A DNA stretch of 64,000 nt from Pseudomonas bijieensis (GTDB lineage Bacteria; Pseudomonadota; Gammaproteobacteria; Pseudomonadales; Pseudomonadaceae). Numbering within the stretch: position 1 is the first letter of the stretch; the number at the start of each line of letters is the position of its first letter. Made by a program: the position numbers and the translations under genes. This document shows, piece by piece, positions 1 through 64,000 of this stretch. The DNA is taken from positions 124,001 to 188,000 of the forward strand of contig NZ_CP048810.1 of assembly GCF_013347965.1 (NCBI RefSeq). The letters are read 5' to 3'. Under the pieces are notes generated by a model. That model searched no databases and was not told the origin of the DNA. It was given only the letters and a program-made list of their open reading frames with translations.

Positions 1-958
1 CCGGATATTGGTGATTGCCGTTGAGTGTCTGGCCTGCCAGGTCCTGTGGGTCACGGCTGATCTGGCTCATGGAGCTCGAGCCGCGCAGGCGGTAACCGTC
101 CTTGCCTTGAACCTCCAGATCGACCACGCAGGCCCGCACATCATCGAGGCTGAAGCCCTCGTCAAACAGGCGAATGAACGGACCGATGGCGCAGGATGCA
201 TTGTTGTCCTTGGCCTTGCTCAGCAACAGCGCACTGCGACCTTCGAAATCCCGCAGATTGACGTCGTTACCCAGGCTGGCGCCGTGGATCTGGCCGCGGC
301 TGTTCACCGCCAGCACCACCTCCGGTTCCGGATTGTTCCATAGCGAGCCGGGATGAATGCCGATGCGGCTGCCGCTGCCGACGGCGGAGAGGACTGGGGC
401 CTTGGTGAAGATTTCCGCATCCGGGCCGATGCCGACTTCCAGGTACTGCGACCACATGCCCTGTTCGATGAGCCAGGCTTTCAGGCGCATGGCCTGCTCG
501 GAGCCCGGCACGATCGAGCGCAAGTTGTCGCCGATCACGCTGTGCACGGTGGCGCGCACGGCTTCGGCTTTTGCCGCGTCACCGCCGGCCTGTTCCTCGA
601 TCACTCGCTCGATCATGCTGGCGGCGAAGGTCACGCCGGCGGCCTTGATCACTTGCAGATCCAGAGGGGGCAAAAGCGACGGTTTGGATGGGTCGGTATC
701 GGGGCCGGTGTTGGCCAGCAGCGCCTCGACACTGGCGATGAAGGTGCCGGGTGTCTGTCTCACGGCGGCCAAGGGCGATTCTGTTTCCAGCAAATCACTC
801 AATGTCGCAAAACGATCCGACAGATCGAACACACCGTCGCTACGCAACGCAATGGGCGAAGGCCCGGCGATCCGGCCAGGCACCCAGGCGCGGCCAATCA
901 AGGTGCCGGCCACGCCATCGACGGGCAGGGTGTTCTCGGGAGTAAGCATCAGCGACAT
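1..958 (-). CDS. FAH-superfamily protein of the XylX type (partial, 3' end outside window)
   Basis: The 319 visible codons read as an N-terminal domain followed by a fumarylacetoacetate hydrolase fold, with the motif VGIGPDAEIFTK leading into the metal-binding core. Its overall shape resembles the roughly 390-residue COG3970 group, which includes Caulobacter XylX (2-keto-3-deoxy-pentonate dehydratase). I infer dehydration of a 2-keto-3-deoxy sugar acid. The start at 958 is preceded by a good AGGAAG ribosome site. It diverges from the LysR gene, and the rest of the locus (MFS, SDR, second FAH) also fits sugar-acid catabolism. In this family the next gene is often a 2-ketoglutarate-semialdehyde dehydrogenase, which would lie to the left of the window. 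The exact substrate cannot be read from the sequence. Confidence 0.8.
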   Translation of the reverse strand, partial: MSLMLTPENTLPVDGVAGTLIGRAWVPGRIAGPSPIALRSDGVFDLSDRFATLSDLLETESPLAAVRQTPGTFIASVEALLANTGPDTDPSKPSLLPPLDLQVIKAAGVTFAASMIERVIEEQAGGDAAKAEAVRATVHSVIGDNLRSIVPGSEQAMRLKAWLIEQGMWSQYLEVGIGPDAEIFTKAPVLSAVGSGSRIGIHPGSLWNNPEPEVVLAVNSRGQIHGASLGNDVNLRDFEGRSALLLSKAKDNNASCAIGPFIRLFDEGFSLDDVRACVVDLEVQGKDGYRLRGSSSMSQISRDPQDLAGQTLNGNHQYP

Positions 959-1036
959 GGGCAGTCTTCCTGGTTCGTAAAGCTTTCAAGCTAGGGCGCG
1001 CTGTTGATGAACTCCAATGAGATATATTCAGTATCT

Positions 1037-1053
1037 GATAACGTCCGGTTATT
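1037..1053. promoter_or_regulatory. Candidate LysR operator (copy 1)
   Basis: GATAACG-TCC-GGTTATT, an imperfect inverted repeat 20 bp before the LysR start and in the divergent gap to the FAH gene. It shares the core GATAAC-N5-GTTAT with the copy at 2164-2180 in front of the MFS operon. Sharing the same palindrome in both promoter regions suggests autoregulation and co-regulation by the LysR protein; this is inference. Confidence 0.5.
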
Positions 1054-1072
1054 GCATCGTCGAGGATTGCCC

Positions 1073-2023
1073 ATGTCCGACCTGTCTTTCTCCAGCTTCT
1101 GCGGCTGGCTCAAATTCCGCCATCTGCTGCTGATCGATACCTTGGGGCGCACCTGCAACATGCATTTGGCGGCCGAGCAGATGAACCTCAGCCAGCCGGC
1201 CGTGAGCAAGATGCTCAAGGAAATCGAAAGCCTGCTCGGCTTCGCTCTGTTCGAACGTCGCCCCCGAAGCATGCCGCCCACCGCGTTGGGTGAACATGTG
1301 CTGCGTTACGCGCAGATCGCCTTGAACGACGCACGTTCGTTCGTCGAACAAATCAGCAGCCTGCGCGAAGGCGGCCATGGTTACCTGAAGGTCGGCGGTA
1401 TCTTTGCCGCGACGGCGGTGGCCTTGCCCGAGGCGATCTTGCAGATCAAGCAACGCTGGCCCTTGCTGTCTATCGAGGTGGTGGAGCAGACCAGCAACCA
1501 TTTGATGAAGATGCTTGAGGAGAAAAAGCTCGATCTGGCGGTGGCTCGGTTTACCGAGCAAAGCCAGCAACAGCGCTACGATTTCCAGCCCTTGGCTCCG
1601 GAACCGTTCTGCATCGTGGTCAATGACCGTCATCCGCTGGCGAACGCCGGGCCGACGTCCCTGCAGCAACTGGTGGACCTGCCGTGGATCCTCTACCCGG
1701 TCGGCACGCCGATCCGCGCTCGCATGGAACTGGCCTTTGCCGAGGCCGGGGTTGCGATGCCGCGCAACACCATCGATACCATTTCCATGCAGACCTTCCT
1801 CCAGGTGCTGCAACGCGGGCCCATGATCGGCATGCTGCCCAACGCCATGGTCGATCCGCTGCTCGAAAGCGGCCAGCTCAAGACCCTCGACACCCCCTTG
1901 CACCTGGTACCACAGGACTACGGCATCCTCACGCGAAAGGATGAGCCGCTGGTAGGCGCGGCACTGGAGTTCGCCGAGATCCTCAAGGACAACGCCCGCT
2001 TGGCCGCCATGCAGCCTGCTTAA
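1073..2023 (+). CDS. LysR-family transcriptional regulator
   Basis: A 316-residue protein of normal LysR length. The N-terminal winged helix-turn-helix is clear ([20 protein letters not shown]), followed by a LysR substrate-binding domain from about residue 95 to the end. The reading frame extends upstream to 1004, but the ATG at 1073 has GAGGA six bases before it and gives the usual LysR N-terminus, so I use it. It sits between the divergent XylX-like gene and the MFS-SDR-FAH operon. It resembles the sugar-responsive GbpR-like branch of the family. I infer that it controls both flanking transcription units, because the same GATAAC palindrome occurs before its own gene and before the MFS gene. 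The ligand is unknown and is probably a sugar acid or its keto-deoxy derivative. Confidence 0.9.
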
Positions 2024-2034
2024 GGACAAGATGA

Positions 2035-2126
2035 GTCTGTGGGAGCAAGGCTTGCCCGCGATGCAGGCGCCTCGTTTCCCCTCAGACCGCGTCGTCTTCA
2101 TCGCGGGCAAGCCTTGCTCCCACAGA
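2035..2126. repeat. REP-type inverted repeat, perfect 28-bp arms
   Basis: Arms 2035-2062 and 2099-2126 are exact reverse complements separated by 36 bases. The core is the GTGGGAGC...GCTTGCCCGCGATG type typical of Pseudomonas REP pairs. It lies directly after the LysR stop codon and could form a strong transcript-ending hairpin. Related copies occur near 5.4 and 49.3 kb. Confidence 0.85.
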
Positions 2127-2163
2127 TGACTCGCTACAGGTTCCATGAACTTGAGGGTTAGTT

Positions 2164-2180
2164 GATAACGCCTCGTTATC
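2164..2180. promoter_or_regulatory. Candidate LysR operator (copy 2)
   Basis: GATAACG-CCT-CGTTATC is a perfect 7-3-7 inverted repeat about 120 bp upstream of the MFS start. It matches the palindrome at 1037-1053, so it is the best candidate for the LysR binding site that controls the transport and catabolism operon. Confidence 0.55.
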
Positions 2181-2297
2181 GACTAATCCAAAAATGCCAT
2201 TGGGAAAGAATCGATTCCCGACAGTAGAGTCCTCGTTCAATCGCCGGATGATTCGCTCATTCGACGTGACCCAATAAAAACAATCAGGGGTTACCTC

Positions 2298-3680
2298 ATG
2301 CAAACCATCTCCGAGCAGTTGCCCGCCCAGGCGCAAGCTGGCGAGCTCGATTTTGAAGACCGGACCTACCGCAAGGTCATCTGGCGGATCCTGCCCGTGT
2401 TGCTGTTGTGCTACATGGCGGCGTACCTCGATCGGGTGAACATCGGGTTCGCCAAGCTCGACATGCTCAACGAGCTGCAATTCAGCAACACCATCTATGC
2501 CTTGGGCGCCAGTATGTTCTTCTGGGGCTATTTCCTTTTCGAGGTCCCCAGCAACCTGTTGCTGCATCGCTTCGGCGCACGGTTCTGGATCGCCCGGATC
2601 ATGCTCAGTTGGGCGGTGATCTCCATGGCCGTGGCCTACACCGTGCCGCTGGCGGCTTTCTTTCACATCGAATCGAGCACGATGTTCTACGTGCTGCGCT
2701 TCCTGTTGGGGATCTGCGAAGCGGGCTTTTTCCCCGGCGTGATTCTCTACCTCAACTACTGGTTTCCAACCCATCGGCAGAGCCGGGTGATGTCCGGGTT
2801 CCTGTTGGCGTTGCCAGTGAGCCTGACCCTGGGCGGCATCCTCTCCGGTTGGCTGATGAATAGCATGCAAGGGGTGCATGGCCTGTCCGGCTGGCAATGG
2901 ATGCTGCTCATCGAAGGCATTCCGTCGATCATCATGGCGTTCGTGGTGATCGTCTGCCTGGCCGACAACATCGACAAAGCCAAATGGCTGAGCGTCGCGG
3001 AAAAAGCCTTGCTCAAGGCCAATCTGCAAACCGACAACCAGGGCAAGGCCACTCGTTTGAGCGAAGTGTTCTTCAACCCTCGGGTGTGGTTGTTGGTGTT
3101 GATCCTGCTGACCTTCAACACCGGCTTTTATGGCCTGGCGTTCTGGATGCCGTCGATCATCAAGAGCACCGGCATTACCAACAGTTTGCACATCGGTTTG
3201 TTGACCGCCATTCCTTACTCGGTGGCGGTGGTGGCGATGCTGCTCAACGCCCGGCACTCCAATCGCACTGGTGAGCGGCGCCTGCACGCGGCGATTCCGG
3301 CCTTCATTGGCGGTGCCGGCCTGATCCTCAGTGCCTTCTTCGCTGACAACCTGGTGTTGTCCGTGCTCTTTCTCAGCGTCTCCGCTTCCGGAATCCTCAG
3401 CCTGATGCCGATTTTCTGGACTCTGCCGGGGACCGTGCTGTCGGGCGTCGCCGCCGCAGCCGGGATTGGCATGATCAACGCCATCGGCAACCTGTCGGGC
3501 TTCACCGGTTCGATGATCACTGCGGTGGCGGAAACCCTGACGGGCAATATCAACAACGGCACCTATGTACTGGCCCTGTGTCTGTTGGTCAGTGGCGGGC
3601 TGATCCTGGCCATTCCCGCCTCGATGCTCGGCAGGACACCCAAGAGCGCCGCCACGGCAGCGCAACTGGAGGCTGCATGA
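2298..3680 (+). CDS. MFS transporter, anion:cation symporter (ACS) type
   Basis: A 460-residue inner-membrane protein with about 12 hydrophobic segments and a cytoplasmic N-terminus. The ACS-like signature AYLDRVNIGFAKLDM follows the first membrane segment, as in tartrate, phthalate and sugar-acid permeases. It is preceded by AGGGG and is the first gene of a three-gene operon. Its stop overlaps the SDR start (ATGA), so the two are translationally coupled. With a sugar-acid SDR and an FAH hydrolase downstream, I infer uptake of an aldonate-like acid. The specific substrate is not readable from sequence. Confidence 0.88.
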   Translation: MQTISEQLPAQAQAGELDFEDRTYRKVIWRILPVLLLCYMAAYLDRVNIGFAKLDMLNELQFSNTIYALGASMFFWGYFLFEVPSNLLLHRFGARFWIARIMLSWAVISMAVAYTVPLAAFFHIESSTMFYVLRFLLGICEAGFFPGVILYLNYWFPTHRQSRVMSGFLLALPVSLTLGGILSGWLMNSMQGVHGLSGWQWMLLIEGIPSIIMAFVVIVCLADNIDKAKWLSVAEKALLKANLQTDNQGKATRLSEVFFNPRVWLLVLILLTFNTGFYGLAFWMPSIIKSTGITNSLHIGLLTAIPYSVAVVAMLLNARHSNRTGERRLHAAIPAFIGGAGLILSAFFADNLVLSVLFLSVSASGILSLMPIFWTLPGTVLSGVAAAAGIGMINAIGNLSGFTGSMITAVAETLTGNINNGTYVLALCLLVSGGLILAIPASMLGRTPKSAATAAQLEAA

Positions 3681-4417
3681 GCCTACACAACAAGCGCGTA
3701 CTGGTGACGGCCGCGGGGCAGGGCATTGGCCTGGCCAGCGCCGTGGCCTTCGCCCGGGCCGGTGCCGAGGTGTTCGCCACTGACATCGATATCCGTGCTC
3801 TGACGGGGATCGAAGGGATCACCGCCATGCCCCTGGACGTCACGTCGCCCGCGGCCATCAGCGCCGCCTGCGAACGCATCGGCGGGCTCGATGTGCTGTT
3901 CAACTGCGCAGGCTTCGTGCACAGCGGCAATATCCTGGAGTGCGATGAAGTGGCCTGGGCGCGTTCGATGGACCTCAATGTCACGGCCATGTATCGCATG
4001 ATCCGTGCGTTCCTGCCGGGCATGCTGGCCCGTGGTGGCGGCTCGATCATCAACATGTCGTCGGTGGCTTCCAGCATCAAAGGCGTGCCCAATCGCTTCG
4101 CCTATGCGACCAGCAAGGCGGCGGTGGTGGGCCTGACCAAATCCATCGCCATCGACTTCGTCAGCCAGGGCATCCGTTGCAACGCGATATGCCCGGGCAC
4201 CGTGGATTCGCCTTCGCTGCGCCAGCGCATCGCCGACCAGGCCGCGCGGCAGGGTGTCGATGAAGCAGAGGTCTACCGGCAATTCCTCGACCGTCAGCCC
4301 ATGGGGCGCATCGGCAGTACTGAAGAGATCGCGCAGTTGGCGGTGTACCTGGGCAGCGATGCGTCTGCCTACACTACAGGGGCGGTACACGTGATCGATG
4401 GCGGCATGAGCCTCTGA
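3677..4417 (+). CDS. SDR dehydrogenase, probable 2-keto-3-deoxy sugar-acid dehydrogenase
   Basis: A 246-residue classical short-chain dehydrogenase. The cofactor motif TAAGQGIG is at residues 11-18, with N101, a catalytic Ser at 128-129, Y143 and K147 (YATSK), and the Asp in ATDID favours NAD. The start at 3677 overlaps the upstream stop by four bases. Paired with the FAH hydrolase that follows, it resembles the LRA5/LRA6 arrangement of the diketo-hydrolase branch of L-rhamnose or L-fucose breakdown, where the SDR oxidises the C4 hydroxyl of 2-keto-3-deoxy-L-rhamnonate or fuconate. That assignment rests on pairing and family resemblance, so the sugar is uncertain. Confidence 0.82.
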   Translation: MSLHNKRVLVTAAGQGIGLASAVAFARAGAEVFATDIDIRALTGIEGITAMPLDVTSPAAISAACERIGGLDVLFNCAGFVHSGNILECDEVAWARSMDLNVTAMYRMIRAFLPGMLARGGGSIINMSSVASSIKGVPNRFAYATSKAAVVGLTKSIAIDFVSQGIRCNAICPGTVDSPSLRQRIADQAARQGVDEAEVYRQFLDRQPMGRIGSTEEIAQLAVYLGSDASAYTTGAVHVIDGGMSL

Positions 4418-4442
4418 ATTTTCAATTGAGCAGGAGCACTTC

Positions 4443-5291
4443 ATGAAACTGTTGCGTTACGGCGAAAAAGGTTCGGAAAAACCTGGGTTGTTGGATGATG
4501 ACAATCAAATCCGCGACCTCTCGGGCCACGTGCCGGACATCGCCGGTCAGGCCCTCGGCCCGGACAGCCTGGCCGCGCTCGCCGCCCTCGACCCGCGCAG
4601 CCTGCCGCTCGTTGCCGGTCAGCCTCGGATCGGTGCCTGCGTCGGCCAGGTCGGCAAATTTATCTGCATCGGCCTGAACTACGCCGACCATGCGGCCGAG
4701 TCGAATATGGAGGTGCCGAAAGAACCGATCATCTTCAACAAGTGGACCAGTGCCATCTGCGGGCCGAACGACGACATCCAGGTCCCCCGCGGCTCGCTCA
4801 AGACCGACTGGGAAGTCGAGCTGGGCGTGGTCATCGGTAAAGGCGGGCGCTACATCGACGAAGCGAACGCCATGGAGCATGTCGCCGGCTACTGCGTCAT
4901 CAACGATGTGTCTGAACGCGAGTGGCAGCTGGAGCGCGGCGGTACCTGGGACAAGGGCAAGGGCTTCGACACCTTCGGCCCCCTTGGGCCCTGGCTGGTG
5001 ACCCGGGACGAAATCTTCGACCCGCATACGCTGGATCTGTGGCTGGAGGTCGACGGACACCGCTACCAGAACGGCAATACCCGAACGCTGATCTTCAGCG
5101 TGCCGCAATTGATTGCCTACCTGAGCCGGTGCATGAGCCTGCAACCGGGGGATGTGATCTCCACCGGCACACCGCCTGGCGTCGGCTTGGGTATCAAGCC
5201 CAACCCGGTATTCCTGCGGCCGGGCCAGACCATTCGCCTGGGGATCGAGGGCTTGGGCGAACAGCGCCAAGTCACGGTGCAGGCGGACTGA
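4443..5291 (+). CDS. FAH-family hydrolase, probable 2,4-diketo-3-deoxy sugar-acid hydrolase
   Basis: A 282-residue protein with the FAH core: FICIGLNYADHAAE near residue 75, then the metal ligands in DWEVELGVVIG, and STGTPPGVG near the C-terminus. Start is an ATG after AGGAG. Such proteins are often auto-annotated as ureidoglycolate lyase, but next to an SDR and an ACS transporter the LRA6-type hydrolase is more likely. That enzyme splits a 2,4-diketo-3-deoxy acid into pyruvate and lactate (L-rhamnonate series) or an equivalent product. It is the last gene of the operon and is followed by REP repeats. Confidence 0.82.
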   Translation: MKLLRYGEKGSEKPGLLDDDNQIRDLSGHVPDIAGQALGPDSLAALAALDPRSLPLVAGQPRIGACVGQVGKFICIGLNYADHAAESNMEVPKEPIIFNKWTSAICGPNDDIQVPRGSLKTDWEVELGVVIGKGGRYIDEANAMEHVAGYCVINDVSEREWQLERGGTWDKGKGFDTFGPLGPWLVTRDEIFDPHTLDLWLEVDGHRYQNGNTRTLIFSVPQLIAYLSRCMSLQPGDVISTGTPPGVGLGIKPNPVFLRPGQTIRLGIEGLGEQRQVTVQAD

Positions 5292-5311
5292 TCGCTGGGC
5301 TCGCTGCCATC

Positions 5312-5545
5312 TTCGTGAGCCTGCTCGCTCCCACAGGGGCCTGTGGGGCAGATGAATTCTGTGCCTGTCGAAGATCAAACTGTGGGAGCGAGCCTGCTCG
5401 CGATGGCGGTGGGGCTGCTTGCATCCACACTGAATGTGCCGCCGCCATCGCGAGCAAGCTTTGCTCCCACAGATCTGACAGGTGTACGACCAGGAGAGCC
5501 AGGTCGGCTGCCAGGCCGCCATCGCGAGCCAGCTCCCACAATGGG
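5312..5545. repeat. Cluster of REP-type palindromes
   Basis: This fills the 299-bp gap between two convergent genes. It holds four related elements: a half-element at about 5312-5336, an inverted pair with arms 5380-5409 and 5441-5472, and a degenerate copy at about 5517-5541. All share the GTGGGAGC / GCTCCCAC core. I see no gene or promoter here. Its position between converging operons suggests a role in transcript ends or a passive repeat site. Confidence 0.8.
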
Positions 5546-5590
5546 AACGGAGTACGACCGGGAAAACCAGGCCGGCTATAAGGCCTAGCC

Positions 5591-8500
5591 TCACTTTGCA
5601 CCAACACGCCTGACACGCTTCATCACCACCACAAAAAACACCGGCACGAACACCACCGCCAGCGTGGCGCTGATCATCCCGCCGATGACCCCGGTACCGA
5701 TGGCCTGTTGGCTCGCCGAGCTGGCACCGGTGGCAATCGCCAGCGGTACCACCCCAAGGATGAACGCCAAGGAGGTCATGATGATCGGCCGCAAGCGCAG
5801 GCGTGCGGCCTGGAGTGTGGCATCGATCAGGTCGTGGCCTTCGTCGTACAGGCTCTTGGCGAACTCGATGATCAGGATCGCGTTCTTTGCCGACAGGCCG
5901 ATGATGGTGATCAGCCCGATCTTGAAGAACACATCGTTGGGCATGCCGCGCAACGACACGGCCAATACCGCGCCGAGCACACCCAGCGGCACCACCAGCA
6001 ACACCGAGGTCGGGATCGACCAGCTCTCGTACAACGCCGCCAGGCACAGGAACACCACCAGCAGCGACAGGCCCAACAGGATGGGCGCCTGGCTACCGGA
6101 CAAGCGTTCCTGCAAGGATAACCCGGTCCATTCCTGGCCCAGGCCTGTCGGCCCCAGGGCCACCAGTCGTTCGATTTCGGCCATGGCTTGCCCGGTGCTA
6201 TAACCCGGTGCCGGTTCGCCGGAAATACTCACCGCCGGATAGCCGTTGTAGCGGGTCAATTGCGCCGGCCCCTGGGTCCAGCGGGCTTGGACGAATGCGG
6301 ACAGAGGGACCATCTTCCCGCTGTTGTTGCGCACATGAATCTTCAGCAAGTCCTCGACCTGGCTGCGCTGGTCGCCCTCGGCCTGGACCACCACCCGCTG
6401 CATGCGCCCCTGGTTGGGGAAGTCGTTGATGTAGGCCGAACCCACTGCCGTGGACAACACACTGCCGACGTCGGCGAAGGAAATGCCCAGGGCATTGGCC
6501 TGCTTGCGGTCGACCTCCAATTGCACCTGCGGTGCTTCGGCCAGGGCGCTTTCGCGCACATTCATCAGCATCGGGCTTTTTTCGGCGGCGGCAAGCAATT
6601 CGCTGCGGGCCTGCATCAACGTCGCATGGCCGAGGCCACCACGGTCCTGCAGACGGAACTCGAAACCGCTGGAGGTGCCCAGGCCGTCTACCGGCGGCGG
6701 CAGTACCGAGAACGCCATGGCGTCCTTGATTTGGCTCAGCGCCAGGTTGGCGCGCTCGGCGATGGACGCCGCCGAATCATCGGCGCCGCGTTGCGACCAG
6801 TCCTTGAGGGTGGTGAAGGCCAGGGCCGCATTCTGCCCGCTGCCGGAAAAGCTGAAACCGAGAATGATCGTGCTGTCGCCAACCCCCGGTTCGCCGGCGT
6901 TGTGGGCTTCGATCTGCTCCACCACCTGCACCGTCCGGTTTTTGCTGGCACCCGGTGGCAGCTGAATGTCGGTGATGGTGTAGCCCTGATCTTCCACGGG
7001 CAGGAACGAGGAGGGCAGGCGACTGAACAGCAGGCCCATGCCTACCAGCAACACGCCGTAGATCAGCAGATAACGGCCGCTGCGTTTCAACGCATAGGCC
7101 ACCCAACCCTGGTAGCGGTCGCCGAATCGTTCGAAGCCACGGTTGAACCAGCCGAAGAAGCCGCCCTGGCTGTGGTGATCGCCCTTGGCGACAGGCTTGA
7201 GCAAGGTCGCGCAGAGCGCGGGGGTCAAGGTCAAGGCGAGGAAGGCCGAGAACAGGATCGACGTCGCCATCGACAGCGAGAACTGCCGGTAGATCACCCC
7301 CACCGAACCCTGCATGAAGGCCATCGGAATGAATACCGCCACCAGCACCAGGGTGATGCCGATGATCGCGCCGGTGATCTGCCCCATGGCCTTGCGCGTG
7401 GCCTCTTTGGGCGACAGCCCTTCCTGAGCCATGATCCGCTCGACGTTCTCCACCACCACGATGGCATCGTCCACCAGGATGCCGATGGCCAGTACCATGC
7501 CGAACATGGTCAGCACGTTGATCGAGAACCCCAGCGCGAGCATCGTGGCGAAGGTGCCCATCAGCGCCACCGGCACCACCAGGGTCGGGATCAGGGTGTA
7601 GCGGATGTTCTGCAGGAACAGGAACATCACGGCGAACACCAGCAACATTGCCTCGCCAAGGGTGTAGATCACCTTGGTGATCGAGACCTTGACGAACGGC
7701 GACGTGTCGTAGGGAATCTTGTATTCCACACCGGCCGGGAAGTAGCGCGACAGCTCATCCATCTTGTTGCGCACCAGGGTCGCGGTGTTCAAGGCATTGG
7801 CGCCCGGCGACAGTTGCACCGCCACGGCGGTGGAGGGCTTGCCGTTCAGGCGCGTGGAAAACTGGTATTCCTGGCTGCCGATTTCCACCCGGGCTACGTC
7901 GGCGATGCGCACCGTCGAGCCATCGGGGTTGGCCTTGAGCACAATGTCGGCAAACTCTTGCGGCGTGTTGAGCTGGCCTTTGACGACGATGGTCGCGGTA
8001 ATTTCCTGGGTGCTGCGGCTCGGCAAATCCCCCAGGCTACCGGCCGACACCTGGGCGTTCTGCGCCACGATGGCGGCATTGACGTCAGCCGGGGTCAGGT
8101 TGAAGCCCACCAGTTTCTGCGGGTCGATCCAGATCCGCATGGCGCGCTCAGCCCCATACAACTGGGCCTTGCCGACACCGTCCAGGCGCTTGATCTCGTT
8201 CATCACGTTGCGCGCCAGGTAGTCGCTGAGGGCCACGTCGTCGAGCTTGCCGTCGCTGGAGGTGAGGGTGATCAGCAGCAGGAAGCCGGCGGAGACTTTG
8301 TCCACTTGCAAGCCCTGCTGTGTGACCGCTTGCGGCAGGCGCGACTCCACCGCCTTGAGGCGGTTCTGCACGTCGACCTGGGCCAGTTCCGGGTTGGTGC
8401 CTGGTTGGAAGGTCGCGGTGATGGTGGCGCTGCCCAGGCTGCTCTGGGACTCGAAATACAGTAGGTTGTCGGTGCCGTTGAGCTCCTCCTCGATCAGGCT

Positions 8501-8686
8501 GACCACGCTTTCGTCCACGGTTTGCGCCGAAGCGCCTGGGTAGACGGTGTAGATCTCGATTTGTGGCGGCGCCACGACCGGGTATTGCGCCACCGGCAGT
8601 TGTGGAATGGCCAAGATACCGGCCAACAGAATGAACAACGCGACGACCCAGGCGAATACCGGACGGTCGATGAAAAACTGCGGCAT
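5591..8686 (-). CDS. RND multidrug efflux permease (HAE-1 family, MexD-like)
   Basis: A full-length 1031-residue RND pump with two repeated halves. TM1 starts FFIDRPVFAWVVALF. The proton-relay aspartates are in GILVDDAIVVVEN near residue 405, and the matching Lys is in GLSAKNAILIIEFAK in the second half. The periplasmic loops carry the usual HAE-1 pore and docking features. It resembles MexD more than MexB in its N-terminal half. It lies three bases after the adaptor gene and is clearly co-transcribed with it. No outer-membrane channel gene follows, so it probably borrows an OprM/TolC-type channel from elsewhere. Substrates are likely amphiphilic drugs or plant compounds, by family only. Confidence 0.93.
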   Translation of the reverse strand: MPQFFIDRPVFAWVVALFILLAGILAIPQLPVAQYPVVAPPQIEIYTVYPGASAQTVDESVVSLIEEELNGTDNLLYFESQSSLGSATITATFQPGTNPELAQVDVQNRLKAVESRLPQAVTQQGLQVDKVSAGFLLLITLTSSDGKLDDVALSDYLARNVMNEIKRLDGVGKAQLYGAERAMRIWIDPQKLVGFNLTPADVNAAIVAQNAQVSAGSLGDLPSRSTQEITATIVVKGQLNTPQEFADIVLKANPDGSTVRIADVARVEIGSQEYQFSTRLNGKPSTAVAVQLSPGANALNTATLVRNKMDELSRYFPAGVEYKIPYDTSPFVKVSITKVIYTLGEAMLLVFAVMFLFLQNIRYTLIPTLVVPVALMGTFATMLALGFSINVLTMFGMVLAIGILVDDAIVVVENVERIMAQEGLSPKEATRKAMGQITGAIIGITLVLVAVFIPMAFMQGSVGVIYRQFSLSMATSILFSAFLALTLTPALCATLLKPVAKGDHHSQGGFFGWFNRGFERFGDRYQGWVAYALKRSGRYLLIYGVLLVGMGLLFSRLPSSFLPVEDQGYTITDIQLPPGASKNRTVQVVEQIEAHNAGEPGVGDSTIILGFSFSGSGQNAALAFTTLKDWSQRGADDSAASIAERANLALSQIKDAMAFSVLPPPVDGLGTSSGFEFRLQDRGGLGHATLMQARSELLAAAEKSPMLMNVRESALAEAPQVQLEVDRKQANALGISFADVGSVLSTAVGSAYINDFPNQGRMQRVVVQAEGDQRSQVEDLLKIHVRNNSGKMVPLSAFVQARWTQGPAQLTRYNGYPAVSISGEPAPGYSTGQAMAEIERLVALGPTGLGQEWTGLSLQERLSGSQAPILLGLSLLVVFLCLAALYESWSIPTSVLLVVPLGVLGAVLAVSLRGMPNDVFFKIGLITIIGLSAKNAILIIEFAKSLYDEGHDLIDATLQAARLRLRPIIMTSLAFILGVVPLAIATGASSASQQAIGTGVIGGMISATLAVVFVPVFFVVVMKRVRRVGAK

Positions 8687-8689
8687 GGC

Positions 8690-9859
8690 TTAGTGTCCTG
8701 CCTGTGGCCCGGGAACCTGGGCGAGGGGAAGTGGGGTGTCATCGATCTGGACCTGGTCACCGGGCCGGGCGTGTTGCAGGCCTTCGATGACGATGCGGTC
8801 GCCGGGTTTCAAACCGTGGGTGACGACCCAGCGATCGTTTTGCGCGGCACCCAATTGCACCGGTTGCTGGCTGACCTTCTGCTCGGCGTCCAGCAGCAAC
8901 ACCTGGGCGACCCCGGCGCTGTCTCGCAGGATCGCCCGTTGCGGCACGGTGATGCCTTGGCTGTTGACCGCCTGTTCCAGGCGCACGCGAATGAAGCTGC
9001 CGGGCAGCAGGTCCAGGTCGGGGTTGGGGAATTCGCTGCGCAGGGTTATCTGGCCGGTGCTCGGGTCAACGCTGAGGTCGGTGAACAGCAACTTGCCGGG
9101 CAGCGGGTAAGGGCTGCCGTCGTCCTGAATCAACGTAGCCTTGGCCTGGCCCTGGCCGACCGCTTGCAAAAGCCCTGCGCGAAAGGCGCGGCGCAGGTCG
9201 TTGAGTTCGCGAGTCGACTGCGTGAGGTCGGCGTGGATCGGGTCCAGTTGCTGGATCAGCGCCAACGGCGTGCTTTCGTTCTGCCCCACCAGGGCGCCTT
9301 CCGTCACCAGGGCGCGACCGATGCGCCCGGAAATCGGCGCGGTCACCGTGGCGTACCCCAGGTTCAACCGCGCCCGCTCTACGGCGGCCTTGCTGGCAGC
9401 GACATCGGCTGCGGTCTGACGCACGCTGGCCCGGGCGTTGTCGTAATCCTGGCCACTGATCGCCTTGTCATCGATCAACTGAGCGTAACGCTGTGCCTGC
9501 AAGCGGGCCTGGAACGCATTGGCCTCGGCCTTGCGCAACGCCGCCTCGGCACTGTCCAGGTCGGCCTTGAACGGCGCCGGATCGATGCGAAACAGCACAT
9601 CGCCTTTCTTCACATCGCTGCCTTCGCGAAACACTCGCTGCAAGACCACGCCGGCCACCCGCGCCCGGACTTCGGCCACTCGCGGCGCGGCGATACGGCC
9701 GCTCAGCTCGTTGCTGATCGACAGTGGCCGGGCCTGGACGGTTTCGACACGCACGCTTGCCAGCGGGGCGGAGGCTTCAGGGGTCGAGGTGCTATCACAG
9801 CCACTGAGCAGCAGTGTCCCGACCAACAGGCCCAGTGTGACGACAGGAATCTTGGACAT
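8690..9859 (-). CDS. RND efflux periplasmic adaptor (membrane fusion protein)
   Basis: A 389-residue lipoprotein. The N-terminus has a short hydrophobic run ending LLLSGC, a lipobox that anchors the mature protein to the inner membrane. It then shows the adaptor layout: barrel-sandwich half (GRIAAPRVAEVRARV), alpha-helical hairpin around residues 100-165, second half of the lipoyl motif (TVTAPISGRIGRALVTEGAL), then beta-barrel and membrane-proximal domains. The frame opens at 9961, but the ATG at 9859 follows GGGGAAG and begins directly with the signal sequence, so I use it. It links the downstream pump to an outer-membrane channel that is not encoded here. No local repressor gene is adjacent. 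Confidence 0.92.
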   Translation of the reverse strand: MSKIPVVTLGLLVGTLLLSGCDSTSTPEASAPLASVRVETVQARPLSISNELSGRIAAPRVAEVRARVAGVVLQRVFREGSDVKKGDVLFRIDPAPFKADLDSAEAALRKAEANAFQARLQAQRYAQLIDDKAISGQDYDNARASVRQTAADVAASKAAVERARLNLGYATVTAPISGRIGRALVTEGALVGQNESTPLALIQQLDPIHADLTQSTRELNDLRRAFRAGLLQAVGQGQAKATLIQDDGSPYPLPGKLLFTDLSVDPSTGQITLRSEFPNPDLDLLPGSFIRVRLEQAVNSQGITVPQRAILRDSAGVAQVLLLDAEQKVSQQPVQLGAAQNDRWVVTHGLKPGDRIVIEGLQHARPGDQVQIDDTPLPLAQVPGPQAGH

Positions 9860-9960
9860 GGTGCTTCCCCAATATTGAGCCGCCCATGGTAGGGATCCAG
9901 GCCCATGACAGGGGTGAAGCTTTGTAGGCGCTCTGTGAAATTGTGTAATCACGCAGGCCA

Positions 9961-12012
9961 CTAAATCCGAAAATGCCCCACCAACTGCTGTTGACGGTTG
10001 GCCATGGTATGCAGCGAGTGACTTGCCTGAGAGGCTTCCTCCATTCGGCCGGTCAAGGTCTCGCTGATCCCGCGAATGTCACTGACGCGATGGCTGATGT
10101 CTTCTACCACGGCACTTTGCTCCAGGGCCGCGCTGGCGATCTGTTGGTTCATGTGTTCGATCACTGCCACGGCGTCGCTGATGTGCTGCAGCGCCGCATG
10201 GGTTTTTCCGACTTGAGCGACGCTGTCCCTGGCCTGTTCGCGGCTCAGTTGGGTGCTGTGCACGACCTCCTGGCTCAACTGCTGCAGCGCTTCGATCACC
10301 GTGCGTATCTGCTCGACCGAGTTCTGGGTGTTGCTGGCCAGATGACGGACTTCGTCAGCCACCACCGCGAAGCCGCGGCCCTGTTCACCCGCCCTGGCTG
10401 CTTCGATGGCGGCATTCAAGGCCAGCAGGTTGGTCTGCTGGGCAATGGCGCAGATCACGTCCAGCACCTGGCCGATGTGTTGACTGCTGCCGGCCAACGC
10501 CTGCACTTGCCCGAGCGTGGTCTCCAGGCGCCGGTCGAGGTGATCGATGCTGGTGACCGCATCGGCGAACAGTTCACGCCCCGAACGGCTGGCATTTTCG
10601 GCGACGGTAGCGGCATCGGCCGCCTGGTGGGAGTGGCGGGCCACTTGCTGGGCGCTGGTGCTCATTTCATGCAGGGCGGTGGCTGCCAGCTCGACTTCCC
10701 GGTACTGCGTGTGCATGCCCGCGCTGACTTCCCGGGCCACCTGCGCCGACGTATCGGCGGTGTTGCGGGTGTCCAGGGACGCTTGCTGGATATCGCGAAT
10801 AATGGGCTGCAATTTGTCGAGAAAGCGGTTGAAGCCATTCGCCAGTTGGCCCAGTTCATCGTGGCGGTCATTGGGCAGGCGCTGGGTGAGATCGCCATCG
10901 CCTTCGACAATCGCATCGAGCATATGCGCTACCCTCAGCAGCGGCCGGGTCACGCCATAAGCGGTGAGCCAGATAAGCAATAGTCCCAAACCGGCAGCCA
11001 GCAAGCCCAGACCGAGGTTGAACCAGTTGGCCTGGCGATGCTTGTCGTCCAGCTGTGCCTGCATTTGCAGGGCCGGCGCTTGCACCAGCGCTTGCGGCAC
11101 GCGTATCTGCAACTGCCAGGGGGTATTGGCGGGAACGGTTTGCACGGCTTGTCGAACGTCGACTGAGGTGTCGGTCACACTGCCGCTATGGCCGGCAGTT
11201 TGCCCTGAAGGGGAAAGAATGTTGATCTCGCTGTGGCCGGGGTACAGGTCGTCGGCCAGTTGGGCGGCGAGTTCCTGAAGGGTCCCGAGACTGATGTCCA
11301 TGCCCACCACACCGATGATTTTGCCCTGGTCCGACAGCGGGATGGAAATGCTGCTCATCAGGGTTTTCTGGCCTTCGACTTCAATCGCGTAGGGCTCCGT
11401 CACGCAGGTGTGCCCCTGGGTCTGTGGGCAGACGTACCAGGCGTTCGCCGGCTCGCTGCCCGGCGGCGCCGTGTTGGCACTGATCTGGGCTTCGCTGAGC
11501 ACCTCCTGGACCAGATGTCCGGGTTGGCTCTGCGACCAGTACAGGGCAAAGCGACCGTTTTCGTTGCCGGCCAGGCTGCGTTGGCCCGCGAAACCGGCAT
11601 CGTCACCGGCCAGCGCGTCGGGCAGCAGCACGACGTAGAAGCCGAGCACTTTCGCGCGATCCATCAGGGCCTGGCGGGTCGCGCTGACCAGGTCCTGGCG
11701 CAACTGCCCTGGTGTCAGTCGCCCGTTCAGTGCCTGGGCGCGCAGTTGCAAGACCTGCTGGGCGAAACCTTCCCCATAGATCGCTGTTTCGCTGAAAAAG
11801 CGTTCCACCCGCTGACCATGAGCCAGGGCTTGCGCCTGCAGGCCTTCCAGGGCCGAGCGCCCCAGCAGTTGACCGCTTTGCTGCTTGAGCAGCGTCGCGC
11901 CTTGCTGGTTCTGATACAGGGAGGCGCCGGTCAATGCCCCGACGACGGCCAGCAGGCACAGCCCACTCAAGAGTGTGATCCGCCATTGGATAGAGAGACG
12001 AGCGAAGAACAT
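9961..12012 (-). CDS. Methyl-accepting chemotaxis protein with dCache sensor
   Basis: A 683-residue transmembrane chemoreceptor. TM1 spans about residues 12-32, a periplasmic ligand-binding region of about 300 residues follows (double-Cache type, with [11 protein letters not shown] containing two cysteines), and TM2 is at 331-351. A HAMP domain and a long coiled-coil signalling domain come next, with the conserved hairpin [18 protein letters not shown]. There is no C-terminal CheR-tether pentapeptide; it ends HFRI. dCache receptors in Pseudomonas commonly sense amino acids, amines or organic acids, and the next module (12.5-18.2 kb) handles an amine or amino acid. Any functional link to that module is only inference. 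It is transcribed toward the efflux genes, with 101 bp between. Confidence 0.92.
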
Positions 12013-12179
12013 GCTGAGATTTTCCTGCGCTTAGGGGCTTTTATTGTTTTGGGCCCAGCGCTGTCTGAGCGGTGGGCGAGGTTATCTTGCGGCAGGATGC
12101 GCCTTCCCGTTATCCCGAATCGGCAGCCGTTGTGCTCCGGCATTGGGCTAACGCGGTTCACCTGGGGCAACGACACCCC

Positions 12180-12311
12180 TGTGGCGAGGGGATTTATCCC
12201 CGCTGGGCTGCGAAGCGGCCCCAAATGCAGGCAACCCGGTGTATCAGACAGATTGAGTTGACTGCTCAGGGGCCGCTTCGCGCCCCAGCGGGGATAAATC
12301 CCCTCGCCACA
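12180..12311. repeat. REP-type inverted repeat (GTGGCGAGGGGATTTATCCCC class)
   Basis: Arms at about 12180-12221 and 12268-12311 are near-perfect reverse complements, each with an internal small palindrome. It lies in the 477-bp gap between the divergent chemoreceptor and permease genes. Apart from this repeat and the sigma-54-like element at 12372 I see nothing else in the gap. The same repeat class recurs near 57.9 kb, and a close variant occurs near 30.7 and 49.4 kb. Confidence 0.85.
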
Positions 12312-12371
12312 AGGGCCGACCTGTTTTGGGGCACGGCTTCGGATGCTGCCGTTTTGGGATAGCGAAGGGTT

Positions 12372-12388
12372 TTGGCAAGGGCCTAGCA
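12372..12388 (+). promoter_or_regulatory. Candidate sigma-54 promoter
   Basis: TTGGCAAGGGCCTAGCA matches the -24/-12 consensus YTGGCACGRNNNTTGCW at all but two of the defined positions. The GG and GC doublets are exactly ten bases apart, as required. It points toward the APC permease gene about 100 bp downstream. Sigma-54 control fits amine and amino-acid use as a nitrogen source. No enhancer-binding activator is encoded nearby. Confidence 0.5.
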
Positions 12389-12489
12389 TCGAATCCAGCG
12401 TGCAAGCAGAACAATAAGCTTTTGGAAGTCGGCGAAGCTGGCCGTCTCCGATCCAGCAACAACTGCCTCATACAATAAGGTCAAGAACA

Positions 12490-13938
12490 ATGAGTGTATC
12501 TTTCCCGATCAGCAGCTCGACGGAGTTGAAGCGCGGCGCCCTGGGCGTCGGCTTTATCATCTTCTTTGTGATTTCGGCGGCGAGCCCCTTGAGTGTCATC
12601 GCTGGCGGTTTCCCCATTGGCATCATGTTGGGCAACGGCGCCGGCACACCGGCATTGCTGCTCCTGGCGCTGCTGGTGTTGCTGGCCTTCTCGGCGGGCT
12701 ACACCGCCATGTCCCGGCACATGACCAACGCCGGTGGCTTCTACGCGTTCACCTCCCGTGGCCTCGGTGGCCTGGCCGGTGGGGCGGCGGGGGTGCTGGC
12801 GATGTTTACCTACAACATCCTTCAAGTGGGCCTGTATGGCATGTTCGGTGGCGTGGTCAGTGGCACGATGGCCAGCGTCTTTGGCCTGGACTTGCCGTGG
12901 TGGACTTACTCGCTCCTGGCAATGGCGAGCATTGCGATCCTCGGCTATCGCAAGATCGACCTGTCGGCCCGGGTCCTGTCGGTGGTGGTGGTTGCCGAGT
13001 ACTTGGCGATCCTGACGCTGGATTTCGCCATTCTCAAGACCGGTGGCGACAGCGGCATCAATCTCGATTCGTTCGAGCGCAGCCATGTGTTCAGTGGTAC
13101 GCCGTCAATCGGCTTGCTGTTCTGCTTCGCTGCCTTCATTGGCTTCGAGGCCACCACCATCTATGGCGAAGAGGCGAGGAACCCGCACCGTACGATTCCT
13201 ATCGCCACCTACAGTTCGGTGCTGTTGATCGGTGGTTTCTATGCCCTGTCGGTCTGGTCGATGATCGTCGGCGTCGGGGCGGACAAGATCGTGCCGACCC
13301 TGCAGGCGCTCCAGGATCCCACCACCTTCATCTACGGCATGTCCGATCATTTTGTCGGCCCGTACCTGACCCAGATCATCCGCGTGCTGTTCATGGTCAG
13401 CATCTACGCCGGGTTGCTGGCGTTCCACAATGCCGCGGCTCGTTACTTCTATGCCATCGGCCGCGACGGTTTGCTGCACAGCCGGTTGGGGACCACCCAT
13501 CGTGTGCACCAGAGTCCGCATATGGGTTCGGTCCTGCAAAGCCTGATCGCGGCGGTGGTGGTGCTGATTTTCGCCGCGCTGGACGCCGATCCGATCCTCC
13601 AACTGTTCGCCTGGTTCTCCAACCTGGCCACGCTGTGCGTGATCCTGCTCATGGCCCTGACCTCGGCGGCGGTATTTGTCTATTTCCGCGCGCATCCGGA
13701 ACTGAAGCTGGGGCTCTGGCGCGGTCGGATTCTTCCGGGTTTTTCGTGCCTGGCATTGCTGGCGGTCCTGGCCCTTGCGGTGATTCATTTCGATGTGCTG
13801 ACCGGCGCCAGCCAGCTCTTGTCCTACGGCCTTTGTGCCGTGATTCCCGCCGCGCTGATCGTCGGCGTGCTCCTCGCTGCTCGATTGCGCAAGGCTTCGC
13901 CCGAGCGGTTCATGGCGCTGGGAAGCCACAAGCTCTAA
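12490..13938 (+). CDS. APC-superfamily amino acid/amine permease
   Basis: A 482-residue inner-membrane transporter with about 12 hydrophobic segments. The first helix has the broken GFIIFFVISAASPLSVIAGG pattern typical of APC permeases. The motif AAFIGFEATTIYGEEARNPHRTIP, shared by amino acid and amine antiporters or symporters, lies in the middle. It is the first gene of a set with an aldehyde dehydrogenase and a class III aminotransferase. I infer uptake of an amine or omega-amino acid that is then transaminated and oxidised. Expression may come from the sigma-54-like element upstream. Confidence 0.88.
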   Translation: MSVSFPISSSTELKRGALGVGFIIFFVISAASPLSVIAGGFPIGIMLGNGAGTPALLLLALLVLLAFSAGYTAMSRHMTNAGGFYAFTSRGLGGLAGGAAGVLAMFTYNILQVGLYGMFGGVVSGTMASVFGLDLPWWTYSLLAMASIAILGYRKIDLSARVLSVVVVAEYLAILTLDFAILKTGGDSGINLDSFERSHVFSGTPSIGLLFCFAAFIGFEATTIYGEEARNPHRTIPIATYSSVLLIGGFYALSVWSMIVGVGADKIVPTLQALQDPTTFIYGMSDHFVGPYLTQIIRVLFMVSIYAGLLAFHNAAARYFYAIGRDGLLHSRLGTTHRVHQSPHMGSVLQSLIAAVVVLIFAALDADPILQLFAWFSNLATLCVILLMALTSAAVFVYFRAHPELKLGLWRGRILPGFSCLALLAVLALAVIHFDVLTGASQLLSYGLCAVIPAALIVGVLLAARLRKASPERFMALGSHKL

Positions 13939-14023
13939 GGCGTCAAGCGACAACGTCAATCCACCCAGAAAACAAGTCCGCTGTCGTTCCGGACGGTTCG
14001 TCAGCGCGTGAAAGGAAGGTGCT

Positions 14024-15445
14024 ATGCACGATTATCAAATGCTCATCAATGGGGCGCGGGTCGACGGTGAAAACGGCCACTTCGATGTGTTCAATCCGGC
14101 GACCGGTACCGTGTTCGCCCGCTGCCCGGCCGGTTCCCTCGCCCAACTGGACCTTGCCGTCGAAGCGGCGCAAGCGGCCTTTGTCGAGTGGCGACACAGT
14201 ACTCATGAAAACCGCCGCCAGCGCCTACTGAGCATCGCTGCCGATCTTGAACAGGAAGCCGAGTCGTTGGCCCGGCTCATTGTCCTGGAGCAGGGCAAGC
14301 CACTGGAACTGGCGTTCTCCGAAGTGATGGGCGCAGTGGCCTGGACGCGTTATGCCGCCGAGCAGCAGATTCCCGTAGAGCTGGTGGAAGAAACCCCGAC
14401 CCAGCGCATTGAACTGCACCGCAAGCCGTTGGGCGTTGTGGCGTCGATCACGCCCTGGAACTGGCCGTTCATGATCGCCGTCTGGCACATCATGCCGGCG
14501 TTGCGGGCCGGTAACTGCGTGATCAGCAAACCGTCCAGCCTGACCCCCTTGAGCACCCTGCGCCTGGTGGACATCATCGCGCGCCATGTGCCTCGTGGCG
14601 TGATCAGTAGCGTGACCGGTGAACAAGGTTTCGGCAGCGCGATCACCGCCCATGCCGGTATCCAGAAGATTGTCTTCACCGGCTCGACCGCCACCGGCCA
14701 AAGCGTGATGCGCGGCGCTGCCAGCAACCTCAAGCGCCTGACCCTGGAGCTGGGCGGCAACGATGCCGCCATCGTGCTGCCAGGCACGTCGGTCGAGGCG
14801 GTCGCCGAAGATATTTTCCAGGCGGCCTTCCTGAACATGGGGCAGACCTGCGCCGCCCTGAAGCGTTTGTACATTCACCAATCCCAGTACGAGGCCTTTG
14901 CCGAGGCCCTGACCCTAATCGCCAGGCGTCAGGTGGTGGGTGACGGCCTGGCGCCTGGAGTCACTTTTGGCCCGGTGCAGAACCTCGAACAGTTGGCGCT
15001 GGTGGAGGAACTGGTGGCCGATGCCCGTGCCCATGGGGCGCGGGTGTTGTGCGGCGGTGCCCGTCTGGACCGTCCGGGCTTTTTCTATCCGCCGACCCTG
15101 GTTGCCGATGTCACCGATGGGCAGCGCCTGGTGGACGAGGAACAGTTCGGTCCGGTGCTGCCCCTGATTGCCTATCAGGATATCGAGGATGTCCTGCGCC
15201 GCGCCAACGCCGGCGACATGGGCTTGGGCGGATCGGTCTGGGGACGCGACAGCGAGCAGGCACAGGCATTGGCCAGTCGCCTGGAATGTGGCATGGCCTG
15301 GGTCAACTGCCATGCGCAGATCCAGCCGAATACGCCGTTTGGCGGCAGCAAGATGTCCGGGTTCGGCGTCGAGTTCGGCCTTGAAGGGTTGCTGGAGTTC
15401 ACCGGCCAGCAACTGCTGTACGTACGCAAGCGTGAAACAGAATGA
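14024..15445 (+). CDS. NAD(P)-dependent aldehyde dehydrogenase (semialdehyde type)
   Basis: A 473-residue enzyme with all ALDH hallmarks: the oxyanion Asn in TPWNWPF, the catalytic Glu in LELGGND, the nucleophilic Cys in NMGQTCAALKR, and the C-terminal PFGGSKMSG. Length and motifs fit the succinate-semialdehyde/aminoaldehyde branch. The start follows AAGGAAGG, with 85 bp after the permease gene. It is followed almost immediately by the aminotransferase. In this setting it probably oxidises the aldehyde released by that transaminase. The exact substrate is not visible from sequence. Confidence 0.88.
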   Translation: MHDYQMLINGARVDGENGHFDVFNPATGTVFARCPAGSLAQLDLAVEAAQAAFVEWRHSTHENRRQRLLSIAADLEQEAESLARLIVLEQGKPLELAFSEVMGAVAWTRYAAEQQIPVELVEETPTQRIELHRKPLGVVASITPWNWPFMIAVWHIMPALRAGNCVISKPSSLTPLSTLRLVDIIARHVPRGVISSVTGEQGFGSAITAHAGIQKIVFTGSTATGQSVMRGAASNLKRLTLELGGNDAAIVLPGTSVEAVAEDIFQAAFLNMGQTCAALKRLYIHQSQYEAFAEALTLIARRQVVGDGLAPGVTFGPVQNLEQLALVEELVADARAHGARVLCGGARLDRPGFFYPPTLVADVTDGQRLVDEEQFGPVLPLIAYQDIEDVLRRANAGDMGLGGSVWGRDSEQAQALASRLECGMAWVNCHAQIQPNTPFGGSKMSGFGVEFGLEGLLEFTGQQLLYVRKRETE

Positions 15446-15456
15446 GGACTGCAACC

Positions 15457-16806
15457 ATGTACGAGCAATACAAGACAGCACAGAAGAAGTTCTGGCACCC
15501 GATGAGTTCTTCGGCGCCAGCCAATCGCTCCAAGACGTTGATCATCGCCCGTGGCGACGGTAACTACATCACCGATATCGAGGGCCATCGCATGCTCGAT
15601 GGTGTCGGCGGTTTGTGGAACGTGAACGTGGGTCATAACCGGGCTTCAGTGAAGGCGGCCATCGCTGCGCAGCTGGACGAGCTGGCCTATTACCAGACCT
15701 TTGACGGCATCGCCCATCCGCGGGTGTTCGACCTGGCCGAGCGGCTGACGTCGATGTTCGCCCAGGAAAACATGGCCCGGGTGCTGTTCAGTTCCGGCGG
15801 TTCCGATGCGGTCGAGACGGCCCTGAAAATGGCCCGTCAATACTGGATCGCCAGCGGTGAGCCAGGGCGCACGCGCTTTCTGTCGCTGCGCAATGGCTAC
15901 CATGGCGTGCACGTGGGCGGTACATCGGTGGGCGGCAATGGGGTCTATCACTACAACCACGGGCCGCTATTGGCCGGCTGTCATCTGCTCGATACGCCGT
16001 GGCTGTACCGCAACCCCTGGGATTGCCGCGATCCGGAAGAATTGACTGCCCACTGTATTCGTCAGTTGGAAGACCAGATCGCGCTGCTTGGCCCACAGAC
16101 CATTGCTGCGCTGATCGCCGAACCGGTACAAGGCGCCGGCGGCGTGATCGTGCCGCCCGCGCATTACTGGAAGCGGCTGCGCGAAGTCTGCGACCGCCAC
16201 GGCATCCTGTTGATCGCCGATGAAGTGGTCACCGGTTTCGGCCGCACCGGCTGCATGCTCGGCAGTCGCGGCTGGGGTGTCGCGCCCGACGTCCTGTGCC
16301 TGGCCAAGGGCATCACTGCTGGCTACATCCCCATGGGCGCTACGGTCTTCAACCAGCGCATCGTCGATGCCATCGAGAACGGCCCGGGTTTCAGCAGCGT
16401 GATCATGCACGGCTACACCTACAGCGGGCATCCGACCGCTTGTGCGGCGGCCCTGGCGGTGCTGGACATCGTCGAGGCCGAGGATCTGCCGGGTAACGCG
16501 GGAACAGTCGGAGCCCAGTTGCTGGAGCAACTGCAACCGCTGACCGAACGTTATGCGGTGGTGGGTGAAGTGCGTGGCAAGGGCTTGATGATCGCCGTGG
16601 ACCTGGTGGCGGACAAAGTCACGCGCGAACCACTTGACCCGGCCAACGGCCTGGCCTCGCGCATCGCCGAGCAAGCGCGCCTGGCCGGCGTTTTGATGCG
16701 CCCGATCGGCAACAAAATCGTGATGTCGCCACCGCTGACCCTCACCAGCGACGAGGCCGCCCTGATGGTCGGCGCGTTGGACAGCGCGCTCGCCGATTGC
16801 CGCTAG
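15457..16806 (+). CDS. Class III PLP-dependent aminotransferase (omega-amine type)
   Basis: A 449-residue fold-type I aminotransferase. The PLP pocket residues are visible: SSGGSDAVETALK, IADEVVTGFGRTG (Asp to the pyridine N), the Schiff-base Lys in CLAKGITAGYIPMGA, and HGYTYSGHPTACAAAL. It resembles the SpuC/beta-alanine-pyruvate group that transfers omega-amino groups to pyruvate or 2-oxoglutarate. An upstream ATG at 15442 overlaps the dehydrogenase stop, but the GAGGA at about 15445 is well spaced for 15457, so I use that. Together with the permease and dehydrogenase it forms an uptake, transamination and oxidation route. Confidence 0.88.
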   Translation: MYEQYKTAQKKFWHPMSSSAPANRSKTLIIARGDGNYITDIEGHRMLDGVGGLWNVNVGHNRASVKAAIAAQLDELAYYQTFDGIAHPRVFDLAERLTSMFAQENMARVLFSSGGSDAVETALKMARQYWIASGEPGRTRFLSLRNGYHGVHVGGTSVGGNGVYHYNHGPLLAGCHLLDTPWLYRNPWDCRDPEELTAHCIRQLEDQIALLGPQTIAALIAEPVQGAGGVIVPPAHYWKRLREVCDRHGILLIADEVVTGFGRTGCMLGSRGWGVAPDVLCLAKGITAGYIPMGATVFNQRIVDAIENGPGFSSVIMHGYTYSGHPTACAAALAVLDIVEAEDLPGNAGTVGAQLLEQLQPLTERYAVVGEVRGKGLMIAVDLVADKVTREPLDPANGLASRIAEQARLAGVLMRPIGNKIVMSPPLTLTSDEAALMVGALDSALADCR

Positions 16807-16812
16807 CCTGAT

Positions 16813-16838
16813 AGCCGGCGCAGTGTCCTGCGCCGGCT
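16813..16838 (+). terminator. Intercistronic hairpin after the aminotransferase
   Basis: An 11-bp perfect stem (AGCCGGCGCAG / CTGCGCCGGCT) with a four-base loop sits seven bases after the aminotransferase stop. It lacks a following T-run, so it may be a partial terminator or an mRNA-stabilising hairpin that sets the level of the downstream channel gene. Confidence 0.6.
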
Positions 16839-16887
16839 CCTGAATATAAAGACAGCCTTCAAAGGTGCACCACAAGGAGCTCCAGCC

Positions 16888-18213
16888 ATGCGGTCTCTAT
16901 CTCGTATGGATTTTTTCGGCAGTGGCCTTGCCTGTACGCTGGCGCTTTGTGCCACGAGTCAGGTTCAGGCCTATGAGTTGTATGCCGATGAAGACACTCA
17001 CCTCAACGCCGACCTGCTGGCGGTGTTCGGCCATTTCAACAGTCGTAAGAACTACGACGGCACGCCCGGCGGTTCAACCTGGCGCGAAGGCTTCATCAAG
17101 TATGGCGTCAGCGGCGACCAGGGCCTGGCCGGCCACGGCACTGCCTACGGTGCGTTCAACCTGATCAGTTCCGCCACTTGGGGCGATGGCGATCCGGCCG
17201 GTAATTCCCTTGGGTCCGAGCGCACCACCAAGATCGAAGACGCTTACCTGGGTTGGCGCTCCGCCGATCTGTTCCCTGTGCTGGGGCAGGACGGTGTCGA
17301 CATCTCCGGTGGCCGCCAGGTGGTCAAGCTGGGCCGGGGATTCTTGATCAACGATGACGGGCCGAACCTGGGCAAAGGGCCGGCCGATGGTCGCTTGAAT
17401 CGTGGTGGGGCCTATTACCTGGCGGCCCGGCACGCCTTCGATCAAACCGCCGTGTTGCGCCTGGGCGGGCAGGATGGGTTGCATGGCAGTGTGGTATGGC
17501 TCAAGTCCGACAACCGTGCCCAGGCCGAAACCGAATTGGCCGCCGGCACGCTGGATTACACCGCCAGGGCCGGTACGTTGGGCCTGACATGGGTGCATGG
17601 CCTCGACGTGAACGAGCGGTGGGCCAGCGACTTCCAGAAGCAACGCAAGGACATGAACGTCTACAGCATTCGTGGGGAAGGCGACGCGGGTATCGACAAT
17701 GCCAGCCTGGCATTCGAATACGCCTGGCAGGACAAGAACGCCGGCCCACAGAACGCCTGGTACGCCGAGGCCGGCTACACCTTTGCCGATATCGCCTGGG
17801 CGCCCAAGCTGACGTACCGCTACACCCGCTATTCCCAGAAGTGGGACTCGCTGTTCACCGGGCAGAGCACGGGTTATGGCACCTGGTTCCAGGGTGAAGT
17901 CGCGGGTAACTATGCCGGGCCATTCAACAGCAATACGGGGATCCATCATGTGGGCTTGAAGGCCACGCCATTGGAGAGCCTGACCCTCGGTGCGTTGTAC
18001 TTCGATTACAACACCGTACGTAAAGACAACGCCTTGAACCTGGATGCCCGTGAGCTGGATGTGTATGCCGAGTGGGCCGTCAACGAGCATTTGATCATCA
18101 CCCCGCTGATAGGCCTCTACAAGCCGGATCGGGATGCAACGACGGGGGGTAATCAAGTGACGGGCAATGGCACCAACGTGTACAGTCAGGTGACGGTGGC
18201 CGTTCCGTTCTGA
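16888..18213 (+). CDS. Outer-membrane beta-barrel channel protein
   Basis: A 441-residue exported protein. The N-terminal signal peptide ends near residue 28 (SQVQA before YELYADE). The mature part is rich in alternating aromatic and polar strands and ends in Phe (VTVAVPF), the outer-membrane barrel sorting signal. The gene has a strong AAGGAG site. It resembles substrate-specific OprD-like or long-chain porins of Pseudomonas, but I cannot place it firmly in one family. Because it follows the permease, dehydrogenase and aminotransferase genes on the same strand, I infer that it admits the same substrate across the outer membrane. Confidence 0.8.
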   Translation: MRSLSRMDFFGSGLACTLALCATSQVQAYELYADEDTHLNADLLAVFGHFNSRKNYDGTPGGSTWREGFIKYGVSGDQGLAGHGTAYGAFNLISSATWGDGDPAGNSLGSERTTKIEDAYLGWRSADLFPVLGQDGVDISGGRQVVKLGRGFLINDDGPNLGKGPADGRLNRGGAYYLAARHAFDQTAVLRLGGQDGLHGSVVWLKSDNRAQAETELAAGTLDYTARAGTLGLTWVHGLDVNERWASDFQKQRKDMNVYSIRGEGDAGIDNASLAFEYAWQDKNAGPQNAWYAEAGYTFADIAWAPKLTYRYTRYSQKWDSLFTGQSTGYGTWFQGEVAGNYAGPFNSNTGIHHVGLKATPLESLTLGALYFDYNTVRKDNALNLDARELDVYAEWAVNEHLIITPLIGLYKPDRDATTGGNQVTGNGTNVYSQVTVAVPF

Positions 18214-18237
18214 AACGGGGGGGCTGGTTCCCTGAAC

Positions 18238-18270
18238 CCGTGGCAAGCGAGCTTGCTTCCTCGCCACGGG
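18238..18270. repeat. Short palindrome, terminator-like
   Basis: CCCGTGGC ... GCCACGGG with a second palindrome (AAGCGAGCTTGCTT) inside. It lies 25 bp after the channel gene stop. It looks like a compact REP variant and could end transcription from the amine operon. Confidence 0.65.
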
Positions 18271-18398
18271 GTAGTGTCCAGTCAGCCCCGACCATCCGTC
18301 TGTAACCTGCTCAAACCTGTCAGCTCCGACAGTAGGCGCCGAACACATTCCGCGTCATAAATCGCTCCATCGTCCATTGCGCGACCGGAGTGCCCGCC

Positions 18399-20297
18399 AT
18401 GTCGACCCAACCGGAAAAAACGCCCGTGTCGCCGGCCATGCGCTCGGCTGTATGTGGATTGATGCTGGCCTCTGTTGGGTTGGTATTGGGTGCTGGGTCG
18501 GCGGTCGCTGGCATGCAGCCTCCGCCTTCCACCCCGATTACGCCGGGTGAAATCATCGGGGAGAGTCAGCTCGAGAAGGCTCGCTGCGTACAGCAGTCGG
18601 ATCCGGCAAAGTACCGGCGTGCGCGCGCGGTGGGCAGGATCCATTCCAGACTTGGAGGTGGAACTGTCTGGCGGGTAGGGCCTGGAAACCTCGCGCTGAC
18701 CAACTGGCATGTTGTTGACCAGGACGCGGGCGACCCGACCCAAATGGTGGTGAGCTTCAATTACGAAGAAACATCTTGCCATTCGGACAGTACGGCGGAT
18801 GTGGTTCGGGTGCCGGTCGAGCGGATCGTGGCCTATGATCGGGATAAGGATTTTGCGCTGCTTGCCCTCGACGAGGATATCGTCAACAGCGGTGCGCTGG
18901 ATTCCTTCGGTTATCTGGGCCTGAACACTCAGGTCCCGCATATTGGTGCTGACGTCTACCTTGCTGGACACCCCAGTGCTTTACCGAAGCGGGTCTCTCG
19001 CGATCACGACGACGGTCTTCCCTGCCGGGTGATCGATGTGGGTGACAACGGCCGTTACGGTTGGGTGAAATATAATTGCGATACCGAGTCCGGCAGTTCC
19101 GGATCACCCGTGATCGACGCGCCAACCAATACGGCAATTGCTCTCCACAGTGGCGGTAGTGCCTCAGCCAACTCGGGCACGCAGATGGCTGAAATCTGGC
19201 CGGACATCGCGCGGTATTTTGATGGCAAGTTGCCCGAGGGCAGTATCCCGGTGGAACAGCCGACCGTGCCGGTGGCCAAGCCGGGAGCCGTTAGCGTACA
19301 GGTGCCGGTGCGCGTGACACAGGTGGACGGGGAATCTGCGGTGGGAGGGGCGTCCGGTGAGCAGCTGTATTACCACGCCCCCGCACACACCACGATCACC
19401 GACGTGTTCTGCCAGAGCGCAACCACCAAGTGGATTGCCGAGGACGGCGACGCCGCGTCATGTACCCTGTCAAGCGCAGCAGACTGGACCACAGCACAGT
19501 CGGTGACGCTCCGCGTGGATGACACCGCCCCCGACGGCCAAATCGTCGACGGCCGGGTACGGCTACTGTCTGACACAGGGCAAACCCGCGGAGGAACCAA
19601 CACCACCCTGAACGTGATGTCGCTGGACCCAGGTGACGTGGCATCGCTACAGGCACAGGCCGGAAATCTTCAGGCGGCCCCGGTGGACAGCAGGTTCGCG
19701 GAGCCGTTAACGGCGCGGGCGATAGACCCGCTGGGCGAGATTGTTGTGGGTGCGGATGTCACCTTCGCGGTCTCCGATGAAGGGGCGACAGGGACGCGCT
19801 TCGACGGGGGCGATCAGACACCGATCGTGCAGACGAACGCCGATGGTGATGCAACCTCGCCGAGGCTGGTCGCCGGCTCCGGGGTGGGCACGCTGCAGGT
19901 GACCGCCACCTCTAACGACAGAATGGCCAGGTTCTACTTGAGGGTGGTGTCGGAGGAGGGGGACCCGACGGATGATGTGGAGTCTCTGATCCTGGCAGGT
20001 GGGAATGGACAGATCGCACCAGCGGGTACCGAGTTCACTCTTGCGCTCACGGTTCGAGCCTCGAATCAGGACAGGGATCCGGTGGCGGGGGCCTGGGTCG
20101 TCTACACGATCACTGATGATGGTAGGACAGGGACCCGATTCGTCGGGGTCGATCAGACGCCGACGGTGACGACCAGCAGCAGTGGTGACGCAGTGTCATC
20201 GAAGCTGATTGCTGGTCACACACCGGGTTTCGTGACGGTGACCGCGACCTCCAATGGCAAGGCGGTGACGTTTCTCTTGGTGGTGAGTCCGAGTTGA
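18399..20297 (+). CDS. Secreted V8/trypsin-like serine protease with two Ig-like (Big-1) repeats
   Basis: A 632-residue exported protein. A signal peptide (core MLASVGLVLGAGSAVAG) ends near residue 38. The protease domain covers about residues 60-280, with the triad His104 (TNWHVVD), Asp151 (DKDFALLALD) and Ser234 (SGSSGSP), as in the V8/glutamyl endopeptidase branch of S1. The C-terminus carries two repeats of about 85 residues sharing TGTRF, D-Q-TP and VTATSN, which look like bacterial Ig-like (invasin/Big-1) domains. The ATG at 18399 has GGAG eight bases upstream; a GTG at 18390 overlaps that site and is less likely. No membrane anchor is visible. It stands alone between two operons. Target and export partner are unknown. 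Confidence 0.82.
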   Translation: MSTQPEKTPVSPAMRSAVCGLMLASVGLVLGAGSAVAGMQPPPSTPITPGEIIGESQLEKARCVQQSDPAKYRRARAVGRIHSRLGGGTVWRVGPGNLALTNWHVVDQDAGDPTQMVVSFNYEETSCHSDSTADVVRVPVERIVAYDRDKDFALLALDEDIVNSGALDSFGYLGLNTQVPHIGADVYLAGHPSALPKRVSRDHDDGLPCRVIDVGDNGRYGWVKYNCDTESGSSGSPVIDAPTNTAIALHSGGSASANSGTQMAEIWPDIARYFDGKLPEGSIPVEQPTVPVAKPGAVSVQVPVRVTQVDGESAVGGASGEQLYYHAPAHTTITDVFCQSATTKWIAEDGDAASCTLSSAADWTTAQSVTLRVDDTAPDGQIVDGRVRLLSDTGQTRGGTNTTLNVMSLDPGDVASLQAQAGNLQAAPVDSRFAEPLTARAIDPLGEIVVGADVTFAVSDEGATGTRFDGGDQTPIVQTNADGDATSPRLVAGSGVGTLQVTATSNDRMARFYLRVVSEEGDPTDDVESLILAGGNGQIAPAGTEFTLALTVRASNQDRDPVAGAWVVYTITDDGRTGTRFVGVDQTPTVTTSSSGDAVSSKLIAGHTPGFVTVTATSNGKAVTFLLVVSPS

Positions 20298-20347
20298 GAA
20301 GTCGATCGAACAGAACGCTGGATAACGTCGATCTGCGTTAACCGCCG

Positions 20348-21109
20348 TCACATCCCGTGGGCAGCCGCAGGCGGATTCTGCATGCGTTCGGCAATCCGCC
20401 GGGTGGTGTCCATCACCATCTCAATCACGGTTTCCTGGCGCAGCAATTTGAAGTTGTGGGTGCTGCCGACCGCCGAAAGGCTGCCCACCACCTCGTCGAG
20501 CCCTGGGTTGACGATCGGCGCCGCGATACCGGTGAGCCCCAGGTTGAGTTCATCATGGGTCAGGCAATAGCCGTCCTTGCGGATCTTTTTCGCTGCCTTG
20601 GAAAAGCTGGCCCAGTCGTAGGTGCTGTCAGGGTCATTGGCCAGGTGTTCCTCGAACAGGCGTTGCAGGCGTCGACCCTTTTGAAAGGCGATCAACACCT
20701 TGGACTGCGCACCGCGAAAAAACGGCAGCGGCTGGCCGCGTCCGAATGCGAACTGGTAGGTGTCATTGGGTTCGGCGATGTAGGTGTTGATGATGTGTCC
20801 GTCATAGAAAACGCTGGCGAACACCGCCAGGCCGGTGGCTTCGGACAGCTCGTGCATCAACTCGCGGCCCGCCACGAGGATCGGGTCGTACTGGCGCATC
20901 ATCCAGTCGAGTTCGATGATGCGCGGCCCCAGGCCATAGCTGCCGGCATCCACCCGCACCAGCAGGCCGGCGTCACACAAATCCTTGACGTAGCGGTACA
21001 CGGTCGCCCGTGACAGGCCCATGCGCTCGGCGATGGTCTCGGGGTCGATCTTCAGCGTTGCCGGGCCGAAGAGGTCCAGCACACTCAGCATTTTGCTCAG
21101 ACTGCTCAT
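20348..21109 (-). CDS. IclR-family transcriptional regulator
   Basis: A 253-residue regulator. An N-terminal winged helix-turn-helix (ETIAERMGLSRATVYRYVKDL) is followed by the IclR effector-binding domain (about residues 70-245, with HNFKLLRQETV near the end). It is divergent from the large operon beginning at 21384, with a 274-bp gap that holds an inverted repeat. IclR proteins in this position usually control the divergent aromatic or organic-acid catabolic operon. I infer that role here; the ligand is unknown. Confidence 0.9.
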   Translation of the reverse strand: MSSLSKMLSVLDLFGPATLKIDPETIAERMGLSRATVYRYVKDLCDAGLLVRVDAGSYGLGPRIIELDWMMRQYDPILVAGRELMHELSEATGLAVFASVFYDGHIINTYIAEPNDTYQFAFGRGQPLPFFRGAQSKVLIAFQKGRRLQRLFEEHLANDPDSTYDWASFSKAAKKIRKDGYCLTHDELNLGLTGIAAPIVNPGLDEVVGSLSAVGSTHNFKLLRQETVIEMVMDTTRRIAERMQNPPAAAHGM

Positions 21110-21275
21110 TTCGCTCCTAAAGGGGGGAATGGCGCGTAGGTGGTCGTTGGGTGAGCACTATAGGTAGCCGCGGCAGTGATGAAAAGCCCGCAGGCTCGCT
21201 CAGGAGTGCGTTGTCACGGTAACCCAATGTCTGAGAAATACAAGCTCATTTTCGGCGGTTTTATCTCAATAAAAA

Positions 21276-21306
21276 TGCATAAATCTCAAAATATGATTTT
21301 TATGCA
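21276..21306. promoter_or_regulatory. Candidate IclR operator in divergent gap
   Basis: TGCATAAA, a 15-base spacer, then TTTATGCA: a perfect 8-bp inverted repeat. The AT-rich stretch around it also has the direct repeat TAAATCTCA at 21280-21288 and 21342-21350. It lies between the IclR gene and the operon it probably controls. The rest of the 274-bp gap shows no gene. Confidence 0.45.
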
Positions 21307-21383
21307 GAAAAACAGCTTGTTTTGTCGGTTCTCCTGTGTGATAAATCTCAGCCACTGCAAACGCTCGATCAAGAGGGCTGGAA

Positions 21384-22925
21384 ATGAATGGTGCGCAACT
21401 GATAGTGAAGGCGGCGGTGGCGAGCGGTATCGAATACTGCTTCGCCAATCCTGGAACGACTGAAATCCCCCTGGTGGCAGCCATGGCCAGTGCGCCAGCC
21501 CTCAAGCCGGTATTGTCCTTGTTCGAGGGGGTATGCACCGGTGCCGCGGACGGCTACGGCCGGATTGCCGGCAAGCCGGCGATGACCCTGACTCACCTGG
21601 GGCCTGGCTTTGCCAATGGCATTGCCAACCTGCACAACGCGCGTCGCGCCAATACCCCGATCGTCAACGTCATCGGCGATCACGCGTCATGGCACGTCAA
21701 CTACGATCCGCCGCTGGCCAGTGATATCCAGGCCCTGGCCGGGAGCGTTTCCGGATGGGTGCGCACATCGCGCACCGCATCGGGTGTAGGCGAAGATTTC
21801 CAAGAGGCCGTGCGTGCCGCCTGGCAAGCCAACGGACAGATCGCCAGCCTGATCCTGCCAATGGATCTGCAAGCCAACACTGTGCAGCATGAGAAAGCCT
21901 TCACGGCATTGCGGGCCCCGGTTCGGCGTTTTGCCGGTGACCGGATCGAGGCGGTCGCCCAGGCATTGCGTGATGGCCGGCGCCTGGTGTTTATCGTTGG
22001 CGACCAAGGCTTGTCCGTCGCCGGGCTCGAAGCGGCGGGGCGCCTGGCCCAGTTGCCGGGTGTGCGCCTGTTCGCCGAAACCTTTCCACGCCTGAGCTAT
22101 CGCGGTGGTGGCCTGCCTGACCTGGATCGTCTGCCTTACTTCCCCGAAGTGGCCATTGAGATCCTTGACCAATACGACGCGGTGGTTTGCGCCGGTGTGC
22201 CGGACCCGATCAGTTATTTCGGCTACGAAGGCATCGCTTCTCGCCTGGCTGAACGTGAACGCCTGCTCTGCCTGGCGGAAGTCGGGGACGACGTCGCCGG
22301 AGCGCTCACTGCGCTTGCCGATGCGCTTGAGGCGCCGGCTTATGTGCCAACGCCAATGGGTATCGAGCTGCCACCAGGCGATGCCACGTTGACGCCCCAG
22401 TCCGTGGGTCAGGTGCTGGCCGCATCGCTGCCGGACGATTGCATCGTTTCGGTGGAAGGCGGGACGTGCGGCTATCCATTCTTCACCGCTTCGGCCCATG
22501 CCGCGCGGCATCGGGTCTTGACCAACACCGGTGGGGCCATCGGCCAGGGTATTCCGGTGGGCTTTGGCGCCGCCATGGCCGAGCGTGGCAACCAGGTGTT
22601 CTGCCTGCAATCGGACGGCAGTGCCCAGTACACCATCCAGACCCTGTGGAGCATCGCCCGCGAGCAACTGCCGGTGGTGATCCTGATCGCGGCCAACCAT
22701 CGCTACGCCATTTTGCAGAACGAGCTGCGCCGCTTCGGCATGACCGAACTGGGCCCCGAGGCCTTGAGCCTGACCGTACTGGACCGTCCACGCATCGATT
22801 GGAAAGCCTTGGCCAAGGGCTATGGCTTGCCGGCCAGCACCGTGCACACCAATGGTGAGCTGCATCGGGCCCTGGCCAATGCCAAGGCCGACGGCGGTCC
22901 TTGCCTGATTGAAATGGCGCTGTGA
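21384..22925 (+). CDS. TPP-dependent enzyme, acetolactate synthase/benzoylformate decarboxylase-like
   Basis: A 513-residue three-domain thiamine diphosphate enzyme. The N-terminal pyrimidine domain has CFANPGTTEIPLV and the cofactor-activating Glu in LFEGVCTGAADGYGR. The C-terminal diphosphate-binding domain runs from about residue 370, with QSDGSAQYTIQTLW then AANHRYAIL. The usual GDG of the metal motif is SDG. It belongs to an uncharacterised group auto-named acetolactate synthase large subunit, but there is no regulatory subunit and the neighbours are catabolic. I infer decarboxylation of a 2-oxo acid to an aldehyde, which the next gene would oxidise. Carboligation cannot be excluded. Confidence 0.8.
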   Translation: MNGAQLIVKAAVASGIEYCFANPGTTEIPLVAAMASAPALKPVLSLFEGVCTGAADGYGRIAGKPAMTLTHLGPGFANGIANLHNARRANTPIVNVIGDHASWHVNYDPPLASDIQALAGSVSGWVRTSRTASGVGEDFQEAVRAAWQANGQIASLILPMDLQANTVQHEKAFTALRAPVRRFAGDRIEAVAQALRDGRRLVFIVGDQGLSVAGLEAAGRLAQLPGVRLFAETFPRLSYRGGGLPDLDRLPYFPEVAIEILDQYDAVVCAGVPDPISYFGYEGIASRLAERERLLCLAEVGDDVAGALTALADALEAPAYVPTPMGIELPPGDATLTPQSVGQVLAASLPDDCIVSVEGGTCGYPFFTASAHAARHRVLTNTGGAIGQGIPVGFGAAMAERGNQVFCLQSDGSAQYTIQTLWSIAREQLPVVILIAANHRYAILQNELRRFGMTELGPEALSLTVLDRPRIDWKALAKGYGLPASTVHTNGELHRALANAKADGGPCLIEMAL

Positions 22926-22935
22926 AGGAGCGGAT

Positions 22936-24426
22936 ATGAACCCGATTCAATTGTTACCTGCCGTCGAGAAGTTCCTGTCGCAACCGGGACGCCTGTTTAT
23001 CGGCGGCACCTGGCAGGACGCCGCCAATGGCCGTCGGTTTGCCGTGGAGAACCCAGCCACTGAGCAGACCCTGACTGAAGTCGCCGAAGGCGGCGAACGC
23101 GACGTGGATGCCGCCGTCGCCGCCGCCCGTGCGGCCTTCACCGGGACCTGGGCGCAGCAGTCGCCGGCCCAGCGTGGGTTGTTGCTGTTTCGCCTGGCGG
23201 AACTGCTCGACCAGCATCGCGAAGAGTTGGCGCAACTGATCACCCTGGAAAACGGCAAGCCGATTGCCAACGCCCGCGGGGAGGCGGCGAGTGCCGCCAA
23301 CATCATTCGCTACTTTGCCGGCTGGCCGACCAAGATCGAAGGCAGCACGCTGCCGGTATCGCCTTCCAGTGGCGCGCCGATGCTCAACTACACCTTGCGC
23401 GAGCCAGTGGGCGTCTGTGCGTTGATCGTGCCGTGGAACTTCCCGCTGACCATGTGCGTGTGGAAGCTCGGCCCGGTGCTGGCGACCGGTTGTGTCGCGG
23501 TGCTCAAGCCCGCCGAGCAGACGCCCCTGGTTGCCATTCGCCTGGTGCAACTGATCGAGGCCGCCGGTTTCCCGGCCGGGGTGGTCAACCTGCTCACCGG
23601 TCTTGGTGTGCATACCGGCGCACCGCTGGCCCAGCACCCGGACGTGGACAAGATCGCCTTCACCGGATCGACCCAGGTGGGACGGCTGATCGCCCAGGCC
23701 GCCACCGGCAACATGAAGAAGGTTTCGCTGGAGTTGGGTGGCAAGTCTCCCAACATCATCCTGCCGGACGCCGATATCGTCCGGGCCGCCAAAGGCGCCG
23801 CCGACGGCATTTTCTACAACCAGGGGCAAGTCTGCACCGCCGGATCGCGTCTGTACGTGCACGCCAGCGTCCTCGACCAGGTGCTTGAAGAACTCCAGCG
23901 CCATGCGGCCGCCCATGTGTTGGGGCCAGGCCTGGATCCGGCCAGCAGCATGGGCCCGCTGGTCTCGGCCCGGCAATTGGGCACGGTGCGTGGCTACCTG
24001 CAGCGGGGCCAGGAAGAAGGCGCCGAACTGATCTGCGGCGGTGACCGGCCGGCTCATCTGGAACAGGGGCACTTCATTCAGCCCAGCGTGTTTCTCGACC
24101 GCGCCGAGCGTGCCTGTGTCGCCCGGGAAGAAATTTTCGGCCCGGTGCTGACCGTCATGAGCTGGACCGAAATCGACGAGCTGGTGCTACGCGCCAACGA
24201 CTCGCCTTACGGCCTGGCCGCCGGTCTCTGGACCCGTGACTTGCGTTCCGCCCATCGCGTGGCTGCGCAGTTGAAGGCCGGCTCGGTGTGGATCAACTGC
24301 TGGAACGTCGTCGACCCGGCCTCGCCATTTGGCGGCTACAAGCAATCCGGCTGGGGCCGGGAAATGGGCAAGAACGTGATCGATGCCTACACCGAAACCA
24401 AAAGTGTCTTCGTCGATCTCGCCTGA
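22936..24426 (+). CDS. NAD(P)-dependent aldehyde dehydrogenase
   Basis: A 496-residue ALDH with VPWNFPLT (oxyanion Asn), the catalytic Glu in LELGGKS, the nucleophile in NQGQVCTAGSR, and C-terminal PFGGYKQSG. It resembles the betaine/phenylacetaldehyde/aromatic aldehyde branch. I use the ATG at 22936 because AAGGAG is correctly placed; the frame opens at 22909 inside the previous gene. It follows the TPP enzyme by ten bases. The pair suggests conversion of a 2-oxo acid to a carboxylic acid with one carbon fewer, which is inferred from gene order. Confidence 0.88.
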   Translation: MNPIQLLPAVEKFLSQPGRLFIGGTWQDAANGRRFAVENPATEQTLTEVAEGGERDVDAAVAAARAAFTGTWAQQSPAQRGLLLFRLAELLDQHREELAQLITLENGKPIANARGEAASAANIIRYFAGWPTKIEGSTLPVSPSSGAPMLNYTLREPVGVCALIVPWNFPLTMCVWKLGPVLATGCVAVLKPAEQTPLVAIRLVQLIEAAGFPAGVVNLLTGLGVHTGAPLAQHPDVDKIAFTGSTQVGRLIAQAATGNMKKVSLELGGKSPNIILPDADIVRAAKGAADGIFYNQGQVCTAGSRLYVHASVLDQVLEELQRHAAAHVLGPGLDPASSMGPLVSARQLGTVRGYLQRGQEEGAELICGGDRPAHLEQGHFIQPSVFLDRAERACVAREEIFGPVLTVMSWTEIDELVLRANDSPYGLAAGLWTRDLRSAHRVAAQLKAGSVWINCWNVVDPASPFGGYKQSGWGREMGKNVIDAYTETKSVFVDLA

Positions 24427-24452
24427 GCCGAACAATCACAAGAGGAACTGCT

Positions 24453-25247
24453 ATGGATCTGGAATTGCAAGGCCGCGTGGCGATCGTCACCGGCGGTGGT
24501 ATGGGTATCGGCAAGGAAGTCGCGCGTTTTCTGTCCCAGGAAGGTTGCAAGGTGGTGATCTGTGCGCGGCGCATGGAGTTTCTCCAGCAGGCCGCCGAGG
24601 AAATCACCGCAGAAACCGGCAACGAAGTGCTGCCGCTGTTCTGTGACACCAACCAGATGTCGGCGGTGTCGGACATGGTCGAGGCGGCCCACAAGCACTT
24701 TGGCCGCATCGACATCCTGGTCAACGGCGCCGCGGCACCGTCCGGTGTGGTGCGCAACGACATCGAACATGCCGGTGACGATGAATTGCTCTCGGACCTC
24801 AACACCAAGGTGATCGGCTATTTCCGTTGCGCCAAGGCAGTGACTCCGCACATGAAGGCCGGCGGCTTCGGTCGCATCATCAACATCGGTGGCCTGACCG
24901 GGCGCGGCAGCAAGGTGCTTTCGGGCATGCGCAACCTGGCCATTGCCCACATGACCAAAACCCTCTCCGACCAGTTGGGCCCATCGGGCATCACGGTCAA
25001 CCTGATCCACCCCGGTGTAGTGGATACCCCGCACATCCAGGAGCTGTACGAGCGCGAAGGGGTCAAGCAGGGCAAGACGCCCGAGCAGGTGGAGCAGGGT
25101 TACATCGACGCGACGCCGATCCGGCGCACCCTGGCGCCCATCGAAATGGGCTGGCTGATCGGTTTCCTCGCATCCCCCAAGGCCGGTGCCGTGACCGGGG
25201 AATCCATTGGCATCGACGGCGGCTTGACCCGTGGCATCTTCATTTGA
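24453..25247 (+). CDS. SDR-fold protein lacking the usual catalytic residues
   Basis: A 264-residue Rossmann protein. The cofactor-binding TGGGMGIG is intact at residues 13-20, and an NNAG equivalent is present as NGAAA at 91-95. The active-site stretch that should hold Ser, Tyr and Lys reads NIGGLTGRGSKVLSGMRN: the Ser position is Gly, and no YxxxK motif occurs; the aligned positions are about S157 and N161. Its length and its C-terminal TGESIGIDGG are normal. It may bind NAD(P) without classical reduction, or use another mechanism. The start at 24453 follows AGAGGAA. It is the third gene of the operon. The role is unknown. Confidence 0.85.
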   Translation: MDLELQGRVAIVTGGGMGIGKEVARFLSQEGCKVVICARRMEFLQQAAEEITAETGNEVLPLFCDTNQMSAVSDMVEAAHKHFGRIDILVNGAAAPSGVVRNDIEHAGDDELLSDLNTKVIGYFRCAKAVTPHMKAGGFGRIINIGGLTGRGSKVLSGMRNLAIAHMTKTLSDQLGPSGITVNLIHPGVVDTPHIQELYEREGVKQGKTPEQVEQGYIDATPIRRTLAPIEMGWLIGFLASPKAGAVTGESIGIDGGLTRGIFI

Positions 25248-25259
25248 GGAGCAGCAGTG

Positions 25260-26300
25260 ATGAGTAACGGAACCCTTTTGGTCGCCACCGTAGGGCAGGC
25301 GGTAATCCGCAGCGCCGACGATGGCCGCACCTGGCATCGCCTGGGCCTGGGCCAGGACCTGGAATTCGATGCGATCACCCGATCCCTGAGTGTCCATCCG
25401 GGGACACCGGAGGTGATCTACGCCGGCACCGACGTCGGCTTGTGCATCAGCCGTGACACCGGAGGCTATTGGCAGCGGGTGGATTCACCGTTCAATGGGC
25501 AGACCGTCTGGAAGGTGGCCGTGGATCCACAGGATGCACAGCGCATTTTCGTCGGCACCGGTGCGCCTTCGCGAGCGGTGCTGTGGCGCACCCTGGACGG
25601 CGGCCAGAGCTGGGATCGTGCCCCGGTGGAGATTCCAGAGTTCTGCGATGGCGTCAGTCGTCCGCGCTTGCTGGCCTTCGCCTACGACCCGACGGATCGC
25701 AACCAGCTCTGGTTCGGCCTGGAGGAGGGTGGGCTGTTCCACAGCCGTGACGGTGGCGACACCTGGACCCGTGTCGATGACCGCTTGCTGTGGGACTTCA
25801 ACTCGGACGTGCACAACATCCTGGTTTTGCCCAACCATGGGCAAAAGGTCATTGTGGTGGTGTGCGTCAACGCCGTTTACCGCAGTCTCGACGAGGGGCT
25901 GACCTGGACCGGCATCGTCGCGCGGGAAGCTTTCGGCCTGTACTACGTGCGCGCCATGAATGCCCCGATGGGCAGCGAAGATATCCTTTACCTGAGCATT
26001 TCCGACGGCACACCGGGCACGACCAGCAAGGTGCTGGTCTCCCGGGACGCCGCCCTCAGTTGGGAAGTGTTGCCACTGCCGCAGCAACCCAATTCCTGTG
26101 TCTGGGCGATTGCCTTGAACCCTGCCGACCCTCGCCAGATCGTCGCCGGTACCAAGTACGGGCATCTGTTCACCTCCGAGAACGGCGGTGACGGCTGGCA
26201 GAAGCAGTGGCGTGAATTCAGTGAAATCGCTGATGTGCTCTGGACGCCCGCCGTGGCGCAAATCAAGTCCGGGCATCAATCCATCATCAAGAAGAACTGA
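25260..26300 (+). CDS. Asp-box (BNR) beta-propeller protein, cytoplasmic
   Basis: A 346-residue protein with seven Asp-box motifs at regular spacing: SADDGRTWHR, SRDTGGYWQR, TLDGGQSWDR, SRDGGDTWTR, SLDEGLTWTG, SRDAALSWEV and SENGGDGWQK. Seven boxes predict a seven-bladed propeller. There is no signal peptide, unlike sialidases and most BNR proteins, so it should act in the cytoplasm. Start chosen at ATG 25260 (GAGGAG eight bases before) rather than the GTG at 25257. It is embedded in the operon. Propellers in catabolic operons can be lactonases or hydrolases, but I see no motif that decides this. Confidence 0.82.
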   Translation: MSNGTLLVATVGQAVIRSADDGRTWHRLGLGQDLEFDAITRSLSVHPGTPEVIYAGTDVGLCISRDTGGYWQRVDSPFNGQTVWKVAVDPQDAQRIFVGTGAPSRAVLWRTLDGGQSWDRAPVEIPEFCDGVSRPRLLAFAYDPTDRNQLWFGLEEGGLFHSRDGGDTWTRVDDRLLWDFNSDVHNILVLPNHGQKVIVVVCVNAVYRSLDEGLTWTGIVAREAFGLYYVRAMNAPMGSEDILYLSISDGTPGTTSKVLVSRDAALSWEVLPLPQQPNSCVWAIALNPADPRQIVAGTKYGHLFTSENGGDGWQKQWREFSEIADVLWTPAVAQIKSGHQSIIKKN

Positions 26301-26311
26301 GGTATCGCGCG

Positions 26312-26761
26312 ATGAAAGTCGAAGTCGTTCGTACTCACCTGTCGTTGTTCGTGAGCGACCCTGAAGTATCGGCACGTTGGTACGCCGACGTGCTGGGCAT
26401 GCATGAAAGCGCCCGGGGTGAAAGCTGGATCATGATGGCGTTTGGTGCCAAGCATCACGACATCGCGTTGCTCCGCGCGGAACCCGGGGCCCACCAGGGC
26501 GGCCTGGGGTTGCAGCACTACGGGCTGGAGATCGCGGGCGACATGACCACCCTGCGCAAGCTCTACGGCATGTTGCTGAAAAAGGGCGTCGAGGTGGTGA
26601 AGATCACCGACCACGAGATCGGCAACGGCGTGTATTTCAACGACCCCGATGGCAATCGCATGGAATTTTTCCTCGAGTCCGAACACGACGATGCACGCGG
26701 CAAGGCCCGCTTCAAGGCGGCCGGGGCGCCCAGCCGCCACTTTGATCTCGACCCACTTTAA
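26312..26761 (+). CDS. VOC-family metalloprotein, possible extradiol dioxygenase
   Basis: A 149-residue single vicinal-oxygen-chelate unit. The candidate metal ligands are His9 (RTHLSLFV), His69 (LQHYGLEI) and Glu118 (NRMEFFLE), the 2-His-1-carboxylate pattern. The loop YFNDPDGNRMEFF is typical of both glyoxalase-like and type I extradiol dioxygenases. It is about half the size of classic two-domain dioxygenases. Next to a flavin hydroxylase, an alpha/beta hydrolase and a hydratase, ring cleavage is the natural guess. Isomerase or glyoxalase-type chemistry is equally allowed by the fold. Confidence 0.82.
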   Translation: MKVEVVRTHLSLFVSDPEVSARWYADVLGMHESARGESWIMMAFGAKHHDIALLRAEPGAHQGGLGLQHYGLEIAGDMTTLRKLYGMLLKKGVEVVKITDHEIGNGVYFNDPDGNRMEFFLESEHDDARGKARFKAAGAPSRHFDLDPL

Positions 26762-26774
26762 GGAGAAACGCCTG

Positions 26775-27377
26775 ATGAAAACCGCAAATTTCGCCAGTTA
26801 CCACATTCGCAAATGGTACAGCTTCGTCGAGGAAACCCTGGCCAATGAAACGGGCCAGTTGGCCGATGGTGAGCCGCTGTTCAAGTACGCCATTGGCGCC
26901 GTGATCGCCAACCCTTACGCCGGACGCTTCAGCGAAAGCCTGGCCGAGCTGATCGAGCCTTCACCGTTGTTGGGCCAGGAGTTTGGTCGGCGCATCCAGG
27001 CTCTGGCCGGCCAGCGGGAAATCGTGAGTTACGGCAAGGCGTGCCTGGTGGGCAGCCAGGGCGAGTACGAGCATGGCAATGCATTGTTGACCAATCCGGC
27101 GGCGGATCCGATCCGCGTCGCATTGGGCGGCGGCAAGTCCTGGGTGCCTTCCACGGGCAAGCGTGGCGGGCCTGGCGTGACCATCGATGTGCCGCTGGCC
27201 CACAAGGACGCGCTATATGTCCGCTCGCACTACGACAGCATTTCGCTTTCGTTCGGTGATGGTCCCTCGGCCGACGAGCTGGTCATCATCTGGGCCTTCG
27301 CCACGCGCGGGCGCTTGCATGCACGTCTCGGTGGCCTCCAGGCTGCGGACGTGAAAGGTAATGACGGCCTGTATTGA
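26775..27377 (+). CDS. PF06684-type protein (so-called amino acid synthesis family)
   Basis: A 200-residue soluble protein with conserved-looking blocks IGAVIANPYAGRFSE, GKACLVGSQGEYEHGNALL, and GGGKSWVPSTGKRG. It resembles the DUF1185/PF06684 family, whose common name is not backed by a known reaction. ATG at 26775 follows AAGGAGA. It lies between the VOC gene and the hydrolase with short gaps, so it belongs to the operon. That points to a catabolic role, perhaps an isomerase, hydrolase or amide-related step. No function is assigned. Confidence 0.72.
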   Translation: MKTANFASYHIRKWYSFVEETLANETGQLADGEPLFKYAIGAVIANPYAGRFSESLAELIEPSPLLGQEFGRRIQALAGQREIVSYGKACLVGSQGEYEHGNALLTNPAADPIRVALGGGKSWVPSTGKRGGPGVTIDVPLAHKDALYVRSHYDSISLSFGDGPSADELVIIWAFATRGRLHARLGGLQAADVKGNDGLY

Positions 27378-27404
27378 GGTGCGTTGATCGTGGGAAGCAA
27401 ACGA

Positions 27405-28268
27405 ATGTCTGCAAACAGCCAGTTCTTCACCAATCGATCCGGGATGCGCCTGCACTATCTGTCCTGGGGCAATGCGTCGGGCATTCCCGTCCTGATGCTG
27501 CATGGGTTGCGCGCCTATGCCCAGACCTGGACGTCATTGGCCAATGCACTGGGTGAGCAGTACTGTTGCTACGCCCTGGATCAGCGCGGTCGTGGCGACA
27601 GTGACTGGGCAGAAGCTTCCAGCTACCGGACCGAGGCCTATGTCAGTGATCTGGAAGATTGGGTCGCGCACCTGGGGCTTGAGCGTTTCGTCCTGGTCGG
27701 GCATTCCCTCGGCGGCACCAATGCGCTGGAGTATGCCCGGCTCAACCCCGGCCGCCTGCAAGCCCTGGTGATCGAAGACATCGGCCCCGGTTCGTCGGTC
27801 AGCGGCGACGGTGCCGAGCGCATCCGTCGCGAGATGAGCCAGACGCCGCTGTCGTTTCCCGACTGGGAAAGCGCCGCGCAATTCTGGCGCCGATCGCGGC
27901 CGGGTCTGTCTGCCCAGGGGCTGACGTCCAGATTGACCCACTCGATGAAGCAAACACCGGAAGGCATCGGCTGGCGCCATGACCAGGCCGGGATTGCCGA
28001 GGCGCGCTTGAGCATCACCCCGACCGATCTGTGGCCGGCGGTTCGGGCCCTGGATTGCCCGACGCTGTTCATCCGCGGCGCGCGTTCCGACTTCCTGCCC
28101 CAGGCGACCCTGGAGGCTATGAAAGAGGCCAACCCGCAGGTGCGCACAGCGCAAATCGCCGATGCCAGCCATTATGTCCATGACGACCAGGAGGACACCT
28201 TCAACCGTGTCGTCAGGGACTACTTGCACGACCAATGCCTACAACCACAACAACAAAGCGGTGAATAG
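27405..28268 (+). CDS. Alpha/beta hydrolase
   Basis: A 287-residue alpha/beta-hydrolase. The oxyanion HG is at residues 33-34, the nucleophile is Ser101 in VGHSLGG, the Asp is probably in RGARSDFL, and the His is in DASHYVHDDQ. Proteins of this kind cleave C-C bonds of meta-cleavage products or hydrolyse esters and enol lactones. The frame opens at a TTG at 27384; I prefer the ATG at 27405 after GGGAAG. It sits just before the flavin hydroxylase gene with a two-base gap. Role inferred as hydrolysis of a ring-cleavage product. Confidence 0.85.
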   Translation: MSANSQFFTNRSGMRLHYLSWGNASGIPVLMLHGLRAYAQTWTSLANALGEQYCCYALDQRGRGDSDWAEASSYRTEAYVSDLEDWVAHLGLERFVLVGHSLGGTNALEYARLNPGRLQALVIEDIGPGSSVSGDGAERIRREMSQTPLSFPDWESAAQFWRRSRPGLSAQGLTSRLTHSMKQTPEGIGWRHDQAGIAEARLSITPTDLWPAVRALDCPTLFIRGARSDFLPQATLEAMKEANPQVRTAQIADASHYVHDDQEDTFNRVVRDYLHDQCLQPQQQSGE

Positions 28269-28270
28269 CG

Positions 28271-29878
28271 ATGAAGCAGGAGAAAACCCAGGTTGTCATC
28301 GTGGGCGGTGGCCCGAACGGGATCACGGCCGCTCATTACATGGGGCTGTACGGAATCGACTGCATCGTCCTTGAATTGGCTGACGGCGTCCTGCCGTATC
28401 CGCGCGCGGTGGGCATGGATGACGAGGCGCTACGGGTGTTGCAGGGTATCGGCATCGCCGAGCTGGCCGCGCGCGACATGATCTGCAACGTGCCCTTGCG
28501 TTACTACAATGCGCGAGGCGTCTGTTTTGCCGAGGTCAAACCGAGCACGGCGAACTATGGCTGGCCGATGCGCAACATCTTCATGCAACAGTTGCTTGAA
28601 ACGACATTGCGCGAACAACTGGGCAAACACACCAGCGTCGAGTTGCGCCAGGGCCATGAAATGCTCGACCTGGAGCAGGATGCCGAGGGCGTGACCTTGC
28701 AGGTGCGAGATGCCGGGGGCGAGCTCTATCAATTGCAGGCGCAGTACGTGATCGGCGCCGATGGCGGACGTTCCAGCGTGCGCAAGAAACTCGGTATCGA
28801 ACTGCTGGGGTTGACCCATCCACGCAAATGGGTGGTGATCGACACGGCCAACGATACCCTGGATGCACCCTACACGGCCCTGCATGCCGACCCTCAGCGT
28901 CCCTTCGTCTGCATCTATCTGCCGTATCAGCAACGGCGCTGGGAGTTCATGCTCCTGGAGGGCGAAGACGAGACCAGGATGTGCGAAGAGGCGACGATCC
29001 GGGACTTGATCCGTGGACATATCGGCGAGGCGGTCGATCAGCTGGAAATCATCCGGATCCGTGCCTACACCCATAATTCCCGGGTCGCAGCGCGTTTTGT
29101 CCAGGGCCGGGTGGCATTGGTGGGGGACGCGGCGCATATTTCCCCGCCCTGGGCCGGGCAGGGGCTCAATTCAGGCTTGCGTGATGTCGCCAACGTTGCC
29201 TGGAAGCTCGCCGCGATTCTCCAGGGGCGGGCATCGCCGGCGATTCTGGCCAGTTACGATCAGGAGCGCCGTGGGCATGCGACCGACCTCATCGCGTTGG
29301 CCGACAACATGGGGGCCGTCCTGGGGCTGACCAACCCGCTGATGGCCGGTGTCCGGGACTGGTTGTTCCAGGCCGTCAACAGCGTCGACAACCTTCGCTC
29401 GCACTTGCTGGAATTCAAGTTCAAACCCAAGGCGACCATCACCAAAGGCCTGGTGTATCACGAGCGCGCCGAGCTGCATGAGGATGATCTGGTCGGGCAG
29501 TTGTTCATCCAACCGTCTATCGAAGATGCCCAGGGCCAGCGCCGGCGCCTGGACGAAGTGTTGGGGCATTCCTATGCGGTGCTGGGGTATCGGGTCAATC
29601 CGAGCGAACAGCTCAGCGAGCAAACCGCCGCCTGGTGGGCGCGCTGGGACACACGCTTCATCCAGATCAATCGTTCGCGCAGTGGCGTGGGGCGTAACCA
29701 GCCCTTGTCTGCCAATGGCGCCATTTGCGTCGAGGACGTCGATAACCGCCTGGGCGAATGGTTTGCCAAGGTGCGTGATTGCATCGTGGTGGTGCGGCCG
29801 GATCGGTTTGTCGCGGCGATCACCACACCCGAGCGGCTCGAAGGCGTATTGCGCAAACTGGCGGAGCAACTCTCATGA
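28271..29878 (+). CDS. FAD-dependent aromatic hydroxylase (MhpA-like)
   Basis: A 535-residue class A flavoprotein monooxygenase. The FAD dinucleotide motif GGGPNG is at residues 12-17, the DG motif is in VIGADGGRSSVRKKLGIE, and the GD motif is in GDAAHISPPWAGQGLNSGLRD. The C-terminal third adds a thioredoxin-like extension, as in 3-(3-hydroxyphenyl)propionate hydroxylase and related enzymes. It probably hydroxylates a phenolic ring with NAD(P)H and O2. Its stop overlaps the next gene (ATGA), showing tight coupling to the hydratase-like gene. The substrate is unknown. Confidence 0.88.
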   Translation: MKQEKTQVVIVGGGPNGITAAHYMGLYGIDCIVLELADGVLPYPRAVGMDDEALRVLQGIGIAELAARDMICNVPLRYYNARGVCFAEVKPSTANYGWPMRNIFMQQLLETTLREQLGKHTSVELRQGHEMLDLEQDAEGVTLQVRDAGGELYQLQAQYVIGADGGRSSVRKKLGIELLGLTHPRKWVVIDTANDTLDAPYTALHADPQRPFVCIYLPYQQRRWEFMLLEGEDETRMCEEATIRDLIRGHIGEAVDQLEIIRIRAYTHNSRVAARFVQGRVALVGDAAHISPPWAGQGLNSGLRDVANVAWKLAAILQGRASPAILASYDQERRGHATDLIALADNMGAVLGLTNPLMAGVRDWLFQAVNSVDNLRSHLLEFKFKPKATITKGLVYHERAELHEDDLVGQLFIQPSIEDAQGQRRRLDEVLGHSYAVLGYRVNPSEQLSEQTAAWWARWDTRFIQINRSRSGVGRNQPLSANGAICVEDVDNRLGEWFAKVRDCIVVVRPDRFVAAITTPERLEGVLRKLAEQLS

Positions 29879-30659
29879 GGCGCGAAGACGATCTACTGGT
29901 CCGGCTTCACGATGCCGCGCAGGCCTCACATGCCTTGCCTTCGTTGGAGCCTCAGGCCCTCGACCTGTCGGCGGGCTACACGTTGCAGCGCGAGGCATTG
30001 CGCCGGCGCCAGGCCGGTGGCGAGCGGTTGACCGGATGGAAAGTGGCCTTCGCCGGTCGCGCCGCCCAGGACCGTTTCGGTATTGATGAGCCGGTATTGG
30101 GCGGACTGACCGATGTCATGGCTGTGAAACCCGGCAGTACGCTGGCGCTTGCACGGCTGATCCAGCCCAAGCTGGAAATCGAGTTGGCGTTTGTCCTGGG
30201 GCGTACGCTGGTGCCCGGTTTTTACAGCGACGAAGATATTCTGGCCGCTGTGTCCGAGGTCGCGCCGGCGTTCGAAATTGCCGATTGCCGCTGGGAGGGC
30301 TGGCGTTTCGGCGTCGGGGCGTTTCTGGCCGACAATGCCGCTGCGGGGCTTTATTGCCTTGGCTCGCGAGTCAGGTTTCATCCTGAGCAATTGACCCACG
30401 TGACCTATCGCCTGGAATGCGACGGGGTGCCCTGCGGCGAAGGCAATGCCCAGGCGCGCGAGGACACCCCCCCCAGGCAAACCTGTGCTGGCTGGTACGG
30501 CGCTTGCTGGCCGACGGGCAGTGCGTTGAAGCGGGCCAGGTGGTGCTTTCCGGCTCTTTGTTGGCGCCCTTGGACATCAAGGCCGCCGAATACCGGTTGT
30601 ACATGCTTGGCATGGAACTGGCTTTGGTTTTCCAGGCGGATGAAGACGGTCGACAGTAA
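29875..30659 (+). pseudogene. 2-keto-4-pentenoate hydratase-like gene, frameshifted
   Basis: The first about 200 codons encode an MhpD/FAH-superfamily hydratase: LTGWKVAFAGRAAQDRFG, then LEIELAFVLGR, then FEIADCRWEGWRFG. At a run of eight C (30467-30474) the frame is lost. The missing C-terminus continues in another frame as QANLCWLVRRLLADGQ, LSGSLLAPLDIKAAEYRLY and a stop at 30659. Restoring the frame needs one extra C or two fewer. If read as it stands, the protein would have an unrelated tail rich in Trp and Cys. The gene overlaps the hydroxylase stop by four bases. It could be a real inactivation, a slippage-prone switch or a sequencing error. Confidence 0.8.
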
Positions 30660-30689
30660 GAACTGTTTACTCAAGTGAAATGATGCACG

Positions 30690-30781
30690 CGTGGCGAGGG
30701 AGCTTGCTCCCGCTTGAGTGCGAAGCGCTCGCCAAAATGGGTCTGCTGCGCAGCCCAGCGGGAGCAAGCTCCCTCGCCACG
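30690..30781. repeat. REP-type inverted repeat, perfect 25-bp arms
   Basis: Arms 30690-30714 and 30757-30781 are exact reverse complements of the GTGGCGAGGGAGCTTGCTCCCGC class. It fills most of the gap between the hydratase-like gene and the AraC gene, so it may separate their transcripts. Confidence 0.85.
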
Positions 30782-30847
30782 AGGCTACCGACTTGCTTGC
30801 ATAACCGTACCAGGCAATAAGCGCAGGGCCACCGAGGAACAATGATC

Positions 30848-31790
30848 ATGTTCGCCGAAGTTCGTACTTTCAATGATCCTCAGCAACACGCCGGTTCGAT
30901 CCTGGGCTGGCAACAAGTCTACGATCAGCTCGGGCGTGGATGCCTCTCCAGCGAGCTGCGGCAGGTGTGCGCCGATCGTTTCCAGATCTTCCAGGAGGTG
31001 CTGGATAAACGGGTGGTGCAGCGTGGTTGCGCGCCAAAAAGGGCGCCTGTGCATTGCCATGTCGCTGGGCGGTGCGCCAGTGGTCCAGGGGCACCAGGTG
31101 GGCGCCCACAGCGTCGTGCTGCTGCGAGATGGCGAAGACTTCGTCCTGCACGCCCCGGAGGGTACGCACTTCTTCGCGGCCAATGTCGACACGGTACGGT
31201 TCGCCAAGCTGGCGGCCTATGAACTGTCGAGTGAACAACTCAAGCGCTTGAAAAGCGTGTCCCAAGTCAGCGTGGATGAGGTGGTACTGCGTAGGGTGCA
31301 GCAAAGGATTCACCCACTGTTTGGCCACCTTTTGGAACAGGCGGACGCCGTCAATCCCGCCTCGGAAAAAATCCTCGAGGACGTCTTGCTCAACGCCTTC
31401 CTCGACCTGTTCAGTCACGCCTCGGACGAGGTGCGTGGCCGCCGCGGCAATTTTGCCGTCAGCGCCTACCTGGTCAAGCGCTGCCAGGAACTGGTCGACG
31501 CCAGCGCAGATGTGCCCTTGAGCATTCTCGATCTGTGCGAGCAATTGCGGGTCAGTCGCAGGACCCTGCAAAACAGTTTCCAGGCGGTCACCGGGATGCG
31601 TCCGATGGAATACCTGCGCAACCTGCGGCTCAACGCTGTGCGCCGACGTCTGATCGCAACCCATGCGGCTACATTGAACGTCAGTGAAATTGCCGTGGCG
31701 ATGGGGTTTTACCACCTGAGTCATTTTGCGGCCCATTACCGGGCGCTGTTCGGCGAGTCGCCGTCAGATACGCCCAGGGCACAGGCATGA
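30848..31790 (+). pseudogene. AraC-family regulator, frameshifted
   Basis: From 30848 the frame reads FAEVRTFNDPQQHAGSILGW and continues to CAPK, then fails at a run of five A (31036-31040). Removing one A joins it to the frame GRLCIAMSLGGAPVVQGHQV, which runs on to a full C-terminal AraC domain: SILDLCEQLRVSRRTLQNSF, MRPMEYLRNLRLNAVRRRL, and VSEIAVAMGFYHLSHFAAHY with two helix-turn-helix units. The intact protein would have about 314 residues and resembles EutR-like activators. GAGGA at 30834 fits the ATG at 30848. It follows the unusual operon and may have been its second regulator, together with the IclR protein. Confidence 0.8.
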
Positions 31791-32028
31791 TGAGCCGCTG
31801 TTTGCGGTGTTACCGAAGCACCATCTTGCACCCATAAAAGGCAGCCGCTGAGCTGTTTGGTAGCACACCTGTGCGGTTCAGCCGGTAGTGGCGCTTGAGT
31901 CTGGCCGTCGTTTCCCCTGGGCAAATCCCTTCAAATCAATCCCTTGCACGATGACGCGCGAGGTTGGCACGCATTCTGCCTTTTTGAATTCATGGATAAT
32001 TGGATACAAAAATGCAGAAGGTGCTGCC

Positions 32029-32697
32029 ATGCAGTTCGCTCCGACTTACGCTGAACGCCCGCCCATGACTGCCGAAGAAGAGGCTTACAACTTCTTGCTC
32101 AATGCCATTTGTGGCGGTCGGTTACGCAAAGGTGACCGGCTGATTGCCGAGGACATTGCCAACGAGATCGGCATGAGCCGGATGCCGGTGCGCGAGGCCT
32201 TTCGCCGTCTGGATGCCCAGGGCCTGGTGACTCTGCGGCCCAATCGTGGAGCGATTGTCAGCGGCCTGGACATCGAAGAGTTGCACGAAGTCTTCGAAAT
32301 GCGCAGCGCCCTGGAAGGCCTGGCGGTCCGTGTCGCGACAGCCAGAATCGGCGAACGCCAGTTGGCCGCCCTGGAGCGCTTGCTCGACGAGATGGACGAT
32401 TACCGCGAGGAAAGCGCCGAGTGGGTCAGTCGTCATCGCGCTTTCCATGAATACCTGTGCAGCCTCAGTGGTCGCCCCCGTTTGTTGAAGCAGATCAGCG
32501 CGCTCTATTCCCTGATCGAAGCGCCCATGCGTCTGTGGTTGCAGCATGTGGAAAAGCCCCTGAGCGCACGCCAGGAGCACATGCTGATCCTCGACGCGCT
32601 GCGTGCTGGCGACGCCGAGAAGGCCGAGGCGGTGGTGCGTGCACACATCGAAGGCACCGTTCCTGAATTGATCGAGTTCCTGCAATCGAAAAAATAA
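32029..32697 (+). CDS. GntR-family regulator (FCD type)
   Basis: A 222-residue regulator with an N-terminal winged helix (LIAEDIANEIGMSRMPVREAF) and a C-terminal all-helical FCD ligand domain with the metal-site residues (EMRSALEGLAV, HRAFHEYL, RQEHMLILDAL, VVRAHIEGT). I take ATG 32029, the first with an AAGG site nearby; the frame extends upstream to 31888. A half-site-like TTGGATACAAA lies at about 32000-32010, just before the start. The gene sits directly before the amino-acid-type ABC operon and is probably its regulator. Confidence 0.88.
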   Translation: MQFAPTYAERPPMTAEEEAYNFLLNAICGGRLRKGDRLIAEDIANEIGMSRMPVREAFRRLDAQGLVTLRPNRGAIVSGLDIEELHEVFEMRSALEGLAVRVATARIGERQLAALERLLDEMDDYREESAEWVSRHRAFHEYLCSLSGRPRLLKQISALYSLIEAPMRLWLQHVEKPLSARQEHMLILDALRAGDAEKAEAVVRAHIEGTVPELIEFLQSKK

Positions 32698-32776
32698 CGA
32701 GAGCAGGACACTTAGAGCCTGCCCGTGTTTTGACTTTGAGTACTGCCCGTTACTTACTGAACTGGAGTGTCTGGTC

Positions 32777-33583
32777 ATGCATAAGCCTCGCCTGTTGGTT
32801 GCCGCTATATCCTTGGGTTTCTGTGCGCAGTGGGCGGTTGCCGCGCCCGTTGTCCCGGAGCGTTTGCTCAAGGTCGACAAACTCGTCTACTGCTCGGGCA
32901 TGGATTCGCCGCCGCTGGTGTCCTTCGATGAGGCTCAGAAACCCAAGGGATTGACCGTGGACCTGGGGTTGGAAATCGCCAAGCGTCTGGGCGACAAGAA
33001 GGTGGAATGGCGGGTCATTCCCTTCTCCGGGTTGCTCCCCGCGTTGCTGGCCCGACAGTGCGACATGATCGTCGACCAGCTGTTTGACAAGCCCGAGCGC
33101 CGCGAGGTGATCGACATCGTCAACTACATGTATTCCAGCCAGGCGGTGGTGGTGCCCAAGGGCAATCCCAAGGGCCTCAAGACATTGCCGGATCTCTCCG
33201 GGCACAAGGTCGCGGTGCTCAACGGTTCCACCATCAAGACCCTGCTCGACGCCGAGAACGAAACCCTGGCCAAGGCCGGCAGGCCAGCGATGAAGCTGGT
33301 GGTCTACAACACCGACACCGATGCTTTCCAGGCCTTGCGCATCAGCCAGGTCGACGCCTACGGCACCACCGTGGAAACCGCCGGTTACTACGCCGCCATG
33401 GCGCCCGACCTGTTCGAGGAAGGGGTGCCGGCCTTCAGCCGGATTCTCACCGGCCTGGGCATTCGCAAGGACGATCCGCAACTGACCGCCGCCGTGCAGC
33501 AGGTGATCGGCGATATGCGCAGCGATGGCAGCTACAGCCAACTGCTCGGTAAATGGCATGTCGCCAGTGACACACTCGATTGA
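32777..33583 (+). CDS. ABC transporter periplasmic binding protein (polar amino acid type)
   Basis: A 268-residue exported protein. The signal peptide ends near residue 22 (WAVAA). The SBP family 3 fold follows: GLTVDLGLEIAKRLG, PFSGLLPALLARQCDMIVDQLF, then LNGSTIKTLLDAE. Binding proteins of this family usually take polar amino acids or opines. It is the first gene of a three-gene importer, followed by a permease 12 bp downstream. The substrate is unknown; the adjacent gamma-glutamyltransferase hints at a gamma-glutamyl compound. Confidence 0.9.
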   Translation: MHKPRLLVAAISLGFCAQWAVAAPVVPERLLKVDKLVYCSGMDSPPLVSFDEAQKPKGLTVDLGLEIAKRLGDKKVEWRVIPFSGLLPALLARQCDMIVDQLFDKPERREVIDIVNYMYSSQAVVVPKGNPKGLKTLPDLSGHKVAVLNGSTIKTLLDAENETLAKAGRPAMKLVVYNTDTDAFQALRISQVDAYGTTVETAGYYAAMAPDLFEEGVPAFSRILTGLGIRKDDPQLTAAVQQVIGDMRSDGSYSQLLGKWHVASDTLD

Positions 33584-33595
33584 GGTGAACCATCG

Positions 33596-34372
33596 ATGAA
33601 TTTCAATTGGGATGTGTTCTGGCAGTACCTGCTGCAGCCCAGTGGGGTGTACCTCACCGGGCTCTGGTTGACCTGCCTGATCAGCGTGCTGGCGATGCTG
33701 CTGGGTTGTGTGCTGGGGCTGGCCGCGGCGTTGCTGCGGTTGTCGCGTAACCCGTTGCTGAACCTGCCGGTACGCTTCTATGTATGGTTGATGCGCGGTA
33801 CGCCGCTGCTGGTGCAGATCGTCTTTCTCTACACCGCGCTGGCCGCCGGCGGGATTTTCCGCTTCGAAGACATCGACCTGTTCGGCCTGGTCATCCCTGG
33901 CAATATCCAGGCCGCGATCATTGCCCTGGGCCTCAACGAGGGTGCCTACATGGCCGAGATCATCCGCGCCGGCATTGGCGCGGTGGACAAGGGCCAATAC
34001 GAGGCCGGGCGTTCCCTGGGCATGACCTTCGCCAAACTGATGCGCCGCATTGTCTTGCCCCAGGCGTTCCGGGTCATCGTTCCGCCGCTGGGCAACGAGT
34101 TCAACGTGATGCTCAAGAACACCACGCTGGTCAGTGTGATCGGCGTCCAGGAACTGTTGCTCAGTACCCAGATGGTCACTTCGGCGACGTTCCGGGTGTT
34201 CGAGCTGTACCTGGTGGTGGCGATCTATTTCCTGTTGCTGACTACATTGTGGGGCTTTTTCCAGCGCTGGCTGGAGGCCCGTTTCGGCCAGTCGGACCGG
34301 CCTTCGTCGCCACCGCCGGCCTCGACGCGGATGTTCGGTCGCAGCACCCTGAACCTGCTGAGGGCTCGTTAA
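33596..34372 (+). CDS. ABC transporter permease (HisMQ/GlnP type)
   Basis: A 258-residue inner-membrane permease with about five helices. The coupling loop that contacts the ATPase has the sequence [20 protein letters not shown], the standard motif of polar amino acid importers. A single permease gene is present, so it probably forms a homodimer. It is tightly placed between the binding protein and the ATPase (two bases before the ATPase start). Confidence 0.9.
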
Positions 34373-34374
34373 CC

Positions 34375-35154
34375 ATGGCGCACAAAAGCGAAGAGCTGAT
34401 TATCGAGGCGCTGGACGTCCACAAGTCCTTCGGCGAGCTGCAGATTCTCAAGGGCATCTCCCTGCAAGTACGGCGCGGCGAAGTGGTGGTTCTGATCGGT
34501 GCCTCCGGCTCGGGCAAGACCACGTTCATTCGTTGCATCAACCTGCTGGAGGACATCCAGGGCGGCCGCATCCGCGTCAATGGCCGGGCCATGGGGTATC
34601 GCGAGCGGGCCGACGGCAGCCTGGTGCGTGAGTCGGAGCGCAACATTGCCCGTCAGCGCCGGGACATCGGCATGGTCTTCCAACGTTTCAACCTGTTCCC
34701 CCACATGACCGCCCTGGAGAACATCATCGAGGCGCCGATCCAGGTGCTCGGCGTGACTCGCGCCGCCGCGTTGGAGCAGGCTCGCGGGTTGCTGCAGCGG
34801 GTCGGCCTGGCGGACAAGGCAGATCACTACCCGTCGATGCTCTCCGGCGGCCAGCAACAGCGGGTGGCGATCGCTCGGGCCCTGGCCATGAAACCCCAGG
34901 CCATGTTGTTCGACGAACCCACCAGCGCCCTCGACCCGGAGACCGTCGGCGAGGTGCTGCAAGTGATGAAGGAGTTGACCGAGGAGGGGATGACTATGGT
35001 CGTGGTGACGCACGAAATGGGTTTTGCCCGGGAAGTGGCCGACCGCGTGGTGGTGCTGGATCAAGGCGAGCTCATCGAGCAAGGGCCGCCGGAGCAGATC
35101 TTCTGTCACCCCATTCACCCGCGTACCCGGGCTTTTCTCAGTCGGGTGCTTTGA
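34375..35154 (+). CDS. ABC transporter ATP-binding protein (amino acid type)
   Basis: A 259-residue ATPase. Walker A is GASGSGKTT, the signature is [14 protein letters not shown], Walker B is [14 protein letters not shown], and the switch His is in VTHEMGF. It has the amino-acid importer pattern [15 protein letters not shown]. The start at 34375 is two bases after the permease stop; the frame opens much earlier inside the permease gene and that part is ignored. It powers the importer encoded just upstream. Confidence 0.93.
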
Positions 35155-35216
35155 CCTGTGCACGATTGTCCATCCTGGATCCGGTCAATCAATTCTTGTA
35201 TTGAAGAGCCTTCGCC

Positions 35217-36827
35217 ATGCTGAAATTTTCTGCCCACGAGTATCCTTATCCATCGCAACGCCAGAGCGTTTTCGCCCGTCGGGGCATGGTCGCCGCGTCC
35301 CAGCCCCTGGCTGCCCAGGCGGGCATCGAGATCATGCAAAAAGGCGGCAATGCCATCGACGCCGCCATCGCCACGGCGGCGGCGCTGACGGTGGTGGAAC
35401 CCACCGGTTGCGGCATCGGCGGTGACGCCTTCGCCCTGGTCTGGTGCAAGGGGCAGTTGCACGGCCTCAACGGCAACGGCCATGCACCCGCCGCCTTGAG
35501 TATCGAAGCGGTCAGGGCCGCTGGTCATGAACAGATGCCGCTCTATGGCTGGACACCGGTGACCGTCCCGGGTTGCCCATCGGCCTGGGCCGAGTTGTCC
35601 CGACGCTTTGGCAAGCTGCCCTTTGCCGAGCTGCTGCAACCGGCGATCAGCCTGGCGCGGGATGGCTTTGCGTTGTCGCCGGTGGTTGCCCATCAATGGC
35701 AGATCGCGGTGAACGAGTTCACGCCCCATCGCGATACCGTCCTGGAAACCTGGTTCGATACCTTTCTGATCGAAGGCCGTGCGCCACGGGCCGGGGAGGT
35801 TTTTCGCAACCTGGCCCAGGCCCGCACGCTCCAGGAGTTGGCCGACACCCACTGCGAAAGCCTCTATCGCGGTGCATTGGCCGAGCGCCTGGACGCCCAT
35901 TCCCGAGCCAGTGGCGGTTACCTGCGCGCCTCGGACCTCAGGGATTACCGCGCCCAGTGGGTCGACCCTATCCACGTCAACTACCGAGGCGTGGATGTCT
36001 GGGAGATCCCGCCCAGTGGGCAGGGCCTGGTGGCCTTGATGGCGCTGAAGATACTGGAGGGCTTCGACTTCGATCATCGTGACAGCCAGCAGACCTGGCA
36101 TCGCCAACTGGAGGCGATGAAGTTGGCCTACAGTGACGGCCTGCACTACATCACCGACCCGCTGCACATGCGTGTGGCGGTGGTTGACCTGCTCAGTGAT
36201 GACTACAGCGCTCGCCGGCGCGGGCAAATCGGCGAACAGGCCCAACCGCCCGTGCCCGGCGACCCCCACGCCAGCGGCACGGTGTACCTGGCGACCGCGG
36301 ATGGGGAGGGCAATATGGTCTCGTTCATCCAGAGCAATTACCACGGGTTCGGTTCCGGCGTGGTGTTGCCCGACAGCGCTATCGCCCTGCAGAACCGTGG
36401 GCAGGAGTTCAGCCTCGATCCGAACCACGCCAACTGCCTGGCCCCGGGCAAGAAGACCTTCCATACCATCATTCCCGGATTTCTCACCCGCGATGGCGAG
36501 GCCCTCGGCCCCTTCGGCGTGATGGGCGGCTACATGCAGCCCCAGGGGCATGTGCAGATGGTCATGAACCTGGTGGATTTTGGCTTGAACCCGCAAGCGG
36601 CCCTGGACGCACCGCGCTGGCAATGGCTGGGGGGCATGAAGGTCGGGATCGAGCACGGGGCGTCACGGGACTTGGCCAACGCCCTGGCGCGACGGGGGCA
36701 TGAGGTCCAGATCGCCAGCGACCTGACCGACTATGGCCGCGGCCAGATCATCCTGCGTGACCCGGTCAGCGGCGTGCTGTGCGGCGGGACCGAGCCTCGG
36801 GCGGATTCGCATATTGCTGTTTGGTGA
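35217..36827 (+). CDS. Gamma-glutamyltransferase-family protein, no signal peptide
   Basis: A 536-residue Ntn hydrolase of the GGT family. GGNAIDAAIATAAALTVVEP lies near residues 43-62. The likely self-cleavage site and nucleophile is Thr355 in HASGTVYLATADGEG, and SGVVLPDSAIAL and GPFGVMGGYMQP are further GGT motifs. Unlike classical periplasmic GGT, it has no signal sequence, so it should act in the cytoplasm. It follows the ABC importer on the same strand by 62 bp. I infer that the transporter brings in a gamma-glutamyl or similarly amidated compound that this enzyme cleaves. Other members of this family act as acylases, so the substrate is open. Confidence 0.85.
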   Translation: MLKFSAHEYPYPSQRQSVFARRGMVAASQPLAAQAGIEIMQKGGNAIDAAIATAAALTVVEPTGCGIGGDAFALVWCKGQLHGLNGNGHAPAALSIEAVRAAGHEQMPLYGWTPVTVPGCPSAWAELSRRFGKLPFAELLQPAISLARDGFALSPVVAHQWQIAVNEFTPHRDTVLETWFDTFLIEGRAPRAGEVFRNLAQARTLQELADTHCESLYRGALAERLDAHSRASGGYLRASDLRDYRAQWVDPIHVNYRGVDVWEIPPSGQGLVALMALKILEGFDFDHRDSQQTWHRQLEAMKLAYSDGLHYITDPLHMRVAVVDLLSDDYSARRRGQIGEQAQPPVPGDPHASGTVYLATADGEGNMVSFIQSNYHGFGSGVVLPDSAIALQNRGQEFSLDPNHANCLAPGKKTFHTIIPGFLTRDGEALGPFGVMGGYMQPQGHVQMVMNLVDFGLNPQAALDAPRWQWLGGMKVGIEHGASRDLANALARRGHEVQIASDLTDYGRGQIILRDPVSGVLCGGTEPRADSHIAVW

Positions 36828-36836
36828 TGAGCGGTT

Positions 36837-37853
36837 TCACTCATCGGCCATTCCTGAGTGAACCTTGATGACAACCTTGCCCTTGGACCGTCCTTGTTCG
36901 ACGTAGTCCAGGGCCTCGGCCGTCGCGTCGAAGGGGAAGGATCGGTCGACCACCGGCTTGAGGTTGCCGGACTCGACGAGCGTGGCGATTTCACGCAGTT
37001 GCGGACCACTGGCGCGCATGAACACGAAGGCGTAGCTCACGCCCTTTCGGCGGGCCTTGCGGCGTATACCGCTGCTCAACAGGCCCGTGATCAGTCTCAG
37101 CGGCCAGGAAAACCCCTGGGCCTGGGCGAACTGCGGGGTGGGTGGCCCCGAAATGGAAATGAGCTGGCCGCCGGGTTTGAGGATCTTCAGCGACTTCTCC
37201 AGTTCATCGGCGCCCAGGCTGTTCAACACGACGTCATAGTCCTGCAGAGCGCTTGAGAAATCCTGCTGCTTGTAATCGATGACAACGTCCGCCCCCAGCG
37301 CTTTGACCCAGGGCACATTGCCGGTGCTGGTGGAGGTTGCAACGAAGGCACCGAGGTGCTTGGCAAGCTGGATGGCGAGGTTGCCGACGCCACCTGAACC
37401 GGCCTGGATGAACACCTTTTGTCCTTTCTTCAATCGGGCTGTTTCAACCAGTACCTGCCAGGCCGTCAGGGCGGCCAAGGGCAGGGCGGCGGCTTCTTCC
37501 ATGCTGACGTTCATGGGTTTCATGGCCAGGGCATTTTCGTTCACTGCAATCTGCTCGGCGAAGGTGCCGATGTGCCCGTCCGGGGCGCGGGCATAGACTT
37601 CATCACCTGGCTTGAATTGCTGGACGCGGGATCCCACACGCACCACGACCCCGGCCAAGTCATGGCCCAGCACCAAGGGAAATGAATAGGGCAGGATCAG
37701 TTTGAATTCGCCTTGGCTGATCTTGGAGTCCAGTGGATTGACGCTGGCGGCATGCACGCGGACCAGAACGTCGTGGTCACCCACTTCAGGGGCTGGTAGG
37801 TCGCCCATACGGCCACTGTTCCTGCCGTAGCGGTCGATTAAAAATGCCTTCAT
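36837..37853 (-). CDS. Zinc-type MDR quinone oxidoreductase
   Basis: A 338-residue medium-chain reductase without the structural or catalytic zinc cysteines of true alcohol dehydrogenases. It shows HDLAGVVVRVG, the NADPH motif AGSGGVGNLAIQLAKHLG, and a C-terminal QGRSKGKVVIKV. Such proteins reduce quinones or activated enals and ketones. It is the last gene of a minus-strand group with an SDR and an Old Yellow Enzyme, all opposite a TetR gene. I infer a detoxification role against electrophiles. Confidence 0.87.
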   Translation of the reverse strand: MKAFLIDRYGRNSGRMGDLPAPEVGDHDVLVRVHAASVNPLDSKISQGEFKLILPYSFPLVLGHDLAGVVVRVGSRVQQFKPGDEVYARAPDGHIGTFAEQIAVNENALAMKPMNVSMEEAAALPLAALTAWQVLVETARLKKGQKVFIQAGSGGVGNLAIQLAKHLGAFVATSTSTGNVPWVKALGADVVIDYKQQDFSSALQDYDVVLNSLGADELEKSLKILKPGGQLISISGPPTPQFAQAQGFSWPLRLITGLLSSGIRRKARRKGVSYAFVFMRASGPQLREIATLVESGNLKPVVDRSFPFDATAEALDYVEQGRSKGKVVIKVHSGMADE

Positions 37854-37951
37854 GGTGCTTTGCTCTCATAAGGGATGCAGCGCAGTGATCACCCGCCAGG
37901 CATCCAGGAATACCGGCGCTTTCCTTCGCGCCGGCGTCCGTTAGACGATGA

Positions 37952-38740
37952 TCACGCCGGGTCTTGATAGCGTTCGGCAACATGGGACTGCCTGATTTGC
38001 CCGAGCAGCCCTTGGCGCGCTGCCTGCAAGGCATCCCAGCGTGCCTCTTCATGCAAGGGCGGTATGGTCACTGGCTCGCGACGATCAAAACCAACCAGCG
38101 CAGCATCGACCAGGTCACCGACTTCCATGATCTCATTCAGGGTATTGATATCGATGCCCGCGCGCTCCCATATCTCGGTACGGGTGGCCGCTGGCAGGAC
38201 GGCTTGAACATAGACGCCTTTAGGGGATAGCTCCAGGCTGAGTCCCTGGGACAGAAACAACACGAAGGCCTTGGTCGCCCCATAGACCGACATCCCGAAC
38301 TCCGGTGCCAGGCCAACAACGGAGCCGATATTGATGATCGCACCGTCACCCGCTTTGACCAGGCGTGGGGCGATGGCGCTGGCCAGCCGGACCAGCGCGG
38401 TGGTGTTGAGCGACACCAGGTGCGCGACGCTGTCGGTCGATTGCTCGATGAAGGATCCGGATTGGGCGGCACCGGCGTTATTGACCAGGATGCCGATGTT
38501 GGCGTCATCGCGCAGTCGGGCTTCGACGGCCGTCAGATCGCTGATCCGGGTCAGGTCGGCCTGGAGAATATCGACGGCAACGTTGTGTTCGCTGCGCAGC
38601 TTGGCGGCCAGCGCTTCCAGGCGCGCGCTGTCGCGGGCCACCAGGACCAGATCGTGTCCACGTTGCGCAAAGCGCTGGGCATAGACAGCGCCGATGCCGG
38701 TGGACGCGCCAGTGATGAGAACGGTTGTGCGAGTGTCCAT
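37952..38740 (-). CDS. Short-chain dehydrogenase/reductase
   Basis: A 262-residue SDR with TGASTGIG at residues 10-17, NNAG at 87-90, and Ser140, Tyr153 and Lys157 (SVYGATK), so the classical catalytic triad is complete. The C-terminal part is longer and less conserved, and no membrane segment is apparent. It lies between the MDR reductase and the Old Yellow Enzyme on the same strand. The substrate is unknown. Confidence 0.88.
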   Translation of the reverse strand: MDTRTTVLITGASTGIGAVYAQRFAQRGHDLVLVARDSARLEALAAKLRSEHNVAVDILQADLTRISDLTAVEARLRDDANIGILVNNAGAAQSGSFIEQSTDSVAHLVSLNTTALVRLASAIAPRLVKAGDGAIINIGSVVGLAPEFGMSVYGATKAFVLFLSQGLSLELSPKGVYVQAVLPAATRTEIWERAGIDINTLNEIMEVGDLVDAALVGFDRREPVTIPPLHEEARWDALQAARQGLLGQIRQSHVAERYQDPA

Positions 38741-38820
38741 GGGGCAGTCTCTTCTTCAAGGGGGTTGATGAGTGAGTCGCGCGCGCTGTCGTTCAGGCGT
38801 GCGGTCGGGTCTGGCCGGTG

Positions 38821-39915
38821 TTACCGCACGCTGGACTCAGCGAGCGTTGGGTAGTCGATGTAGCCCGTCGCACCACCTCCGTAGAGGGTAGCGGGATTGA
38901 ACGCCGACAAAGGCGAGCCGGTTTTCAGCCGCTCCACCAGATCCGGATTGCCGATGAACGGCCGGCCGAAGGCGATCAAATCAGCCTTGTCTTCGACGAG
39001 TCGTGAGGTGGCCAGGTCCAGGTCGTAGCCGTTGTTGGCGATGTAGGTGTTTTTGAAGCGCTGGCGCAAAGCACCAAAGTCGAAGGGTGCAACGTCGCGC
39101 GGTCCGCCTGTCGCACCTTCGACCACATGCAGATAAACGATATCCAGGGCGTTGAGCTGGTCGACCAGGTAGTCGAACTGAGGCTGTGGCGCGCTGCTGG
39201 ACACACCGTTGGCCGGCGAGACAGGCGATATGCGCAGGCCGGTGCGTTTGGCGCCGACTTCTTTCACGACGGCCGCGGTCACTTCCAGCAGCAGGCGAGC
39301 ACGATTTTCAATCGAGCCGCCGTAGGCATCGGTACGCACGTTGGCGCCGTCCTTGATGAACTGGTCCAGCAAATAGCCGTTCGCGCCGTGGATTTCTACA
39401 CCGTCAAATCCCGCAGCGATGGCGTTCGCCGCTGCCTGGCGAAAATCATTGACGATCCCGGGCAATTCGCTGATGTCCAGCGCGCGCGGCGCCGAGACGT
39501 CCTCGAAACGGTTGTTGACGAATACCTTGGTCGCCGGACGCAAAGCGGAGGGTGCCACTGGCGCGGCGCCGTTCTCTTGCAGGTCGACGTGGGAAACGCG
39601 GCCGACATGCCACAACTGCAGAAAAATTCGCCCGCCTTTGGCATGCACGGCATCGGTGACCGTACGCCAGCCGTCGATCTGCGCCTGGGTGTAGATCCCG
39701 GGTGTGTCCTGATAACCCTGCCCTTGCTGCGAAATCTGCGACGCTTCGGAGATGAGCAGGCCTGCTGACGCTCGCTGGCTGTAGTAAGTGGCAGCGAACT
39801 CGCTCGGTACAAAGCCTTGCCCCGCACGGTTACGTGTCAGCGGTGCCAGGACCACTCGGTTGGACAGCGTGAGATCACCCAGCTTATGGGGTGTGAACAG
39901 ATTCCGGTCGGTCAT
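38821..39915 (-). CDS. Old Yellow Enzyme-family alkene reductase
   Basis: A 364-residue FMN-dependent ene-reductase of the NemA/XenB group. It has the N-terminal NRVVLAPLTRNRA (flavin-contacting Thr), QLWHVGRVSH, and the substrate-binding pair His/Asn in EIHGANGYLLDQF, followed by RTDAYGGSIENRARLLLEV. It reduces activated C=C bonds or nitro compounds with NAD(P)H. It is the first gene of the minus-strand group, divergent from the TetR gene, an arrangement typical of electrophile-responsive loci. Detoxification is inferred from family and context. Confidence 0.92.
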   Translation of the reverse strand: MTDRNLFTPHKLGDLTLSNRVVLAPLTRNRAGQGFVPSEFAATYYSQRASAGLLISEASQISQQGQGYQDTPGIYTQAQIDGWRTVTDAVHAKGGRIFLQLWHVGRVSHVDLQENGAAPVAPSALRPATKVFVNNRFEDVSAPRALDISELPGIVNDFRQAAANAIAAGFDGVEIHGANGYLLDQFIKDGANVRTDAYGGSIENRARLLLEVTAAVVKEVGAKRTGLRISPVSPANGVSSSAPQPQFDYLVDQLNALDIVYLHVVEGATGGPRDVAPFDFGALRQRFKNTYIANNGYDLDLATSRLVEDKADLIAFGRPFIGNPDLVERLKTGSPLSAFNPATLYGGGATGYIDYPTLAESSVR

Positions 39916-40096
39916 GGCGTCTTGTTTCCGTAGGTTTGGATAAAGGATCGCGTGCAGTCTGGCGAGGCATCGACTCAGTCGAGCTCGGTCTGTTATTAGG
40001 ATGATGATCGAAATCTAAGCTGTCAACGAATTTGATTACACCCGACATCTATGTATGATGCGAGCATGATTTTCGAGCAGCACGAGGGAGTGAAAA

Positions 40097-40684
40097 ATGC
40101 GAGTGACCAAGGCCCAGGCCCAGGCAAATCGGGAGCACATCGTCAAGACGGCCTCTGTCCTGTTTCGCGAGCGAGGCTTTGACGGCGTAGGGGTGGCGGA
40201 CCTGATGGCGGCCGCCGGCTTCACCCATGGCGGTTTCTACAAACATTTCGGCTCCAAGGCCGACTTGATGGCAGAAGCGGCCGCCAGCAGCCTTGCGCAA
40301 TCGCTGACCGACAGCTCGGGCCTCGGCGTGCCTGGGTTCATCAATCTTTACGTGTCCAGGGACCACCGTGACGGCCGGGGCGACGGTTGCACCCTGTCGG
40401 CCCTGTGTGGGGACGCTGCGCGTCAATCGCCTGAGCTGAAGGCCACCTTTGCCAGCGGCGTGGAAAACACGCTGGCCGCACTCGAACGCCACTACGAGGC
40501 GGGGCAAGACGCGCCGCAGGAGACGATCAGGGCCAAGATGCTCGACACGTTGGCGCATGCCGTCGGTGCGATCATGTTGTCGCGCGCCTGTCCGGACGAT
40601 TCCGCGCTGGCCGATGAAATACTCGAGGTTTGCCGCGCCCGGATAATCGCGGCGCTGCCGCCGTCGCCGGCGAAGCAGCCTTGA
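40097..40684 (+). CDS. TetR-family transcriptional regulator
   Basis: A 195-residue repressor. The helix-turn-helix is in GVGVADLMAAAGFTHGGFYKHFGSK, close to NemR-like regulators. A cysteine (GCTLSALCGD) occurs in the ligand domain, as in redox-sensing members. It diverges from the Old Yellow Enzyme group across a 181-bp gap. In that gap I see a TTGACA on the minus strand (40021-40026) but no convincing -10 partner. Its likely job is repression of the divergent oxidoreductase genes. Confidence 0.87.
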   Translation: MRVTKAQAQANREHIVKTASVLFRERGFDGVGVADLMAAAGFTHGGFYKHFGSKADLMAEAAASSLAQSLTDSSGLGVPGFINLYVSRDHRDGRGDGCTLSALCGDAARQSPELKATFASGVENTLAALERHYEAGQDAPQETIRAKMLDTLAHAVGAIMLSRACPDDSALADEILEVCRARIIAALPPSPAKQP

Positions 40685-40711
40685 TGCAAGGACACCGGGT
40701 ACCGATTGACC

Positions 40712-41704
40712 TTATAGCGACGCCCTGACCACCAGTGGGCAATCCACGGGCTGGGCACCCGATACCTCGAGGTTCTCGATCAGGTGCCGGGCAGCCTGGC
40801 GACCGATCTCGTAGTACGGCAGTTGTACCGTTGTCAGGGGGGGGATGAACAACTCAGCGATGCCGATCATGTTGTCATAACCGAGCACAGCGACATCGTC
40901 GGGAATCTTCAGGCCACGGCCCAACAACAGCTGATAGGCACAAAAGGCAATGCGATCGTTGCCGCAGACCAGGATGTCGAATTGCGGACGGCCGTCGACG
41001 ATATGCCGGTCAAGAATGGCGGCGGTTTCACCATAGGCGTCGTGATCGGAAAGGTCGTATTGCAGGAGTGCCTCGGGCGCGAGCGCGAATGTCTGGCAGG
41101 CGCGTTGCAGGCCTTGTTGGCGCAGGCGCCAGGCAACGCTCTTCCTGGGCAAATTGATGCACAGCGGGCGCCGATAGCCTTGGCTCAACGCATGCGCCAT
41201 GGCTCGATGCTGTCCAGCTTCATCATCCGGCACATAACTGACCAACTGGTTGTCGTCCGCCAGGCAGTTGGCGAGCACCAGCGGTTTGCTCTTGAGTCGC
41301 TCGGGAATGCTCACCTGGCGCAATCCCATGGCGCTGAAGATCAATCCGTCAGGGCGATGCGACAGCATCAGGTCGATGTTCTGGTCGGTGGGCGGGTTGC
41401 TCAACAGGTTGAGAATGAAGACGTTCCAGCCTGCCTGCTGCGCGGTCTGTTCGATGGACAACAGCAACTCGACGGCGAATGGCGTGGTTGCAGTGTCCAA
41501 CGCGAACACACCGATGGTGCGCGCCTGCAAGTTGTCGCCGCGCATCCTGCGCGCCGACAGGCTCGGTACGAATTGCAGTTCATCAATGGCGCGACGTACC
41601 CGCTGAAGGGTCTCGGGGCTCAGTTTTTCCGGCGTGTTGAGCGCGCGCGAAACCGTCATCAGGGATACGCCGGCCAGCTGTGCAACGTCTTTCACGGAAG
41701 TCAT
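40712..41704 (-). CDS. LacI-family repressor of the sucrose/fructoside locus
   Basis: A 330-residue LacI/GalR protein: N-terminal HTH and hinge (SVKDVAQLAGVSLMTVSRALN, plus QFVPSLSARRMRG), then a periplasmic-binding-like ligand core with ILVCGNDRIAF. It lies 75 bp downstream of the GH32 hydrolase gene on the same strand, so it can be co-transcribed as the last gene of the operon. The palindrome GTTAACGTTAAC before the importer genes is the natural operator candidate. The ligand is inferred to be sucrose, fructose or a related sugar from the gene context. Confidence 0.88.
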   Translation of the reverse strand: MTSVKDVAQLAGVSLMTVSRALNTPEKLSPETLQRVRRAIDELQFVPSLSARRMRGDNLQARTIGVFALDTATTPFAVELLLSIEQTAQQAGWNVFILNLLSNPPTDQNIDLMLSHRPDGLIFSAMGLRQVSIPERLKSKPLVLANCLADDNQLVSYVPDDEAGQHRAMAHALSQGYRRPLCINLPRKSVAWRLRQQGLQRACQTFALAPEALLQYDLSDHDAYGETAAILDRHIVDGRPQFDILVCGNDRIAFCAYQLLLGRGLKIPDDVAVLGYDNMIGIAELFIPPLTTVQLPYYEIGRQAARHLIENLEVSGAQPVDCPLVVRASL

Positions 41705-41779
41705 GCGAAGTGCGGCCAGTCAGGTTGACGCAGAATCATGACACAGGGCCCGGGCTTCTCGCGACTCCAATGGCGGTAC

Positions 41780-43282
41780 TCACAGCCAGCCCGAGGCCAA
41801 CGGCCACGCCTTGGGAATGGCGACGCGCCCGCCAGTGCCGTTTGCCAACAGTTTCACCCCGAGGCTGTCGGGCCGCGGATAGAGGCGGCTGCTGAGGCTG
41901 AAGCGGCCGTTTTCCTCAAACACTTCGATGGACGAGCGATCGAGAAACACCCGCAGGTGCAGTCGCGTTTGTGCCCGTTCTATCGACACGCTGCGCTGAC
42001 CGCTCACCTGGGCGCCCGAGTGGCTGCGATCGAGCACCAGGCGTTGCAGTGACGCGTCGTAGTAAAGCAGGGTTTGCTCCTGATCATCGGCACTGCAGCG
42101 CAAGGCGATGCCCAGGTGGCCTTCGGTACAGTCGAGCAGATCCAGGTGCACGTGGATTTCGAGCCTGTCGCCTTTCACCTGCGGTACCCAGCGGCTGCCC
42201 GACTCGCCCCACGGCGCGATGCTCGGTAACGGCGCCTGGCGCAGCGCGACCAGTTCCCGCGCCGGAAACACGCCAAGGCGATCGCCCTGCAGTTCAAGCT
42301 CGCGGGGCAAGCCAAGCATGCCGCACCAGTGATGGGCCTGGCTCGGCATCGGGCTTTCCCACATGTCCAGCCAGGCCCACACCAGGCGCCGACCATCGGC
42401 GGCCTCCAGCGTTTGCGCGGCATAGAAATCGTGGCCGTTATCCAGTTCGATGAACGGCCCGCCGGTGAAGTGCCATTCACTGTCGAGCCGGCCAATGCGG
42501 TAGCCGGTCTGGTACTTGTTGAGTCGTTCGTAGCCAACTGGTCGCATGCCCTGGGGGGAGTACAGCAGTACGTCACGCCCGTTCAGGCGAAACAGGTCCG
42601 GGCATTCCCACATGTAGCCATCGCCCTCGTTGCCGCTGGACACGTAGTCGAGGAATTCCCAGGCGCGCAGGTCGGTGGAGCGGTACAACGGCAGCAGCGG
42701 CGTGTCGCCCAGGCGCGCGCCGGCAATCAAGTACCAATAGCCATCCGCCTGCCAGACCTTGGGGTCGCGAAAGTGCATGATCGCGGCTTGCGGTGCGTCC
42801 TCTATGACGGCGCCATGCTTGACGAACCGGACGCCGTCGACACTGGTGGCCAGGCACTGGACCTGGCGTATCAGACGTTCGTCGCCGACTTCTCCCAACC
42901 ATGTGTGCCCGGTGTAGATCAGCGCCAGGGTGTCGCCACACACCACCGCACTACCGGAAAAACAGCCGTCGCGGTCGAAGTCATCCCCCGGTGCCAGGGC
43001 AATGGGCAGATGCTGCCAATGGACCAGGTCGGCGCTTTTGGCGTGCCCCCAGTACATCGGACCCCATTTGGCGTCGAAGGGGTGGTGTTGGTAGAACACG
43101 TGGTATTCGCCACGAAAAAACACCACCCCGTTAGGGTCGTTCATCCAGCCCGCGACAGGCGCCAGATGATAGTCAGGGCGATAATCGTCGATGACGCGGG
43201 ACTGGGCGTCACTCAACGCCTGCTGCGCACGTTCGAGAGGAGTTGGCATGGGTGCGTTCATGGTATTCACAGACGGGGTCAT
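41780..43282 (-). CDS. GH32 beta-fructofuranosidase / sucrose hydrolase
   Basis: A 500-residue glycoside hydrolase family 32 enzyme. The nucleophile is the Asp in WMNDPNG, the transition-state Asp is in HFRDPKVW, and the acid/base Glu is in WECPDLF. These sit in the five-bladed propeller, followed by a C-terminal beta-sandwich from about residue 345. No signal peptide is visible, so it acts in the cytoplasm on sugar brought in by the adjacent ABC importer. Because that importer does not phosphorylate its cargo, free sucrose (or a short fructan) is the likely substrate rather than sucrose-6-phosphate. The start overlaps the ATPase stop (ATGA). Confidence 0.92.
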   Translation of the reverse strand: MTPSVNTMNAPMPTPLERAQQALSDAQSRVIDDYRPDYHLAPVAGWMNDPNGVVFFRGEYHVFYQHHPFDAKWGPMYWGHAKSADLVHWQHLPIALAPGDDFDRDGCFSGSAVVCGDTLALIYTGHTWLGEVGDERLIRQVQCLATSVDGVRFVKHGAVIEDAPQAAIMHFRDPKVWQADGYWYLIAGARLGDTPLLPLYRSTDLRAWEFLDYVSSGNEGDGYMWECPDLFRLNGRDVLLYSPQGMRPVGYERLNKYQTGYRIGRLDSEWHFTGGPFIELDNGHDFYAAQTLEAADGRRLVWAWLDMWESPMPSQAHHWCGMLGLPRELELQGDRLGVFPARELVALRQAPLPSIAPWGESGSRWVPQVKGDRLEIHVHLDLLDCTEGHLGIALRCSADDQEQTLLYYDASLQRLVLDRSHSGAQVSGQRSVSIERAQTRLHLRVFLDRSSIEVFEENGRFSLSSRLYPRPDSLGVKLLANGTGGRVAIPKAWPLASGWL

Positions 43283-44424
43283 AGAACGCCTGCTTTTGGC
43301 GAGCGCTGGGGGATGTCCTGTGCAAGGACTTCAATGACGGCAGGATGGCGTCTCAGGGCTGTATCGTCGGCATCGAACAGGTGCAGATTGTCGAACGCCA
43401 GTTGCAGTTCAACCCGATCGCCCACGTGCCATCCGGCGTTGACCTCGCAGCGACAGATCAAGGGTTCATCCTCGCCTGTCTCCAGGTGCACGTAGGTCTC
43501 GCTGCCCAGGTATTCGACCCCGGCCACGACGACTCCGGCGTTTCCCTGCGCGGCTATGAGCGACACGTGTTCCGGGCGAACCCCGAGGGTCAGCGGGCTG
43601 TCCGCTGCCAGGTGGGCGCTGTCGAAGGGAAGGGACGTCATCCCCAATAAAGGGCTATCGATCAGGCTGGTTTCGCCGGGAGTATGCAGGCGTGCCGGCA
43701 GAAAGTTCATCTTGGGCGAGCCGAGGAAACCGGCGACAAAACGGCTGGCCGGATGCTCGTAGAGTTCCCGTGGCGAGCCGACCTGCTCGATACGGCCGCC
43801 ATTGAGCACGACAATCTTGTCGGCCAGGGTCATCGCTTCAACCTGATCGTGGGTCACGTAGATCATGGTCGAGCCCAATCGCCCATGCAGTCGGGCGATT
43901 TCGTTGCGCATCTGCACGCGCAGGGAGGCGTCCAGGTTGGACAGCGGTTCGTCGAACAACAGGATGTCTGGTTCCCGTGCCATGGCCCGGCCCATGGCGA
44001 CCCGCTGGCGCTGGCCTCCCGAGAGTTCCCTTGGCTTGCGTTGCAACAGTTTGTCCAATTGCAGGATCTGCGCGGTTTTCAGCACCCGCTCGCGCAGGCT
44101 GGTCTTTTCGGTCTTGGCCAGCTTGAGGCCGAAGCTGATGTTGTCGTAGACGCTCATGTGCGGGTACAGCGCATAGGACTGAAATACCATGCCGACGCCG
44201 CGCTCGCGCGGTTCCAGGTCGTTGACCCGGCGTCCGTCGATCAGCAGGTCGCCGCCACAGATCGAATCCAGTCCGGCGATCAATCGCAGCAGGGTCGACT
44301 TTCCGCAGCCCGAAGGGCCGACGAAGACCACGAATTCACCCGCCGAGATTTCCAGGCTGACGTCGCGAAGAATGCGTGCGCCGCCCAATTGTTTGTTCAC
44401 GTTGTCCAGCTTCAACTTGATCAC
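43279..44424 (-). CDS. Sugar ABC importer ATPase (MalK/MsmK type)
   Basis: A 381-residue ATPase. Walker A is GPSGCGKST, the signature is LSGGQRQRVAMGRAM, and Walker B is DILLFDEPLSNLDA, with the His switch in YVTHDQVEAM. The C-terminal 130 residues form the OB-fold regulatory domain of carbohydrate importers (GVRPEHVSL). The start codon is GTG at 44424, with AGGA about eight bases upstream. It serves the two permeases encoded just upstream. Confidence 0.93.
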   Translation of the reverse strand: MIKLKLDNVNKQLGGARILRDVSLEISAGEFVVFVGPSGCGKSTLLRLIAGLDSICGGDLLIDGRRVNDLEPRERGVGMVFQSYALYPHMSVYDNISFGLKLAKTEKTSLRERVLKTAQILQLDKLLQRKPRELSGGQRQRVAMGRAMAREPDILLFDEPLSNLDASLRVQMRNEIARLHGRLGSTMIYVTHDQVEAMTLADKIVVLNGGRIEQVGSPRELYEHPASRFVAGFLGSPKMNFLPARLHTPGETSLIDSPLLGMTSLPFDSAHLAADSPLTLGVRPEHVSLIAAQGNAGVVVAGVEYLGSETYVHLETGEDEPLICRCEVNAGWHVGDRVELQLAFDNLHLFDADDTALRRHPAVIEVLAQDIPQRSPKAGVL

Positions 44425-44455
44425 GATGCTGTTCCTTTCTTGTCTGTGTTGGGCC

Positions 44456-45298
44456 TCAACCCTTTAACGCGCCGGCAGTGAGGCCGGAAACGATGCGGCG
44501 CTGGAAGATCAGCACCAGAACCACCAATGGGACCGTGACCAGCACCGACGCCGCCATCAACAGGCCCCAAGGCAGCTCATGGGGGCTGCCCCCGGAAATC
44601 AGCGCGATGGCGACCGGGACCGTGCGTTGCGAGTCGGTCAGGGTGAAGGTCAGGGCAAACAGGAACTCGTTCCAGGCGGCGATGAAGGCCAGGAGGCCGG
44701 TGGTGACCAGGGCCGGCCAGAGCAATGGCAACAGCACGCGGGTCAGCGTGACCCAGGGGGATGCACCGTCCATGATGGCGGCCTCTTCCAGTTCATGAGG
44801 CAGTTGTCCCATGAAGGTGGTCAGCACCCAGACGGTGAAGGGCAGGGTGAAAATCGTGTAGCTCAGGATCAACGCCCAGGATGTGTTGTACAGGCCTAGG
44901 GCACGGATCACCTCGAACAATCCCGACAGCACCGCGACTTGCGGAAACATCGAGACACCCAGGACCATCATCAACACCGTACCGCGTCCGCGAAACTTCA
45001 CCCGACCCAAGGCATACGCGGCGGTCAGGCTGAGGAACAGCGCCAGCGTGACCACGCACAGCGCCACCACCAGCGAGTTGCCGATGGCCCGCAGGAACGA
45101 GGCCTGGTTGAGCACGGCGGCATAGTTGGAGAAATCCGGGTTATCGATCCAGTAGCTGACCTGGAACAAGGCGCTGGACGGCTTCAGCGACGTCACGATG
45201 GCGTAGTAGAAAGGGAAGACTGCATACACCAGCAAGATGCCGATCAGGCACCAGAACCCGAGACGCAGCAGGGCTTTTTTCAGCAGGCGCGGGCTCAT
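44456..45298 (-). CDS. Sugar ABC importer permease (MalG type)
   Basis: A 280-residue inner-membrane permease with six hydrophobic segments. The coupling-helix motif is EEAAIMDGASPWVTLTRVLLP, typical of CUT1 importers. Its start overlaps the stop of the other permease by four bases. The frame extends far upstream, but that part lies over the other permease gene and is ignored. Together with the MalF-type subunit it forms the membrane channel. Confidence 0.92.
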   Translation of the reverse strand: MSPRLLKKALLRLGFWCLIGILLVYAVFPFYYAIVTSLKPSSALFQVSYWIDNPDFSNYAAVLNQASFLRAIGNSLVVALCVVTLALFLSLTAAYALGRVKFRGRGTVLMMVLGVSMFPQVAVLSGLFEVIRALGLYNTSWALILSYTIFTLPFTVWVLTTFMGQLPHELEEAAIMDGASPWVTLTRVLLPLLWPALVTTGLLAFIAAWNEFLFALTFTLTDSQRTVPVAIALISGGSPHELPWGLLMAASVLVTVPLVVLVLIFQRRIVSGLTAGALKG

Positions 45299-46257
45299 GA
45301 GCGGACCTCCAGCTGACGGCGTCCGAGGTACAGGTAAACCATGGCGATCACCGCAACGACCAGGAACAGCAAGGTCGAGGCGGCGCTGCCGTAACCGACG
45401 TCCTGGAACTCCACCAGATGTTGGCGGGCATAGACCGACATGCTCATGGTGCTCGACGAGTTCGAGGTCAGCACATAGATGACGTCGAATACCCGCAAGG
45501 AATCGAGGATGCGAAAGATCGCCGCCACCAGCAACGCTGGCATCAGCAGCGGCAGGGTGACCCACCAGAACACTTTCACCGGGTGGATGCCGTCGACCCT
45601 GGCGGCTTCGTAGCAGTCGCTGGGCAACATCTGCAAGGCCGCCAGCATCAGCAGGGTGACGAAGGGCACGGTCTTCCAGACGTCGACGATGATCACCGCC
45701 CACATCGACAGATCCGCATCGGCGGTCCAGGCCAGGGGCGCGTCGATCAGGCCGAGGCCCAGCATCAGGTGATTGATGATGCCGAACTGATCGTTGAGCA
45801 TCCATGACCAGATCTTCGCCGAGACGATGGTCGGGATCGCCCAGGGGATCAGGATCAACGCCCGCACCAGGGCGCGTCCGCCGAACTGGACGTTGAGCAG
45901 CAACGCCACCAGCAGCCCCAGGACGATTTCCAGCCCCACCGACACCACGGTGAAATGCAAGGTGTTGCGCACCGCGTTCCACCACTGTGGATCGACAAGC
46001 AGGCCTGACCAACCAGCACTGCTGTGAAACAGATAATTACTCAAGCCGACAAAGGTCGCGTCGCCGGTGTCGGCCAGGCTGGCGTCGGTCAGGCTGAACC
46101 AGAAGGTGCGCAACAACGGCCAGGCCGCCACCAGCGCCAGGCACAGCAGCATCGGGGTCAGGAACAGCCAGGCGGCGCGAACGCGACGGCGTTGTACCGG
46201 CGTTTCCCGGGTGAGCAGGTACTCGTCGTCGGGGGCGAGTGTGGTGGAGACAGACAT
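45295..46257 (-). CDS. Sugar ABC importer permease (MalF type)
   Basis: A 320-residue permease with about six membrane segments after a cytoplasmic N-terminal arm. The coupling motif is YEAARVDGIHPVKVFWWVTLP. It is the second gene of the importer, 21 bp after the binding-protein gene. It pairs with the MalG-type subunit. CUT1-class by motif and by the OB-domain ATPase. Confidence 0.92.
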   Translation of the reverse strand: MSVSTTLAPDDEYLLTRETPVQRRRVRAAWLFLTPMLLCLALVAAWPLLRTFWFSLTDASLADTGDATFVGLSNYLFHSSAGWSGLLVDPQWWNAVRNTLHFTVVSVGLEIVLGLLVALLLNVQFGGRALVRALILIPWAIPTIVSAKIWSWMLNDQFGIINHLMLGLGLIDAPLAWTADADLSMWAVIIVDVWKTVPFVTLLMLAALQMLPSDCYEAARVDGIHPVKVFWWVTLPLLMPALLVAAIFRILDSLRVFDVIYVLTSNSSSTMSMSVYARQHLVEFQDVGYGSAASTLLFLVVAVIAMVYLYLGRRQLEVRS

Positions 46258-46278
46258 GGTGATTTCCTTCCTTGTGGC

Positions 46279-47553
46279 TTACCAGTTCCGGCGTTTGATG
46301 CGCGTGAGTTCGCTTTCCAGTTCGGCCAGCGCCTGATCCACCGGCCGCTCGCCCGCCAGCACGCCATGCACTTGATCGAAGAACGCATTGGAGACCCGTG
46401 GATAGCGGTCGGCGGTGATTGAAGCGGGGCGCATGACCCCATCGTTGAGGATGCTGCGCAGTTGGCTGTAGTAAGGCATGGCCGCGAGCAATTCGGGGTC
46501 CTGGTACAGCGATTCGATCACTGGGTTATAGGCGCCAACCAGGGCGCGGTGTTTCTGCTGTTGGGCGCTGCTCAGGTAGCTCACCAGTTCTGCGGCGAGC
46601 TTGGGATTGGCGCTGTAGCGCGATACCGCCAGGCCCCAGCCGCCGAGGGTGGATGCGTGGGAACCCATCGCGCCGCCGCGGGGCAGGGGAGCGACGCCGA
46701 CCTTGTCTTTAACCGCGCTGTCCTGGCTTTGCACCAGGGCCCAGACATAAGGCCAATTACGCATGAATAACGCATTGCCCGACTGGAAGACGCCGCGCCC
46801 TTCCTCCTCGGTGTAATTGAGCACGCCACGGGGGGCGATGTCCCCGACCCAGCTCTTGGCCAGGGTCAACGCCGCCCTTGAGGCCGGGCTGTTGACCACG
46901 ATGTCGCCTTGCGCGTTGACCAGCCCGCCTTGGGGTTGGCTGCTGATCCACTCCAGGGCATTGCACGTCAGGCCTTCGTAGGCGCGGCCTTGGAATACAT
47001 AACCCCAGGCATTGGCGTTCCCGGCATCGCGCTCGGCCTGCTGGACAGTCCTGGCGGTCGCCGTCATTTCCTCCCATGTCTGGGGCACGGGCTTGTTGTA
47101 CTTCTCGAGCAGGTCCTTGCGGTAATACAACAGCCCTGAGTCGGTGAACCACGGCATGGTCACCAGGCGGCCGTTCACCGTGGCGTTGTCCACCTGGGCC
47201 TGGAAGTAACCCTGGGTAGCGTTGGCAGGCAGCACCTCGCGCAGATCCATCAAATGCTTGGCCAACATTCCCGGCCACACCATGTCGATCTGGATGATGT
47301 CGATGTCGCTGGACTGGGCGCTGAGGATCTGTTGGTAGAACGACAACCGCTCGGTCGCCGAGTTAGGCGTGGAAACCACCTCGACGCTGTTGCCGGTCTG
47401 CTTCGACCACGCCTCGACGGCTTCCTTGCAAAGCTGCAATTCAGCACCCACGGCACCGCAGGAAATCGTCAGGTTGGCGGCTGTGGAGAGGCACGGAAAC
47501 CCGACACAAAGGCCGAGCAGCGCCGCTGGAAGGAGCGATTTGAGCTGTTTCAT
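46279..47553 (-). CDS. Periplasmic sugar-binding protein of the ABC importer
   Basis: A 424-residue SBP family 1 protein. A signal peptide ends near residue 26 (CLSTAA before NLTISCG). The fold shows DIDIIQIDMVWPG, VTMPWFTDSGLLYYRKDLL, and ALFMRNWPYVW, typical of CUT1 binding proteins for di- and oligosaccharides. The ATG at 47553 follows AGAGGGC; the longer frame to 47778 crosses the promoter region. It is the first gene of the minus-strand operon and is divergent from the porin. Sucrose is the likely ligand, from the GH32 gene downstream. Confidence 0.9.
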   Translation of the reverse strand: MKQLKSLLPAALLGLCVGFPCLSTAANLTISCGAVGAELQLCKEAVEAWSKQTGNSVEVVSTPNSATERLSFYQQILSAQSSDIDIIQIDMVWPGMLAKHLMDLREVLPANATQGYFQAQVDNATVNGRLVTMPWFTDSGLLYYRKDLLEKYNKPVPQTWEEMTATARTVQQAERDAGNANAWGYVFQGRAYEGLTCNALEWISSQPQGGLVNAQGDIVVNSPASRAALTLAKSWVGDIAPRGVLNYTEEEGRGVFQSGNALFMRNWPYVWALVQSQDSAVKDKVGVAPLPRGGAMGSHASTLGGWGLAVSRYSANPKLAAELVSYLSSAQQQKHRALVGAYNPVIESLYQDPELLAAMPYYSQLRSILNDGVMRPASITADRYPRVSNAFFDQVHGVLAGERPVDQALAELESELTRIKRRNW

Positions 47554-47583
47554 AAAGCCCTCTTTATTTTTGTTTTTAGAAAA

Positions 47584-47595
47584 GTTAACGTTAAC
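47584..47595. promoter_or_regulatory. Candidate LacI-type operator
   Basis: GTTAACGTTAAC is a perfect 12-bp palindrome in the divergent gap between the binding-protein gene and the porin gene, about 30 bp before the binding-protein start. It fits the even palindromes used by LacI/GalR proteins and is the best target for the repressor at 40712. The rest of the 169-bp gap has a TTGACA at 47649-47654 pointing at the porin but no clear -10. Confidence 0.6.
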
Positions 47596-47701
47596 ATCGC
47601 CAAATGTAGCAGTGTATTTGCGATGAGGCATCCTTTTTTTCCTGAGTTTTGACAATTCAGAACCTGGGTGAAAAAGGCCGCTCACGGCAACAGAACAATA
47701 A

Positions 47702-49279
<1,578 letters not shown>

Positions 49280-49296
49280 GACCCGCCAGTCGAGAC

Positions 49297-49389
49297 CTGT
49301 GGGAGCGAGCTTGCTCGCGATAGCGGTGGATCAGCCTGGACAGGTGTTGGATGTGCCGCCGTCATCGCGAGCAAGCCCGCTCCCACAGG
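49297..49389. repeat. REP-type inverted repeat (GTGGGAGC class)
   Basis: Arms at about 49297-49327 and 49357-49389, close to those near 2.0 and 5.4 kb. It lies just after the porin stop. Confidence 0.85.
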
Positions 49390-49422
49390 TAATGTGGTCC
49401 ACTTAGGAAAAACGTGGACTCT

Positions 49423-49554
49423 GTGGCGAGGGGAGCTTGCTCCCGCTCGGCTGCGAAGCAGTCGTGAACCGGCGGTTGCGGTGTGTCTGATGCTCCGCAT
49501 TCGGCAGGTTTTGGGGCCGCTGCGCAGCCCAGCGGGAGCAAGCTCCCTCGCCAC
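49423..49554. repeat. REP-type inverted repeat (GTGGCGAGGG class)
   Basis: Arms at about 49423-49460 and 49520-49554, the same class as the copy near 30.7 kb. With the preceding repeat it fills the gap between the porin and the converging IclR gene; I see no gene there. Confidence 0.85.
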
Positions 49555-49569
49555 GGTTGTCGACGGCTA

Positions 49570-50353
49570 TTACCGTGCATGCCAACCCAGCTGACCTGAG
49601 ATCTGTTGGGTGGCTTGCATCAGTTGCTTGACGTAGTCCTGCTTCAACTCTTCCCTGAAGCGAAAGCAGGGGGAATGAAACGCTCATCCCGCCGATCACG
49701 TGGCCAAAGCGGTCGCGGATTGGTGCCGCCAGGCAACGCATGTTGTCTTCGAACTCTTCATGATCCTCGGCGTAGCCTTGTTGGCGAACGGTCTCCAGTT
49801 CCTGCAGATACGCCTCGGCACTGGTCAAGGTATTGGCTGTGCGGCGCTCGAAGCTTTCCTGCGCAAGGTGCGCCAGCAGCTCTTCTTCTTCAAGCCAGGC
49901 CATCAGCACCTTGCCGATGCCGGTGCAGTACAGCGGTGCCCGCCGACCGATCCGCGAGTACATGCGCAGGTTGTACTTGGAGTCGATCTTGTGCACGTAG
50001 ACGATGCTGCCTTCGTCGAGAATCCCCAGGTGGACGGTCTCGCCCGTCAGCTCGTTGATCCGCCGCATGCCCGGCTCCGCTTCCCGGACGATGTCGAGGT
50101 GGGGCAGGGCCTGGGCGCCCAGTTCGAAGAGCCGCACGCTGAGGCGATAGCGATCCTCGGCATCCTGCACCACATACCCCCGCGCCTTGAGCGACTGCAA
50201 AAAGCGATAAACCGTGGCCTTGGACATGTCCAGTTTGGTGGCGATTTCCGAGACGCCGCTTTCTTCCGGATGCTCGGCCAGTGCCTCGAGCACGGCCATG
50301 GTCCGGCCCACTGCCGACACCAGCTCGTTGTTTGGAATGACGCTGTTGTCCAT
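49570..50353 (-). pseudogene. IclR-family (KdgR-like) regulator, frameshifted near its C-terminus
   Basis: From the ATG at 50353 the frame gives an IclR wHTH (SEIATKLDMSKATVYRFLQSL) and most of the effector domain up to GGMSVSFP. There, at a run of five G on the plus strand (49669-49673), the frame shifts. The reading with one base fewer continues as CFRFREELKQDYVKQL and ATQQISGQLGWHA to a stop at 49570, a typical IclR ending. As written, the frame runs on to 49403 with a tail copied partly from REP DNA. The intact protein would have about 260 residues. It diverges from KDG kinase, and KdgR-type sites lie between them. It may be a true lesion in the last 40 residues or a sequence error. Confidence 0.8.
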
Positions 50354-50402
50354 GAAGGCTCCAACGTGAAAAGTAAAACCCAAGGATATACGCAAGCAGA
50401 AC

Positions 50403-50420
50403 AAAACGCTGTTTCATTTT
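50403..50420. promoter_or_regulatory. Candidate KdgR-type operator 1
   Basis: Reads AAAATGAAACAGCGTTTT on the minus strand, close to the TGAAAC-N3-GTTTCA consensus of KdgR-like IclR proteins. It lies just upstream of the -35 box at 50424. It is an inverted copy of the site at 50466, with 16 of 18 bases equal. Confidence 0.6.
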
Positions 50421-50423
50421 TGC

Positions 50424-50451
50424 TTGACGAGGCCGGAAATCTGACTAGACT
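50424..50451 (+). promoter_or_regulatory. Candidate sigma-70 promoter of the kdgK operon
   Basis: TTGACG (50424-50429), a 16-base spacer, then TAGACT (50446-50451). It is framed by the two operator-like sites, so a bound repressor on both sides would block or loop it. Confidence 0.6.
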
Positions 50452-50465
50452 CGGGCCTTGAGATA

Positions 50466-50484
50466 AAAATGAAACGCCGTTTTA
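50466..50484. promoter_or_regulatory. Candidate KdgR-type operator 2
   Basis: AAAATGAAACGCCGTTTTA on the plus strand, about eight bases after the likely transcription start. The centre-to-centre distance to operator 1 is 63 bp, close to six helical turns. An in-frame ATG at 50469 falls inside this site, which argues that the kinase starts at 50508 instead. Confidence 0.6.
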
Positions 50485-50507
50485 AAAACAAGAAAGGCGC
50501 GTTGATT

Positions 50508-51509
50508 ATGGATATAACGCTTAACCATGGCCCGGAGATCCGCTTCGCCCGTCCACTGAAGGTGGCGTTGGTAGGGGAATGCATGATCGAGATGCGTGGT
50601 GAACCGGGTGCCGCGATCATGCAGACCTTCGGTGGCGATACGCTCAACACCGCGGTCTACCTGGCCCGATTGAATCCCCGTGGCGCAGTTGCCCTGGACT
50701 ACATGACGGCCGTAGGCAGCGATGCGTTCAGCGTTGCCATGCGCCGGTCCTGGCTGGATGAAGGGATCGGTGACGTCCATGTCCGCGTGATTGAAGACGC
50801 GCTGCCGGGGCTGTATTTCATCCAGACCGATCCGCGTGGCGAGCGGCGTTTCCTCTACTGGCGCGGGGAGGCAGCGGCGCGGCGCATGTTCGACGGCCCC
50901 GAGGCCGACACCCTGCTCAATGGACTGGCCGATTACGACTACGTCTACCTGAGCGGCATCAGCCTGGCGATCCTTACGCCAGAAGGGCGCCAACGCCTGA
51001 TCCAGGCCTTGCATCTGGCGCGCCGAGGGGGCACGCGCATTGTTTTCGACAACAACTACCGTCCCCACCTCTGGCCCGATCCCGAAGCGGCCCGGCAGGT
51101 CTACCGCGAACTATTGCGCCTGACCGACCTGGCCCTGATCACCTGGGAAGATGACGCCATCCTGTTCGGCTACCGCGACACCGATGCCTTGTTCAGTGCT
51201 TATGCGCAGGAGGGAGTCGGCGAAGTGGCCCTCAAGCGCGGCGCCGACTCCTGCTTGATCCAATGCCCGGCAGGCCGTTTCGAAGTGCCCGCCCAGCATG
51301 TTGCCCATGTCATCGATACCACCGCCGCCGGCGATTCGTTCAACGCCGCTTACCTGGCCTGCCGCCTGCGGGGCGGCGACCCGGAGCAGGCCGCCCGCTG
51401 GGGTCATCGCCTGGCGGCCCAGGTTGTCCAGTATCGGGGGGCGCTGATTCCCCAGGCGGCGATGCCGAACATGGGCGCGTCCTCTCTTTCTTCTGTTGCA
51501 CAGGTCTGA
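50508..51509 (+). CDS. kdgK: 2-Keto-3-deoxygluconate kinase (PfkB family)
   Basis: A 333-residue PfkB kinase. The N-terminal part has MIEMRG and [15 protein letters not shown], as in KDG kinases. The C-terminal phosphate loop is [14 protein letters not shown], with the catalytic Asp. It converts 2-keto-3-deoxy-D-gluconate to the 6-phosphate for the Entner-Doudoroff aldolase. It is the first gene of a seven-gene plus-strand group with two mannonate dehydratases, whose product is exactly its substrate. Start chosen at 50508 because 50469 lies in an operator-like site. Confidence 0.88.
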
Positions 51510-51513
51510 CTTT

Positions 51514-52725
51514 ATGAAAATCGTTGAAGCGCGCGTCATCGTCACCTGCCCGGGTCGCAACCTGGTCACGTTGAAGATCGTCACCGATGAAGGCCTCTAC
51601 GGCATTGGCGATGCAACCTTGAATGGCCGCGAACTGGCGGTCGTCGCCTATCTGGAGGAGCACGTCCTGCCCGCGCTGATCGGCCGCGATGCCCATCGCA
51701 TCGAAGACATCTGGCAGTACCTCTATCGCGGTGCGTATTGGCGCCGTGGCCCGGTGACCATGACCGCTATCGCCGCCGTCGACGTGGCACTCTGGGACAT
51801 CAAGGCCAAGGCCGCGAACATGCCGTTGTACCAGTTGCTCGGTGGCAAGAGTCGCGAGCGGGTAATGGTCTACGGGCATGCCACCGGCAAGGACATCGAA
51901 GGCTGCCTGGACGAAGTCGCTCGCCATGTCGAGTTGGGCTACAAGGCCGTGCGCGTGCAATGCGGCATACCGGGTATCGCCACCACCTACGGCGTCGCCA
52001 AGCGCAGCGGCGAACGCTATGAGCCGGCCGACAGCGACCTGCCCGCCGAACACGTCTGGGACACTGCCAAATACCTCAATTACGTACCCAAGCTGTTCGC
52101 CGCCGTGCGCGAGCGCTTTGGTGATGACTTGCATATTCTCCATGACGTGCACCATCGCCTGACGCCCATCGAAGCGGGGCGCCTGGGCAAGGCCGTGGAG
52201 CCGTACAACCTGTTCTGGCTCGAAGACTGCACGCCAGCCGAAAACCAGCAGAGCTTTCGCCTGATCCGCCAGCACACCACCACGCCCCTGGCGGTTGGCG
52301 AGGTGTTCAACTCCATCCATGACTGCCGCGAGTTGATTCAGGAGCAGTTGATCGACTACATCCGCACGACGCTGGTGCATGCCGGCGGCATCACCCATGT
52401 GCGGCGCATTGCCGATTTCGCAGCACTGTTCCAGGTGCGTACCGGTTTTCACGGCGCCACCGATCTGTCACCGGTGTGCATGGGGGCGGCCCTGCATTTC
52501 GATACCTGGGTGCCCAATTTCGGCATCCAGGAACATATGCCTCATGAAGAGCACATCGATGAAGTCTTTCCCCATGCCTATCGCTTCGAGGACGGCCATT
52601 TCACGCCCGGCGATGCGCCGGGGCATGGCGTCGACATTGATGAAGACCTCGCCCGCCAATACCCCTACAAGCGCGCCAGTCTGCCAGTCAACCGTCTTGA
52701 AGACGGCACGCTCTGGCACTGGTGA
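51514..52725 (+). CDS. manD: D-mannonate dehydratase, enolase superfamily (ManD/RspA)
   Basis: A 403-residue enolase-superfamily enzyme. The capping domain opens [20 protein letters not shown]. The barrel shows the ManD pattern: [22 protein letters not shown] (metal Asp and His), [12 protein letters not shown], and [12 protein letters not shown], with a catalytic His in [16 protein letters not shown]. It dehydrates D-mannonate to 2-keto-3-deoxygluconate; some family members prefer D-gluconate or are slow. It starts four bases after the kinase stop. A second, unrelated mannonate dehydratase (UxuA) lies in the same operon. Confidence 0.9.
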
Positions 52726-52746
52726 AGCGTTTCCAACCCATCAAGC

Positions 52747-52767
52747 GGCGGGGCGGATGTCCCCGCC
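52747..52767 (+). other. Intercistronic hairpin next to a ribosome site
   Basis: GGCGGGG (52747-52753) and CCCCGCC (52761-52767) form a 7-bp stem ending immediately before the AGGAG site of the RspB-like gene. It may stabilise the mRNA or modulate translation; there is no T-run. Confidence 0.4.
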
Positions 52768-52779
52768 AGGAGTGACCCG

Positions 52780-53811
52780 ATGAAAGCGTTCCAGGTAAGA
52801 GCACCCTTCGAGTTCGGGCTGGCCCAGGTCGACCGACCCCAGGTCGCCCATGGCGAGGTCCAGGTCGATGTGGCCTACGCCGGCATCTGCGGCTCGGACA
52901 TGCACATCATTCATGGGCAGAACGCATTCGTGCGTTTCCCCCGAGTCACCGGCCATGAGTTTTCCGGGGTGATCCGGCAAGTTGGCGAAGGTGTCGAACA
53001 CCTGCAAGTGGGCGACCGGGTGTGCGTCGATCCGGTGATCAGTTGCGGCACCTGTTATCCCTGCCGTATCGGCCGACCGAATGTCTGCACACGGCTGCAA
53101 GTGATCGGCGTGCATCGCGACGGTGGCTTCAGTGAACAGGTCTGCGTACCGGCCGAGAATGCCCACCGCTTGCCCGATTCGATGTCCCTCAGCCACGGTG
53201 CCCTGGTGGAGCCTTATTCCATTGCCCTGAATGTGCTCGATCGTATGCAGCCCCATCCGGGCGACAGCGTGCTGATCTACGGTGCCGGTGTCATCGGCCT
53301 GACCCTGGTGCAGATGGCCCGGGCGTTGGGGCTGACCGACATCACCGTGACCGATGTCATCGACAGTCGCCTGGAGACGGCGCGGGCACTGGGTGCGAGC
53401 CGGACCCTCAACGGCCAGCAAGTCGATGTCGAAACCACAATGCGGGAACTCACCCAAGGTGAAGGCGTGCCGTTGATTGTCGACGCCGCCTGTATCCCGG
53501 CACTGATGCCGCAGATGGTGCGCCTGGCCTCGCCGGCCGGACGCATCGGCCTGCTGGGGTTCAATGCCACGCCCAGCGACCTGGTGCAGTTGGAGATGAT
53601 CAAGAAGGAACTGACCCTGGTGGGCTCACGGCTCAATAACCGCAAGTTCCCCAAGGTGATCGAACTGATCGCCAGCGGCCAGTTGCAGGTCCAGGACCTG
53701 ATCAGCCATCGCGTCACGTTCGACGAAATGCCCGGTGCCATCGACCTGATCGAAAAACACCCCGAGCAAACCCGAAAGGTACTGGTGGAACTGACGAACG
53801 CCCACCACTGA
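52780..53811 (+). CDS. Zinc-dependent hexonate 5-dehydrogenase-like enzyme (RspB type)
   Basis: A 343-residue zinc MDR dehydrogenase. Catalytic zinc ligands are in AGICGSDMH and TGHEFSG, the structural zinc cysteines are in [15 protein letters not shown], and the Rossmann motif is GAGVIGL. It pairs with ManD as RspB does with RspA in E. coli, where RspB-type enzymes oxidise L-gulonate to D-fructuronate. The UxuB gene downstream would then make D-mannonate. This context makes L-gulonate 5-dehydrogenase the leading guess; L-galactonate or idonate remain possible. Confidence 0.82.
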
Positions 53812-53826
53812 TCTTCCGACCTTATC

Positions 53827-53844
53827 GTGCCCGAGTGCGGGCAC
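53827..53844 (+). other. Intercistronic hairpin before the MFS gene
   Basis: GTGCCCG-AGTG-CGGGCAC is a perfect 7-bp stem with a four-base loop, 15 bp after the dehydrogenase stop. It lacks a T-tract, so it is more likely a stability or attenuation element than a full terminator. Confidence 0.45.
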
Positions 53845-53881
53845 CCTCACCGAATAAACACAACAAGCGGGAGGCTCCACC

Positions 53882-55174
53882 ATGTTTGGTCAAGGACGTA
53901 GCTTAATCATCATCATGCTGTTCCTGGCCGGGGTCATCAATTACCTCGACCGCTCGGCATTGTCTGTGGCGGCGCCTTTCATCCAGAAGGACTACGGTCT
54001 GAGTACGGGTGAAATGGGCATGATCTTCAGCAGTTTTTTCGTCGGCTATGCCGCCTTCAATTTCATCGGTGGCTGGGCCGCCGACCGTTACGGCGCCAAG
54101 ACCACGCTGCTGTTGGCCATGGTCTTGTGGTCGTTGTTCAGCGGCCTGACCGTGTTGACGGTGGGCTTCGCTTCGCTGGTGCTCATCCGGATTCTGTTCG
54201 GCATGGGCGAAGGACCGCTGAGCGTTACCACCAGCAAAATGGTGAACAACTGGTACACCCCCAAGCGCAGGGCGCGGGCGATCGGCGCGTCGATGTCCGG
54301 CACGCCGCTGGGCGGGGCGATTTCCGGTCCAGTGGTGGGCTTCATCGCCGTCACCTACGGCTGGAAGATCTCGTTCATTATCATCATGCTGATCGGCCTG
54401 ATCTGGGCTGCCGTGTGGTTCAAGTTCGTCAAGGAACGGCCCGAAGGCGAGGGTGCCGAGGATATACTCCGAGCCGAGGGGCAAAGCGAGCTGGCGGCAC
54501 AACCGGTGTTCCCACTGCGCTTCTACCTCAAGCAACCGACGGTGCTGTTCACGTCCTTGGCGTTCTTCTCCTATAACTACACGTTGTTTTTCTTCCTGAC
54601 CTGGTTTCCCAGCTACCTGACCATGGCCCACGGCCTCAACGTCAAGGACATGAGCATCGCCACGGTCATTCCCTGGGTTTTGGGTTTCCTCGGCCTGGCT
54701 TTGGGCGGCTTCATCTCCGACTTCGTGTTCAAGAAAACCGGAAAGATGATGTTCTCGCGCAAAGTGGTGCTGGTGACCTGTCTGTTGGCCTGCGCCGCTT
54801 GTATCGCCTGTGCCGGGATGGTCAAGACCCTGTATCCGGCAGTCATTCTCGTCGCCTTGGCGGTGTTCTTCCTGTACCTCACCGGGGCCATTTACTGGGC
54901 GATCATCCAGGACACCGTACCGGCGGCACGAGTCGGTGGCGTCAGCGGCTTCATGCACTTTCTGGCGAACACCTCGGGCATTGTCGGCCCGACCTTGACC
55001 GGCTTCCTGGTGCAGTTCACCGGCTCGTTCACCAGTGCGTTCCTGCTGGCGGGGTTGTTGACGGTGATCGGTGCCGTGTGTGTGGCGCGCTATGTAAAAC
55101 CCCTGGCGGTGGCCAATATCGGTGACTCGGCTGCACAAGGCTCGCAACCGGCTTCGGCCCTGAGCCATCCCTGA
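53882..55174 (+). CDS. MFS hexuronate/hexonate transporter (ACS family, ExuT/GarP-like)
   Basis: A 430-residue protein with about 12 membrane segments. ACS signatures are GVINYLDRSALSVAAPFI after TM1, IRILFGMGEGPLSVTTSKM in TM4, and NNWYTPKRRARAIG in the following loop, as in glucarate/galactonate and hexuronate transporters. A GGGAGG ribosome site precedes it. It sits between the dehydrogenase and UxuB, so its cargo is inferred to be an acid sugar feeding this pathway. Confidence 0.9.
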   Translation: MFGQGRSLIIIMLFLAGVINYLDRSALSVAAPFIQKDYGLSTGEMGMIFSSFFVGYAAFNFIGGWAADRYGAKTTLLLAMVLWSLFSGLTVLTVGFASLVLIRILFGMGEGPLSVTTSKMVNNWYTPKRRARAIGASMSGTPLGGAISGPVVGFIAVTYGWKISFIIIMLIGLIWAAVWFKFVKERPEGEGAEDILRAEGQSELAAQPVFPLRFYLKQPTVLFTSLAFFSYNYTLFFFLTWFPSYLTMAHGLNVKDMSIATVIPWVLGFLGLALGGFISDFVFKKTGKMMFSRKVVLVTCLLACAACIACAGMVKTLYPAVILVALAVFFLYLTGAIYWAIIQDTVPAARVGGVSGFMHFLANTSGIVGPTLTGFLVQFTGSFTSAFLLAGLLTVIGAVCVARYVKPLAVANIGDSAAQGSQPASALSHP

Positions 55175-55191
55175 ACAGAAGGAGCGTATTG

Positions 55192-56646
55192 ATGCCTGTT
55201 GTGAAACGAGTGCCCTCCACCGGCGCGGCACCGCAGATCGGTATTGTCCACCTGGGCTTGGGCGCGTTTCATCGCGCACACCAGGCGGTCTACCTGCAAC
55301 GCCATCTCAATCGTCGTGGTGAAAGCGACTGGGGGCTGTGCAGCGCCAACCTGCGTTCCAATCGCACCTTGGTCGATCAATTGCGTGGGCAGGACGGTCG
55401 CTACCATGTTGCCGAGTTCCGCGACCGCGAACAGGTGACGCTGCGCGAGATCGGGGTCTTGCGCCAGGCCTTGTATGTGGGCGAGGGCGGCCATGACCTG
55501 GAGCTGCTATTGCAGCGCATGGCCGAGCCGCAAACGCGGATCGTTACCCTCACCGTCACCGAAAAAGGTTATTGCCTGAGCCCGTCCTCGGGGCAACTGC
55601 GCAGCGAAGATCCGTTGATTGCCCATGACCTTGCTCATCCGCAAGCGCCGCGCTCAGCGCCTGGCATTGTCCTTGAGGCCCTGCGTCGCCGTCGTACCGC
55701 CGGCATCCCGCCATTCACGGTGTTGTGCTGCGACAACATGCCGGATAACGGCCAACGCACCCGTCAGGCGGTCAGCGCATTGGCGGCGCTGCAGGATGAG
55801 AGGCTGGCGCGGTGGATCGAGCAACAGGTAGCGTTTCCCAGCTGCATGGTCGACCGCATTGTGCCCGCGATGGACGGCGAGTCCTTCCGGCGGCTGGAGC
55901 AACTGGATTGTCACGACCCGGCGGCAGTGGTCTGCGAAAGCTTCAGCCAGTGGGTGATCGAGGATCACTTTCCCCTTGGTCGCCCGGACTGGGAAGTGGA
56001 AGGCGTACAGATGGTCAAAGACGTGCGCCCGTTTGAAACGATGAAGCTGCGCATGCTCAATGGCAGCCATTCGTTACTGGCCTACGTGGGGTTGCTGGCC
56101 GGCCATGAGTCGGTGTTCGACGCCGTCAGTGACGCGAATCTGGCACGGCTCTTCGAGCGTTACATGGCTGAGGAAGCGGCGCCTACCCTGGACATGCCGG
56201 CGGGCATCGATCTTTCGCTGTATGCCCGCGATCTGAAGGCGCGCTTTGCCAATGACAGCCTGCAACATCGCCTGCGCCAGATCGCCATGGACGGTTCGCA
56301 GAAACTGCCGCAACGCTGGTTGCTCGGTGCCCGGCAGTTGCTCGACCAGGGGCGAGGTATCGGCTGTACCGCGCTGGGCATCGCGGCATGGATTCATTAC
56401 TGCACACGACCTTTGCCTGGTCATCCGATGCACGTGATTGATGACCCTTTGAGTGCGACTTTTGCCGATCTGGCGGGGCGTTTCGACGGCGCATCGTTGG
56501 TGGAAGCCTTTCTCGATTTGGACGAAGTCTTTCCGGCCGCGTTGTCGGAGCGCCCGGCGTTTCGTGAGGCTGTGCAAGGTGCTTATGGCGCCCTGATTCG
56601 CGACGGCATCGACAGTTTTTTGCAGACCTTTGTCGCACCCAACTAA
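55192..56646 (+). CDS. uxuB: D-mannonate oxidoreductase / fructuronate reductase
   Basis: A 484-residue mannitol-dehydrogenase-family enzyme. The N-terminal Rossmann part reads [17 protein letters not shown], and the family active-site motif is [21 protein letters not shown]. It interconverts D-fructuronate and D-mannonate with NADH. The start at ATG 55192 follows AGAAGGAG; a TTG at 55189 is less likely. It lies directly before UxuA. No separate tagaturonate reductase (UxaB) is present in the window, so this enzyme may also serve the altronate branch; that is inference. Confidence 0.9.
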
Positions 56647-56662
56647 CAAAAAGGAGAACAAC

Positions 56663-57838
56663 ATGGAACAGACATGGCGTTGGTTTGGCCCCAAAGACCC
56701 GATCTCCCTGGCGGACGTTCGCCAAACCGGTGCGACCGGCATCGTCACCGCATTGCACGAAATCCCTAATGGCCAGGTGTGGCCGGTGGAGGCTATCGCG
56801 GCTCGTAAAGCGATGATCGAAGCGGCCGGTTTGAGCTGGTCAGTGGTGGAAAGCATTCCGGTGCACGAGGACATCAAGCGAGGCTGCGGGCGGCGTGACG
56901 AGTACATTGCCAACTACCAGCAAAGCGTGCGCAACCTGGCGAGCTGCGGCATCGATATCGTGTGCTACAACTTCATGCCGGTATTGGACTGGACTCGCAC
57001 CGACCTGACCTATGAGCTGGCGGATGGTGGCTGGGCGCTGCGTTTCGATCAAACCGCGTTTGCCGCCTTCGACCTGTTCATCCTCCAGCGTCCGGGGGCG
57101 CAGGCTGAATACAGCGCCGAGGATATCCAGCAGGCCAAGGCCTACTTCGAACAACTGACGCCAGCCCGACGCGAAACCCTGGTCAACACCTTGATTGCTG
57201 GTTTGCCCGGCGCCGAGGAACACTACAGCCTGGACAATTTTCGTGACTTGCTGCGCACCTACGCCAACATCGACGAGGCCAAGTTGCGTGAACACCTGGG
57301 GTATTTTCTGCGTGCGGTGATCCCGGTGGCGGAGGAAGTGGGGGTACGCATGGCGATCCATCCGGACGATCCACCTCGGGCGCTGCTGGGGCTGCCACGC
57401 ATCCTCTCCACCGCTGAAGATGCCCAATGGTTGTTGGATGCCGCCCCGAGTCCGGCCAATGGCCTGACGTTCTGCACCGGTTCCTATGGTGTGCGCGAAG
57501 ACAACGACCTGGTGGCGATGGCCAAGCAGTTTGCGCCGTTCATCTACTTCACTCACTTGCGCTCAACCCGCCGGGAGGCCGACCCACGCAGCTTTCACGA
57601 AGCCCATCACCTGGGTGGCGACGTCGACATGGTCGGGGTCATCAGTGCCTTGGTGGCCGAAGAGCGCAGGCGTGAGCGCGAAGGTGGCCCGCGCTTGCCG
57701 CTACGACCGGACCATGGGCATCAACTGCTCGATGACCAGCACCGCAAAAGCAATCCCGGCTACTCGCTGATCGGTCGCCTCAAGGGCCTGGCGGAAATCC
57801 GTGGTGTGGAACTGGCCGTGCGGAAACAGTTGGGCTGA
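56663..57838 (+). CDS. uxuA: D-mannonate dehydratase, UxuA family
   Basis: A 391-residue TIM-barrel dehydratase. The N-terminus reads [20 protein letters not shown], and the metal-site motifs are [16 protein letters not shown] and THLRS. It converts D-mannonate to 2-keto-3-deoxygluconate. AAAAAGGAG precedes the ATG at 56663. It is unrelated in fold details to the ManD enzyme encoded five genes earlier, so the operon has two enzymes for the same step or for related substrates. It is the last gene of the plus-strand group. Confidence 0.93.
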
Positions 57839-57910
57839 GGCTTGAAAATAAACAGGGGAAATCTGTCAGGCCAAAAAGCCTGTGGCGATGCGTCAGTTAC
57901 CGAGGGCTTT

Positions 57911-58043
57911 TGTGGCGAGGGGATTTATCCCCGTTGGGCTGCGAAGCAGCCCCAAGGATTGAATGCGATCAGCCTGACACACCGCAGTGACTGGCTTGGG
58001 GACTGCTGCGCAGCCCAACGGGGATAAATCCCCCCTCGCCACA
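57911..58043. repeat. REP-type inverted repeat (GTGGCGAGGGGATTTATCCCC class)
   Basis: Arms at about 57911-57953 and 57996-58043, nearly identical to the copy at 12.2 kb. It lies between the convergent UxuA and GntR genes and probably marks the shared transcript end. Confidence 0.85.
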
Positions 58044-58103
58044 GGTTCGGTGTGCAGTTGAGTGAGTTTGAGTGATCCACATCAACGCCCATCCACCGCC
58101 GGT

Positions 58104-58880
58104 CTAATCGCTCATGTCTTCCGGCCCCAGCGCCTGCAACCAACGGTTCTCCGAGCGGCTCAGATGCTGGCGCATGGAGGTCTGAGCACCGAGCACATCC
58201 TTGTTGGCGACGGCGTGCAGGATCGCCTCATGCTCGATGACGGCGGCTTCCCAGGTCAACGCGTTCTCGGAGTGCTTGCTCAGGTGTGCCGAAATAGGGT
58301 TGTGTCGTTCATCAAACAGCGCGGTGATGATCCGGACCAAAGCAGAGTTACCGCTCATTTTGGCCAGGCGCTGATGAAACCTGCGGTCGTCCTCCAGAGG
58401 GGGCTGGCCGTTGGCGATGCTGGCGCGCATGGCGTCGATACATTCCTGCAGATAGCGGTAGTCGCTTTTTTTGCCGTGCAAACAGGCCAGGACCACCGAT
58501 TCGCCTTCGATCAAGGCGCGCGCCTGCATCAATTCCGACGGGCTCTCGCCCAAGGTTTCGCTCTTGTTTTTCCCGTCCGTGGACCGGGTGCGCACGTACA
58601 CGCCCGAGCCCATCTTGATTTCAATGTCGCCCTCGATTTCCAGGGCGATGAGTGCCTCGCGCAGCGAAGGCCGGGAAACCCCCAGCAGTTGAGTCAAATC
58701 GCGTTCGGGAGGAAGCCTGGAGCCTGCCTTGAAGTCCTCCTGGACGATGTAGGTTCGCAGTTGGTCAGCAATTTTCTGGTACGGCTTTCGCTCAGCGGCG
58801 TTGATCGGTGAGACCATGGCAACGGTGTCCATCGGATAGTCTGCGAAGGCTACCATAGGCGCTTGATGCTGTTCATTCAT
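58104..58880 (-). CDS. GntR-family regulator (FCD type, UxuR/ExuR-like)
   Basis: About 258 residues: a winged helix (GSRLPPERDLTQLLGVSRPSLREALIALE) and an FCD domain with RALIEGESVVLACL, DDRRFHQRLAKMSGN, and EHEAILHAV. The start is uncertain: the frame is open to 58901 and ATGs occur at 58880, 58856 and 58832, none with a good ribosome site; coupling to the gene upstream is likely. It follows UxaA and the LgoD-like dehydrogenase on the same strand, and is the likely regulator of that operon. The ATTGGT-type boxes at 61624-61667 fit its family. Confidence 0.88.
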   Translation of the reverse strand: MNEQHQAPMVAFADYPMDTVAMVSPINAAERKPYQKIADQLRTYIVQEDFKAGSRLPPERDLTQLLGVSRPSLREALIALEIEGDIEIKMGSGVYVRTRSTDGKNKSETLGESPSELMQARALIEGESVVLACLHGKKSDYRYLQECIDAMRASIANGQPPLEDDRRFHQRLAKMSGNSALVRIITALFDERHNPISAHLSKHSENALTWEAAVIEHEAILHAVANKDVLGAQTSMRQHLSRSENRWLQALGPEDMSD

Positions 58881-58901
58881 GTGGGAGCGGTGGTGCGGCA
58901 A

Positions 58902-60428
58902 TCACATCACCGCGCCAATCTGCCAAGGCACAAACTCGTTATCGCCCAAACCGTTTTCTTCACTGCAGGTGCGGCGTCCGGAAGCGGTATCGAGCATCAA
59001 TTGGAACAACCGTTCACCGGCCTCGGCCACCGACTCCAGGCCATCGACAATGCCTCCGGCGTTGAAGTCCATGTCCAGCTCCATGCGTTGGAACAGGCGA
59101 GTGTTGGTGGCGATTTTCAAGGAGGGCGTGGGCTTGCACCCGTAAGTCGAACCGCGGCCCGTGGTGAAGCAGATGAGATTCGCGCCGCCCGCCACCTGGC
59201 CGGTCGCGGACACGGGGTCGTAGCCGGGCGTGTCCATGAACACCAGACCCTGGGTATCGACCGTTTCCGCGTATTGGTAGACGCCCATCAACCCACTGGC
59301 TCCGGCTTTCGCCACGGCACCCAGGGATTTCTCTAGGATGGTGGTAATGCCCCCGGCCTTGTTGCCTGGCGAGGGATTGTTGTTCATGTCACCGTCGTTG
59401 TGGCGCACGTAGGCTTCCCACCAACGGATCCGCGTCATCAATTTTGCCGAGATGTCAGCGGAGGCGGCGCGTGCCGTCAGCAGGTGTTCGGCGCCATAGA
59501 TTTCCGGTGTTTCCGACAGAATGGCGGTGCCGCCATTTCGCACCAGCAGGTCTACAGCGGCGCCGAGTGCTGGATTAGCAGTAATGCCTGAGTAACCGTC
59601 CGAACCGCCACATTGCAAGCCGACGCTCAGGTGGCTGGCTGCAACGACAGTACGCTGGAGATCGTTGATGATTGGCAGCATCTGTTCGATATGGGCGATG
59701 CCACGTTGCACGGCTTCGCGAGTACCGCCGGCGTCCTGAATGATCAGGCTGGCCTTGAGCGGCGCTGGGCGATCGCCGAGCTCATCCATCAAGGGGATGA
59801 GTTGGTTGACCTCGCAACCCAGGCCGATCAATAACACGCCAGCGAAGTTGGGGTGATCGGCATAACCGCGCAAGGTGCGCTTGAGGATATCGATGCCTTC
59901 ACCCGTGGCCCCCATGCCACAGCCGCTGCCATGGGTAATTGCCACGACGCCATCGACGTTGGGAAAGTCTTTCAGGCGTTCGGCAGAGAAGGCATTGGCG
60001 ATGTGTTTGCACACGGTTGCCGAGCAGTTGACGCTGGAAACAACCCCGATGTAGTTGCGGGTACCAACGCGCCCATCATCGCGCACGAAACCCTCGAACG
60101 TCGCCGGCTCACCGCTGAGCACGGTAGGTATATAAACGTTCTGCACGCTCTGTTCGGCATTGGTCGTGGGCATGTCCAGGTTGTGCACGTGGACATGATC
60201 GCCAGGCTCGATGTCCTGTGTCGCCTGGCCGATGGTCTGGCCATACTTGAGTACTCGCTGGCCTGCCAGCGCCCGGCGCAGGGCGATCTTGTGGCCGGAC
60301 GGAATCGGCTGCCGGGCGACCAGCGCGATGCCGTCGGCGTTCAGCTGTTGCCCTTCGGCAATATCGCCTCGAGCTACGGCAACATCATCACCGGGGGTTA
60401 AAACAAGCAAAGAAGACGGCGGGTTCAT
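58902..60428 (-). CDS. uxaA: Altronate dehydratase
   Basis: A 508-residue enzyme of the UxaA/GarD family. An N-terminal SAF-like domain (about residues 10-85) precedes the catalytic domain, which has GRVGTRNYIGVV, ITHGSGCGMG, GLGCEVNQL, GLQCGGSDGYSGITANP and DMNNNPSPGNKAGG. It dehydrates D-altronate to 2-keto-3-deoxygluconate, the substrate of the kinase at 50508. ATG 60428 follows GAGGAAG; the frame extends into the upstream gene. It is placed between the dehydrogenase and the GntR gene. Confidence 0.93.
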   Translation of the reverse strand: MNPPSSLLVLTPGDDVAVARGDIAEGQQLNADGIALVARQPIPSGHKIALRRALAGQRVLKYGQTIGQATQDIEPGDHVHVHNLDMPTTNAEQSVQNVYIPTVLSGEPATFEGFVRDDGRVGTRNYIGVVSSVNCSATVCKHIANAFSAERLKDFPNVDGVVAITHGSGCGMGATGEGIDILKRTLRGYADHPNFAGVLLIGLGCEVNQLIPLMDELGDRPAPLKASLIIQDAGGTREAVQRGIAHIEQMLPIINDLQRTVVAASHLSVGLQCGGSDGYSGITANPALGAAVDLLVRNGGTAILSETPEIYGAEHLLTARAASADISAKLMTRIRWWEAYVRHNDGDMNNNPSPGNKAGGITTILEKSLGAVAKAGASGLMGVYQYAETVDTQGLVFMDTPGYDPVSATGQVAGGANLICFTTGRGSTYGCKPTPSLKIATNTRLFQRMELDMDFNAGGIVDGLESVAEAGERLFQLMLDTASGRRTCSEENGLGDNEFVPWQIGAVM

Positions 60429-60442
60429 GGTGCGTCTTCCTC

Positions 60443-61453
60443 CTAGCACTCGATGATTGCTTTGACGACACCCTGCTTGGGGTCGAGCAAGGTGCTGAAC
60501 GAATGGGCGACGTCGCTGAGTGTCAGTCGATGGGTGTTCAGGGCGGCGTCCGGGATCAATCCGTTGCGCAAGCATTCTTCCACGTGCCGGAAGTCTTCCT
60601 GGGTGGCGTTGCGACTGCCCATCAGCGTGGCTTCACGCTTGTGAAACTCCGGGTCGGAAAAGGTGATGGAGTCCCGTACCACCGAAATCATCACGTAGGT
60701 GCCGCCGTGGGCGATGAACTCGAACCCGCGCTCCATGGCCCGGGCATTGCCCGTGGCATCGAACACCACGTCGAAAAAATCGCCCTCTGTCAGTTCGGCC
60801 AGGGCCTGCTTGTCACCTTCGCCGATTTGCACGGCCGCGTGGATATCCAAGTGTTGCTTACAAAACGCAAGACGATCTTCACGGGTATCCAGGACAGTGA
60901 CTTGCGCCCCGCGCAGGCTGGCGAAGATCGCCGCCGCCATGCCGATCGGCCCGGTGCCGACCACCAGTGCGCGTTTACTCGCCTGGACATTTGAGCGCCG
61001 CACAGCATGAGCGCCGATGGACAGGAACTCGATCATCGCCGCCTGATCGAGGGTAACCCCCACGGCCTTGTGTACGAATTGGTGGGGTACGCTCAGGTAT
61101 TCGGTGAACGCCCCGTCGCAATGAACCCCCAACACTTGAATACGGGTGCAGCAGTTGGTCTTGCCCTGGCGGCAGGCGATGCAGGTTCCGCAGGAAAGGT
61201 AGGGCATCACGTAGACAACATCACCGATGGCGAGGTCGCTGGCGCTGTCCGGCTCTTCTACAACCCCGGAAAACTCATGACCCATGACACGCGGGTATTC
61301 GAGGTAGGGCTGGTTGCCGGTGAAGATATGCAGGTCAGTGCCGCAGACCCCGACGCGCTTGACCCGGATGAGGACCTCGCCCGGTTTCCTGAGCGGTTTT
61401 TCGCGCTCGATGGCGGTTAACGAGCCGGGTTCGTTACAGATGACAGTCAGCAT
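60443..61453 (-). CDS. Zinc-dependent dehydrogenase, LgoD-like (L-galactonate 5-dehydrogenase type)
   Basis: A 336-residue zinc MDR enzyme. Catalytic zinc motifs are VGVCGTDLH and MGHEFSG, the structural zinc cysteines are in CGTCIACRQGKTNCC, and the Rossmann motif is GTGPIGM. It is the first gene of the altronate operon, with a clear AAGGAG site. LgoD-like enzymes oxidise L-galactonate to D-tagaturonate, which after reduction gives altronate for UxaA. I infer that reaction from this pairing. It is related to, but distinct from, the dehydrogenase at 52780. Confidence 0.83.
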   Translation of the reverse strand: MLTVICNEPGSLTAIEREKPLRKPGEVLIRVKRVGVCGTDLHIFTGNQPYLEYPRVMGHEFSGVVEEPDSASDLAIGDVVYVMPYLSCGTCIACRQGKTNCCTRIQVLGVHCDGAFTEYLSVPHQFVHKAVGVTLDQAAMIEFLSIGAHAVRRSNVQASKRALVVGTGPIGMAAAIFASLRGAQVTVLDTREDRLAFCKQHLDIHAAVQIGEGDKQALAELTEGDFFDVVFDATGNARAMERGFEFIAHGGTYVMISVVRDSITFSDPEFHKREATLMGSRNATQEDFRHVEECLRNGLIPDAALNTHRLTLSDVAHSFSTLLDPKQGVVKAIIEC

Positions 61454-61623
61454 GGTAATGCTCCTTGGCGGGCGCTAGGGCGTCGGAGGTCACCCAGTGG
61501 GAGAGGGGCACTGAGCACCCGAGTGGCGGGAAATCTGAACATCTGGAGATCTCTTTTTTGTTGTAGGCGGACAGCTATCCGCTCGGATGACCTTCGCCCA
61601 AAAAACTACACGCCGGAAAAAAT

Positions 61624-61667
61624 ATTGGCAAGACCAATCTAAAAAAAACAAGATTGGACTGACCAGT
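61624..61667. promoter_or_regulatory. Pair of candidate GntR (FCD) operators
   Basis: On the minus strand the two 15-bp boxes read ATTGGTCTTGCCAAT (61624-61638) and ACTGGTCAGTCCAAT (61653-61667). Both match ATTGGT-N3-ACCAAT, known for PdhR/LldR-type FCD regulators, with one and two mismatches. Centres are 29 bp apart. They lie upstream of the dehydrogenase-UxaA-GntR operon, in a 322-bp gap that otherwise shows only AT-rich DNA. Confidence 0.55.
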
Positions 61668-61775
61668 GTGAGATTTGTAGAGCCCTTTACTCGCACCGCC
61701 AAAATCGATGGATAAAAAGGCAAAATGGGCTGATTCTGCTGCCAAATGGCGAGTGGATTTCTATGAGGCGTTTTG

Positions 61776-62006
61776 ATGAGCACGCAATGGAAGGAAAAAG
61801 GCTGCGGTGTTTGCCGGGGGCTATGGGAGTCCGGCCAGCATCCTCCTGAGCTTGCCGTGAGCATCGTTCTCCATTCCCGCTTGCATCGATGTTCATCCTG
61901 CGGCGCGTTCTGGGAGCAGCTTGAGCGTTATGCCGATGTCATTGGTGAGCAGCAGGCGCGGGAGTTGTATCCGGAGGCCTTCAAGGTGGAGGAGCGCCAC
62001 CAGTAG
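61776..62006 (+). CDS. Small zinc-ribbon-like protein of unknown function
   Basis: A 76-residue protein with two CxxC pairs at residues 10-13 (CGVC) and 39-42 (CSSC), a likely zinc ribbon, and a short helical C-terminus (EQLERYADVIGEQQAREL). The ATG at 61776 has GAGG about eight bases upstream. It stands alone between the hexonate genes and the AT-rich ORFs. I do not recognise the family; small regulator or immunity-like protein are guesses only. Confidence 0.6.
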   Translation: MSTQWKEKGCGVCRGLWESGQHPPELAVSIVLHSRLHRCSSCGAFWEQLERYADVIGEQQARELYPEAFKVEERHQ

Positions 62007-62123
62007 ATTCGAGAGGATTCATCCGGTTGAGCGAGCGAGGAGTACCCGATGAAGGATGCCTGACTACACTGGACGCGCGGTAAATGGAACAGTGCCGCAG
62101 TTGGAAGCATAAGGGAGAGCTGG

Positions 62124-62585
62124 ATGAAAAATATATTGTTTCTGATTTTATACTTGGGCGGCGGTGTTGGATTATATCGCTGGGTCGATTTCTTGCGCCC
62201 TGTAGGAGAAGGACTTAATGGCTTTTACTCGTGGGTTTGGTTAGATTCCGGTTCTGAGCTTGCGATTCGTCAATTTCTAAGTTTTTCCTATGCAAGTTTT
62301 TTTTATTTGGTGTGGATGGCGATATTTCCTGAGCCTGCAAAAAGCTACGTCTATACAGTGGTTGGGAGTAAGGTCGTTTCCTCGTTTCTCAGAAGCATGG
62401 CGTTATTTGTTTCATGTCTTTTAATTCTCGGTTTAGTGGGGGTAGGTTTGGTGAAACGTCCTTACAGCGCATTCCATCAGTATTTTTCACTTCTGGTTAC
62501 TTGTGTGCTCCTTGGTGGCTGGACTATATATCTTAAGGATTTTTTTCTGACGGCTGCGAATTACATGGGAAGAAAATATAAATGA
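62124..62585 (+). CDS. Small four-helix membrane protein of unknown function
   Basis: A 153-residue protein with hydrophobic segments at about 3-18, 51-68, 86-109 and 119-137. GGGAGAG precedes the ATG. The codon use is AT-rich (many TTT, TTA, ATA codons), unlike the rest of the window, which suggests acquired DNA. I do not recognise it. Its stop meets the GTG of the following ORF with no gap. The appearance is like orphan immunity or small accessory membrane proteins. Confidence 0.6.
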   Translation: MKNILFLILYLGGGVGLYRWVDFLRPVGEGLNGFYSWVWLDSGSELAIRQFLSFSYASFFYLVWMAIFPEPAKSYVYTVVGSKVVSSFLRSMALFVSCLLILGLVGVGLVKRPYSAFHQYFSLLVTCVLLGGWTIYLKDFFLTAANYMGRKYK

Positions 62586-62918
62586 GTGACCAGCATCGAT
62601 GGATGGAATGGTGCAGCAGGTGAGGGTACGCGCGGCGGGGAGGTGGTAAAGCTGGCGCAACCGGTTGAGATTGAGGCTGCTGGGGAAACCCAATGCTGTG
62701 CGTATGAGCACGAGGGGCGTGGTGTGTTGGACCTATTGATGGATTTTCTAATTAATGAGCTGTTTTATAAAATCGGCTTTGCTTTTCTCGTTTTTATAAC
62801 CGGAGGGCGATTCAAGGGTGAAAGTAGCTATTATTACTACTTGGTCTGCTTGGTGGGCTTTCTACTAGTGCTCAGTACGGTGGTGTTGATTTTCTTGGCG
62901 TGGGTGATGTGGTTCTGA
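62586..62918 (+). CDS. Hypothetical two-helix membrane protein, start uncertain
   Basis: The frame from GTG 62586 gives 110 residues. The first about 50 residues are hydrophilic and GC-rich, and the rest is AT-rich with two hydrophobic segments (about 58-76 and 82-110, ending FLAWVMWF). An inner ATG at 62739 would give a 59-residue protein consisting mostly of the two helices; no clear ribosome site distinguishes them. The sharp change in composition suggests a fusion of unrelated pieces or a remnant. Function unknown. Confidence 0.4.
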   Translation: MTSIDGWNGAAGEGTRGGEVVKLAQPVEIEAAGETQCCAYEHEGRGVLDLLMDFLINELFYKIGFAFLVFITGGRFKGESSYYYYLVCLVGFLLVLSTVVLIFLAWVMWF

Positions 62919-63122
62919 CGCGTACGCAAAAGTTGGCAGGGGGAAACGTTCCTGAATAGCGTCGCGAGTAGATAAACCGTTATTCTCAAGCACTCATCTG
63001 TTTAACCGCCGCAATGGCTAAGACACAATCAGATTGAGCCAAATTCACCCACCCCATTCCAACGTTGATCCAGTTGAACCGAGCTCCCTCCACCTTGTCA
63101 TTCATCTGTCAGGAACGACAAC

Positions 63123-64000
63123 ATGATGGAGTTGCTTATGCGACCAATGGATTTCACCAGCCTATCCCTCGCCGCGCTGCTCTGCGCGGCTTGCTCAAGC
63201 CAACCGGCCGCGACATGGAGTTATGAAGATGCCCAGGGGCGAGCCAATCTGCCGCCCGACCAGGCCTACCCTGAGCTGTTCGAAGCGGTGCAACGCGGGC
63301 AGCTTTTCACTGACCAGAAACACTTCGTGGATGCGCTGCCCAAGCGTGATCCTGCGAAAATCCGCGCCGATTACCTGGCTCGCCGGGGCAGCGATGGCTT
63401 TGATCTGAAAACTTTCGTGCAAGACAATTTCATCGAATCCGGCGAGGCGCAAAGCCCGGCATCGAAACCTGGCGCTTCGATCGAAGAACACATCGACAAC
63501 CTCTGGCCGGTGTTGAGCCGCAGCTACAGCCAGGTGCCGCAATACAGCAGTTTGCTGCCGTTGCCGCAACCCTATGTGGTGCCGGGCGGGCGCTTTCGCG
63601 AGATGTACTACTGGGATTCCTACTTCACCATGCTGGGGCTCGAGCAAAGCGGTGAGAGGGCCCGGGTTCGCCAGATGACCGACAATTTCGCCTACATGAT
63701 CGATACGTACGGCCATATCCCCAATGGCAATCGCACCTACTACCTGAGCCGGTCGCAGCCGCCATTCTTTGCCTATATGGTGGAGTTGCAGGCACGTATC
63801 GAAGGCGATCAGGCCTATGGGCGATACCTGCCACAGTTGCAGAAGGAATATGCCTATTGGATGGACGGAGCCCAGACGCTCAAGTCTGGGACGGCCGCCA
63901 AGCACGTGGTCAAACTGGCCGATGGCAGTGTGCTCAATCGCTATTGGGATGCCAGCCCGACGCCTCGCCAGGAGTCCTGGCTGCAAGACGTCAAGACTGC
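63123..64000 (+). CDS. treA: Periplasmic trehalase, GH37 (partial, 3' end outside window)
   Basis: 292 codons are visible. A signal peptide ([17 protein letters not shown]) is followed by the GH37 start ([26 protein letters not shown]) and the family signature [15 protein letters not shown], then [21 protein letters not shown]. It hydrolyses trehalose to glucose in the periplasm. AGGA lies eight bases before ATG 63123; ATGs at 63126 and 63138 are alternatives. The Cys run near the signal end is not a good lipobox. The gene continues beyond the window. Confidence 0.92.

Follow-up and report, generated by a model that had tools for sequence, protein, structure and literature searches.

The meta-cleavage of hydroxyphenylpropionates of the mhp/hpp type is the work of the enzymes MhpA-MhpF, and this pathway, together with homoprotocatechuate degradation (hpa), trigonelline catabolism and the hcdABC/hcdDEFG region of P. 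mandelii 7HK4, is among the described systems closest to the locus considered here. Family PF06684 has catabolic precedents: according to PMC7913881, the homologue TgnF is said to stimulate TgnE-dependent succinic semialdehyde oxidation, and another member, HcdD, belongs to the 7-hydroxycoumarin locus, the route of which involves no nitrogen. From biosynthesis, AerF (aeruginosin) and BacG/YwfH (bacilysin) have to be added. According to the title of entry 6jhb, AerF was crystallised with 4-hydroxyphenylpyruvate and acts on a cyclohexenone relative of this acid, and a relative of the same kind is the substrate of BacG (PMC9147277).

The window, a stretch of 64,000 nucleotides from Pseudomonas bijieensis, holds an apparently catabolic operon that the initial annotation could not assign to a named pathway; a search of the open literature likewise found neither a description of it nor a named-pathway match. 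Gene content, co-conservation, conserved residues, kinship and selection were computed for this operon and its relatives.

Operon layout and conservation

The operon lies next to a divergent IclR-family regulator gene (20348-21109, minus strand; PF01614 and PF09339), whose top NCBIfam model is PcaR/PcaU/PobR with a score under the cut-off. The genes of the operon, all on the plus strand like the others described below, are separated by 2 to 27 bases, with an overlap of 4 bases between the FAD hydroxylase and hydratase genes (gene starts checked). Of the nine-gene set under an IclR/AraC pair as first described, the families, their order, the tight spacing and the divergent IclR gene stand, as does the look of an aromatic catabolic operon; the hydratase and AraC genes turned out to be frame-broken, and the linked set is larger. 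The hydratase/decarboxylase-like gene (29875-30678) matches residues 1-204 of a 254-residue relative; beyond them the reading frame breaks close to a run of C at about 30468, and a Pfam search of its open reading frame in the window found no domain. The AraC-family regulator (30842-31790), EutR-like in relatives, is broken near its 5' end, so that its match to a 315-residue relative is confined to residues 66-315. The comparison behind these assignments took in 63 loci (L009-L071): a hydratase relative occurs in 55 (51 aligned over at least 90%, four over about 86-90%), an AraC relative aligns over at least 90% in 43, and both genes are intact in the relatives compared.

Four further genes lie upstream and recur in relatives. 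They encode an APC-type amino-acid permease (12490-13938; PF13520 and PF00324), presumed to serve uptake, an aminobutyraldehyde-type aldehyde dehydrogenase (ALDH2; 14024-15445), assigned from its model matches and found beside porin and permease in relatives, a class III aminotransferase of the PRK07481 subfamily (15442-16806; 728 bits, cut-off 575) and an outer-membrane porin-like protein (16888-18213) with a weak Alginate_exp match under the cut-off and conservation in relatives. Among the 25 of 37 models listed for ALDH2, no curated cut-off was passed. Permease relatives of at least 36% identity were counted in at least 41 of 83 loci, the flanks ending within 10 kb, and aminotransferase relatives in 26.

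For the operon itself, the best 80 of 182 matches were kept (79 loci), one comparison covered 39 loci and the window, and the 83-locus table was compiled with identity floors of 30-55% and a coverage of 45%. The core order TPP-SDR-propeller-VOC-PF06684-hydrolase-FAD hydroxylase is kept in 59 of these 83 loci, from Pseudomonas to Streptomyces (Pseudomonadota and Actinomycetota), and in another 16 the hydrolase alone is missing from its place; the ordered block was found in Pseudomonas, Acinetobacter, Marinomonas, Paraburkholderia and Streptomyces. The SDR, propeller and TPP genes are carried, all three, by the identical 22 of 199 genomes of the genus Pseudomonas. Co-conservation, the test that the initial annotation had set for its gene set, thus came out in favour of the set, and the same counts rule out chance clustering. 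In every tabled locus the VOC gene stands beside the propeller gene, and a gene of the succinate-semialdehyde dehydrogenase (SSADH) type is linked in 12 of the 83.

In one locus (L055), the propeller-VOC-FAD triad occurs twice, adjoining a single TPP/SDR/PF06684/hydrolase set, and the three genomes with a lone triad at the locus carry a full set elsewhere. For these reasons the triad looks ring-specific and the remaining genes look shared. Lone triads adjoin an aminotransferase and an aldehyde dehydrogenase, or a GMC oxidoreductase and an aldehyde dehydrogenase.

A close plasmid copy of the operon was sought and discarded: at nucleotide level, plasmids yielded two records with one 49-base match in an aldehyde dehydrogenase gene, and the protein search nine records at most 51% identical. 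Three plasmid propellers of 27-29% identity sit in other gene sets, the one of L092 beside a gene for a 357-residue VOC protein. The phylum search outside the genus added 18 rows (E 1e-12 or better), which are partial matches, mostly in longer frames.

Proteins of the operon

The first gene encodes a TPP-dependent enzyme (21384-22925) that passes model PRK07586 (665 bits, cut-off 363) and is probably a 2-oxo acid decarboxylase. The solved relatives listed for it are benzoylformate decarboxylases; with the benzoylformate decarboxylase model PRK07092 it scores 172.8 bits, under the cut-off of 493. The adjacent aldehyde dehydrogenase 1 (ALDH1; 22936-24426; PF00171) finds its top match in the model of the phenylacetaldehyde dehydrogenase StyD, at 599 bits and below the cut-off of 850.

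The SDR (24453-25247) had been called degenerate for want of catalytic residues. The alignment columns confirm that the classical Ser, Tyr and Lys are absent, but the sense of a dead enzyme has to be given up: dN/dS amounts to 0.02-0.08 in ten comparisons and at most of its columns the altered stretch is identical across all 77 rows, which rules out a decaying gene. AerF ranks first among the solved matches by single sequence, by profile (204 bits, the next match reaching 151) and by Foldseek; BacG is third by profile, ranks much lower when a single sequence is compared (103.7 bits) and is absent among the 50 Foldseek rows listed. The Tyr column holds Gly in the SDR and AerF and Ser in BacG, the Lys column Asn in all three proteins, and none of them has a Ser in the NxSS columns. 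An AerF/BacG-like ene-reductase is proposed, and because the SDR resembles AerF and BacG, a joint role with the TPP enzyme is possible.

The seven-bladed Asp-box propeller (25257-26300), assigned from domain and fold matches, is most similar in fold to 3b7f, a protein of unknown function, followed by GH74, Ycf48, lactonase and CMLE propellers. The PF06684 (DUF1185) protein (26775-27377; 212 bits, Pfam gathering score 27) has the solved relatives 2qtp and 3byq. Of the three members for which no obvious place in known meta-cleavage routes had been seen, the SDR gains a likely role through its resemblance to AerF and BacG, and the PF06684 protein has its precedents in catabolic loci.

The one-domain VOC protein of 149 residues (26312-26761) had been counted as part of an aromatic module; that role is kept and can now be narrowed. 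Its H49, H101, Y108 and E118 align with H199, H246, Y255 and E265 of catechol 2,3-dioxygenase 1mpy, which belong to the metal ligands and the catalytic His and Tyr of the active module. H69 falls two columns off H214, and H9 lies outside the alignment. Across 82 rows, each of H9, H49, H69, H101, Y108 and E118 is kept in at least 97%, L061 having Arg at 101. These residue counts cover loci of 8,000 bases or more and hits that reach both the identity floor set for their family (38-55%) and a coverage of 75%; the strongly divergent VOC genes of L067 and L090 stand outside them. At module level the similarity to 1mpy is weak (i-Evalue 0.0019), and the Catechol_2_3 model gives 40 bits against a cut-off of 320 over model positions 1-122 of 303, the curated extradiol models being two-domain. 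The conserved residues suggest that the protein is probably a ring-cleaving extradiol dioxygenase. The RecA fusion chains that topped its profile search were rejected as sums of repeated weak matches of about 9 bits each.

In the alpha/beta hydrolase (27405-28268; PF00561), S108, D236 and H263 (residue numbers count from an ORF start at 27384) are conserved across 69 rows, each in at least 97% of them, and its third solved match is the (acetylaminomethylene)succinate hydrolase 3kxp. The FAD-dependent aromatic hydroxylase of the PRK06183 type (28271-29878) passes the MhpA-type hydroxylase model NF004831 (769 bits, cut-off 546), a name that denotes a sequence-class match from which the function is predicted.

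Proposed route and competing explanations

It is suggested, with somewhat less than even confidence, that the operon is a conserved set by which a hydroxylated aromatic compound is catabolised aerobically, with the following stepwise ending, the reactions, their order and the substrate being deduced from sequence. The neighbour genes, from which alone the substrate is read, point perhaps to a hydroxyaryl amine or amino acid. This compound would be taken up by the permease, and the aminotransferase and ALDH2 would deaminate and oxidise its side chain. The FAD enzyme would then hydroxylate the ring and the VOC enzyme open it in extradiol fashion; propeller and PF06684 protein may handle what the fission yields, be it a tautomer, a lactol or a lactone, and the hydrolase would hydrolyse it. 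The SDR would reduce the conjugated double bond of the 2-oxo-3-enoate, the TPP enzyme decarboxylate the saturated 2-oxo acid, and ALDH1, or in other taxa the linked succinate-semialdehyde-type enzyme, oxidise the aldehyde. In favour of this route are the kept order of the core genes and the shared 22 of 199 genomes, the VOC residues aligned with 1mpy, the AerF match, lost classical residues and strong constraint of the SDR, the hydroxylase model passed by the FAD enzyme, the behaviour of the triads and the lack of an aldolase over the cut-off. The ending itself is the more doubtful part, possible and rather unlikely: a reductive, thiamine-dependent close to meta-cleavage, in which propeller and PF06684 protein rearrange, an SDR descended from triad-lost SDRs removes the double bond, and decarboxylation and oxidation yield an ordinary carboxylic acid, these steps replacing a hydratase, an aldolase and an acylating dehydrogenase. 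As first reported for the operon, the usual aldolase is absent, and this holds for the whole genome at the curated cut-off: for 4-hydroxy-2-oxovalerate aldolases of the catechol and MhpE types the best score is 74 bits against 286. An HpaI aldolase does exceed its cut-off in the genome.

The main competing explanation, itself possible but rather unlikely, makes the TPP enzyme and ALDH1 an upper arm that converts an arylpyruvate or aroylformate to a hydroxyarylacetate or benzoate; FAD enzyme, VOC protein, hydrolase and hydratase would then perform an essentially conventional meta-cleavage, the products being pyruvate plus an aldehyde (succinic semialdehyde, for instance) and the aldolase HpaI. 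Several points that argue for it also count against the proposed route. A hydratase-like gene, found in 55 of the 83 loci, evolves under purifying selection (dN/dS 0.12-0.33) and thereby fits a conventional ending that HpaI might serve; the StyD match of ALDH1 and the 4-hydroxyphenylpyruvate in the AerF crystals suit an upper place for TPP enzyme and SDR. The solved relatives of the TPP enzyme, the SSADH-type genes and the neighbours of the lone triads, from which aryl aldehydes and acids would likewise arise, agree with an upper arm. Yet it leaves the strongly constrained SDR without a role, and the TPP enzyme does not pass the benzoylformate decarboxylase model. The hydratase, moreover, is among the least conserved members of the operon, absent from 28 of the 83 loci, including Streptomyces and most betaproteobacterial ones, where TPP enzyme and SDR remain. 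The proposed route has further points against it: the Achromobacter loci L078 and L083 have no aldehyde dehydrogenase of the three types searched nearby, L090 has no FAD relative, and the weak VOC-1mpy score, the offset of H69 from H214 and the absence of BacG from the Foldseek rows listed have to be added.

Quite improbable is an N-heterocyclic ring, with a lower part as in trigonelline or vitamin B6 catabolism, where after ring opening the hydrolase would act on an enamide-type succinate to give succinic semialdehyde with PF06684 help, followed by SSADH. The 3kxp match of the hydrolase, the reported effect of TgnF, the SSADH-type genes and the linked permease and aminotransferase would fit, whereas the hydroxyphenylpropionate hydroxylase model matched by the FAD enzyme, the likeness of the VOC protein to catechol dioxygenases and the presence of a PF06684 protein in the nitrogen-free 7-hydroxycoumarin route argue against it. 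Equally slight is the chance that the FAD enzyme ipso-hydroxylates a para-substituted phenol like HcdA, an ipso-hydroxylase according to PMC6222606 to which it is likened by description, and that the SDR reduces the cyclohexadienone before ring opening: the cyclohexenone substrates of AerF and BacG are in line with this, yet a reduced ring would be unfit for an extradiol dioxygenase, and the VOC residues are conserved, with the gene always beside the propeller in the tabled loci.

Named substrates (tyramine, DOPA, m-tyrosine, serotonin, phenylglycine, mimosine) were considered, but no result favours one of them, and a literature search on such amines yielded nothing that matches the gene set.

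If the proposed route is correct, it would represent a further way of finishing extradiol ring cleavage, in which the reductase branch of an antibiotic-type biosynthesis is put to catabolic use, and it would give functions to proteins annotated as glycosyl hydrolase or sialidase, amino-acid synthesis protein and SDR oxidoreductase. With the reductive ending, ring cleavage would gain a new catabolic enzyme in the propeller.

Comparison with known systems

With the mhp/hpp type the operon shares an MhpA-like FAD hydroxylase, an alpha/beta hydrolase and a hydratase-like gene; it differs in the one-domain VOC protein that replaces the usual dioxygenase, in the additional TPP enzyme, SDR, propeller and PF06684 protein, and in the lack of an MhpE-type aldolase above the cut-off in the genome. 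The hpa pathway likewise has an extradiol enzyme, an aldehyde dehydrogenase and a hydratase-like gene, and linked SSADH-type genes add to the likeness; however, HpaI is encoded separately in the genome, and none of the operon's own genes passes an hpa pathway model. The hcd region combines FAD hydroxylase, type I extradiol dioxygenase, hydrolase and the PF06684 protein HcdD, but the available parts of PMC6222606 and PMC7913881 say nothing of a TPP enzyme, a propeller or an AerF-like SDR there, and the extradiol enzyme HcdB, with a band at 31 kDa, exceeds the VOC protein in size (PMC6222606). In trigonelline catabolism, a PF06684 protein is tied to aldehyde oxidation according to PMC7913881, whereas the oxygenases are different ones. 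AerF and BacG/YwfH, finally, resemble the SDR in sequence and have lost the same classical residues; they are biosynthetic, in contrast to the catabolic neighbours of the SDR in this operon.

The operon, its breaks and its flanks

The window corresponds to G000:C1:124001-188000 (G000 denoting this genome), within a single-contig genome of 6.73 Mb that is 99.99% complete, and the nearest named loci over the region belong to Pseudomonas brassicacearum, kilonensis, zanjanensis and thivervalensis. The nine families that the initial annotation had placed in order, namely TPP enzyme, aldehyde dehydrogenase (ALDH1), SDR, Asp-box propeller, VOC protein, PF06684 protein, alpha/beta hydrolase, FAD hydroxylase and hydratase-like protein, were all found as claimed behind a divergent IclR gene, and the short gaps and gene starts fit a putative single operon. 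The reading frame breaks near a C-run at ~30468 in the hydratase gene and close to the 5' end of the AraC gene (window ~31030), the two breaks lying ~600 bases apart. Both genes are unbroken in the relatives compared: a hydratase relative occurs in 55 of 63 loci and an AraC relative in 43 of 63, each aligned over at least ~86% of its length in one frame. The breaks may reflect either true mutation or decay, or a sequencing error. Between the two broken genes lies a REP-like inverted repeat (window 30690-30781), with 37-base arms that are 89% complementary and 18 bases apart.

The linked gene set extends beyond the nine families. Upstream are genes for an amino-acid permease, a second aldehyde dehydrogenase (ALDH), a class III aminotransferase and a porin; among 83 loci compared (79 from the best 80 of 182 matches, plus four plasmid loci), permease relatives occur in at least 41 and aminotransferase relatives in at least 26, both lower bounds, the flanks of most loci ending within ~10 kb. 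Between the porin and IclR genes (window 18390-20297) lies the gene for a protein of 635 aa that contains a trypsin-like domain; it looks like a local insertion, since a tblastn search of the 79 loci L009-L087 gave no relative. Downstream (window 31888-36827) follow a GntR regulator, amino-acid ABC transporter genes, which are found again in the nearest relatives, and a gamma-glutamyltransferase; a comparable pairing lies near the Burkholderia pyrrocinia cluster.

Conservation of the gene set and the propeller-VOC-FAD triad

The order TPP, SDR, propeller, VOC, PF06684, hydrolase, FAD is kept in 59 of the 83 loci, with Streptomyces, Nonomuraea, Paraburkholderia, Achromobacter, Janthinobacterium, Acinetobacter, Marinomonas and Vibrio represented, and 16 lack only the hydrolase in its place, six of these having a hydrolase relative a few kb past the AraC gene. 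Eight loci deviate (L054, L059, L061, L063, L064, L067, L072 and L090), three of them because their contigs begin inside the cluster. ALDH1 is present in 69 of the 75 ordered clusters, and within the genus Pseudomonas the SDR, propeller and TPP genes each occur in the same 22 of 199 genomes.

Loci L061, L063 and L064 hold a lone triad of propeller, VOC and FAD genes, with an aminotransferase and an ALDH, or a GMC oxidoreductase and an ALDH, as neighbors; each of their genomes also has another site at which TPP, SDR, propeller, VOC, PF06684, hydrolase and FAD lie together. A second triad is found in L055 (10004-20929), a Marinobacterium operon with two triads and a single copy of the rest. Given this pattern, the triad looks ring-specific, and TPP, SDR, PF06684 and hydrolase look like a part common to several triads; L055 offers a natural test of this specificity. 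L090 has propeller, VOC, PF06684, hydrolase, TPP and ALDH genes, and no FAD relative was found there. On a Novosphingobium plasmid (L092, 7902-10059), a distant propeller (29% identity) adjoins a gene for a 357-aa VOC protein, with SDR and fumarylacetoacetate-hydrolase genes nearby, and the propeller-VOC association may be wider than these clusters.

The VOC and SDR proteins

In catechol 2,3-dioxygenase 1mpy, the VOC profile matches the C-terminal module (E-value 9e-8 for the whole chain, 0.0019 for the matched module), pairing H49 with H199, H101 with H246, Y108 with Y255 and E118 with E265, residues that count among the metal ligands and catalytic residues of 1mpy. H9 and H69 are conserved too, H69 lying two columns off H214 of 1mpy and H9 outside the alignment. 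The protein falls under the cut-off of every curated extradiol model, and is read as a predicted one-domain extradiol dioxygenase from its residues more than from its score.

That the SDR lacks catalytic residues, as claimed earlier, was confirmed against the canonical chain 7x5j: Ser-Ser is replaced by Gly-Gly, Tyr by Gly and Lys by Asn. The altered positions are identical in 77 of 77 rows, and comparison with ten loci gives dN/dS values of 0.02-0.08, which rank near the bottom for the 16 genes or gene parts compared; PF06684 lies lower still against L017 and L018. Among solved chains, the closest is Microcystis AerF (aeruginosin biosynthesis; profile 204 bits against 151 for the next), also the top Foldseek match (34% identity) of the SDR, whose structure model has a mean pLDDT of 81.4 and a poor C-terminus. 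BacG/YwfH (bacilysin) is third by profile, far lower by single sequence and absent from Foldseek's 50 rows. Enzymes of the AerF/BacG type add hydride to an enone in a 1,4-fashion, and the classical residues are missing from both at the same columns as in the SDR. BacG is described in PMC9147277 as the reductase that yields the bacilysin precursor in its tetrahydro form, and a 2011 review (PMC3252866) leaves the role of AerF open.

A proposed route and its relation to known pathways

As a tentative scheme, somewhat short of an even chance, the aromatic ring would be hydroxylated and opened by extradiol cleavage, the ring-fission product tidied and hydrolyzed, and ene-reduction, decarboxylation and oxidation would follow, with TPP enzyme and SDR in the lower arm; the substrate class is deduced from neighboring genes alone. 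The triad pattern favors this downstream place without proving it. That the TPP enzyme and ALDH1 instead act before the ring is the main rival, which we consider somewhat less likely than this scheme, yet three points in its favor are not explained away: ALDH1 scores as phenylacetaldehyde-type, one AerF crystal entry holds 4-hydroxyphenylpyruvate together with NADPH, and the hydratase-like gene is frequent among the loci.

The hydratase-like gene, present in 55 of the 83 loci, never accompanies the NIPSNAP gene that 15 of them carry. A GabD-like succinate-semialdehyde dehydrogenase is present in 12 of 83 (sharing 55% identity or more with the L055 enzyme, itself over the subfamily cut-off with 696 against 646 bits) and a carboxymuconolactone-decarboxylase-like gene in 11 of 83. 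The putative hydratase of locus L009 lies under every hydratase cut-off (best 128 against 409 bits).

Searches of the open-licence literature on the gene set, on one-domain extradiol enzymes and on amine catabolism gave no match to the operon, and within that literature the earlier statement that no named pathway fits still holds; a described pathway may lie outside it. One HpaI and two homogentisate dioxygenase genes (G000:C1:686598-687854 and G000:C1:5347025-5348278) exceed their cut-offs, so that, judging by these markers, homogentisate and HpaI-dependent routes probably exist elsewhere in the genome. No 4-hydroxy-2-oxovalerate aldolase passes its cut-off in the whole genome (best 74 against 286 bits), and a DmpE/MhpD-type hydratase would yield a product left without its usual aldolase unless HpaI accepts it.
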